Part shown: piece by piece, positions 1 through 35,749 of the stretch
Position numbering within the stretch: position 1 is the first letter of the stretch
Layout: the number at the start of each line of letters is the position of its first letter
Translations under genes and position numbers: made by a program
Assembly: GCA_021817985.1 (NCBI GenBank)
Contig: JAKAFK010000037.1
Coordinates: 1-35,749 of the forward strand
Reading direction: 5' to 3'
Length of the DNA: 35,749 nt
Origin: Pseudomonadota bacterium
Lineage (GTDB): Bacteria; Pseudomonadota; Gammaproteobacteria; Burkholderiales; JAKAFK01
Notes under the pieces: model-generated
Databases searched by the model: none
The model's input: only the letters and a program-made list of their open reading frames with translations
What the model was told of the DNA's origin: nothing

Positions 1-40
1 TCCCCAGCGCACTTTCGAAAAGCTTCTCACTCATGGCCAT
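1..40 (-). CDS. ISL3-like transposase, N-terminal end (cut by window edge)
   Basis: Reading leftward from an ATG at 40 (or 34) the frame gives MAMSEKLFESALG, which resembles the first residues of ISL3-family (IS204/IS1001/IS1165) transposases. A weak purine-rich stretch (GAGGCAGGG) lies just before the start. Only about 13 residues are visible, so the assignment rests on a short match plus the presence of an ISL3-like C-terminal fragment at 1098-1370 on the other strand. No terminal inverted repeat could be fixed in bases 41-172. Confidence 0.35.
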   Translation of the reverse strand, partial: MAMSEKLFESALG

Positions 41-256
41 CCCTGCCTCAATACGAATGGCCTAAAGGATACTGTATCGTGGGCTTATACGCCCGCCGCT
101 ACCCATTCAAAATTCAACAGAGGCCTTTATTTCAGATCCACGCGCACTTCCACAACCGCGAGTCGCCCCCCATTGTTTCACCGCGACTCATCTGCACGCG
201 GTGCAGTATCGCCCAACAAAAGTGCCGGTGGATCGCGATTCAGTGCAAGCGCCAAC

Positions 257-592
257 ACCATTGACCGACTCAAGCCTATGTTGCGAGGCTGGATGAGCTA
301 CTTCCGGTTGACGGAGGTAAAGGGGGTGTTGCAGGATCTGGACGGGTGGATCAGGCGCCGACCGCGCTGCCTGCTATGGCAGCATGGAAAGCGCGTGTTC
401 GCCCGCGCCAGGATGCTGATGAAGCGGGGGCTAACGGAAGAACGGGCATGGCGCTCCGCCACGAACCAACGCGGGGCGTGGTGGAACTCGGGCGCAAGTC
501 ACATGAACGAAGCCTTCCCAAAGTCCTACTTCGACCACTTGGGGCTGGTCTCGCTGGCAGATACTTGCCGGCGCTTCCAGTGTGTTTCGTGA
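257..592 (+). pseudogene. ltrA: group II intron reverse transcriptase/maturase, C-terminal remnant
   Basis: The frame ending with TGA at 592 encodes the C-terminal maturase (X/thumb) portion of a bacterial LtrA-type protein. Recognisable pieces are TIDRLKPMLRGWMSYFRL, then WIRRRPRCLLW, then GLTEERAWRSATNQRG, and the typical C-terminus KSYFDHLGLVSL. The reverse-transcriptase palm with its YADD motif is absent; sequence before about 257 is not recognisable maturase, so the gene has lost its 5' three quarters. It is followed directly by the intron's own domain V and VI RNA, which confirms the identity. It cannot encode a working reverse transcriptase, but the RNA could in principle recombine with the 5' intron piece at 4042. 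Confidence 0.8.
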
Positions 593-664
593 ACCGCCGG
601 ATGCGGAACCGCACGTCCGGTGGTGTGAGAGGACGGCGGGGGCGACCCCGCCTCCTACTCGATT
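593..664 (+). ncRNA. group II intron domains V-VI and 3' splice end
   Basis: Bases 591-625 fold into the short catalytic domain V hairpin (a CCGGATGCGG strand pairing with CCGCACGTCCGG), followed by the TGAGAGGACGG linker and a domain VI hairpin (GGCGGGG pairing with CCCCGCC) ending in the usual CTACTCGAT near 664. This is the standard 3' end of proteobacterial group II introns carrying LtrA-type proteins. The matching 5' domains are not upstream here, so this is a 3'-half remnant. Confidence 0.8.
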
Positions 665-665
665 G

Positions 666-733
666 AGCCGCTCAAAGCGGCTATACGGGGTCGCTAGCGC
701 GGCCCCGATTCATAGCGCCACCGTTACGGTGAC
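666..733. repeat. hairpins at the end of the IS200/IS605-like element
   Basis: Bases 666-682 form a perfect hairpin (AGCCGCT, loop CAA, AGCGGCT), bases 696-715 an imperfect one (GGGG and CCCC arms), and 719-733 a third (CACCG, TTA, CGGTG). They lie just beyond the 3' end of the IS200-like tnpA gene. HUH transposases recognise subterminal hairpins, so one of these is the likely right-end hairpin. The exact cleavage site cannot be read from sequence alone. Confidence 0.45.
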
Positions 734-736
734 GGG

Positions 737-1120
737 TCAGCGCCACAGATTCAGCTGATCCAGTCGCGCGTCTTCCTGCTCCTGGTTCCGGATATACTCT
801 CGTATCGTCGCTTCGTCTCTGCCTACCGTGGATACGAAGTACCCCCTCGCCCAGAAATGCTGCCCGACAAAACCTCGCTTGCGCTCGCCATACACCCGCG
901 CCAGGTGGATCGCACTTCTCCCCTTGATGTACCCGATTACCTGCGACACCGCATATTTCGGCGGGATCGCGATCATCATATGCACATGATCCGGCATCAG
1001 GTGTCCTTCCTCGATGCGGCTCTCCTTGCGCTCCGCAAGCTGTCGAAACAGCTCCCCGAGGTGCCTCCTCAACTCTTCGTACAACGCCAGCAGGATCGCA
1101 CCGCTCAAATCGTTCAGCAA
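737..1120 (-). pseudogene. tnpA: IS200/IS605-family transposase TnpA, 5'-truncated
   Basis: The product carries the HUH motif of Y1 transposases in HLMPDHVHMMIAIP, the conserved IKGRSAIHLAR segment, FWARGYFVSTVG with the region of the catalytic tyrosine, and the C-terminal IREYIRNQEQED. Full-length relatives are about 140-150 residues and begin with a strand containing a HVVF-PKYR motif. Here that N-terminus is missing: homology starts at LYEELRRHLGE (around position 1085) and the first residues of the 127-residue frame read across a junction into an ISL3 transposase fragment on the opposite strand. The catalytic core remains but the first beta strand is gone, so it is probably inactive. Confidence 0.8.
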
Positions 1121-1370
1121 GACGTTACGCAGTCACGCCGAGGGCATCTGCAACTATGCGGCCTACCCGATCACGAGCGCCGTCATCGAAGCGGGCAATG
1201 TCGGCATTGGTTTGATCCGCAAACGGGCCAGGGGGCTACTGGACACCGAATACTTCAAACTCAAGATCAGACAGCTCAATCTGCCCGACACGGCCGAGCC
1301 CTTCTACCCATTACGCGGGCCGGGCTGCCGTAGCAAAAAAGCCCCGGAAAGCAACAAAGCTACCGTATGA
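1098..1370 (+). pseudogene. ISL3-like transposase, C-terminal fragment
   Basis: From about 1098 the frame reads APLKSFSKTLRSHAEGICNY, then EAGNVGIGLIRKRARG and EYFKLKIRQLNLPD, ending with TGA at 1370. This is the C-terminal end of the DDE domain of ISL3-family transposases, including the region of the last catalytic acidic residue (the E in IEAGN). Everything upstream is IS200-like sequence in the other orientation, so the fragment is created by a recombination junction near 1090-1100. The 83 residues cannot function alone. Confidence 0.7.
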
Positions 1371-1700
1371 AATCGACGAAGGACCAGATCCTTACATTAC
1401 TAAAATGTAATACGTATGTCAGGTTTCTGAACGGGAAAGAAGGGTACGATCACCATCGACATAATATAGATCTAAGGATCCGGATATTGTCTGTGTGCGG
1501 ATGTGTGCCGGTGGCTCCGAAACCGGCAGACCCCGGCGTTTAGGAAACCGACAGATCTTGCTCATTTCTTGAGCAACACGCATGACGAGGAAAGGTTGCA
1601 ATCTTCCCGGCCCTGGCCGCGTCCAATCGCCCTCGGGAACGGAAGGACACGCGAAGGGAAGAAGACGCCAGGCCGTTTGTAGAACAGCCTGCAGAGGAAT
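1371..1700. other. intergenic region before the cytochrome genes
   Basis: No gene was recognised here. Two inverted repeats are visible: TTACAT and ATGTAA at 1392-1397 and 1405-1410, and TTGCTCA and TGAGCAA at 1558-1564 and 1570-1576. They could be IS ends or operator sites. A longer frame at 1582-1881 has no recognisable product and poor coding character. Confidence 0.4.
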
Positions 1701-1784
1701 ATGGACGACTCGAAGAATGCCGATTTCTACACCGCCGGTTTTCAGGTCGCCGCTGACTCGGATGCGCACAACAAGAGCGTGTGA
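1701..1784 (+). CDS. possible 27-residue leader or fragment ORF
   Basis: A short frame starts with ATG at 1701 after a good ribosome binding site (AGAGGA, about 4 bases upstream) and encodes MDDSKNADFYTAGF followed by QVAADSDAHNKSV. It ends 107 bases before the cyc2-like start. It resembles no family known to me. It could be the start of a disrupted gene or a leader peptide for the cytochrome operon. Only the ribosome binding site argues that it is translated. Confidence 0.25.
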   Translation: MDDSKNADFYTAGFQVAADSDAHNKSV

Positions 1785-1891
1785 TCGGTGTTGGCAGTGC
1801 AAGGCAGTATCAGGATCGCGTGTTGTTGAAAGGAAATGTCTGGGTCGAGGCTTGTTGTCTGGGAATTTCTTTACGCTCTAAAGGGGACAAA

Positions 1892-3283
1892 ATGAAGCAA
1901 CGAATTACTAAGTGGTCAATTGCTGCCACATCGGCGGCGACTCTCGCCGCATTGGGATTCTCGGGACAGGCACATGCCGTGCCGAGCTTTGCGAGGCAAA
2001 CGGGCCTCGCCTGCTCGGCTTGCCACACGGTGTTTCCTGAGTTGACACCCCTAGGTCGCCGTTTCAAGCTGCAAGGCTATACGTGGACAACTAAGGCGGC
2101 GGCTGCTGCTGCCGTCAATGAGCAGACGGGCGACACGGTTCTGTCCTTGGCAAGCATTCCACCCATAACGCTTCTCCTGCAAGCCAGTGTGACACACTGG
2201 GCGAAGGCCCCCAACCCGGGGACTCACACCCAGAACCAGAACACCTATTTTCCACAGCAATTCAGCATCCTGTCAGCCGGTCGCGTGGCGCCCAATCTTG
2301 GCGCCTGGCTTCAGTTTACCTATTTCCAGCAAACGGGAACCTTCGGCATCGATAATAGCGACATCCGCTATGTCAGTGGTCTCTCACACCCCAACGATTT
2401 TCTTTGGGGCTTGGACGTGAACAACGGACCCACGGTTCAGGATGTGTGGAACACGGGTGGTTCGATCGCAGGAGGTACGGCTTGGGGGATTCCTTATTTC
2501 CCGGTTCCGAATGCGATCGCGGCGCCACAAAATCCAATGATGCTGACTATCCTCCAGCAGTCCGTGGGAGCGGGAGCCTATCTCTGGTATAAGAATGCAT
2601 TCTATGCCGAGCTGCAAGGGTATAGAGAGGCGAAAAACATTGCCACCGCGAATGATCACAATATAGGAGTCGGTGGTGGCACCCTTGATCAAACAGCTCC
2701 ATACTGGCGCCTTGGGTATGAACATGACTGGGGGAAGAATTCCTGGCAAGTTGGCACCCTGGGCATGTACGCACACTTTACGCCCGGTGCGGCGGCTTCA
2801 CTGTCGCAGACGAATATCTACCGCGATATGGGTCTCGACACGCAATATGAATACATCGGCGACAACAACATCTATACGGTAGAAGCCAGCTACATGAACG
2901 AGCATCAAGATCACGATAGCTCGCTGGTCGGGCCGGGGCTGACCTACAGCAATTCGAGCGATACCCTTAATCGCTTCGAAGTGACGGGCAGTTATTATTA
3001 TCAGCGGCATTACGGTGGCTTCGTAAGTTTTACGTCGGAAACCGGCTCAAACGACGCAAATGCCTATTGCGGAGGAGTCGTGGGTAGCTGCAATGGTTCC
3101 CCGAAAGCCCAATGGGAGACGTTCGAAGTCGATTATTTGCCATACCTAAATACCAAACTGTTCCTGCAATATGATCTCTATAACAAGTTGGACAGCAATG
3201 CGAATGCATTCGCCGGAGCGGAATCGAGCCCCAGTGTGTCAGACAACAACCTCACCGTCGCTGGACTGTGGATGGCCTTCTGA
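1892..3283 (+). CDS. Cyc2-like outer-membrane monohaem cytochrome-porin
   Basis: The 463-residue protein has a Sec signal peptide (positive MKQR, hydrophobic core, cleavage after QAHA at about residue 29), then the segment VPSFARQTG followed by C41-S-A-C44-H45, a single c-type haem site, then ELTPLGRRFKLQGY. The remaining 400 residues are rich in aromatic, Gly, Ser and Asn residues in alternating strands and end in F, as in outer-membrane beta barrels. This haem plus barrel architecture and the FARQTG-CxxCH-P-LTP-GR-FKL-GY pattern match Cyc2, the outer-membrane electron acceptor of Fe(II) oxidisers, and related uncharacterised porin-cytochromes. The start at 1892 is chosen because AAGGGG lies just before it and the signal peptide begins there; the frame stays open to 1781. 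A c4-type cytochrome follows 13 bases downstream. The electron donor cannot be proved from sequence. Confidence 0.75.
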   Translation: MKQRITKWSIAATSAATLAALGFSGQAHAVPSFARQTGLACSACHTVFPELTPLGRRFKLQGYTWTTKAAAAAAVNEQTGDTVLSLASIPPITLLLQASVTHWAKAPNPGTHTQNQNTYFPQQFSILSAGRVAPNLGAWLQFTYFQQTGTFGIDNSDIRYVSGLSHPNDFLWGLDVNNGPTVQDVWNTGGSIAGGTAWGIPYFPVPNAIAAPQNPMMLTILQQSVGAGAYLWYKNAFYAELQGYREAKNIATANDHNIGVGGGTLDQTAPYWRLGYEHDWGKNSWQVGTLGMYAHFTPGAAASLSQTNIYRDMGLDTQYEYIGDNNIYTVEASYMNEHQDHDSSLVGPGLTYSNSSDTLNRFEVTGSYYYQRHYGGFVSFTSETGSNDANAYCGGVVGSCNGSPKAQWETFEVDYLPYLNTKLFLQYDLYNKLDSNANAFAGAESSPSVSDNNLTVAGLWMAF

Positions 3284-3296
3284 GGAGAGATCAGAG

Positions 3297-3968
3297 ATGG
3301 AATTCAATAGCATGAAACTCAAAAAGCCGAACCTTGGTCTGGCCTCTCCCGTATGGGCCCTTGTCTTTGCCGCCCTCATGTCGCAGGTTGGGGGTAACGT
3401 TGCGTTAGCGGGCCAACCAGGGAATGTGGCTGCACCCCGGATCGCTGAGACGCTATGCATCAACTGTCATGGCGCGCAAGGTCGTAATGATTCGTTGCTC
3501 TACCCGCAGCTGGCAGGGCAACCGGCATCCTACCTGGAGGCGCAACTAGTGGCGTTTAAAGATCGGACACGCGCAGACCCCCAAGCCCAGGTGTACATGT
3601 GGGGGTTCGCGGGTGGTCTAAGCGACAGCGCCATCAAGGAGCTGGCTGCCTATTATGCCGCTCAGACACCGGCTGCGGGTACGCCCCAGACAGCTGACCC
3701 ACGGGAAATCGCTGCAGGCAAGAAAATATTCATCGAAGGCATTCCTTCAGAGAACGTCCCGGCTTGTTTTGCGTGCCATGGAGAGGAAGCGCAGGGCAAA
3801 GCAACGTTCCCCCGCCTTGCGGGACAGCACCGTGACTACCTGGTCGACCAACTGCAGCATTTTAAGGATGGGCGAAGGTCCAACGCCATCATGCACAATA
3901 TCGTCAGGAACATGACAGACGAAGAGTTTGTGTCGGTCTCGGCGTACTTGGAGTCTCTTGGAAAGTAG
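3297..3968 (+). CDS. di-haem c4-type cytochrome (Cyc1-like)
   Basis: The 223-residue periplasmic protein starts 13 bases after the porin-cytochrome gene with a ribosome binding site (GAGGAGAG). A signal or anchor helix (about residues 15-38, ending VALAG) is followed by two tandem cytochrome c domains with haem sites CINCHG (C54) and CFACHG (C157). Both halves share the c4 pattern YPQLAGQ..YL..QL..F.DG/R. Likely methionine axial ligands are in QVYMWGF and NAIMHNI or RNMTDEE. In Acidithiobacillus ferrooxidans a c4-type di-haem cytochrome (Cyc1) is encoded beside cyc2 and carries electrons from the outer membrane to the oxidase; the adjacency here suggests the same job. No rusticyanin or cytochrome oxidase genes follow, because the operon ends at a terminator. 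Confidence 0.85.
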   Translation: MEFNSMKLKKPNLGLASPVWALVFAALMSQVGGNVALAGQPGNVAAPRIAETLCINCHGAQGRNDSLLYPQLAGQPASYLEAQLVAFKDRTRADPQAQVYMWGFAGGLSDSAIKELAAYYAAQTPAAGTPQTADPREIAAGKKIFIEGIPSENVPACFACHGEEAQGKATFPRLAGQHRDYLVDQLQHFKDGRRSNAIMHNIVRNMTDEEFVSVSAYLESLGK

Positions 3969-4005
3969 AACCAAGGCATACCAAGAACCGGGCATCAACT
4001 TTGGA

Positions 4006-4036
4006 ACGAAAAAGGGGGGCACTGCCTCCCTTTTTA
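4006..4036 (+). terminator. Rho-independent terminator of the cytochrome operon
   Basis: An A-rich, G-rich arm (AAAAAGGGGGGC) pairs with GCCTCCCTTTTT across a 3-base ACT loop, with one G-T pair, and the second arm runs into a T-rich tract (TTTTTATTTG). It lies about 40 bases after the di-haem cytochrome stop codon. A group II intron 5' end begins about 6 bases further on. Confidence 0.8.
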
Positions 4037-4041
4037 TTTGG

Positions 4042-4380
4042 GTGCGCCAGGCATGGCGCGTAGCGCCGTGACTGGCTCTGTCGGAACCGCTGTGGTGGCG
4101 GGGAAGACGACTTGGAGGTGGAAGTCCTCTACACCCCCGGCAAGGGGAAGTGTTAGCCGAACGGCAAGGGTGTCCGTCGTGAGTCGGAATCTGAAGGAAG
4201 CCGCAGGCAAAAGCTGGCCTGACGGCGAGGCAAGCGGATAGAGGCGGCGTAGCGGGGTGAGCAGGCCCATATCTGTAAAGCCCGATACTTGCACGGAACG
4301 CTACGACGTAAGTCCGACAGGCATAAGCAGGAAGGTCGCGCGCATTACCCTGGGAGATCTGTTCTCCTGCCTTGTGCTAC
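4042..4380 (+). ncRNA. group II intron 5' end (domain I), truncated
   Basis: The sequence begins GTGCGCCAGGC, the GUGYG-type 5' splice end of group II introns, and continues with typical domain I pieces: GGAGGTGGAAGTCCTC, AAGTGTTAGCCGAACGGCAA, GGAATCTGAAGGAAGCCG and, later, GTAAGTCCGACAGGCATAAG and CCTGGGAGATCTG. Similarity stops at about 4380, where an IS3-family fragment begins, so domains II-VI and the maturase are missing. The boundary sits immediately after a terminator hairpin, the type of site preferred by bacterial class C introns, though the class was not established here. Small ORFs inside this stretch are not real genes. Confidence 0.7.
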
Positions 4381-4390
4381 CGGCATCGCC

Positions 4391-4564
4391 TATAAAAGGG
4401 GGCCCTGGAAGAACAGGGAATCAGTGGAGTTGGCGACCCTGGAATGGGTGTCCTGGTTCAACCATCAACGCCTGCTGGGGCCCATCGGCTATATACCGCC
4501 CGCAGAAGCTGAGGCACAATACTACCGGCAGTTAGCCAAGGCGGAGACTGCCAATGTTACTTAA
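4391..4564 (+). pseudogene. IS3-family transposase OrfB, C-terminal fragment
   Basis: From 4391 the frame reads YKRGPWKNRESVELATLEWV, then SWFNHQRLLGPIGYIPPAEA, and ends with TAA at 4564. This is the C-terminal end of an IS3-family integrase-type transposase, downstream of the last catalytic glutamate. The 5' boundary coincides with the end of the group II intron fragment, so one element has truncated the other. It is followed by the element's right inverted repeat. Confidence 0.85.
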
Positions 4565-4570
4565 ACCAAA

Positions 4571-4598
4571 CAGCCTCCACGAAATCCGGGGCGATTCA
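4571..4598. repeat. IS3-family right inverted repeat
   Basis: The stretch CAGCCTCCACG...GGGGCGATTCA lies just after the OrfB stop codon. Its complement starts TGAATCGCCCCGG, the usual form of terminal repeats in this IS3 subgroup (TGAACCGCCCCGG). It fixes the end of the IS at 4598, which matters for the chrA start: any ATG before this point belongs to the IS. Confidence 0.65.
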
Positions 4599-4631
4599 CA
4601 GGCAAATCGGCACCCAAAGGCGGACGCAAGA

Positions 4632-5888
4632 ATGCGAAGCAACGGGATGGCGCCTAAGCAAGCGCAAGACCCGGCGACCCGCACAGTAGGGATGCCGCGG
4701 CAGGGGCCTGCGGTCTTTGCCGTCCTGGGCGTATTCCTCATCTTCCTCAGGCTGGGCCTGACCTCCTTTGGCGGCCCCATCGCCCATCTGGGCTATCTGC
4801 GCAGCGAATTCGTCGAGCGGCGCAAGTGGCTGGAGGACGCCGCCTATGTCGACCTGGTGGCCCTCTGCCAGTTTCTGCCGGGACCGGCGAGCAGCCAGGT
4901 AGGCATTGCCCTGGGCGCGCTGCGTGCCGGGCTGCCGGGTGCTGTGGCCGCGTGGGTCGGTTTCACGCTGCCTTCGGCCGCCATCATGATCGCCTTCGCC
5001 TACGGCCTGCGCTTCCTGCCGGACGCCTCCGCCGCCGGCTGGCTGCACGGCCTCAAGCTGGCCGCCGTCGCGGTGGTCGCCCAGGCGGTATGGAGCATGG
5101 GCCGGCAGTTTTGCCGCGACCGCGTGCGGGCATCCTTTGCCATGCTTGCCGCCGTCGCTGTCCTGCTGTGGACTTCCGCGTTGGCCCAAATGGCGGTCAT
5201 TGCCCTGGGTGCGCTTATCGGCCGGCGCCTGCTGCCGGCCGCACAGGCCGATGATGCGGCCCACGCCGATTTCCGCATCAGCCGCCGGATTTCCACTCTG
5301 GCATGGCTGCTGTTCTTTGCCCTGCTCGCGCTGTTGCCGCTATGGGCCGCCCTGAGCGGCAGCCACGCTCTGGCACTATTCGACAGCTTCTACCGTTCTG
5401 GTGCGCTGGTCTTTGGCGGCGGCCACGTGGTGCTGCCGCTGCTGCGCGCGCAGGTGGTACCGGCGGGTTGGGTGTCCGATAGTGATTTTCTCGCCGGCTA
5501 CGGCATGGCCCAGGCCTTGCCCGGCCCTTTGTTCAGCTTCGCCGCCTACTTGGGCGCCGTGAGCAGCGGCACCCCTCATGGCTGGATCGGAGGACTGCTG
5601 GCGCTGGGGGCGATATTCCTGCCCGCCTTTCTGCTGGTGCTGGGCGCGCTGCCGCACTGGAACCAATGGCGCACCCGGCCCGCCCTGCGCTCGGCGCTGG
5701 GCGGTGTGAACGCCGCGGTCGTGGGCATACTGCTCGCCGCCCTGTACAACCCGATCTTCCTCAGCGCGGTACGCGGCCCCGGCGACCTCGCCCTGGCGCT
5801 GGCGGCGTTTGCGCTGCTCATGTTCTGGAAGATCTCGCCCCTGTGGGTGGTGGTTTTCGCGGCGCTGGGCGGGGCCTGGCTGGCATGA
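4632..5888 (+). CDS. chrA: chromate transporter ChrA (CHR family)
   Basis: The protein has the duplicated CHR architecture: the first half carries FLRLGLTSFGGPIAHLGYLR and CQFLPGPASSQV, the second carries SGALVFGGGHVVLPLLR and AQALPGPLFSFAAYLG. About ten hydrophobic membrane segments are visible. Family members export chromate from the cytoplasm. The frame is open from 4554, but that ATG lies inside the IS3 end, so 4632 (MRSNGMAPK) or 4692 (MPRQGPAV) is the better start; conserved sequence begins near GPAVFAVLG. The stop overlaps the start of the next gene by ATGA, so the two are translationally coupled. The IS3 insertion has removed whatever native upstream region existed. Confidence 0.9.
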   Translation: MRSNGMAPKQAQDPATRTVGMPRQGPAVFAVLGVFLIFLRLGLTSFGGPIAHLGYLRSEFVERRKWLEDAAYVDLVALCQFLPGPASSQVGIALGALRAGLPGAVAAWVGFTLPSAAIMIAFAYGLRFLPDASAAGWLHGLKLAAVAVVAQAVWSMGRQFCRDRVRASFAMLAAVAVLLWTSALAQMAVIALGALIGRRLLPAAQADDAAHADFRISRRISTLAWLLFFALLALLPLWAALSGSHALALFDSFYRSGALVFGGGHVVLPLLRAQVVPAGWVSDSDFLAGYGMAQALPGPLFSFAAYLGAVSSGTPHGWIGGLLALGAIFLPAFLLVLGALPHWNQWRTRPALRSALGGVNAAVVGILLAALYNPIFLSAVRGPGDLALALAAFALLMFWKISPLWVVVFAALGGAWLA

Positions 5889-6679
5889 ATAGGCACGCTC
5901 TCGACGCGGCGCGTCGATTCGCGGCACGGCTGAAGGCCTGGCTGGGATACGGAAGCCTTGCCGGCGCCTGTCTCCATGCCGGCCTGGCGGCCGCCGGTCC
6001 GCCGTTCCGCACCGACGACCCCGAACCTGTCCCCGCAGGGCACTACGAGGCCTACCTCTTCAGCAGTGGCACGCAAGGCGACGGCGGCTGGAGCGGCGTG
6101 GGACCAGCCATCGAGTTCAACGATGGGTTCCACCGCGACATGATGGTCCACCTGGTCGTGCCGCTCGGCTACAGCCTGCCCGACGGCGGACCGCGCGCCC
6201 AGGGCCTGGGCGATATCGAGCTGGGGCTCAAAGCGCGTGTCCTGCACCAAACGCCCCAGCGGCCCGACCTTGGCGTTTTTCCGCTGGTCGAAGTGCCCAC
6301 CGGCAGCGCCGCCCGCGGACTGGGCAACGGGCATGCGCAGTTTTTCCTGCCGGTATGGGCGCAAAAGGATTTCGACCAAGGGCGCTGGACCACCTACGGC
6401 GGCGGCGGATACTGGATCCGTCACGGCGGAGACTTCCGCAACGGCTGGTTCGAGGGCGTGCTGCTGCAGCGCAATTTCAGCGCACTGAGCTTTCTCGGTG
6501 CCGAGCTGTATCACCAGGATGCGGACCGCGTCGGCGCCGGCGCCGCCACCGGCTTCGACATCGGCGGCAGCCTGCCCCTGCCTGGGCATAGTCAGCTGCT
6601 GTGGTCCCTCGGCCGCAACCTCACTAACGTTGCCGCCAATCGTTTTTCCTATTACATCGCCCTCTACCGGCTGTTCTGA
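5885..6679 (+). CDS. putative outer-membrane beta-barrel protein coupled to chrA
   Basis: The 264-residue product starts at the ATGA overlap with chrA. An N-terminal hydrophobic stretch (about residues 18-36, ending GLAAAGPP) looks like a signal peptide. The mature part has alternating hydrophobic strands, many Gly and aromatic residues (YGGGGYWIRHGG, FSALSFLGAELYHQDADRV) and ends in YRLF, all typical of outer-membrane barrels. Motifs PFRTDDPEPVPAGHYE and GLGDIELGLKARVL resemble the transporter-like family sometimes labelled MetA-pathway of phenol degradation (PF13557). The role is unknown; coupling to chrA suggests a function with the oxyanion exporter. The longer frame from 5666 overlaps chrA and is rejected as the start. 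Confidence 0.7.
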   Translation: MNRHALDAARRFAARLKAWLGYGSLAGACLHAGLAAAGPPFRTDDPEPVPAGHYEAYLFSSGTQGDGGWSGVGPAIEFNDGFHRDMMVHLVVPLGYSLPDGGPRAQGLGDIELGLKARVLHQTPQRPDLGVFPLVEVPTGSAARGLGNGHAQFFLPVWAQKDFDQGRWTTYGGGGYWIRHGGDFRNGWFEGVLLQRNFSALSFLGAELYHQDADRVGAGAATGFDIGGSLPLPGHSQLLWSLGRNLTNVAANRFSYYIALYRLF

Positions 6680-6922
6680 TTGGAGCGCCACACAAGTGGT
6701 GGCGATGCGACATGCGCCAGGATCGGGCAGGAATGGGCTAAGGGCGGTTAGGCGTGTACGCTGGAACTTCGCGAATATGCCGTGCACAGCTTTCGGGGAC
6801 ACCCCCATGAACCCCACCAGGCCGGTTGATGCCGTGTTGTTTCGTAAGCGTCATGAAAGCGCTCGCGTTTCGTGATTGTTACGATGCCATCTATTTGGTC
6901 ACGTCACGAAACAGAGGGCATC
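6680..6922 (+). other. region after the chrA operon
   Basis: No recognisable gene. A short frame at 6498-6875 overlaps the barrel gene in another phase and is not convincing. A promoter for the following small ORF may lie near 6870-6920 but no clear -35/-10 pair was found. Confidence 0.3.
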
Positions 6923-7193
6923 ATGGCTGAACAGCAAAACCGCGGTGGCCGCCCGAGTATCGGCGCAAAAGCGATGTCTCCCGCGCAGCGCCAAAAGCGC
7001 TACACAGACGCGCGTCGTGAGCGATCCATGCAGGCACAGATTTACGCGGAAAAGGTGCCAGGACGCAGGACTGCGGGCGTTGCTGGATGCTCTGACGGTG
7101 GATGTCATGGCCCTCGATGCCGCACCGAACAACAAGATGTCAACATCGCCCCTCGGCATGGCAATCATTGCCATCCCTTGCCATGTCTGGTAA
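6923..7193 (+). pseudogene. small unknown gene, probably frameshifted
   Basis: An ATG at 6923 follows GAGGGCATC and opens a basic protein (MAEQQNRGGRPSIGAKAMSP, then AQRQKRYTDARR). After about residue 43 (near 7050) this frame becomes unlike a protein, whereas another phase continues with QDAGLRALLDALTVDVMALD and ends at 7193. A one-base indel between them would give a protein of about 89 residues. I do not recognise the family; a basic N-terminus with a GRPSIG motif is seen in small plasmid or phage-type proteins. Bases 6952-6984 inside it are repeated perfectly at 7834-7866. Confidence 0.4.
6952..6984 (+). repeat. 33-bp direct repeat, left copy
   Basis: Bases 6952-6984 begin CCCGAGTATCGGCG and end GCGATGTCTCCCGC. 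The identical 33 bases occur at 7834-7866 in the same orientation; flanking bases differ (G against C before, G against A after). The copies enclose the parD-parE-like pair. Confidence 0.95.
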
Positions 7194-7215
7194 CTTCTGA
7201 GGAAGGAGGTGCGCC

Positions 7216-7476
7216 ATGCAAACCATGAATATTTCCCTGCCTGATCCCTTGAAGCGGTTCGTGGACGGGCAGATCGCCCAAGGTCGTTACAGCAGCGTCA
7301 GCGAATATGTGCGGGAACTCATCCGGGCCGATGAGAGACGCAAGGCCGAAGAAGATCTGGAAGCGAAGCTCTTGGAAGGCCTGAACAGCCCGGAGACCGA
7401 GCTGACGCCGGCGGATTGGGCCCGCATCCGCAAGGAAGCCTTGACCAGGCTTGAAGCTCACAAGAAGCCCCGTTGA
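7216..7476 (+). CDS. parD: ParD-like antitoxin
   Basis: The 86-residue protein begins with a ribbon-helix-helix DNA-binding domain (MNISLPDPLKRFVDGQIAQG, then YSSVSEYVRELIR), followed by an acidic linker (AEEDLEAKLLEGLNSPETELT) that would bind the toxin and ends WARIRKEALTRLEAHKKPR. This is the CC2985/ParD family layout. A ribosome binding site (AGGAAGGAGG) precedes the start. The stop codon overlaps the next start (TGATG), typical of type II toxin-antitoxin pairs. The N-terminal domain normally represses the operon. Confidence 0.9.
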   Translation: MQTMNISLPDPLKRFVDGQIAQGRYSSVSEYVRELIRADERRKAEEDLEAKLLEGLNSPETELTPADWARIRKEALTRLEAHKKPR

Positions 7477-7796
7477 TGCCGAAGGTCTACCAGCGCGCGG
7501 CAGCCAGGAGCGACTTGGTGGAACAGTTCGTCTATCTGGCGGAAAACGCTGGGCTGGCGGTAGCTAACCGCTTCATGGCGCAGGCCGAAGAGACTTTTGC
7601 TGAACTGGCGCACGAGCCGCTGATCGGTGCGCCGCTGCAACTGACGCATCCTCGTCTGGAGAAGCTGCGCAAGTGGCGCATCAAGGGTTTTGACAATCAT
7701 CTGGTGTTTTATGAGCCGCACCCGGATGGTGTATCCATCGTGCGCGTGCTGCATGCGGCCCGGGACTGGTGGGGCCTGCTCGGCTTCGAAGGCTAA
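7476..7796 (+). CDS. parE: ParE/RelE-superfamily toxin
   Basis: The 106-residue protein has the ParE layout: an N-terminal strand PKVYQRAAARSDL, two helices (LVEQFVYLAENAGLAVANRF and AEETFAELAHEP), then strands WRIKGFDNHLVFYEPHPDGV and VSIVRVLHAARDW. ParE toxins usually poison gyrase; RelE toxins cleave mRNA, and the sequence alone favours ParE by its partner type. It starts one base inside the antitoxin stop codon; a TTG one codon upstream is less likely. A perfect hairpin follows at 7810-7826. Confidence 0.9.
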   Translation: MPKVYQRAAARSDLVEQFVYLAENAGLAVANRFMAQAEETFAELAHEPLIGAPLQLTHPRLEKLRKWRIKGFDNHLVFYEPHPDGVSIVRVLHAARDWWGLLGFEG

Positions 7797-7809
7797 AGCG
7801 CATGAAGCC

Positions 7810-7826
7810 GCCCAAACTTTTTGGGC
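7810..7826. repeat. hairpin after the toxin gene
   Basis: GCCCAAA, loop CTT, TTTGGGC form a perfect 7-bp stem 14 bases after the toxin stop codon. There is no following T tract, so it is a weak terminator at best; it could also mark the edge of the inserted cassette. Confidence 0.4.
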
Positions 7827-7833
7827 TTGGAAC

Positions 7834-7866
7834 CCCGAGTATCGGCGCAAAAGCGATGTCTCCCGC
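7834..7866 (+). repeat. 33-bp direct repeat, right copy
   Basis: Perfect copy of 6952-6984. Here it is not within an intact reading frame of the small gene, so it looks like the duplicated or residual copy produced when the toxin-antitoxin cassette was acquired. Confidence 0.95.
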
Positions 7867-8090
7867 ATGCCACCCCGGGCGAGCCAGAATGGCCGATTTT
7901 CCCCCGTCATTTAACATAAGATACATTACACGCAATAGTAGTTAGCCGAAAAGCTAGGTTCCTGGGGTTGCAGCCTATATTTTCTATAAGCTGCCCCCGT
8001 TTAGCCGATACATGGCGGAAACGGTCAGCCACCAGGCTCCGGAAGAATGCTCAAACGGAACAGTAGCCCGGCGCGGACCGCGCTGATGAA
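7867..8090. other. AT-richer intergenic region
   Basis: No gene was recognised between the right repeat and the next promoter candidate. The base composition is more AT-rich than the neighbours, consistent with a regulatory or transferred segment. Confidence 0.35.
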
Positions 8091-8119
8091 TTTTCAATCA
8101 TGATAAAGTGGAATACAAT
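8091..8119 (+). promoter_or_regulatory. candidate promoter for the alpha-CTD/sigma-4-like pair
   Basis: TTTTCA at 8091-8096 and TACAAT at 8114-8119 are separated by 17 bases in an AT-rich stretch, about 70 bases before the first gene of the pair. It matches the sigma-70 consensus at 4 of 6 and 5 of 6 positions. Confidence 0.4.
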
Positions 8120-8184
8120 CGCCATTTAGCCAAAAAAATACAGCAAGTTCTTGAGATAACAAAAAAGTCCAGGGACCACATTGT

Positions 8185-8736
8185 TTGGCCAATTCAAAGC
8201 CACCGCTGAAGGAGCCGTTAACCGACGGCCCACAGAGTTCGGTTAATTCGCCCTCGACGAACCTCGATAGCGCCGGGGGAAACCATCCTGCACTGGCGCG
8301 GCCCATCACCGAACTTGTGCTCCGACGGGGTTCGGTTCGCCTGAAAAATGTGATTCTTTCGGCCGTCCGTACTGGGCGAATTCCCTGCGCGACCGTCGGG
8401 GAATATTTGCTCGCATACCCTGAAAGCGCCGCGAGATTTCTGCGCCTACCCAGCATGGGAATTAAGTCATGTGACGAGCTGACACGCCTGGTCGAGAACG
8501 CATCCAGCAGGCTGGAGGACGCGAATGAGACCGCTGGAACCATCGACACGGCAATAGTACTCCGGCGAGACGCTGAATACACCGGTGCCAAGCGCCCAGC
8601 TTTCGACGGCCTTAGAGAGCTTCTGGTGATTAATCCTGATCATGGTGCTGTCCAGGCAAGGGGGCGCGACCCTGCAATATCGGCATGGGCCGACTCATTC
8701 CATTCGGATGATCCCCCCCACCCCCGCTGGTTATGA
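8185..8736 (+). CDS. unknown protein with RNA polymerase alpha-CTD-like domain
   Basis: The 183-residue frame has no ATG near its beginning; TTG at 8185, after AGGGAC, is the likeliest start, and the next ATG is at codon 91. Residues about 45-105 (LRRGSVRLKNVILSAV, then TVGEYLLAYPESAARFLRLP and SMGIKSCDELTRLVE) match the helix-hairpin-helix layout of the RNA polymerase alpha C-terminal domain, which binds UP-element DNA and activators. The rest is low-complexity or unknown. The last codons cross a run of seven C (8713-8719), and the next frame, with a sigma region 4-like domain, starts at an ATGA overlap. The two may be one protein joined by frameshift or two coupled proteins. It lies upstream of the cas genes on the same strand. 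Confidence 0.55.
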   Translation: MANSKPPLKEPLTDGPQSSVNSPSTNLDSAGGNHPALARPITELVLRRGSVRLKNVILSAVRTGRIPCATVGEYLLAYPESAARFLRLPSMGIKSCDELTRLVENASSRLEDANETAGTIDTAIVLRRDAEYTGAKRPAFDGLRELLVINPDHGAVQARGRDPAISAWADSFHSDDPPHPRWL

Positions 8737-9230
8737 TAAACGCCCTGCTAAAAGGCTTGCAGCCCCGCGAAGCAGACGTGCTCCGACGCCGATATGGTCT
8801 AGGCGGATGCTGCAGCGAAACGCTGGAACACCTTGCCGGCGAGTATGGGCTTACGCGAGAGCGCATCCGGCAGGTTGAGAAAGAGGCTCTCGCCCGGCTA
8901 TCCGAGCTCCCAGTGCGAGCCATTCGGCGCTCGCTGGACGCCCATCTGGCACTGCTGTGGGACGCTATAACGCGGAGTCGCGGAGTACTCCTCCTTCCGG
9001 GCCTTGATGGGGAGATGCTATTAGTAGACCAGGAAACGCGTCTGGCCATCGAGATCGTCTATAGGTCACTGGTCCAGTGGCTCGGATCATTTGTGTTCAG
9101 AACCGACAAAGGATGGTTCACTGACCTCGCTGTCGCCTCCAATTTTACCAACATGGTCTCGCAAGTACGGCGAGTTCATTTGGCTGGGCTGACGCAACAG
9201 CCTGGCCCGGCTGGGCGACGGGCGCTATGA
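8733..9230 (+). CDS. sigma-70 region-4-like DNA-binding protein
   Basis: The 165-residue frame opens with MINALLKGLQPREADVLRRR, then YGLGGCCSETLEHLAGEYG and LTRERIRQVEKEALARL, a close match to region 4 of primary sigma factors (the helix-turn-helix that reads the -35 element, including RERIRQ.E..AL..L). Regions 1-3 are absent, so it cannot be a complete sigma factor. Residues 70-140 (LLWDAITRSRGVLLLPGLDG, FVFRTDKGWFTDL) are unrecognised. The last 15 or so residues read into a WYL-domain gene remnant in another phase, so the native C-terminus is probably lost. With the preceding alpha-CTD-like domain it resembles alpha-CTD plus sigma-4 regulatory proteins of unknown target. Confidence 0.6.
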   Translation: MINALLKGLQPREADVLRRRYGLGGCCSETLEHLAGEYGLTRERIRQVEKEALARLSELPVRAIRRSLDAHLALLWDAITRSRGVLLLPGLDGEMLLVDQETRLAIEIVYRSLVQWLGSFVFRTDKGWFTDLAVASNFTNMVSQVRRVHLAGLTQQPGPAGRRAL

Positions 9231-9409
9231 ACTGCGCGTGCCGTATTCGGATTCGCGGGAACTTGTCATGAACGTCGTCCAATTCAGGCCAGATGGAGGT
9301 TGTGGTGCGGAAATTACTCAGAGAGGCTGTCAAATCCCTGCATGGCTCGGCGGCAAGCCAGTATCGGCGTCGGAAGGTGGCGGGCTCAGGATTTGGGAAC
9401 GACGTCTGA
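9196..9409 (+). pseudogene. WYL-domain transcriptional regulator, C-terminal remnant
   Basis: From 9196 one phase reads NSLARLGDGRYELRVPYSDS, then RELVMNVVQFRPD, which matches the end of WYL-domain regulators (pattern DGRYEL.VPYSDSRELVMDIL.FGPD). At about 9292 the match moves to another phase, MEVVVRKLLREAVKSL, ending at TGA 9409. So the gene has lost its 5' part and carries a frameshift. WYL-type regulators are common just upstream of cas3 in type I-E loci, so this is likely the decayed native regulator. The cas3 start lies 14 bases further on. Confidence 0.65.
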
Positions 9410-9422
9410 TACAGAGCTACCG

Positions 9423-12119
9423 GTGACCAACGTTTCGGAGAACCATCTGAAGCCATTGTGGGCCAAATCCTGCCAACTAGGCAGCGAGCACTGGCATCCT
9501 CTTGTCCTGCATTTGCTGGATGTCGCGGCCTGCGCCGATGCCATCCTTGCGCGCGAGCCGGAAAGCACGCGCCACCGGCTCGCGGCGGTGTTGGGTTTGC
9601 CTTGGGAGGTGGCCCATCCGTGGTTGCTGTTGCTGATCGCCTGCCACGACCTAGGCAAAGGCTGCCCAGGGTTTCAGTGCAAGTGGAAAAATCTGTCCGG
9701 CCTGGACGCTGGGCCAAGCCCGGATACCACAGTCAATCACGGGTTCGTCAGCCAGGTGGAATTAAGGAAATTACTGATCGAACTCGGCTGGCCTGAGGAA
9801 ACGGCAGGGTTGGTCGCCGATGCGGTGGGCTGTCATCACGGCGAGCGCGCAAGTTCTACGACGATCGAGAGAATCGAGGCCAATCCATTCCGGAGCACAC
9901 TTGGCAAACCCGACTGGCATCGTGCTCGGCGCGCCATTTTCGAAGCCTTGATCGCGGTCTTCGCTCCCACCTCGTCGCCGACCAAGCGCGCGTTGAGCGG
10001 TCCCGATTTCATGTTGCTTGCGGGCCTCACCAGTTTCGCCGACTGGATCGGCTCGAATGAGGCGTTTTTCCCATTCGGCGCACCCGAGGACTGTGACGAT
10101 CTGGCTGCATGGTTCAATAAGCGACGCGAGCAGAATGCCGAGGAGGCGCTGAATCAAACCGCCTGGCTGCCGCGAACGCCTCTAATCAACTCCGCCAGCG
10201 CCTTCGGCGCCGTATTCGGCTTCAAGCCACGTCCGTTGCAGCAGGCGATGGTCGATGCGCTGGCTACCCTCGACCGACCCGCGATTCTGCTGGTTGAAGC
10301 GCCGATGGGCGAAGGCAAGACTGAAGCGGCACTTTACGCCCATCTGGAATTGCAGCGGCGGCTCGGGCATCGGGGACTCTACGTCGCGCTGCCGACCAAG
10401 GCGACCGGCAACGCCATGTTCAGCCGCGTTCTCAAGTTTTTGCGCAGCCAGCACTGCAACCGCCGGCTGGACCTGCAACTGTTGCACAGCGGCGCGCTGC
10501 TCAACGACGATTTCCAGAAGCTCAAACTCAACAGCATTTACGACGCCGCCCAAGGCGGCGAGGTGCGCGCCGGCGAATGGTTCACGCACAAGAAGCGCGC
10601 GCTGCTGTCGGAATATGGCGTCGGCACCATCGACCAAGCGCTTCTGACCATCCTGCCGGTGCGCCATCAGTTCGTGCGCCTGTGGGGGCTGGCGAACCGC
10701 GTCGTCGTGTTCGACGAAATCCACGCCTACGACGCCTACACCGGCACGCTGTTGCTGCACCTGCTGCGCTGGCTGCTGGCCCTAGACGCGTCGGTGGTCC
10801 TGCTATCGGCGACCTTGCCGCCACAGATTCGCCGCCAGCTCGCGGAACTGGTCGGCCAGCAGCCGCCGGAGCGCGAGGCCGCCTACCCGCGTATCTCGGT
10901 CTACCAGCCGGGCGAGGCCGTGCGTCAGTTGCCTTTCGACGCCGACCCTAAGCGCCGCCTGTCCATCCGCGTCGAGCCCGTCGCCGCCGACCTCGCCGCG
11001 ATCCAGGCCGCGTTCGACGCGAGGCTTGTCGATGGCGGCTACGCACTTGCGCTGACGAACACCGTGCAGCGCGCGCAGGATTTGTACCGGGATTACGGCG
11101 CGGGCGAGCCGCTGCGGATCGACGGCGAGCCAATAGGCAAGCGCCTGTCCGACAGCACGGAGGTCTATCTCTTCCACGCGCGCTTCCCCGCCGACGCCCG
11201 GCAACGCCGCGAAGACGCCGTACTGAAGCTCTTCGGCCCGCCCGATCCGGATGCGCCCGCCCCACGCATGGGCCGGAAAATTCTCATCGCCACCCAGGTC
11301 GCCGAGCAAAGCCTGGATCTCGACTTCGACCTCATCGCCACCGACCTCGCGCCCATCGACCTGCTTCTGCAACGCGCCGGGCGGCTTTGGCGGCACGCGC
11401 GCGGCGCGCGCCCCGTGAGCGAGCCAACCCTCATCGTCGCCGGACTCCTGGAAGACCCGCCGCCCACGTTCGGCAGGCCTTTGTGGTGGAGTGCCGTCTA
11501 TCGCGAAGACACGTTGCTCCGAACCCGCAGCCTGCTACGCGGCAAAGCATTTCTGCAACTGCCCGATGACATCGACTCGCTAGTGGCGTCCGTCTACGAG
11601 GAAGCTGCCGAAGTCGAAGCGTCGCTCGAAGGGCGGCTCGACCGCGCCATGCAGGATGCGTTAGGTAAGGAATACGCCCAAGTCGGCGAAGCACATCAGG
11701 CCATCATCGGCGTGCCCGACGACGCCTCGTGGAAAACTGGCGCGCGCTTCACGCTGTATGACGACGACGAACCCGGCGTCCACGCCAGCCTCAAGGTCCG
11801 AACACGGCTTGGCGAGGATTCCGTCGTCGCCGTTCCACTCTCCGATGCGGACGTCTTCGCTCCCGCGGTCACGCCCGAATTCGGCCAGGCCAAAACCTGG
11901 CTCCTGCGTGCCATGAGCCTGTCGCGCAAGGGCGTTGTCAAGCGGCTGCAAGCGCGCGGCGTACCGGAAGGCTGGCGGCAAAGCGCCTTGCTGCGCAATG
12001 CCTATCCGCTGCACCTCGATGCCGATTCCCGCTGGATCGAAGACCCCAAGGTTCAACTCTCCAGCGAGCTGGGCCTGATTTACGAAAACAAGGAGACCGA
12101 ATGCGTCAGTTCAACCTGA
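9423..12119 (+). CDS. cas3: Cas3 nuclease-helicase (type I-E)
   Basis: The 898-residue protein (GTG start at 9423) has an N-terminal HD nuclease domain with H..DVA (about residue 30), HDLGKG (about 74) and VGCHHGE (about 137), then a superfamily 2 helicase: Walker A EAPMGEGKTEAA (about 290), DEIH box VVVFDEIHAYD (about 430), VLLSATLP motif III, and ATQVAEQSLDLDFD with QRAGRLWRH motif VI. It unwinds and degrades DNA marked by Cascade. The frame is open from 9300, but residues before VTNVSENHLKPLWAKS are WYL-remnant sequence in another phase and conserved Cas3 begins there, so the GTG is preferred; no strong ribosome binding site is seen. It overlaps cas8e by 19 bases. All catalytic motifs look intact. 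Confidence 0.95.
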   Translation: MTNVSENHLKPLWAKSCQLGSEHWHPLVLHLLDVAACADAILAREPESTRHRLAAVLGLPWEVAHPWLLLLIACHDLGKGCPGFQCKWKNLSGLDAGPSPDTTVNHGFVSQVELRKLLIELGWPEETAGLVADAVGCHHGERASSTTIERIEANPFRSTLGKPDWHRARRAIFEALIAVFAPTSSPTKRALSGPDFMLLAGLTSFADWIGSNEAFFPFGAPEDCDDLAAWFNKRREQNAEEALNQTAWLPRTPLINSASAFGAVFGFKPRPLQQAMVDALATLDRPAILLVEAPMGEGKTEAALYAHLELQRRLGHRGLYVALPTKATGNAMFSRVLKFLRSQHCNRRLDLQLLHSGALLNDDFQKLKLNSIYDAAQGGEVRAGEWFTHKKRALLSEYGVGTIDQALLTILPVRHQFVRLWGLANRVVVFDEIHAYDAYTGTLLLHLLRWLLALDASVVLLSATLPPQIRRQLAELVGQQPPEREAAYPRISVYQPGEAVRQLPFDADPKRRLSIRVEPVAADLAAIQAAFDARLVDGGYALALTNTVQRAQDLYRDYGAGEPLRIDGEPIGKRLSDSTEVYLFHARFPADARQRREDAVLKLFGPPDPDAPAPRMGRKILIATQVAEQSLDLDFDLIATDLAPIDLLLQRAGRLWRHARGARPVSEPTLIVAGLLEDPPPTFGRPLWWSAVYREDTLLRTRSLLRGKAFLQLPDDIDSLVASVYEEAAEVEASLEGRLDRAMQDALGKEYAQVGEAHQAIIGVPDDASWKTGARFTLYDDDEPGVHASLKVRTRLGEDSVVAVPLSDADVFAPAVTPEFGQAKTWLLRAMSLSRKGVVKRLQARGVPEGWRQSALLRNAYPLHLDADSRWIEDPKVQLSSELGLIYENKETECVSST

Positions 12120-13681
12120 TCGACGAAGCCTGGATACCCGTTCGCAAACTCGATGGCGCGCGCGTCGAACTCGGCATCCGCGACACCTTGCTGCAAGCGA
12201 AAAACATCGCAGTGATCGAAGACGCCTCGCCGCTGGTTGTGGCCGCCCTGCATCGCTTCCTGCTCGCCGTGCTCTACCGTGTACTAGAAGGGCCGACGGA
12301 CATCGATCAGGCCAAAGCGTGGTTCAAGTGCGGGCTGCCGGCTGACAAGATCGATGCGTATCTTAACAATTGGCGGGATCGGTTCTGGCTGTTTGACAAG
12401 CAATATCCTTTCTTCCAGATTCCCGATTTCGAGCCCAAAACCTGGCGCGCGTGGACAGCGCTCGCCGCCGAGCACAACGCCGACAACGCCAAAGTGCTGT
12501 TCGACCACGTCGATGTCACGCGGCCTGACGCCGTCCCGCCGGCGGCTGCGACGCGCTGGCTGCTGGCGGCGCAAACCTTTTCCGTGAGCGCGGGGAAAAG
12601 CGAGCTGTCGCACACCGGCACCGCTCCATCGGCGACGGCGGCGATGGTCCTGCCGCTGGGCCGCCAGTTGGAAGACACCTTGCTGTTGAATCTCGTGCCG
12701 CAGAACCGTGCGGTGTGCGCGTGCGATCGGCCCATCTGGGAGCGCGATCCGGAGTCGGTGGCGAGCTTGAAGGCAGGTGCAAAACGCGTCATCGCAGGCT
12801 ACGCCGACCGCTACACCTGGCGCACGCGGTCGATCCGGATGCGTGGCGACGAAAACAGTCGCGTGCGCACGCTCGCCTTCGCCTCCGGCGTGGAGAACGC
12901 TTCGAAAGATGGCATCGACCCCATGCTCGGCTACCGCATCGACGACAAGAACGGCAAGCTACCAATCCTGTTCCACGAGCGCGGGCTGTGGCGTGACTTC
13001 GATTCTCTGCTGCCGGACGAGGCAAAGCTCGCGCCCGAAGTTATCGAGCACGCGACAGCATTGACACGCTTTGATCGCACGCGCTTTCCACGCTCTGTCA
13101 TGGTGCTGGGGCAGTCGAACAGCAAAGCCAAAATCGACTTCTGGCGCATGGAACGCTATGCGTTACCCGAGCGACTAGCCAGCGATGTCCATGCCCGAAG
13201 CGAGATACGACAATTGTTGAGCGACGCCGAACTATCTGAGAAATCATTGGATGCGGCGCTCAGAGACTGGGCCAAATCGATGATTACAAAAGGCGAGCGC
13301 GATCTACAGCCTGACAAATGGGCTAATGGGAAATGGATTCCAGGCGATGTCAGCAAAGTAATCGGCAAGATGTCACCGGATGCGCCTCCAGCGCCTGCCC
13401 TGATCTACTGGTCCACGCTCGAAGCCGCCTTCCACGAGGTTCTGCGCAGCTACACCGCCGAATCCGACCCCGACGCCATCCGCCTCTTCTGGCTGAAAAC
13501 CGTGCGCTCGACCCTGCGTGACGCTTGGCGGCGGCATGCGGCGTCCGTCTCGACCAGGGACGCCTGGGCCATCCGCGCGCTGGTGCATGCCGAAGCGCAG
13601 GTCAACAAGCGAGTCGGCGCGTTGAACAAGGAAATCCACGAGTACGAAACCTATCGCCAATCGCAGGAGGAACCAGCATGA
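12101..13681 (+). CDS. cas8e: Cas8e (Cse1/CasA), Cascade large subunit
   Basis: The 526-residue protein opens with MRQFNLIDEAWIPVRKLDG, the signature N-terminus of Cse1, and contains the conserved FWLFDKQYPFFQIP segment and a C-terminal helical bundle. In type I-E this subunit recognises the PAM and recruits Cas3. The length is close to E. coli CasA (about 500). Its ATG lies inside the last codons of cas3, and its stop overlaps the cas11 start by ATGA, so it sits in a tightly coupled operon. Confidence 0.95.
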   Translation: MRQFNLIDEAWIPVRKLDGARVELGIRDTLLQAKNIAVIEDASPLVVAALHRFLLAVLYRVLEGPTDIDQAKAWFKCGLPADKIDAYLNNWRDRFWLFDKQYPFFQIPDFEPKTWRAWTALAAEHNADNAKVLFDHVDVTRPDAVPPAAATRWLLAAQTFSVSAGKSELSHTGTAPSATAAMVLPLGRQLEDTLLLNLVPQNRAVCACDRPIWERDPESVASLKAGAKRVIAGYADRYTWRTRSIRMRGDENSRVRTLAFASGVENASKDGIDPMLGYRIDDKNGKLPILFHERGLWRDFDSLLPDEAKLAPEVIEHATALTRFDRTRFPRSVMVLGQSNSKAKIDFWRMERYALPERLASDVHARSEIRQLLSDAELSEKSLDAALRDWAKSMITKGERDLQPDKWANGKWIPGDVSKVIGKMSPDAPPAPALIYWSTLEAAFHEVLRSYTAESDPDAIRLFWLKTVRSTLRDAWRRHAASVSTRDAWAIRALVHAEAQVNKRVGALNKEIHEYETYRQSQEEPA

Positions 13682-14229
13682 GCGGATTCATCGCATGGCT
13701 GGAAGACATGAACGAGGGGGATACCAAGGTGCGCGCCGTGCTCCGGCACAGCCTCGCGTTCGACCCCGGCGCACACATCCCGGCCTTTCCCTACGTCGAG
13801 CCTTTCTTGAAAGGCGAGGCGGAAGGCTGGCGCAGACAGATGTACTACCTCGTCGCCAGTCTGTGGGCGGCGCACTGGCGCGAAGGCCGGGCTGACTCAA
13901 CAATCCAACTGGCAGTAGCGGTTGGGCGCTTAGATCTGGAGCGAAAAAAATCGCTGAGCGCGGACGACCGGCGTAAGCCCACTACCTCCACTAGTACCGA
14001 GAAGCGATTCATCACGCTTTTGGACGCGGATGAAGAGCAACTCCCGCACCGTCTGCGCCAGATGGTCGCGCTGCTGAACGAGCAGCCGCTCGACTTCCAG
14101 GCCTTGCTGAACGACTTGCTGTTCTGGAATTGCGACGACAAGCGCGTGCAGAACGCCTGGGCGCGCGATTTCTACCGCGCCATCAATCCCGCTGAAACCT
14201 TTGAAGCCGAAACGGAGACCGCCCAATGA
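13678..14229 (+). CDS. cas11: Cas11 (Cse2/CasB), Cascade small subunit
   Basis: The 183-residue helical protein starts at the ATGA overlap with cas8e after AGGAGGAACC; the longer frame from 13525 is a read-through of another phase. It shows the Cse2 pattern: LRHSLAFDPGAHIPAFPYVE, then a helix with YYLVASLWAAHW, then EKRFITLLDADEEQLPHRLR and LLNDLLFWNCDDKRVQNAWA with basic residues that contact the crRNA and target strand. Two copies are present per Cascade complex in E. coli. Its stop again overlaps the next start. Confidence 0.93.
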   Translation: MSGFIAWLEDMNEGDTKVRAVLRHSLAFDPGAHIPAFPYVEPFLKGEAEGWRRQMYYLVASLWAAHWREGRADSTIQLAVAVGRLDLERKKSLSADDRRKPTTSTSTEKRFITLLDADEEQLPHRLRQMVALLNEQPLDFQALLNDLLFWNCDDKRVQNAWARDFYRAINPAETFEAETETAQ

Positions 14230-15392
14230 AACAACTGATCGAGATTCACGTCCTACAGAACTTCGCGCCCTCCAACCTCAACCGCGACGACACCGGTGCG
14301 CCCAAGGACGCTTTCTTCGGCGGCACGCGTCGGGGGCGTGTGTCGAGCCAGTGCAACAAGCGCGCGGTCCGGCAGTATTTCGACGAAAAGATCCGTGAAG
14401 GCGTGTTCAGCCCAGACCAGCTCGCCGTGCGCACCAAGCGCGTCTATCAGGCAGTCGCCGATGCGCTCGACGGCAAGCGCGACCTGGCGGAAGCGCGCGC
14501 CAAGACCGAACGCGCACTGTCCTACGTCAAGCTCAAGGCGGCGGAAGGCGGCAAGACGCAATACCTTCTTTTCCTCGGTCGGCGGGAAATCGCGGCGCTG
14601 GCGCGCACCATCGACCAACATTGGGATTCGATCATCGAAGTCGAAGAGCCGCAGGCCGAAGACGGCGCGGGTAAGAAGAAAGCCAAAACGAAGAAGGACG
14701 CTGCGGGCAGCGCGCCTAAGGAGGTGAAAGACCAGATCGAAGCGATCTTCAACGGCGGAAAGGCGGTAGACGTGGCGCTATTCGGCCGCATGCTCGCCGA
14801 CATGCCCGAGAATAACCAGAACGCCGCCTGCCAGGTCGCACACGCAATCTCGACCCACGCGGTCGAGCGCGAATTCGACTTCTACACAGCGGTGGACGAC
14901 CTGAAGCCGCAAGATACGGCGGGCGCGGACATGATGGGTACGGTCGAATTCAACTCGGCATGCTATTACCGCTATGCGGCTGTAGATTGGGAAAAGTTGG
15001 TGGCGAACCTGCAGGGCGACGCCGATCTGGCGGCGAAAGGATTGCGCGTGTTCCTGCAAGGCTTCGTGCTCGCCGAACCCACCGGCAAGCAAAACAGCTT
15101 CGCCGCGCATAACCCGCCGGAATTCGTCGCCGTGACGGTATGCCGCGACGCGGCCCCGCGCAACCTCGCCAACGCCTTCGAAACCCCGATTCGTGCCAAG
15201 CCCGACGAGTCGCTGACACACAAGTCAGCAGAAGCGCTGGCGACCAAGGCGAGCATTCTCGACAAAGCCTATCCGCGCAAGGGAAAAACCTTCGTGCTCA
15301 ATCTCGCGCAGGCCCAGATTGGTGGCCTGGGCAGCGAACACGAATCGCTCGACGCGGTGCTCGATGGCGCACTCGCCGCCGTGCAGGAATAA
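14226..15392 (+). CDS. cas7e: Cas7e (Cse4/CasC), Cascade backbone
   Basis: The 388-residue protein begins IEIHVLQNFAPSNLNRDDTG and continues KDAFFGGTRRGRVSSQCNKR, the conserved crRNA-binding RAMP region of type I-E Cas7. Later segments include FDFYTAVDDL and the glycine-containing DMMGTVEFNSACYYRYAAVD. Around residues 140-165 there is a charged, Lys-rich insertion (EEPQAEDGAGKKKAKTKKD) that makes it about 25 residues longer than E. coli CasC; such insertions occur in other family members. Six copies polymerise along the crRNA. The start overlaps the cas11 stop (ATGA). Confidence 0.95.
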   Translation: MKQLIEIHVLQNFAPSNLNRDDTGAPKDAFFGGTRRGRVSSQCNKRAVRQYFDEKIREGVFSPDQLAVRTKRVYQAVADALDGKRDLAEARAKTERALSYVKLKAAEGGKTQYLLFLGRREIAALARTIDQHWDSIIEVEEPQAEDGAGKKKAKTKKDAAGSAPKEVKDQIEAIFNGGKAVDVALFGRMLADMPENNQNAACQVAHAISTHAVEREFDFYTAVDDLKPQDTAGADMMGTVEFNSACYYRYAAVDWEKLVANLQGDADLAAKGLRVFLQGFVLAEPTGKQNSFAAHNPPEFVAVTVCRDAAPRNLANAFETPIRAKPDESLTHKSAEALATKASILDKAYPRKGKTFVLNLAQAQIGGLGSEHESLDAVLDGALAAVQE

Positions 15393-15395
15393 GCC

Positions 15396-16091
15396 ATGCC
15401 GACACTGCTTTTGAGGCTGTCGGGGCCGATGCAGTCCTGGGGTACGACCAGCCGCTTTGACCAGCGCGACACCGGCAAGGAGCCGAGCAAGTCTGGCGTG
15501 ATCGGATTGCTGGCTGCCTCGCTCGGTATCGACCGCGAGGCATGGAATGAGGACTTGCAAGCGCTGGCCACGCTGACGATGGGCGTGCGCCATGACCGGT
15601 CCGGCGTACTGAAGCGTGATTACCAGACAGCGGGATGCGCCACAACTGACAGAATCAAACGCGCTGATGGAACGCTATCCGAGGACGGCGTGACATCGCA
15701 GCGTTACTATCTTGCCGACGCCGTGTACCTAGTCGGCCTGGAAGGTACGGATCGCGGCCTGCTCGAACGCGCGCACGCGGCCTTGCTGAACCCGGTCTGG
15801 CCGCTGGCTTTGGGGCGCAAGTCCTACGTGCCGGCTGAACCGGTCTGGCTGGAGGGCGGCGTCGTGGACGCGCCGCTGCGCTCCGCGCTCCGTCGGCCTT
15901 GGCTCGGAACGCCGCGACGTCACGAAACCGCACCAACTCAATTGCTCGTGTCGCTGGAGTCGCAGGACGGTAGCGGCGCGCTGCGCATGGATCAACCCCT
16001 GTCGTCGTTCGCCGAACGCCGCTTCGGCGCGCGCTATGTGCGTTCGGAGTGGGTGGCGCTGGAACTGGAGCCTAACGATGGTGCTGCATAG
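15396..16091 (+). CDS. cas5e: Cas5e (CasD)
   Basis: The 231-residue RAMP protein starts 3 bases after cas7e. The N-terminus LLLRLSGPMQSWGTTSRFDQ and the following PSKSGVIGLLAASLGIDR are characteristic of type I-E Cas5, which caps the 5' handle of crRNA. RYYLADAVYLVGLEG and NPVWPLALGRKSYVPAEPV are further family segments. It overlaps the cas6e start by 14 bases. Confidence 0.95.
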   Translation: MPTLLLRLSGPMQSWGTTSRFDQRDTGKEPSKSGVIGLLAASLGIDREAWNEDLQALATLTMGVRHDRSGVLKRDYQTAGCATTDRIKRADGTLSEDGVTSQRYYLADAVYLVGLEGTDRGLLERAHAALLNPVWPLALGRKSYVPAEPVWLEGGVVDAPLRSALRRPWLGTPRRHETAPTQLLVSLESQDGSGALRMDQPLSSFAERRFGARYVRSEWVALELEPNDGAA

Positions 16092-16770
16092 AGTTCACCT
16101 GAATCCACGCAGTAGGGATGCGCGGCGCGACCTTGCCGACCCCTACCAGATGCACGCGACTCTGTGCCGGGCGTTGTTCCCGCAGGAAACACCTTGCCTG
16201 CCGGGCGCGCTGTTGTGGCGGCTGGAGCCCGAGACCGATTCGCAAGACCGTCCGCGCGTGCTGATCCAGTCTCGGGCGGCACCGGATTGGTCACACCTGC
16301 ACGAATCCGGCTGGCTCGCCGAAGCCGAACCCGGCATCGACCTCGTGCAAAAACTCGCGCTCGGCTCGCTCGCCGCTGGCGAGACATTCCGCTTCCGCCT
16401 GCGCGCCAATCCATGCAAGACAGTGCAGGGCAAGCGCACCGGGCTGGTTCACCCCGACGCGCAGCGGGACTGGCTTGCGCGCAAGGGCGAACAGCATGGC
16501 TTTGCCCTGCCCGCCTCCGACCGGCCGGACTACTTCGACTTCGTCGAGAGCCCCAAGGGCCGAGCGTACCCAGATGTCCGGGTATCACAAGACCAGATGC
16601 TGACCGGGCGACGGCGCGACGGCGTCACGATCCGCGTATTCTCGGTGCTCTTCGATGGGCGGCTGAGGGTGAGCGATCCTGGTAAATTTAGAGCGACGCT
16701 CGAATCCGGGATCGGTCACGGCAAGGTCATGGGCCTGGGTTTGTTGTCTATTGCACCGTTGCGAACATGA
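16078..16770 (+). CDS. cas6e: Cas6e (CasE) CRISPR RNA endonuclease
   Basis: The 230-residue protein starts with ATG at 16078 inside the end of cas5e; the frame is open from 16036 but conserved sequence begins LHRVHLNPRSRDARRDLADP. The following YQMH places a histidine at residue 26, the position of the catalytic histidine of type I-E Cas6. The C-terminal glycine-rich loop GIGHGKVMGLGLLSIAP fits RNA-binding in Cas6 proteins. It cuts the array transcript at the base of each repeat hairpin (CCCCGC and GCGGGG arms here). An 83-base gap follows before the toxin-antitoxin pair, the longest gap within the cas cluster. Confidence 0.94.
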   Translation: MVLHRVHLNPRSRDARRDLADPYQMHATLCRALFPQETPCLPGALLWRLEPETDSQDRPRVLIQSRAAPDWSHLHESGWLAEAEPGIDLVQKLALGSLAAGETFRFRLRANPCKTVQGKRTGLVHPDAQRDWLARKGEQHGFALPASDRPDYFDFVESPKGRAYPDVRVSQDQMLTGRRRDGVTIRVFSVLFDGRLRVSDPGKFRATLESGIGHGKVMGLGLLSIAPLRT

Positions 16771-16792
16771 ATGCCGCTGGCCGCCTCTTCGC

Positions 16793-16835
16793 TTGCCTTG
16801 GCATTAGCGCAAGCCTAAACTGCATCACATATGCA
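16793..16835 (+). promoter_or_regulatory. candidate internal promoter and operator before the cas-embedded TA pair
   Basis: TTGCCT at 16793-16798 and TAAACT at 16816-16821 are separated by exactly 17 bases. Overlapping the end of the -10 element, bases 16821-16835 form an inverted repeat (TGCAT, loop CACAT, ATGCA), followed by a further TGCAT-like sequence. Ribbon-helix-helix antitoxins commonly bind such short palindromes at their own promoter. This would let the antitoxin, toxin, cas1 and cas2 be transcribed apart from the interference genes. Confidence 0.5.
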
Positions 16836-16853
16836 TTGCATTGAGGATCCCCC

Positions 16854-17129
16854 ATGAAAACTGCCACCCTGCCACCGTTGCGCGTCGATAGCGAACTGCG
16901 CGACGCCGCCGAATCGGTCTTGCGCGAGGGAGAGACACTTTCCGGCTTTGTTTTGGAAGCCGTCCGCCTGAATATCGAGCGGCGCGAGTCGCAACGCGAG
17001 TTCATCGTGCGCGGGCTGGCGGCGCGGGACGAGGCGCAAGCGAGCGGTAAGTACGTCAGCGCCGAGGACATGCTCGCCCGGCTCGATGCCTCCTTGGCCA
17101 AGGCGCGCGGCAAGCGGGCAGGTGCGTGA
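16854..17129 (+). CDS. ribbon-helix-helix-type antitoxin inside the cas operon
   Basis: The 91-residue protein has a short N-terminal strand (ATLPPLRVDSEL) followed by two helices (LRDAAESVLREGETLSGFVL and EAVRLNIERRESQREF), a ribbon-helix-helix layout similar to small YlcI/YnfO- or CopG-like antitoxins, then an extended C-terminus (SGKYVSAEDMLARLDASLAK) that would wrap the toxin. It follows cas6e by 83 bases, on the same strand. GAGGATCCCCC precedes the ATG. Its stop overlaps the GTG start of the toxin. It is not a known cas gene; it probably represses its own operon and neutralises the downstream toxin. Confidence 0.8.
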   Translation: MKTATLPPLRVDSELRDAAESVLREGETLSGFVLEAVRLNIERRESQREFIVRGLAARDEAQASGKYVSAEDMLARLDASLAKARGKRAGA

Positions 17130-17424
17130 GTTATCGGGTCCGGCTCGCGCCGCGCGCGGCCGACGATCTGCAGCGCTTGTTCGACTTTCTGGCCGAAACG
17201 GACTTGGCCGCGGCCAAACACGCGCGCGACACCATCGCCAAAGGCTTCGCCTTTCTGCAGAATTTTCCTTTCGCCTGCCGTAAGGCCGCACCCGAAACCC
17301 CGCTGATGCGCGAATTGCTGATCGAGTTTGGGCGGACAGGGTATGTCGCCCTGTTTGAAATCGAAAATGCGAGTACTGTAACAATCCTGACAGTGCGCCA
17401 TCAACGCGAGGACGACTATTACTG

Positions 17425-17425
<1 letters not shown>
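17126..17425 (+). CDS. ParE/RelE-superfamily toxin inside the cas operon
   Basis: The 99-residue protein starts with GTG (GTGAG overlap with the antitoxin stop) and shows the ParE fold pattern: strand SYRVRLAPRAADDLQRLFDF, helix DLAAAKHARDTIAKGFAFLQ, the LPFACRKA-like NFPFACRKAAPETPLMRELL segment, then strands GYVALFEIE and STVTILTVRHQREDDYY. The RHQRE-DDYY ending is common in this family. Its TGA stop overlaps the ATG of cas1 by one base (TGATG), so ribosomes finishing the toxin are placed at cas1. It differs in sequence from the ParE-like toxin at 7476. Whether the target is gyrase or mRNA cannot be decided. Confidence 0.85.
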
Positions 17426-18622
<1,197 letters not shown>

Positions 18623-18715
18623 CAAAGCGAAAAGACGCGCTGCATTATTCGGTTGGGAATTGGTAGAATTTCCATCTGTTGATTAATGCCGTTAGATTAA
18701 CGAGTTGGAAGAAGT
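18623..18715 (+). promoter_or_regulatory. CRISPR leader with a near-consensus IHF site
   Basis: The 93 bases between cas2 and the first repeat are AT-richer than their surroundings. On the minus strand 18684-18672 reads AATCAA-CAGA-TGG, one mismatch from the IHF consensus WATCAA-N4-TTR, ending 32 bases before the first repeat. In E. coli, IHF bends the leader at a similar distance to guide Cas1-Cas2. CTGCAT (18640-18645) and TAGAAT (18664-18669), 18 bases apart, are a possible promoter for the array transcript. Confidence 0.6.
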
Positions 18716-19782
18716 GTGTTCCCCGCTCGCGCGGGGATGAACCGGGGCCGCGACAGGCGCGGCCGAGTCCTCCTATGTGTTCCCCGCTCGCGCGGGGATG
18801 AACCGATGAAGAATGGCACCATGGGCAGCCAGATCCCGTGTTCCCCGCTCGCGCGGGGATGAACCGGTTGTTGAAAGGTTAAGACGGCCGCAGATGCCGT
18901 GTTCCCCGCTCGCGCGGGGATGAACCGATGCGGAGCTGCGGCATATGCCCAACGGGGATGTGTTCCCCGCTCGCGCGGGGATGAACCGGAATGGATTCCT
19001 TAGGTCGGCCCTATTCGGTGCGTGTTCCCCGCTCGCGCGGGGATGAACCGGCCGTACCGTCTATGTCTCGGGCATTAATGATGTGTTCCCCGCTCGCGCG
19101 GGGATGAACCGAACCGTGCGCGGAGCTGACCACGGAGCAATGGGTGTTCCCCGCTCGCGCGGGGATGAACCGGACCACACCATGCTTGAAATCGAACAAA
19201 TTGGGTGTTCCCCGCTCGCGCGGGGATGAACCGCCAAGGTGTGGCATTACAGCGGCTACGCGGTTGTGTTCCCCGCTCGCGCGGGGATGAACCGCCATTG
19301 GAATGGGTGCGGCTCAACGCGCATGAGTGTTCCCCGCTCGCGCGGGGATGAACCGGCGCATCCGAACATCCGGCATGGCATCGGCCAGTGTTCCCCGCTC
19401 GCGCGGGGATGAACCGGACTTGATCGTGTCGCGAGAGTGACGGGGTTTGTGTTCCCCGCTCGCGCGGGGATGAACCGCCGTGTGGATGCTCGCGGCATAC
19501 GTGGCGATGGTGTTCCCCGCTCGCGCGGGGATGAACCGAGGACGATGACTCGGACCTCGACGGCGTCGACGTGTTCCCCGCTCGCGCGGGGATGAACCGC
19601 CGGAGGGAGGGGGCGCGGCTCCTGCCTCCGGGTGTTCCCCGCTCGCGCGGGGATGAACCGCGATGGGTCCAGCGCGAAGTCTGGGCCTGAAAGTGTTCCC
19701 CGCTCGCGCGGGGATGAACCGGCTTCTCGACGAAACTCGCCGGTCTGGTTGCGGTGTTCCCCGCTCGCGCGGGGATGAACCG
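18716..19782 (+). CRISPR. type I-E CRISPR array, 18 repeats and 17 spacers
   Basis: Eighteen identical 29-base repeats start GTGTTCCCCGC and end GGGGATGAACCG; the inner arms CCCCGC and GCGGGG pair around a TCGC loop. Repeat starts run from 18716 with a 61-base period to 19754, except one 62-base step. Spacers are 32 bases, apart from 33 bases for the spacer at 18989-19021. The direction (leader and cas2 at the left, ATGAACCG at the repeat end) matches E. coli. The last repeat is as perfect as the others and is followed by unrelated sequence, so the old end may have been trimmed. Minus-strand frames through the array encode a repeated RFIPARAGNT peptide and are artefacts. Confidence 0.99.
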
Positions 19783-19904
19783 CGTTGCGCTGCGCGAATT
19801 TCGCAACGGTGATGCGGTGGTGTTGGGTAACCCACTTCTGGTGTCCAGGCGTCCGAATCAGTTGGGTGTGACGTGGCGCCGGCGCAACGAATGGTGACCC
19901 GACA
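19783..19904. other. sequence flanking the distal end of the array
   Basis: No repeat or gene recognised. GTGTTGGGTAACC at 19820 shares only the first five bases with the repeat and is not a degenerate repeat. Confidence 0.4.
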
Positions 19905-20066
19905 ATGAAATCAGCGGTTCTGGCTTACGTGGACATCATCATCACCGGGGCTGGAATTGGGCTGACGGAATATTGGGCGGTTTGGGCTTCCAACCCCGAG
20001 CTGCGTCAGGCCGAGAAATACCGTTTGCCAGTTCTCCATGCCCCCTCCCCCAAAGCGCCAGAATAA
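19905..20066 (+). CDS. possible 53-residue unknown protein
   Basis: An ATG at 19905 opens MKSAVLAYVDIIITGAGIGL, then TEYWAVWASNPELRQAEKYR, ending at TAA 20066. The N-terminal 20 residues are hydrophobic enough for one membrane helix. There is only a weak ribosome binding site (GGTGAC). It matches no family I know and could be a gene fragment between the array and the Tn3 remnant. Bases 20067-20178 hold nothing recognisable. Confidence 0.25.
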   Translation: MKSAVLAYVDIIITGAGIGLTEYWAVWASNPELRQAEKYRLPVLHAPSPKAPE

Positions 20067-20178
20067 CGGCTGTCAAGGCGGATCAGAAGTCGCGTACGCT
20101 ACAATGGCTTACAATCGAGGGACCTGGAATTACCAATCAAGCCGACCGTGCATTATTGCACTAAAAACAAGGGAACCC

Positions 20179-20604
20179 CTACGACGCCTTGCCGCAATGA
20201 GCGACGTCGCAGCCTTCGAACGCATCGCGGCGGCGGTACTGCGTGCTGCGAATCCCATGTGTCAGGTCAATCATCTTCCCGGCGGTATCGAAGGTGTAGT
20301 GCCCGTTCAGTAGAATGTGCCGCCATGCCGTTGGCGAAATCTGCTTGATCAACGCCAGCGCCTTCGTACTGCCTCAGACTTCGTGCTTCGTTAGCAATCG
20401 AGATAGGATAGCCGAGTTGTAATAGATAATCGCGTCGGCAATCAGCCTGGCGCACTGGTTGCTGATTTCGATCTCGATGTCGGTACCCCCGGTCAGCTCT
20501 TTCTTGCCGCCCACCTGGGCAGCAGGCGGCCGACATTGGGCGTTTCTTGCTGCCGGCGCAAGTGCACGGTGAGTAGTTCGCCACCCGCCGCCAAGCGACG
20601 TCAT
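20179..20604 (-). pseudogene. tnpA: Tn3-family transposase TnpA, C-terminal remnant
   Basis: Reading leftward, one phase gives AQVGGKKELTGGTDIEIEIS, then NQCARLIADAIIYYNSAILS and RLLTKHEV, then a stop; another phase continues KALALIKQISPTAWRHILLN and GHYTFDTAGKMIDL before diverging and stopping at 20179. These are the conserved last 90 or so residues of Tn3-family transposases. More than 800 upstream residues are deleted and there is at least one frameshift, so the element cannot transpose itself. The fragment abuts the tnpR stop codon, as if the body of tnpA had been excised. No 38-bp terminal repeat was found. Confidence 0.8.
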
Positions 20605-21215
20605 GTGCGTGATAGCAGTTTCAAGCCATCTGGGCGTAACTCGCCTTTCGGCGATACGTGCCGGTACAACGTTTGTCGGGTGATGCCGAACTCCTTACAC
20701 AGCTCAGCTACCGCGGTTTCCGGTTGCCCCATCGCGGCCATGGCCAGGCGCAGCTTGGCGGCGGTCATCTTGAACGGCCGCCCCCCGTTTCTGCCGCGTG
20801 CTCGTGCCGACGCCAGGCCCGCTATCGTACGCTCTGCAATCAGCTCGCGTTCGAATTCCGAAAGCGCAGCGAAAATCCCAAACACCAATTTGCCCGCAGC
20901 CGTCGTGGTATCGATCGCAGCGCCGTGTCCAGTGAGCACCTTGAGCCCCACTCCCCGGCCAGTAAGGTCATGCACGGTGTTGATCAGGTGGCGCAGATCG
21001 CGCCCCAGCCGGTCCAGTTTCCACACGACCAGCGTGTCACCCTCGCGCAATGCCTTGAGACAGGCCGCCAATCCTGGGCGGTCCTCTCGTTTGCCTGATG
21101 CGTGATCCTCGTATAGGTGCGCCGGGTCCACGCCGGCTGCGACCAGTGCATCACGCTGCAAGTCCGTCGCCTGAGAGCCGTCTGCCTTCGATACCCGCAT
21201 GTAGCCGATCAGCAT
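20601..21215 (-). CDS. tnpR: Tn3-family serine resolvase TnpR
   Basis: The 204-residue protein is an intact small serine recombinase: MLIGYMRVSKADGSQATDLQ with the catalytic serine in YMRVS, DRPGLAACLKALREGDTLVV, then KLDRLGRDLRHLINTV, GKLVFGIFAALSEFERELIA, ERTIAGLASARARGR, and a C-terminal helix-turn-helix (AVAELCKEFGITRQTLYRHV). It resolves cointegrates at a res site, for which candidate inverted repeats lie just upstream at 21224-21336. With tnpA decayed, the resolvase could still act on res sites elsewhere. Confidence 0.93.
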   Translation of the reverse strand: MLIGYMRVSKADGSQATDLQRDALVAAGVDPAHLYEDHASGKREDRPGLAACLKALREGDTLVVWKLDRLGRDLRHLINTVHDLTGRGVGLKVLTGHGAAIDTTTAAGKLVFGIFAALSEFERELIAERTIAGLASARARGRNGGRPFKMTAAKLRLAMAAMGQPETAVAELCKEFGITRQTLYRHVSPKGELRPDGLKLLSRT

Positions 21216-21223
21216 GTCGCACC

Positions 21224-21336
21224 TGTCACGTATACGTTCGATTGTGTGACAGTCTGCAGGAAAACGCCGTGGCGGTCAAAAGATGTCACGTAACCCGTGA
21301 GTTAATGTAAGGCACCCAGAGGGTGTGTTCTGGGTG
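21224..21336. promoter_or_regulatory. candidate res site of the Tn3-family remnant
   Basis: Three inverted-repeat elements lie upstream of tnpR: TGTCA-N18-TGACA spanning exactly 28 bases (21224-21251), TCACG-TAACC-CGTGA (21286-21300), and CACCCAG-N10-CTGGGTG (21313-21336). Tn3-family res sites contain three such resolvase-binding subsites and also carry the tnpR promoter. The 28-base first element has the typical length of crossover subsite I. Subsites II and III are less certain. Confidence 0.5.
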
Positions 21337-21341
21337 ATAGA

Positions 21342-21471
21342 GAACGAATGCTATTGACATATTAGAGTTGGCATTGTCATCATCAACACCATGTTTATTA
21401 ATGGAATAACACGTCTTGCATCATACGTGACCTGATCTTCGCCGACAAGTGTTTTCGAATCTACAAACTAG
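21342..21471 (-). repeat. inverted copy of the IS701-like 5' end (remnant)
   Basis: About 130 bases here align, in inverted orientation, with 35000-35132, the region upstream of and including the start of the IS701-like transposase gene. Long exact stretches include GGCATTGTCATCATCAAC, CATGTTTATTAATG and GACAAGTGTTTTCGAATCT. Similarity ends abruptly near 21342, where the Tn3-like res region begins, so the transposase body on this side has been lost. The remaining piece contains the IS promoter and the first codons (ATG on the minus strand at about 21393). Confidence 0.8.
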
Positions 21472-21544
21472 AATTAGCGAATACTTATATATCACTTATT
21501 TCAGCCTCGCTCTCGCTGGGCCAAGATACAAGTGGACTCGAAGG

Positions 21545-21576
21545 CGTTTGACAAACGAATGTCGCCCTTATATTCT
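21545..21576 (+). promoter_or_regulatory. promoter with palindromic operator for the sulfur operon
   Basis: CGTTTG-A-CAAACG (21545-21557) is a perfect palindrome that covers a TTGACA -35 element (21548-21553). TATTCT at 21571-21576 lies 17 bases downstream as the -10. The half-site is repeated at 21603-21612 (GACAAACGAA, also at 21550-21559), just before the start codon of the ArsR-type gene. This is a plausible autoregulatory site for that repressor. Confidence 0.55.
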
Positions 21577-21613
21577 AAGAATCGTGCGAATGGTTGATTA
21601 ATGACAAACGAAC

Positions 21614-22282
21614 ATGTCCGGCTCACGTGAAATCAAAAATCTTCTCTACGACCAAGTCGCCCGTATCGGCAAGGCCGTCTCGAGCCCCAAGCGCCTTGAG
21701 CTTCTTGAGATCCTCTGTCAGGGCGAGAAAAGCGTTGAGCAGCTCGCCTTGGACAGCCATATCAGCCTGAAGCTTGCCAGTGCGCACCTTAAGGAACTGA
21801 AGAGCGCCCGCCTCGTGGTCACCCGGCGCGAGGGGAAGAATATCTATTACCGGCTTGTCGATAGTCATGTGGCCACCCTCTGGGTGGAGTTACGCTCGCT
21901 TGCGGAGGAGCGACTGCTGGAGCTGCAATCGGCGATGCAGGCACTCGTCTCCCGCCCTGACGAACTCGCGCCCATCACAGGATCAGAATTGCTCGCGCAA
22001 GCCAAACGCGGCGACATCGTGGTCATCGACGTTCGACCCGCCTCCGAGTTCATGCAGGCCCATCTGCCCTATGCGCGTTCCATGCCCGTGACCGAGTTGC
22101 GCAAGCGCATGAACGAAATCCCACGGGATAAGTCAGTCGTTGCCTATTGCCGTGGCCCTTTCTGCTTAATGGCCAAGGAAGCCGTCGAACTGTTGTCAAA
22201 GGAAGGCGTTTGCGCCCGCCGCATCGAGCTGGGCGTCGCCGAATGGCATGCCCAGGGGCTCCCGCTGGTTCGCGAATTTTAG
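21614..22282 (+). CDS. ArsR-family repressor fused to a rhodanese domain
   Basis: The 222-residue protein has an N-terminal winged helix (residues about 15-95: SPKRLELLEILCQGEKSVEQ, LKLASAHLKELKSARLVVTR, REGKNIYYRL) and a C-terminal rhodanese domain (residues about 125-220: VVIDVRPASEFMQAHLPYAR, then the active-site loop VAYCRGPFCLMAKEAVELL). The rhodanese cysteine in CRGPFC can carry a persulfide, so the protein likely senses reactive sulfur and represses the operon. It heads a run with a sulfur dioxygenase and a transporter on the same strand, and a palindrome overlaps its -35 element. Confidence 0.9.
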   Translation: MSGSREIKNLLYDQVARIGKAVSSPKRLELLEILCQGEKSVEQLALDSHISLKLASAHLKELKSARLVVTRREGKNIYYRLVDSHVATLWVELRSLAEERLLELQSAMQALVSRPDELAPITGSELLAQAKRGDIVVIDVRPASEFMQAHLPYARSMPVTELRKRMNEIPRDKSVVAYCRGPFCLMAKEAVELLSKEGVCARRIELGVAEWHAQGLPLVREF

Positions 22283-22336
22283 CTTACACCTCGTCCTGCC
22301 AGTCAGAGGCACGAAAAGTCCATAAAAGGAGAAGAC

Positions 22337-23071
22337 ATGTTTTTTAGACAGCTGGTGACCCAAGAGGCAACGCTTTCCTATTTTTTTGGCTGCGGCACAT
22401 TGGGGCATGCGGTGGCCGTGGACGTGGTCGCAGGCGACGAAGCGTGGTTCATCGAGGAAGCCAAGAAAGCCAATGTCCGCATTTCCCATGTCATCGACAC
22501 CCATATCCACGCCGACCACTATTCCGGTGGGCGCAAACTGGCGCAACTCGTGGATGCGCCCTATTGCCTCCATGAGCACGATATCTCCCGCGTCAAGTTT
22601 CCTTTCCATGCTTTGCGCGACCATGAGCTCATCGATGTCGGCAACGTCACCGTGCATGTGCTTCACACGCCGGGCCATACGATGGACAGCATTTGCCTGC
22701 TGGTCACGGACAAGCGCCGTGCCGACCAGCCGTGGTTTGTCATTACCGGTGATACCCTGTTTGTCGGCAGCATCGGTCGCCCTGATCTCGCCGGACAAGA
22801 GGAAACCATGGCAGGCCTGCTGTTCGATAGCCTCAGCGCCAAGTTGCTGTCCTTGCCTGACGAAACGGAAATCTTTCCCGGGCACCAGGCCGGCAGCGTG
22901 TGCGGCGCAGGCATCTCCGGCAAGCCTTCTTCCACTATCGGGTTCGAGAAGCGTTTTAATCAGGGTCTTCGCATCCGCGACAGAGCCGAATTCGTCCGAT
23001 ATCTGACAAGTGACATTCCTCCACGTCCGGCCGAGATGGACAAGATGGTCTCCGCCAACATCGCCGCATAG
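22337..23071 (+). CDS. sdo: persulfide (sulfur) dioxygenase, ETHE1-like
   Basis: The 244-residue metallo-beta-lactamase-fold protein has the motif THIHADHYSGG (HxHxDH, here with the ETHE1-type spacing), a second ligand histidine in HTPGHTMDS, an aspartate in ITGDTLFVGSIGRPDL, and a late histidine in IFPGHQAG. ETHE1-type enzymes oxidise glutathione persulfide to sulfite and glutathione with a mononuclear iron. The SIGRPDL and ETEIFPGH segments are characteristic of the family. A ribosome binding site (AAAGGAG) precedes ATG 22337. Sulfite made here could be exported by the TauE-type protein downstream. Confidence 0.93.
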   Translation: MFFRQLVTQEATLSYFFGCGTLGHAVAVDVVAGDEAWFIEEAKKANVRISHVIDTHIHADHYSGGRKLAQLVDAPYCLHEHDISRVKFPFHALRDHELIDVGNVTVHVLHTPGHTMDSICLLVTDKRRADQPWFVITGDTLFVGSIGRPDLAGQEETMAGLLFDSLSAKLLSLPDETEIFPGHQAGSVCGAGISGKPSSTIGFEKRFNQGLRIRDRAEFVRYLTSDIPPRPAEMDKMVSANIAA

Positions 23072-23094
23072 GCTCCCTACCAGGACTTCCTTCC

Positions 23095-24414
23095 ATGAGA
23101 CTCGCCGAGGCGACGCCTTTACATGATGCTGGTCGCATATACGCGCATGGGATTCGCGCCAACCTGGACCAATTTGTTCAGCAAATTATCCAGGTATTTT
23201 TTGTGGGGCTTGTCATCGGCATGGAGCGCAATGTGCTTCCTGCCCTGGCGACCCGGGATTTCGGCGTGGCACCCGGCTCCTTCTTCTTTCTACTGACCTT
23301 CGTCCTTTCCTTTGGGCTCGTCAAGGGTGCGCTCAACTTTGTCGCCGGAACCTTGGCCGACCGCTTCGGGCGTAAGGGGGTACTCGTCGTGGGCTGGCTG
23401 GCGGGCCTTCCCATCCCGATTTTGATCCTCTATGCCCCCAACTGGTGGTGGATCGTTGCCGCCAACGCGTTGCTCGGGATCAATCAGGGTTTTGCGTGGT
23501 CAATGACGGTCACGAGCAAGGTCGATATCACGCGCCCTGAGCAACGCGGCTTCGCGACGGGCGTCAACGAGTGCGCAGGGTACGTCGCGGTTGGGCTGGC
23601 AGGTGTCATCACCGGCTATTTTAGTACCCACTACGGTCCTCGCCTCACGCTCTTCGGTTTTGGGCTCGTCGTGGTGGCACTCGGCCTGCTCATGGCCATT
23701 ACGCTCGTCCGGGAAACGCTCCCGTGGGCGAGGGCCGAACATTCCAAACAGAAAAATGGCCATTTCACAGGCCCACTACCCCGCTTTCCGACCGGCATCT
23801 CGGCACATCCCGGGACTTGGGAAATCTTTACGCTGGTCTCCTTTCGCCATCCGACCTTCCGCGCCCTCGCACAAGCCGGAGTGACAAACAAGGTCGCCGA
23901 CACCCTGGTCTGGGCAATCCTGCCCATTTTCCTCCGGGAACACGGCCTCGGAATCGTGGCCATCGGGTGGGTGACCGGCACCTATGCCATGGTCTGGGGG
24001 CTATCCCAGCTCGGGACTGGGCTACTGTCTGACCGCATTGGACGCAAGCCGGTCATCGTCACGGGCTTATGGGCCTTGGCTGTGGGCATTGCCGGAATCG
24101 CGCTGACCGGAAACATTGACGCCTGGGTCGCCTGGGCCGCAATCATGGGGGTCGGCATGGCCCTGCTTTACCCCAATCTGATCGCCGCAGTGGCCGACAT
24201 TTCGGCCCCCAGCTGGCGCGGCCGCGCACTCGGTGCGTACCGCTACTGGCGCGACACCGGGTACGCCATCGGTGCCATCGTGCTCGGCGCGACGGCGCAG
24301 TGGACCCATGACGTGCTGCCCGCCTTCTGGGGGACGACCGTCCTGCTTGTCGTATCCGGGATGTGGGTCGCCCTGGGTGCCAGTGAGACCCATCCGCACA
24401 TTAATCCCGCTTGA
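23095..24414 (+). CDS. MFS transporter
   Basis: The 439-residue protein has about 12 hydrophobic segments and the major facilitator signatures: the loop ADRFGRKGVL between helices 2 and 3 (GxxxDRxGRR type) and the equivalent LSDRIGRKPVI in the second half. Charged residues in SKVDITRPEQRGFATGVNEC and RALGAYRYWRDTGYAIGA are typical of one family of MFS proteins found beside sulfur or arsenic genes. It starts 23 bases after the dioxygenase. The substrate cannot be inferred; a sulfur compound is suggested by context. A hairpin at 24421-24440 follows. Confidence 0.88.
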   Translation: MRLAEATPLHDAGRIYAHGIRANLDQFVQQIIQVFFVGLVIGMERNVLPALATRDFGVAPGSFFFLLTFVLSFGLVKGALNFVAGTLADRFGRKGVLVVGWLAGLPIPILILYAPNWWWIVAANALLGINQGFAWSMTVTSKVDITRPEQRGFATGVNECAGYVAVGLAGVITGYFSTHYGPRLTLFGFGLVVVALGLLMAITLVRETLPWARAEHSKQKNGHFTGPLPRFPTGISAHPGTWEIFTLVSFRHPTFRALAQAGVTNKVADTLVWAILPIFLREHGLGIVAIGWVTGTYAMVWGLSQLGTGLLSDRIGRKPVIVTGLWALAVGIAGIALTGNIDAWVAWAAIMGVGMALLYPNLIAAVADISAPSWRGRALGAYRYWRDTGYAIGAIVLGATAQWTHDVLPAFWGTTVLLVVSGMWVALGASETHPHINPA

Positions 24415-24420
24415 TCGGCT

Positions 24421-24440
24421 CGCCGGGATGGCGCCCGGCG
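24421..24440 (+). terminator. possible hairpin terminator after the MFS gene
   Basis: CGCCGGG, loop ATGGCG, CCCGGCG form a perfect 7-bp GC stem, 7 bases after the stop codon. No T tract follows, so termination may be weak or Rho-assisted. Bases 24441-24634 hold no recognisable gene. Confidence 0.4.
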
Positions 24441-24634
24441 GTACCTCTACCCCTAAGCACCGCCTCCCGCCCTTCTGTTGGCGCGAAATATCACGTGGCA
24501 ACGAGTGCTCCGCGCACGTCCAATAGCCGTTTTTCCCCCTGATTCGCCCTGCGATTTTTGCCTATTCGAGCCGACTCCCCTACCTGGGCTCCAGAGGGTT
24601 TCTTTCCACGACAATGAGATTTTGAGATCGTCAT

Positions 24635-24700
24635 TTGACAATCGCGTCTGCGTCTCGCATACTCGTTTCAAGTGTTCGTTTGAATACTTGATATATTCTC
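24635..24700 (+). promoter_or_regulatory. promoter region of the TauE-type gene
   Basis: TTGACA (24635-24640) and CATACT (24658-24663) are 17 bases apart. Just downstream, AAGTGTTC-GTTT-GAATACTT is an almost perfect inverted repeat, followed by GATATATTC. Related words, AAGTGTTTTCGAAT and GAATACTTATATAT, occur at 21446-21495 upstream of the ArsR-rhodanese gene, so the two transcription units may share a regulator. Confidence 0.5.
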
Positions 24701-24732
24701 GTCTGCTAAGACCTCTAAGGAGGGGGGCATTA

Positions 24733-25524
24733 ATGGATGCGCTTGCAATGCTGATGGGTATCGCCACGGGTATCCTGCTGGGCCTGCTGGGCAGCGGCGG
24801 GTCCATCATCACAATCCCAACATTGGTTTATCTGCTGGGGGTAGCACCGAAACAAGCCATCGCGATGAGCCTTGGCATCGTCGCCATCAGCGCTACCATC
24901 TCCGCGCTCAACCACTGGCGCCATGGCAATGTCGATCTAAAACTCGCCGCGGTCTTTGGGTTTTTCGGCACAGCTGGCGCGTATCTGGGCACGCGGCTGG
25001 GCATCACGATGCCCGCTGCGCTGCAGCTCACAATCTTCGCCATCGTCATGTATGCCGCCGCTTATCGGATGCTCAAGTCCAAACGGCCAGCGTTCAAACC
25101 GGCTGGCGCCGACGTGGTTCGGCCGGAATCGGCGGCCAACGCATCCGGCGCAGGGCTCACGAACCGGCTTTGGAAAATCGCGCTCACGGCCTTCGCCGTC
25201 GGAAGCCTGGCCGGTTTCGTGGGAGTCGGCGGCGGTTTCCTCATCATCCCCGCGCTGGTTCTCCTCACGGGCACGCCAATGAAACAAGCTGTGGGGACCT
25301 CTCTCGTGATTGTGACGTTCAATTGCATCACGGGGTTCATGGGCTACCTGGGGTCCGTTCCGATCGATTACAAACTACTGGCCGTCTTTACTGCCCTGAT
25401 GATCGCCGGAAGCTTCGCCGGAACCCTGTTGTCCCACCGCCTCTCCCACGATACGCTGAAGCGCAGTTTTGGCATCTTTCTGGTTCTAATCGCGAGCTAC
25501 ATCGTTCTGAAGAACAGCCTCTAA
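24733..25524 (+). CDS. tauE: TauE/SafE-family sulfite or sulfur-compound exporter
   Basis: The 263-residue membrane protein has two similar halves, each with the family's glycine motif: GLLGSGGSIITIPTLVYLLG near the N-terminus and GFVGVGGGFLIIPALVLLTG in the second half. Seven to eight hydrophobic segments are visible. Members export sulfite, sulfoacetate and related anions. The ATG at 24733 is preceded by a strong ribosome binding site (TAAGGAGGGG); the longer frame from 24478 covers the promoter. Its place after a persulfide dioxygenase fits removal of sulfite. Confidence 0.9.
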   Translation: MDALAMLMGIATGILLGLLGSGGSIITIPTLVYLLGVAPKQAIAMSLGIVAISATISALNHWRHGNVDLKLAAVFGFFGTAGAYLGTRLGITMPAALQLTIFAIVMYAAAYRMLKSKRPAFKPAGADVVRPESAANASGAGLTNRLWKIALTAFAVGSLAGFVGVGGGFLIIPALVLLTGTPMKQAVGTSLVIVTFNCITGFMGYLGSVPIDYKLLAVFTALMIAGSFAGTLLSHRLSHDTLKRSFGIFLVLIASYIVLKNSL

Positions 25525-25559
25525 GCCTGCGCCACGCGAGTCACTGCCAATGGCACCAA

Positions 25560-25580
25560 GGCGAAGACGGCGGCTTCGCC
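25560..25580 (+). repeat. hairpin after the TauE-type gene
   Basis: GGCGAAG and CTTCGCC arms pair around a 7-base loop, 36 bases after the stop codon. No T tract follows. It may slow or end transcription before the next gene. Confidence 0.35.
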
Positions 25581-25707
25581 CTCCGGTCAAAGGTTGTGCC
25601 CAACGCTCACCCCTCGCCCAATGCAAGGTTTCCCGCCGAGGCAGTATCATCCTGTGATCGTCGGCTGGGCTATAGACATCACGCACTATTATTCTGAAAG
25701 GAAAATC

Positions 25708-26019
25708 ATGCCCTGTATCATCGAAGTCCTGTCGCAGCAGCCGCCGGGGGGCCGTTGCATGCTTTACGCAAACTACGCAAAAGTCCTTTCCACCCACCCC
25801 GATGCGCAGTTCAAAGTGACCTATACCGAGGTTCGCGACGCGCACGGGGCGGGCTTTCCCTCGCTCCTCATCAACCGAGTCCCTGTGCAACCGGCCGACG
25901 GCGTTATCCTTTCACCAGAAGACGTCTGCGCAGCACTCGGCCAGGCAGGCTTTCCAATTGGGAACACGGCAGATATCCTTGAGCAGCTGAACGCGCTGCT
26001 GGAACAACTAATGGCTTGA
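25708..26019 (+). CDS. unknown 103-residue protein in the sulfur cluster
   Basis: The ATG at 25708 follows GAAAGGAAAATC; the longer frame from 25594 is not supported. The sequence (MPCIIEVLSQQPPGGRCMLY, then QFKVTYTEVRDAHGAGFPSL and INRVPVQPADGVILSPEDVC) suggests a small alternating strand-helix fold, perhaps thioredoxin-like, with cysteines at residues 3, 17 and about 77 but no CxxC motif. I do not recognise the family. It lies between a sulfur exporter and a DsrE-like protein, so a role in sulfur trafficking is possible. Confidence 0.65.
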   Translation: MPCIIEVLSQQPPGGRCMLYANYAKVLSTHPDAQFKVTYTEVRDAHGAGFPSLLINRVPVQPADGVILSPEDVCAALGQAGFPIGNTADILEQLNALLEQLMA

Positions 26020-26105
26020 TTCGTTTCTCAACGCCGCCTGTTGCGCCGATGACCCATGGGGAGCCCGCGGCAACGCGTCCATCACCCAAGTAACAAGGAA
26101 TCGCC

Positions 26106-26522
26106 ATGTCCGCATCCAAGAACGTATCGATCATGTGCTTCCACGATGAACTCTGCCAAGTCTTCAATGCACTCATGACCGCTCTTTCACTGCTTCGCAA
26201 CGGCTCGCGCGTGAGCGTATTCTTCGGTTCACGGGGCGTTCTCGCGGTCCATCGGGGCCATGTCGGTCATTTGGCGTGCATGCCCGACTTGCCCGACCAA
26301 GGTGAAGCCGCAAGAAGACGGATGGACGAGATGGATCTGCCGCTCGTGGAGGACATGCTTTTTATGCTCCACGCCGAGGGCGCAAGCCTTCTCGCTTGTC
26401 CGCTGAATATTCCGGTTTTCGGCATGAACCCAAACGACCTGGTCGAAGGAGTCAAGGTCGCAGATCCGGCCAGCTTCTATAAAGAAGTCGTCATGCAAGC
26501 CGACGTGAATCTGACATTCTGA
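26106..26522 (+). CDS. DsrE-like small protein
   Basis: The 138-residue protein has the layout of the DsrE/DsrF-like fold: a strand VSIMCFHDELCQVFNALMTA leading to a helix, a strand SRVSVFFGSRGVLAV, a helix near MDEMDLPLVEDMLFMLHAEG, and the strand ASLLACPLNIPVFGM with a conserved cysteine in the position used for persulfide transfer in DsrE2-type proteins. It ends with a segment DLVEGVKVADPASFY. AACAAGGAATCGCC precedes the start. It probably shuttles sulfane sulfur, next to the cysteine desulfurase. Confidence 0.75.
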   Translation: MSASKNVSIMCFHDELCQVFNALMTALSLLRNGSRVSVFFGSRGVLAVHRGHVGHLACMPDLPDQGEAARRRMDEMDLPLVEDMLFMLHAEGASLLACPLNIPVFGMNPNDLVEGVKVADPASFYKEVVMQADVNLTF

Positions 26523-26575
26523 GGCCCCATCGCCTCTGAGAAGGTTCGCCGAGGCGGATCGCAGCAAAATAACCG

Positions 26576-27712
26576 ATGATGCCCGTCTATCTGGATTACA
26601 ACGCGACGACTCCGGTCGATCCCCGGGTGGTCGAGGCAATGCTGCCCCACCTGGAAAGCCGATTTGGCAACCCTTCGTCTGCCCATCCTTACGGACAGCA
26701 GGCCAAGCAGGCCTTGGACGCTGCTCGTGCCCAGATTGCCCGCCTGATTGGCAGCGCACCCGGCGAAATCGTGTTCACGGGCTGCGCGACTGAAGCCAAC
26801 AATCTCGCGCTCCTCGGTGTGGCTCGCGCGCTGGGTGCTCGCAAGCGCCATCTTATCACCGACGCTGCCGAACACCCCTCCGTGCTGAACCCTCTGCTAC
26901 GGCTGCGCGACGAAGGTTTCGAGCTGACTATTCTGCCCGTAGACGGAACGGGCGGGGTCAACCCGGACGACGTCGCCTCCCGCATGCGTCCGGATACGGC
27001 TCTGGTATCGATTATGCACGCCAACAACGAGACCGGAACGACGCAGCCGATCGCCGAAATCGCCGCAATCGCGCATGCCCAGGGCGCGCTGATGCACAGC
27101 GATGCGTCCCAGTCCGCGGGTAAGATTCCCGTGGATGTCGATTGCCTGGGGGTAGACCTCCTGACCTTAGCCGGCCATAAGTTCTATGCCCCCAAGGGTG
27201 TGGGAGCCTTGTATGTGCGCCGGGCAACGCCCATTGTTTCGCCCATGGCTGGTGCGGATCAGGAAGGAGGACTACGGCCCGGCACCGAGAGCGTTCCGCT
27301 CATCGTGGGCATGGGAGTGGCCGCAAGCCTCGCAAAAAAATCACTCCCGGAAGAAGGCATCCGGCTACGCACGCTGCGTGGCTTGCTGCACAGCCGTATC
27401 GCGGATGGCGTACCGGGCCTCATGCTCAATGGATCCGGGCAGTCAACCTTGCCCAATACCTTAAATATCTCATTTCCAGGAATTACAGGATGGAGACTGC
27501 TGGAGACTGCGCAATCTGTTGCGGCCTCCACAGGTTCTGCGTGCCATGCCTCCGGGCACAGTGGCAGTCCGGTTTTGATCGCGATGGGGCTTTCGCCCGA
27601 ACGCCTCTCAGGGGCCGTGCGGCTCTCACTGGGAAGATATACTACGGAACACGAAATCGAGCGCGCGGCCGATGGCCTCGTCACCGCTTGGCGAACCCTG
27701 GCCCGACCATGA
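26576..27712 (+). CDS. cysteine desulfurase (NifS/IscS-like)
   Basis: The 378-residue pyridoxal phosphate enzyme has the class V aminotransferase pattern: YLDYNATTPVDPRVVEAMLP, then FTGCATEANNLALLG, an AEHPSVLNP histidine, HANNETGTTQPI, SDASQSAGKIPVDV, and the cofactor lysine in LAGHKFYAPKGVGALYV. The catalytic cysteine is in STGSACHASG on the mobile loop, the group I form. It releases sulfur from cysteine as an enzyme persulfide. The gene is not followed by iscU or nifU, so it more likely serves the DsrE/rhodanese sulfur-transfer set than Fe-S assembly. ATG codons at 26576 and 26579 are both possible. Confidence 0.93.
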   Translation: MMPVYLDYNATTPVDPRVVEAMLPHLESRFGNPSSAHPYGQQAKQALDAARAQIARLIGSAPGEIVFTGCATEANNLALLGVARALGARKRHLITDAAEHPSVLNPLLRLRDEGFELTILPVDGTGGVNPDDVASRMRPDTALVSIMHANNETGTTQPIAEIAAIAHAQGALMHSDASQSAGKIPVDVDCLGVDLLTLAGHKFYAPKGVGALYVRRATPIVSPMAGADQEGGLRPGTESVPLIVGMGVAASLAKKSLPEEGIRLRTLRGLLHSRIADGVPGLMLNGSGQSTLPNTLNISFPGITGWRLLETAQSVAASTGSACHASGHSGSPVLIAMGLSPERLSGAVRLSLGRYTTEHEIERAADGLVTAWRTLARP

Positions 27713-27715
27713 ACA

Positions 27716-28208
27716 CGCTCGCAGGCGCACCGACCAGCCGCAGCGCAGGGCCTCGCTCTCGTAGAAGGTGCGGGCGGTTTCGCTCTTCACCGACAGCAGC
27801 CGCACATAGCCCGATCATGGCAGCGGGGAACGGGTGGCAAGCGTGGTGAGGTCGGACAATTTCCCAGACGGTGTCTGGAGAATCCGGGTGAGGAGGATTC
27901 TGCAGACAGTGTCTGCGCAATTGGCCAAGCCAAGTAAAACTGGCGCATCGGCTCGATGTTTCGTTTGGAGAAGCCACGCCCGAACCGGTGGGGCAGATCT
28001 TCTGCCAAGCACTCGATCAGAGCTTCCCCATACTTCGCGCGTCCCTTGCCCCCTGCTCGAACTCGACGATGCGCCGGCCAATTTCCCAATAGCTGGCGGT
28101 CATCAGGGCGTTGACACTGCGGGCGGCGGCGCGCCGAGCAGACTCCAGCAGTTCGACGATGCCGGTGTGGACATCGCCATAGGCAGCGGTGAGCTTGGGT
28201 CTCGCCAT
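27716..28208 (-). pseudogene. DUF1016 (YhcG-like) nuclease gene, truncated and frameshifted
   Basis: From ATG 28208 the first phase reads MARPKLTAAYGDVHTGIVEL, then LESARRAAARSVNALMTASY and WEIGRRIVEFEQGA. A second phase continues KYGEALIECLAEDL, RFGRGFSKRNIEPMRQFYLA, and a third gives YVRLLSVKSETARTFYES and ALRCGWSV down to about 27720. These are successive parts of the DUF1016 N-terminal domain. At least two frameshifts separate them and the C-terminal PD-(D/E)XK nuclease domain is missing. It ends tail to tail with the cysteine desulfurase gene. Confidence 0.8.
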
Positions 28209-28210
28209 GA

Positions 28211-28318
28211 CTATGCCTCGCGCACCCGGGACTCGATTTCCGCGGGCGGCTCCCATTCCGTGAGACGGGTGGATTCTCCCGCGAAGCTGACCTTTTCAGC
28301 TTCGGTGTTCACGGTCAT
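28211..28318 (-). CDS. possible 35-residue protein upstream of the DUF1016 remnant
   Basis: A short frame from ATG 28318 encodes MTVNTEAEKVSFAGESTRLT followed by EWEPPAEIESRVREA and stops 2 bases before the DUF1016 start. It overlaps the end of the zinc-ribbon gene by 23 bases. The tight spacing suggests an operon of small proteins with the DUF1016 gene. I do not recognise a family. Confidence 0.35.
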   Translation of the reverse strand: MTVNTEAEKVSFAGESTRLTEWEPPAEIESRVREA

Positions 28319-28595
28319 TGCGAAGATCCCACAGGGTGTTCTCCCAGTTTGAAATGCGCCCTTCTGCCTTGCAGCGCGGGCAGGCCCAGTAGATCGCACC
28401 ATCCTTAGCGAGGGTTGGTTCGACCAGCGCTTTTTTGCACTTGAAACAGCTTGGCGCCTGCAGGCCGGTTTGGCTGCCGCCGGTGGCATGGGCGACGGCG
28501 GCGGTGAGGAAATCCACCATGATTTTGGCCTGTCCCCGCCGTGGCAGGATGGCGCCCTTCTCATCGAGGAAATGTGTAATGTCGGTGATGTACAT
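28296..28595 (-). CDS. conserved hypothetical zinc-ribbon protein
   Basis: The 99-residue product from ATG 28595 begins MYITDITHFLDEKGAILPRR, then AKIMVDFLTAAVAHATG, and has a C-terminal zinc-ribbon-like part with CFKCKK and, about 25 residues on, CPRCKAEGRISNW. The frame is open to 28625. Proteins with this MYITDITHFL opening and ribbon recur in proteobacterial accessory regions without known function. It lies upstream of the DUF1016 remnant on the same strand. Confidence 0.65.
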   Translation of the reverse strand: MYITDITHFLDEKGAILPRRGQAKIMVDFLTAAVAHATGGSQTGLQAPSCFKCKKALVEPTLAKDGAIYWACPRCKAEGRISNWENTLWDLRNDREHRS

Positions 28596-28699
28596 AGTGG
28601 CCGTAGGCGCATCCAATAGCAGCATAAAGCATATTCCATCCTAGTCCCCATGCCGATACAGCATGCGACAGTTTTTCGACCTGGTCGGTCGCCGAGGCG

Positions 28700-28927
28700 T
28701 CATCGCCCTTCAATAACCCGTGCGACCGGGCCGCCACAAGTTTTGCAGTACCCCTCCAGGATCAAGTCGCCGGACTCCACGCGGCCGTGGTAATCGATGA
28801 TGGTAGTCCCCGATTTACAGCGACCACACCAAACATGGGCCACAATTGCGCAGCGATGTTGTTCCGGTATGGCGTCCCACAAGGCCCGTGCCGGTGCGGT
28901 AAAGTATGGCAGATGGCTGATGTTCAT
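28700..28927 (-). CDS. conserved hypothetical small CxxC protein
   Basis: The 75-residue product (MNISHLPYFTAPARALWDAI, then EQHRCAIVAHVWCGRCKSGT) has two metal-binding pairs, CGRC and CKTCGG, around a strand-rich middle (TTIIDYHGRVESGDLILEGY), and ends PVARVIEG. The start at 28927 is chosen because relatives begin near this methionine; the frame is open to 29089. The family is common but uncharacterised. No clear ribosome binding site is seen. Confidence 0.6.
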   Translation of the reverse strand: MNISHLPYFTAPARALWDAIPEQHRCAIVAHVWCGRCKSGTTIIDYHGRVESGDLILEGYCKTCGGPVARVIEGR

Positions 28928-29276
28928 CGTCAATCTTGAATCGATATTCTCCGTCTGGCCGGACCAGACGCACACGTCGGTCATTTCGATACGCCGTTTC
29001 ACTTGACGGCGCCGAAGAGTGCACTGTCTCATGGCCGGGATCATATCGGCTTGAATCGGGCCGACGCAAGCGGTGGCCCCTTCTCGCACCGTGCAGGGGG
29101 TTTCTGAGCACTTCTGTCCTTCCGCGGCGTTTCGTGCATAGGGCTTCTGGCTTGGGGCCTGTCAGGAGTCCTATGCGCACGTGGCGGCCAGCGATCACGC
29201 AGAAACACGCCTTTCTGGCACATCGGCGCGGATAGGCAAACTGGGTTTCGGATCCACCATGCGCTAAAATCCTCGT

Positions 29277-29588
29277 ATGACCAAATCCGAACTGATTGCG
29301 CGACTGGCCGCCCTTCACCCCGGCTTGGCTCAAAAAGACGCCGAGCTCTGCGTCAACGAGATCCTCGGCGCCATCCAGATCCATCTCATTCAGGGCCATC
29401 GCATCGAGATTCGCGGCTTCGGCAGTTTCAACCTGAACTACCGCCCTCCCCGCACTGGTCGCAATCCCCGAACCGGCGAGGCGGTGGAAGTCTCCGGAAA
29501 ACACACGCCGCACTTTAAGCCCGGCAAGGAACTGCGGGAACGGGTCGACCACGCCGATCGGCCTACGCAGCAGCGCCTGGTCGCGTGA
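29277..29588 (+). CDS. ihfB: integration host factor beta subunit (orphan copy)
   Basis: The 103-residue protein is IHF-beta-like: [20 protein letters not shown], then [40 protein letters not shown] with [20 protein letters not shown], which is the DNA-binding arm with the intercalating proline region. Normal chromosomal ihfB follows rpsA; here it stands alone in accessory DNA, so it is probably an extra copy. A TAAAAT -10-like box (29265-29270) lies only six bases before the ATG, which would give a leaderless mRNA. IHF bends DNA and is needed for spacer integration by type I-E Cas1-Cas2 in E. coli. Confidence 0.9.
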
Positions 29589-29607
29589 ATTCGCCGAGCC
29601 GGCGACA

Positions 29608-29808
29608 TCAACTCCAGTTGTCGTCATCTCTGGTTGGCAAGCCGCGGTGTTCGGCCCATTCCTTGGCCTTTGCGATCGCCACCCGAATCGCCTTGCCCTC
29701 GTCCATGCCTTCCGCGAGCAAAGCGTTGGCAATATCGATCGCCTTTTCTCGGACGACCGGGGCGAGATGGCTCATCGACGGCGGAAAGTAGTCAGTAGTC
29801 CATGGCAT
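29608..29808 (-). CDS. conserved hypothetical 66-residue protein
   Basis: The product MPWTTDYFPPSMSHLAPVVR, then EKAIDIANALLAEGMDEGKA and IRVAIAKAKEWAEHRG, is a compact helical protein. The FPPSM..L...VR.KAI.IANALL.EG.DEG.AIR.AI..AK.WA pattern belongs to a widespread family of unknown function in proteobacteria. It is convergent with ihfB. Confidence 0.7.
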   Translation of the reverse strand: MPWTTDYFPPSMSHLAPVVREKAIDIANALLAEGMDEGKAIRVAIAKAKEWAEHRGLPTRDDDNWS

Positions 29809-29861
29809 AAATAGCTTTACGATTGATCAGGGTGTCGATGCAATGCCCCTGCCCACAAAAC

Positions 29862-30311
29862 TCACAACATCGTAAGTGATGGACGGGCTGTCAGGGCGCG
29901 GGGCCTGCGACGTCCCGGGATCGGCTGCCTGTCCAGAAAGTGCGGAAAACTGGTCACCCGTTTTCCATCCAGGAGCCCGGCCTGCGCCAGCGCGATGGGC
30001 GCGGCGCAGATCGCTGCCGTATAGCGCCCGGCCCGGGCCATCCTGCCGAGTAGCGACTGGATCCGAGCGTCGTTCTTGAAGTTTTCGGCCCCGGGGATGC
30101 CGCCCGGCAGCGCGATCATGTCGAATTCCTGCTCCATCAGCTCGTCAATGAGGGCGTCCGGCTGCACGCGGGTTTTGCGGCTGCCCTCGACCAAGCCGGG
30201 GTGCAGGCCGGCGGTGACGACCTCGATGTCGGCGCGGCGAAGCAGATCGACGATGGTCACGGCTTCCAGGTCTTCAAGCCCAGAAGCCGGGGGGACCAGT
30301 ACGCGTGGCAT
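29862..30311 (-). pseudogene. DJ-1/PfpI-family protein, C-terminally altered
   Basis: The first 120 residues match DJ-1/YajL proteins: MPRVLVPPASGLEDLEAVTI, EVVTAGLHPGLVEGSRKTRV, DMIALPGGIPGAENFKND, and the nucleophile elbow AAICAAPIALAQAG with the conserved cysteine, then LLDGKRVTSFPHFLD. After that the frame turns into a basic tail (RQPIPGRRRPRALTA), whereas DJ-1 proteins normally continue for about 60 residues to the end of the fold. Another phase resumes a plausible sequence (DSPSITYDVVSFVGRG), so an indel or deletion near 29930 has broken the gene. GGGAGACC before the ATG is a good ribosome binding site. Confidence 0.75.
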
Positions 30312-30462
30312 GGCGGTCTCCCATTGTTCGCGAGCCCCATATTACGCCAAAACCCGCTACCGATCCGGTCGCCGACGGCGGGTATCGCTATCCCATGCCA
30401 TAGACGGATTTGTTTCATTGCTTTAATTACTTACTTGCGTACTTTGTTACGTTGTTTCTTTC

Positions 30463-30492
30463 TTGTCTTTCTTTCCTGTTCGTTGTTATACT
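30463..30492 (+). promoter_or_regulatory. promoter of the KfrA-like gene with pyrimidine tract
   Basis: TTGTCT (30463-30468) and TATACT (30487-30492) are 18 bases apart, and a TG one base before the -10 makes it an extended -10 promoter. The -35 lies in a pyrimidine-rich tract (30450-30483, with TTTCTTTC twice), preceded by an AT-rich stretch with ACTTACTTGCGTACTTTG at 30429-30446. KfrA-type proteins repress their own promoters, so these repeats are operator candidates. Confidence 0.5.
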
Positions 30493-30521
30493 TGCTCCAT
30501 CCACGTATGGGAGGAGCATGT

Positions 30522-31460
30522 ATGCGCCCCGTTGAATTCACCTCCGAGGAGATCATTGCCGCCGGCGAGGCCTTGCTGAGCATTGGCCGCAACGTGACCG
30601 GCTTTGCCCTGCGGCAAAGGGTCGGCGGTGGCGACCCCAAGCGCCTCAAGCAGGTGTGGGATGAACATGTCGCCAAGCGTTCCACGACAGAAGCGGCGCC
30701 GGTGGCCGAACTCCCCACCGAGGTTGCCGAGGAAGTTGCGGCGGTGACGAAGGCGCTGACGGAGCGGATCAGCGCGCTGGCAGTGGAGCTCAACGACAAG
30801 GCGGTGAAGGCGGCGGAGCGCCGGGTGGCCGAAGTGGTACGGGCTGCAGGCGAGCAGCGGGAACAAGCGGAGCGTGAACTCGCCGATGCCTCGCAGACGG
30901 TCGAAGACCTGGAAGCCAAATTGGACGAGGCCAAGGCCGAAGCCGCGAGCCTGGCGCAGCGGTTGGCGGAAGTGCAGGCGCAAGCACAGACCCAGGCCGT
31001 GGAAGCCGCACAGCTAAAGGAACGTCTGGCCGCCGCAGAAAAGTCAGCGCGCGCGGCGCAGGAGCAGCGCACCGCCGATCTCGCGCGTGCAAATTCGGAT
31101 CTCGAATCCGAGCGCAAGCGGCACGATCAGGAGGCTTCGAAACTGCGTGCGGAGGTCGAGGCGCGGAGGGGTGAGCTTGCGACCGTCAAGGCCAAAGCAG
31201 AGACCACGGAACAGACCCATCAGGAGAACCGCAAGCAGGCCGCGCAGGAAGCGCACCGAGTCGCCGAGCGGCTCGCCGCGGTCAAAACCGAGCGGGACAC
31301 CGCACGCAATGACGTGAGCAACGCCCGGGAAGAGTCGGCGAGGCTACGCGGGCAAGTGGAAGCGCTCGAGAAGCAGCTGGCAGTGCTCGCGAGAGGCTCA
31401 GGATCGGGCGAGAGCCGCGAGAAAATCGCGGGACGAGTCCAAACGAAAAAGGACGCATGA
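30522..31460 (+). CDS. KfrA-like DNA-binding coiled-coil protein
   Basis: The 312-residue protein opens with an N-terminal KfrA-type DNA-binding domain (VEFTSEEIIAAGEALLSIGR, NVTGFALRQRVGGGDPKRLK, VWDEHVAKR), followed from about residue 60 to 290 by an almost continuous Ala, Glu, Arg and Gln-rich coiled coil (for example ELADASQTVEDLEAKLDEAK and AEAASLAQRLAEVQAQAQTQ). This is the KfrA layout: plasmid proteins that bind their own promoter and form filaments aiding partition. GGGAGG precedes ATG 30522; the longer frame from 30201 overlaps the DJ-1 gene. Chromosomal relatives occur on integrated elements. Confidence 0.85.
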   Translation: MRPVEFTSEEIIAAGEALLSIGRNVTGFALRQRVGGGDPKRLKQVWDEHVAKRSTTEAAPVAELPTEVAEEVAAVTKALTERISALAVELNDKAVKAAERRVAEVVRAAGEQREQAERELADASQTVEDLEAKLDEAKAEAASLAQRLAEVQAQAQTQAVEAAQLKERLAAAEKSARAAQEQRTADLARANSDLESERKRHDQEASKLRAEVEARRGELATVKAKAETTEQTHQENRKQAAQEAHRVAERLAAVKTERDTARNDVSNAREESARLRGQVEALEKQLAVLARGSGSGESREKIAGRVQTKKDA

Positions 31461-31557
31461 CCCCCCTACCCCACTTCCTATAGCCGGGCGGGGAAACCGC
31501 GAACCATGCCGGCCCGTTGGATACGCATGAGCGGTTGGCGGAAATTGGAGGATAAGC

Positions 31558-31836
31558 ATGCGAGCCGAGTTCAGGACTGAACGTCGCGGCTATTCAATGA
31601 GCCTGGAACGTGACCTGCTGGGTGACCTCGTGCTTTCGCGAATCTGGTGGGGCCTTGGCAATCACCGCGGCGGCATGAAAAGCCAGGTCTTCCTCAATGA
31701 GGACGATGCCCTGCTGGAATTCGCGCGGATCGAGCGCCGGCGGGTTCGCCACGGGTACCAGAAGGTCGCACGGCGGTTCGTTGCCCCGGCCCCTTTACCA
31801 AGGCACACTTCCTACCAGGCTGCCCAGGCAGCATAG
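31558..31836 (+). CDS. WGR-domain-like small protein
   Basis: The 92-residue product begins MRAEFRTERRGYSMSLERDL, then LGDLVLSRIWWGLGNHRGGM and KSQVFLNEDDALLEFARIER. The pattern Y.L...DLLG...L.R.WG.IG..G....F.....A..........K...GY is that of WGR domains, which bind nucleic acid ends in PARP and MolR-type proteins. GGAGGATAAGC precedes the start. It lies 97 bases after the KfrA-like gene. Confidence 0.75.
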   Translation: MRAEFRTERRGYSMSLERDLLGDLVLSRIWWGLGNHRGGMKSQVFLNEDDALLEFARIERRRVRHGYQKVARRFVAPAPLPRHTSYQAAQAA

Positions 31837-31990
31837 GTAGTTCGTATAGTTCGCAAATCCGGCCGCATGCCGACGCAACCGATCGCATGCGCCATCAGGC
31901 AACTGGAGCTCACACGGCCGCCCTCAGGACGAACGCGCTGCGCTCCGGCAGGGCCCAAACGCCGCGCGACCCCAATCACATGGTCACGAC

Positions 31991-32413
31991 ATGAAAAAAC
32001 CAGCCGCACACGCGAAACAGCGAACAACGCCGCCGCGACTCCCGGACACCAAGATCTCGGCGACCATACTCGACTTCGGTGAGCCACTCCTGTCACAACT
32101 GGACGAGGAAGCGCCCCTTGAAGTGATGCGCGCAGCCATTCAATTCGTCATCGGCGTGTGGAATGGCCACGTATTGGCCATGCCATGTTGGCGGCAGCCG
32201 GAATTCCTCGAACAAATGAAGACCCTCCTCTTCAGCGGCGCCGGCGGGGACGAGGCAATCGCCACCTTCGAGCAGCTCACGTCACGGCGTTTGGAGAAGT
32301 TCAGCGACGATGCGCGGGCCGTCGGTGTGTGGGATCTCGTTCCCAATCAGGAGGGCGGACACAATCTCCGCTGCGACGCCCGGATACCCCCCGGCTTCAC
32401 CCGAAAACGTTGA
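31991..32413 (+). CDS. unknown 140-residue protein
   Basis: The product (MKKPAAHAKQRTTPPRLPDT, then ISATILDFGEPLLSQLDEEA and EVMRAAIQFVIGVWNGHVLA) has a basic N-terminal tail and a helical body with a hydrophobic VIGVWNGHVL core, then ATFEQLTSRRLEKFSDDARA. It resembles uncharacterised proteins found beside plasmid-like genes. It was not identified further. The overlapping frames at 31867 and 32158 are in other phases and look non-coding. Confidence 0.6.
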   Translation: MKKPAAHAKQRTTPPRLPDTKISATILDFGEPLLSQLDEEAPLEVMRAAIQFVIGVWNGHVLAMPCWRQPEFLEQMKTLLFSGAGGDEAIATFEQLTSRRLEKFSDDARAVGVWDLVPNQEGGHNLRCDARIPPGFTRKR

Positions 32414-32435
32414 CCCTTCATCTCGTAGGTGTCTT

Positions 32436-33032
32436 ATGAAACTCAGCCCGAGCAAGAAAGCGGCGTTGCTATATGTGTTTCCTATTCTGGCGCTGGTGGG
32501 CATGTGGTGTGTAGTGCTCTTCGTGGCCAACCCGCCTGCGTCCACCCCGGTGTCGTTGCTCGCGTTCCTGCTCACCGAGAGCCCTTGTTCCGCACAGCTT
32601 CAATGGCTGCTCGTCCTTCCGGCATTGTGTGTTGCCTTGTCGGCCGCGTATTCTTCGCGTCTGCCTCATACGCGTGCCGGGGCCCTCGCGCTCTTGTCTC
32701 TTGGCGTCGTACTTGCCGTGGCAGCGTGGCTTACAGTCACCCCCAAGGTCGCGTTTTTCGTTTCGCTGCCCTTGCTGTACGGGTTCTCGACCGTTAAAGA
32801 AGCGAAGCGAATCTTATCAACATTAATGCTTTTCGCCGCAGGCTCTCCAGGGCGGTCCAGTACCTGCAGTATTCGCCTAGCGCCAGCAGGATGGGAGGCT
32901 GGAGTTTGCAACCACGGCTCCTGGGTTAAGTGGTACTTAATCCACAATCACCCTTTAGCCTTTGCTTTGTCAGTTGCGGGCGTCATTGCTGGCGGTTTCG
33001 GGCTCCGGCTGATCCGAAAGAAACTGCTATGA
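32436..33032 (+). CDS. unknown membrane protein
   Basis: From ATG 32436 the 198-residue product has at least five hydrophobic segments: AALLYVFPILALVGMWCVVL, LQWLLVLPALCVALSAAY, AGALALLSLGVVLAVAAWLT, VAFFVSLPLLYGFST and PLAFALSVAGVIAGGFGLRL. A hydrophilic segment (KEAKRILST to HGSWVKWY) sits between the last two. I do not recognise a family. The stop overlaps the next start (ATGA). Confidence 0.6.
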   Translation: MKLSPSKKAALLYVFPILALVGMWCVVLFVANPPASTPVSLLAFLLTESPCSAQLQWLLVLPALCVALSAAYSSRLPHTRAGALALLSLGVVLAVAAWLTVTPKVAFFVSLPLLYGFSTVKEAKRILSTLMLFAAGSPGRSSTCSIRLAPAGWEAGVCNHGSWVKWYLIHNHPLAFALSVAGVIAGGFGLRLIRKKLL

Positions 33033-33523
33033 CGCAAACAGCAGAAGCCCGATTGGCCATTAACGGATCCTGGGAGCGACGGCCGCTTGCTATGGGGCAT
33101 GGCATGAGACGACATTTCCTTGTATGGACTGTCCTGGGCTGGCAAGCCGCGGTTGCCGCGCCCTTGCGCACCGTGCAGCTGCAGATCGCTGGCCACTCGC
33201 TCATGGCCGAGGTCGCCTCCGCGCCCGATGAGCTCTCGCGCGGATTGTCGGGGCGCGCTGGGCTTGCGGCGGACCATGGCATGGTATTCATTCTTCCGGA
33301 TCAGGCGCTGCGTTGCGTGTGGATGAAGGGCACATTGATCCCGCTTACCGCCGCGTTTGTGAGCCCGCACGGTCGCATCGCGGCGTTCGCCCGGAATATG
33401 GCACCCATGACGCTCGACTTTCACTGTGGGCCGCGAACCGCCCGCTATGTGATCGAGGTCAATCCCGGGTGGTTCAGCCGCCACGGCATCGCGCCTGGTA
33501 CACCCGTCCAGGGGCTACCATAA
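33029..33523 (+). CDS. DUF192-family secreted protein
   Basis: The 164-residue frame starts at the ATGA overlap with the membrane protein; an internal ATG at 33104 (MRRHFLVWTVLGWQAAVAAP) begins a typical signal peptide and may be the real start. The mature domain shows the DUF192 pattern: VQLQIAGHSLMAEVASAPDE, LSRGLSGRAGLAADHGMVFI, CVWMKGTLIPLTAAFVSPHG and YVIEVNPGWFSRHGIAPGT. DUF192 proteins are small beta-rich proteins of unknown role, often exported. The following gene encodes a J-domain protein. Confidence 0.85.
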   Translation: MTQTAEARLAINGSWERRPLAMGHGMRRHFLVWTVLGWQAAVAAPLRTVQLQIAGHSLMAEVASAPDELSRGLSGRAGLAADHGMVFILPDQALRCVWMKGTLIPLTAAFVSPHGRIAAFARNMAPMTLDFHCGPRTARYVIEVNPGWFSRHGIAPGTPVQGLP

Positions 33524-33546
33524 TTGCAATATCGGAGTGATCGATC

Positions 33547-34434
33547 ATGACTTACTACGATGTTTTGCAAATCTCGCCGGCCGCCTCACCGGAAGTCATC
33601 CGGGCGGCGTATCGCGTGCTCGCGCAACGCGCACATCCCGATCGTGCAGGGGTAGGTGCGCAGCCGGATGCGATGAAAGCGATCAACACGGCTTATGAAG
33701 TGTTGTCGGATGCGGCCAGGCGCACGGCCTATGACGCCCGGCTTGCCGCTCGCGTGTCGGTTCCCGCATCTTCTCACCTCATGCCGTCGTCCACCCATGG
33801 AAAACCCACGGGGCCACAGTTTTCCGTGACTTGGCAGCTTGGCTCGGTGATCGGCGTGGAGTCATGGAGCGAGTCGCACGTTCAAAGCAAGGGCGGCGAC
33901 GGTTTTGTGCTTATGGGGTACGGATTCACCAGCGCACCGCGGGTGTCCACGCGGATCGTGCCGCGCCAGCGCATCGCCTTGCGGTTGGCGACCGGCGATC
34001 AGTTCATCGAGGAGACCGGCACGCATCTTGACGTGATCGGCGGACAGCGGATCGTGCTGCTTTCCGTCACGGCACCGAAGCTGCGCAGACCCACACCGTT
34101 TGCTCTATGGAACCTGAATACGGGCTACTGGTTTTGGCTGTCCGCCGGGTCGGCGGTGGGTGGCCAGCTGCGCCCGCCTCTTCATGCCCTGCGCGACTCC
34201 TTTCTGTTTGCGGTTGGCGTGATTCTGAGCGTATGGGGCGGCTGGCATCTGGTTCGCGGCTTCGGGCTCGTCGCCATTGCGCTTTACCTTGTGCTAGGCG
34301 CGCCGTTCCTGGTGGGCGCCTGGGTCCCCCTGCTATTTCGAGCGGGGGGAAAGATTGATGTCGAAATCCGTCGTCGCGTTGCCGAATTGATCGAACAACT
34401 CAAGACGAGAGAGGACATCTACGGCAACCGGTAA
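33547..34434 (+). CDS. J-domain membrane protein
   Basis: The 295-residue protein begins with a J domain (TYYDVLQISPAASPEVIRAA, then YRVLAQRAHPDRAG with the HPD motif, AINTAYEVLSDAARRTAYDA), which would stimulate an Hsp70 partner. Residues about 85-190 form a strand-rich region (TWQLGSVIGVESWSESHVQS, GGDGFVLMGYGFTSAPRVST). Near the C-terminus two hydrophobic segments (FLFAVGVILSVWGGWHLV and FGLVAIALYLVLGAPFLVGA) anchor it. It lacks the zinc-finger and substrate domains of DnaJ. It follows the DUF192 gene by 23 bases. Confidence 0.85.
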   Translation: MTYYDVLQISPAASPEVIRAAYRVLAQRAHPDRAGVGAQPDAMKAINTAYEVLSDAARRTAYDARLAARVSVPASSHLMPSSTHGKPTGPQFSVTWQLGSVIGVESWSESHVQSKGGDGFVLMGYGFTSAPRVSTRIVPRQRIALRLATGDQFIEETGTHLDVIGGQRIVLLSVTAPKLRRPTPFALWNLNTGYWFWLSAGSAVGGQLRPPLHALRDSFLFAVGVILSVWGGWHLVRGFGLVAIALYLVLGAPFLVGAWVPLLFRAGGKIDVEIRRRVAELIEQLKTREDIYGNR

Positions 34435-34521
34435 GCCCACGCCAACGTACCACCACGGATTCAATGAATCCCAGGGAGGGGTGGACTATCCGGATACCGA
34501 TACCGCATCGAGGGTCTAACC

Positions 34522-34770
34522 ATGGCTACTCCTCTTCCTCCGTTTCGCCTTGTGCCCGAATGGTTCATGAAGATGGGCAACTGCGCGATGATGATGTTCT
34601 GGCTGCCGGTTGCGCTTGGCGAAACATTGCTCGCCAATGCTTTCGCGTCCCGGCTTTCCGCCCCCAGTGCCATTGCGGCATGGATTTTTGCAACGCTCGC
34701 ATGGGCGATCGCCTTCTTCCATGCTGTCTTGTGTTTCCGGGAATGGCGCCGGCGTCATCGGCAATCGTGA
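34522..34770 (+). CDS. small unknown membrane protein
   Basis: The 82-residue product (MATPLPPFRLVPEWFMKMGN, then CAMMMFWLPVALGETLLANA, AIAAWIFATLAWAIAFFHAV and LCFREWRRRHRQS) has two hydrophobic helices and a basic tail. No family is recognised. It starts 88 bases after the J-domain gene. Bases 34771-34997 after it hold no recognisable gene. Confidence 0.5.
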   Translation: MATPLPPFRLVPEWFMKMGNCAMMMFWLPVALGETLLANAFASRLSAPSAIAAWIFATLAWAIAFFHAVLCFREWRRRHRQS

Positions 34771-34999
34771 TTCTCAAGTTCCGCCCGCGAAACTTCTGGG
34801 ACTACGTTCCAATCACATGCGGCTGCGTCGGCTGGGCCCCTGTCCCGTACCCATGCGGCCTGGGTTCTCTGGCTCACGGAATTATCACTTGGTGAGCGTG
34901 TCTCCTGGTGTCCGCTTGCACAGGAGGGAGGCGGGTCCCTTTATTTTGAATCCTGTCCACCGGAAGCAATCGACCCTTTCCCGACAGGGGCATTGCTTA

Positions 35000-35132
35000 C
35001 TTCTACTTTGACAGATTCGAAAACACTTGTCCGCGAGGATCGGATCACGTATAATGCAACACATTAATTACATTAATAAACATGGAGTTGATGATGACAA
35101 TGCCAACTCCAATATGTCAATAGCATTCGTTC
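35000..35132 (+). repeat. IS701-like 5' end, right copy
   Basis: This stretch holds TTGTCC (35027-35032) and TATAAT (35050-35055), 17 bases apart, a strong promoter for the transposase, and an ATG at 35082. It is repeated, inverted, at 21342-21471. The motif TTCGAAAACACTTGTC at 35016-35031 is the most conserved part and may be near the IS end. Confidence 0.8.
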
Positions 35133-35749
35133 CCTGGTGGCCTCGGTCGAGGCCAGCCTCGACGGACATTTCACCCCCTACGTCCGCTGCTTCAACTCCC
35201 TCACCCGTTCTGTGGCCGAGGCTGCCAAGCTGTATTTGCGTGGGCTTTATCAGTCCAGCCGCGCCAACATGGAACGCATGGCGGATGTGGTCGAAGGCAG
35301 CCATTACCCGAGGCTTCAGCACATGGTGAGCGAATCGTCCTGGGACCGCGAGGGCGTGCGCAGGCAGCTGGTTGCCGACGCCAACAGCTGCTTCGGTCGC
35401 GGTGGTACGGCACTGGTGATCGACGAGAGCGGCTTCGCCAAAAAGGGCACACACTCGGCAGGCGTGGCCAGGCAATGGAATGGCAGGATGGGCAAGACCG
35501 ACAACTGCCAGGTCGGCGTGTTTGCGGCGATTACGCGAGCACAAATCTCGGCCCTGGTCGATGGTGAATTGTACCTGCCGAAGGCCTGGACGAACGATCC
35601 CAAGCGGTGCGAGGCGGCCGGTATTCCGGAAGCGGCACAGACATTTCGCACCAAGGGCGAAATCGCCTTCGAGATGGTTCTGCGTGCGCGCAGGAGCGGC
35701 TTGCAATTCGACTGGGTGACCTTTGACGCCGGCTACGGGCATCTGCCGT
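35098..35749 (+). CDS. IS701-family transposase (cut by window end)
   Basis: The frame starting after 35098 reads IRSLVASVEASLDGHFTPYV, then RCFNSLTRSVAEAAKLYLRG, LYQSSRANMERMADVVEGSH, the DDE region with ALVIDESGFAKKGTHSAGVA and RQWNGRMGKTDNCQVGVFAA, then VDGELYLPKAWTNDPKRCEA and FDWVTFDAGYGHLP at the window edge. The first catalytic Asp is in VIDESGFAKKG and the second likely in TFDAGYG. The ATG at 35082 opens a frame that stops at TAG 35121-35123; the transposase frame begins about there in another phase and has no ATG until codon NMERMAD, so the start is unclear: a frameshift, or a rare start codon. The 3' part lies outside the window. Confidence 0.8.

Follow-up and report, generated by a model that had tools for sequence, protein, structure and literature searches.

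The rus operons of Acidithiobacillus, Acidiferrobacter and Acidihalobacter start with the gene of a fused haem-porin, Cyc2, followed by that of a Cyc1-type cytochrome c4 (PMC10654088). Acidithiobacillus also has stand-alone cyc2/cyc1 copies, some of them with flanking transposases (PMC10654088, Fig. 2d). In Ferrovum, which lacks rusticyanin, the gene of the c4 protein CytC-18 is located directly downstream of the Cyc2-like gene, and a HiPIP (HiPIP-41) was proposed as donor to c4 (PMC10879576, PMC4725956). Published Cyc2 trees point to extensive horizontal transfer (PMC12442345). Isolated cyc2 and cyc1 genes close to transposases, the rusticyanin-free pair and wide transfer of Cyc2 are already in the literature; added here are a new example of the known pair and the apparently recent arrival of a second Cyc2 in a host with one of its own.

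The locus was found in a stretch of 35,749 nucleotides of a Burkholderiales genome (contig JAKAFK010000037.1), termed the window. It shares with the rus operons the fused haem-porin followed by a Cyc1-type c4, but no cup, coxBACD or rusticyanin gene was found behind the pair, which is thus not a rus operon, and its Cyc2 is 33-36% identical to rus-operon Cyc2 and near copies. As in the stand-alone copies of Acidithiobacillus, cyc2 and cyc1 lie alone near transposases, whereas the host is a different one, has a second cyc2-HiPIP locus and lacks rusticyanin. The c4 gene directly downstream of cyc2, the lack of rusticyanin and a HiPIP as candidate go-between are shared with Ferrovum; unlike there, the HiPIP genes are located elsewhere, beside the other cyc2 of the host, and an aa3-type oxidase is present as well. 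On plasmid pSBC1_3 of the soil bacterium Caballeronia sp. SBC1 (NZ_CP049159.1), cyc2 is likewise followed by a Cyc1-type c4 gene (loop ...RSYMW), but a HiPIP gene is adjacent (HiPIP, cyc2 and c4 in a row) and the Cyc2 is 37% identical. An earlier interpretation made from the letters of the window (the sequence-only reading) had used the rus operon as its model. That operon is not the only model: in this part of the family, cyc2-c4 pairs usually come without rusticyanin, and Ferrovum has such a pair too (PMC10879576).

The cyc2-c4 gene pair

The pair and the elements around it are listed below in the order of their window coordinates.

173..589, plus strand: C-terminal fragment of a group II intron maturase (GIIM)
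592-663, after the GIIM fragment: intron domain V-like RNA
740..1120, minus strand: IS200-type Y1 transposase
1014..1367, plus strand: C-terminal fragment of an ISL3 transposase
1892..3283, plus strand: cyc2, fused mono-haem cytochrome and 16-strand porin of 463 aa (from ORF, motif, fold prediction and tree)
1976..2044, plus strand: Cyc2 signature AVPSFARQTGLACSACHTVFPEL, residues 29-51 (motif definition of PMC8406198)
3297..3968, plus strand: cyc1-like di-haem cytochrome c4 of 223 aa with CINCH and CFACH (from PF00034, 1h1o match and trees)
4014..4029, plus strand: intrinsic-terminator-like hairpin, then CTTTTTATTT (consensus scan, fold z -2.5)
4173..4342, plus strand: fragment of a group II intron (D1-D4) that runs into an integrase-core fragment of IS3 type (frame 4289-4561)

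The coordinates of the two-gene pair (1892-3968) given by the sequence-only reading were exact. The cyc2 frame starts with ATG at 1892 and stops with TGA at 3281-3283; the c4 frame starts with ATG at 3297, 13 nt further on and with its own ribosome-binding-like GGAG, and stops with TAG at 3966-3968. The two genes probably form one transcription unit. Downstream, the hairpin with its T run is present as claimed earlier, but it was called strong, and is better described as a real but modest terminator: terminator-like sites occurred in the consensus scan at about chance level (3 found, 2.3 expected in shuffled DNA).

Cyc2 proteins are marked by AXPXFAR[QK][TY] about 5 residues before CXXCH, with PXL 4 residues after it (PMC8406198). 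The window protein carries this motif in full, and it occurs once in the six frames of the window. The signal peptide ends near AHA-VPSF and is followed by the segment AVPSFARQTGLACSACHTVFPELTPLGRRFKLQGY. With 463 aa and a single N-terminal CXXCH (CSACH, residues 41-45), the protein agrees with the Cyc2 definition of at least 365 aa and one such motif. None of the Pfam and NCBIfam models covers it. A scan of named genomes yielded at least 586 confirmed stretches with Cyc2 relatives, of which 80 were kept. As relatives with E-values down to 1e-113 among the matches listed are found in many genomes, cyc2 is no chance open frame; the nearest relative among these matches is only about 48% identical.

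The structure of the window Cyc2 was modelled with AlphaFold2 using 49 aligned family members (mean pLDDT 80, pTM 0.80). The predicted fold opens with a short, helical N-terminal region that holds the haem motif; a small hairpin and 16 strands follow, with the C-terminal strand last, so that the model has the C-terminal outer-membrane beta-barrel expected of Cyc2. Foldseek against the PDB returned general porins (OmpF, OmpC, Omp32 and OmpT; E about 1e-9 to 1e-7). Predicted barrel and porin matches together support the fused haem-porin architecture, as a prediction. In a tree of 129 proteins, calculated by a quick method with SH-aLRT support only, the window Cyc2 falls into a fully supported clade of four with L040 (a MAG titled Telmatospirillum), L041 and L086. 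The rus-operon Cyc2 sequences used as reference (G465, G477 and G360) are placed elsewhere in the same large group, and the short cluster-1-like proteins L024-L028 are far away. The Cyc2 identity proposed by the sequence-only reading is therefore borne out by the full motif, the predicted barrel and the tree; placement outside the Cyc2 clades, which it had named as speaking against it, did not occur.

The c4 product matches Cytochrom_C (PF00034, E 5.5e-18). Its best PDB relative is Cyc1 of A. ferrooxidans (1h1o, E 2.6e-42), with ordinary c4 proteins well behind. The window c4 carries the Cyc1-type loop RADPQAQVYMW between its haem motifs. The [YF]MW ending of this loop, a mark derived in the present analysis (form RADPxAxxYMW), is found in 51 of 59 real cyc2-linked c4 proteins and is absent from the host's own c4. 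After removal of the false c4 rows L074a, L110 and L201, the cyc2-linked c4 proteins (59 rows including the window c4 and 1h1o) were split from canonical c4 at 100/99 support. Joining the window c4 to the c4 of the host was rejected (AU p 0.0004), which also rules out an unrelated housekeeping c4. From best match, loop, tree split and AU rejection, the protein is a Cyc1-type partner and no stray housekeeping cytochrome; two CXXCH motifs, the 1h1o match and the c4 tree confirm the earlier description of a di-haem c4 as in the rus operon. In the c4 tree, the window c4 is not placed with those of L040 and L041, and such a grouping was not rejected (p 0.106), so that joint inheritance of both genes with these two loci is neither shown nor rejected.

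Among the 112 Cyc2 loci whose downstream sequence was long enough, 59 have a Cyc1-type c4 gene immediately after cyc2; two false rows were removed from this count, and the tblastn-found loci L079, L206 and L207 are included in it. The settings comprise rus operons, stand-alone second copies and soil Burkholderiaceae, and bearers include Paraburkholderia, Ralstonia pickettii, Trinickia, Rhodanobacter and Aromatoleum. The rus operons of G465 and G477 have the order cyc2, c4, cup, coxB, coxA ... rus, which is that given for Acidiferrobacter (PMC10654088), and each of these genomes also has a second, stand-alone cyc2-c4 pair. In L041, a clade-mate of the window Cyc2, coxB and coxA lie behind the pair. 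A further arrangement, cyc2-HiPIP-coxB-coxA, was seen at L077 2128-7737 (MAG BP6.bin38) and is possibly a complete rusticyanin-free unit.

Mobile setting and host genome

Broken elements lie on both sides of the pair, and the earlier phrase "set among mobile elements" is correct. The 3' part of a group II intron is found upstream (173-663) and a 5' part (D1-D4, 4173-4342) downstream, both on the plus strand; they may be one element split by rearrangement or two insertions. The GC content is 54% in cyc2 and 57% in c4, compared with 60-66% in eight other stretches of the host, and GC3 is 0.61-0.63 in the pair versus 0.79 in the host's cyc2 paralogue. Among the matches in G001, the sole congener compared (92% complete), there was no window-type Cyc2 and no Cyc1-type c4, and only weaker c4 matches of 36-41% identity were obtained. 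A recent horizontal gain is indicated by the low GC content of the pair, by the broken mobile elements that flank it and by its absence from one congener. Carriage by a virus or phage was considered and rejected, as no relative was found in IMG/VR or phage records, and a close plasmid copy of the pair (above 60% identity) was not found either.

Several other features of mobile DNA were observed. The neighbouring cargo (window 4554-5888, 7216-7796 and 20601-21215) consists of a gene for a chromate transporter, a toxin-antitoxin pair of the ParD/ParE type and a serine recombinase resembling TniR; the recombinase is about 77-81% identical to resolvases of plasmid transposons. By ORF reading, window 9300-18506 and 18717-19835 hold a putative type I-E-like CRISPR-Cas system (Cas3, Cse1, Cse2, Cas7, Cas5, Cas6, Cas1), then a repeat array, whose region has matches on plasmids of Frigidibacter and Haematobacter. 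Outside the window, L231 and L233 contain a Cyc2-like gene (AIPAFAAQTGEPCSACH, with A replacing the R of the motif) together with a mono-haem c gene. Their 6.2-kb stretch is identical in a plasmid record of A. ferrooxidans YQ-N3 and in the conjugative Acidiphilium cryptum plasmid pACRY03, which reflects either a genuine transfer or an assembly made from a mixed culture.

The other Cyc2 of the host is encoded on contig C17, belongs to a different clade of the 129-protein tree than the window Cyc2, and is 93% identical to the Cyc2 of G001. Two HiPIP genes follow it, in the host as in G001. This second cyc2 is vertically inherited and older than the window copy, and the evidence favours the acquisition of an additional Cyc2 by a host already equipped with one over that of a new trait. 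At this older locus (L120 7531-7818, 8159-8560 and 9512-10855), a 172-aa gene accompanies the two HiPIP genes behind cyc2; G001 (L121) has the same order, with its second HiPIP in two frames, as if frameshifted.

The HIPIP profile gave three matches over the cut-off in the host. The rusticyanin model TIGR03095 gave no match in the whole host genome, but did detect the protein in G305 and G360. An aa3-type oxidase is encoded on contig C44. Contigs C49 and C41 each encode another haem-copper protein; from their neighbour genes, these look like a probable cbb3-type oxidase and a nitric oxide reductase. Several RuBisCO matches were obtained. A decahaem route of the MtoA/PioA type was also considered and dropped, as the host yielded only two partial matches below the cut-off. 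With HiPIP, oxidase and RuBisCO genes, the components required for using electrons from Cyc2 are present elsewhere in the genome. The genome contains the rusticyanin-free, Ferrovum-like gene set, that is, cyc2 with a downstream c4, HiPIP and oxidase genes and no rusticyanin; judged from these genes, the corresponding electron route is a candidate in this host.

These results also delimit earlier claims. The statement "no rusticyanin or oxidase" is right for the locus and, genome-wide, for rusticyanin, but wrong for the oxidase, given the aa3-type and the probable cbb3-type enzymes. The pair is a stand-alone module locally, but not in a genome with a second cyc2, two HiPIP genes and genes for oxidase and RuBisCO. 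The suggested search for the rest of a rus-type pathway came out negative for rusticyanin, and HiPIP and oxidase genes were found instead.

Function of the pair and alternative explanations

The pair most likely serves Fe(II) oxidation at the cell surface, feeding the oxidases of the host, and was probably gained recently by horizontal transfer, beside an older cyc2-HiPIP locus; a probability of roughly 0.6 is assigned to this reading. Cyc2 would form a 16-strand porin of the outer membrane, and its N-terminal mono-haem domain would take one electron from Fe(II) that is extracellular or enters the pore. The Cyc1-type c4 would move electrons across the periplasm, either directly or via a host HiPIP, considered as go-between because rusticyanin is absent from the host. 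The electrons would pass to the host's own oxidases and, uphill, to NADH for CO2 fixation. The pair would thus add to the vertically inherited cyc2-HiPIP locus of the same genome. We infer Fe(II) as the substrate, as well as the direction of flow, the partners and the expression of the pair.

Against the iron reading count the low identities of the window Cyc2, about 48% to its nearest relative and 33-36% to rus-operon Cyc2 and near copies. The wider distribution of the pair also stands against it: besides Caballeronia plasmids, the bearers include Paraburkholderia, Ralstonia, Trinickia and Rhodanobacter, genera not known to us as iron oxidisers. Together with the largely unverified function of the Cyc2 family, this occurrence is the main doubt on the role in Fe(II) oxidation; for much of Clusters 2 and 3, function was described as unverified (PMC8406198). 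The pair could then belong to a part of the family with another purpose, such as the use of other electron donors in dissolved or solid form, or the removal of Fe(II) without growth on it. Such a purpose may apply to the soil Burkholderiaceae and to Rhodanobacter. It is nevertheless rather doubtful here, since the rus-operon copies share the fused architecture and the neighbouring c4, and since RuBisCO and HiPIPs in the host are as expected of an iron-oxidising autotroph.

It is less probable still that the pair is a recently landed passenger without a promoter of its own, silent or decaying. Broken mobile elements all around, a GC content still unlike that of the host and the failure to find a sigma-70-like promoter upstream on the plus strand would fit such a fate, whereas both frames are intact and have kept their signal sequences, and neither the haem motifs nor the residues conserved in Cyc2 have been lost; the gain may, however, be too recent for visible decay. 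An ordinary porin with superficial resemblance to Cyc2 beside an unrelated housekeeping c4, suggested by the lack of a Pfam or NCBIfam model naming the cyc2 product, is very improbable and contradicted by the full Cyc2 motif, the tree placement, the conserved gene pairing and a c4 which the c4 tree splits from the housekeeping kind.

The known picture is not changed by this single locus. With regard to the spread of iron oxidation among bacteria, the window locus looks like a case in which the whole cyc2-cyc1 pair was gained by a genome with another Cyc2 already in place. A further idea is put forward tentatively and is itself unlikely: Cyc2 and Cyc1 might be a minimal, self-sufficient mobile cassette which plugs into any HiPIP and oxidase of the recipient, and which in this host supplemented an older cyc2-HiPIP system with a second Cyc2, perhaps working at another redox potential. 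If this is true, a single small transfer could give or retune Fe(II) oxidation. The pair of the window is a compact two-gene unit with which to ask if cyc2 and cyc1 alone link Fe(II) to a foreign respiratory chain.
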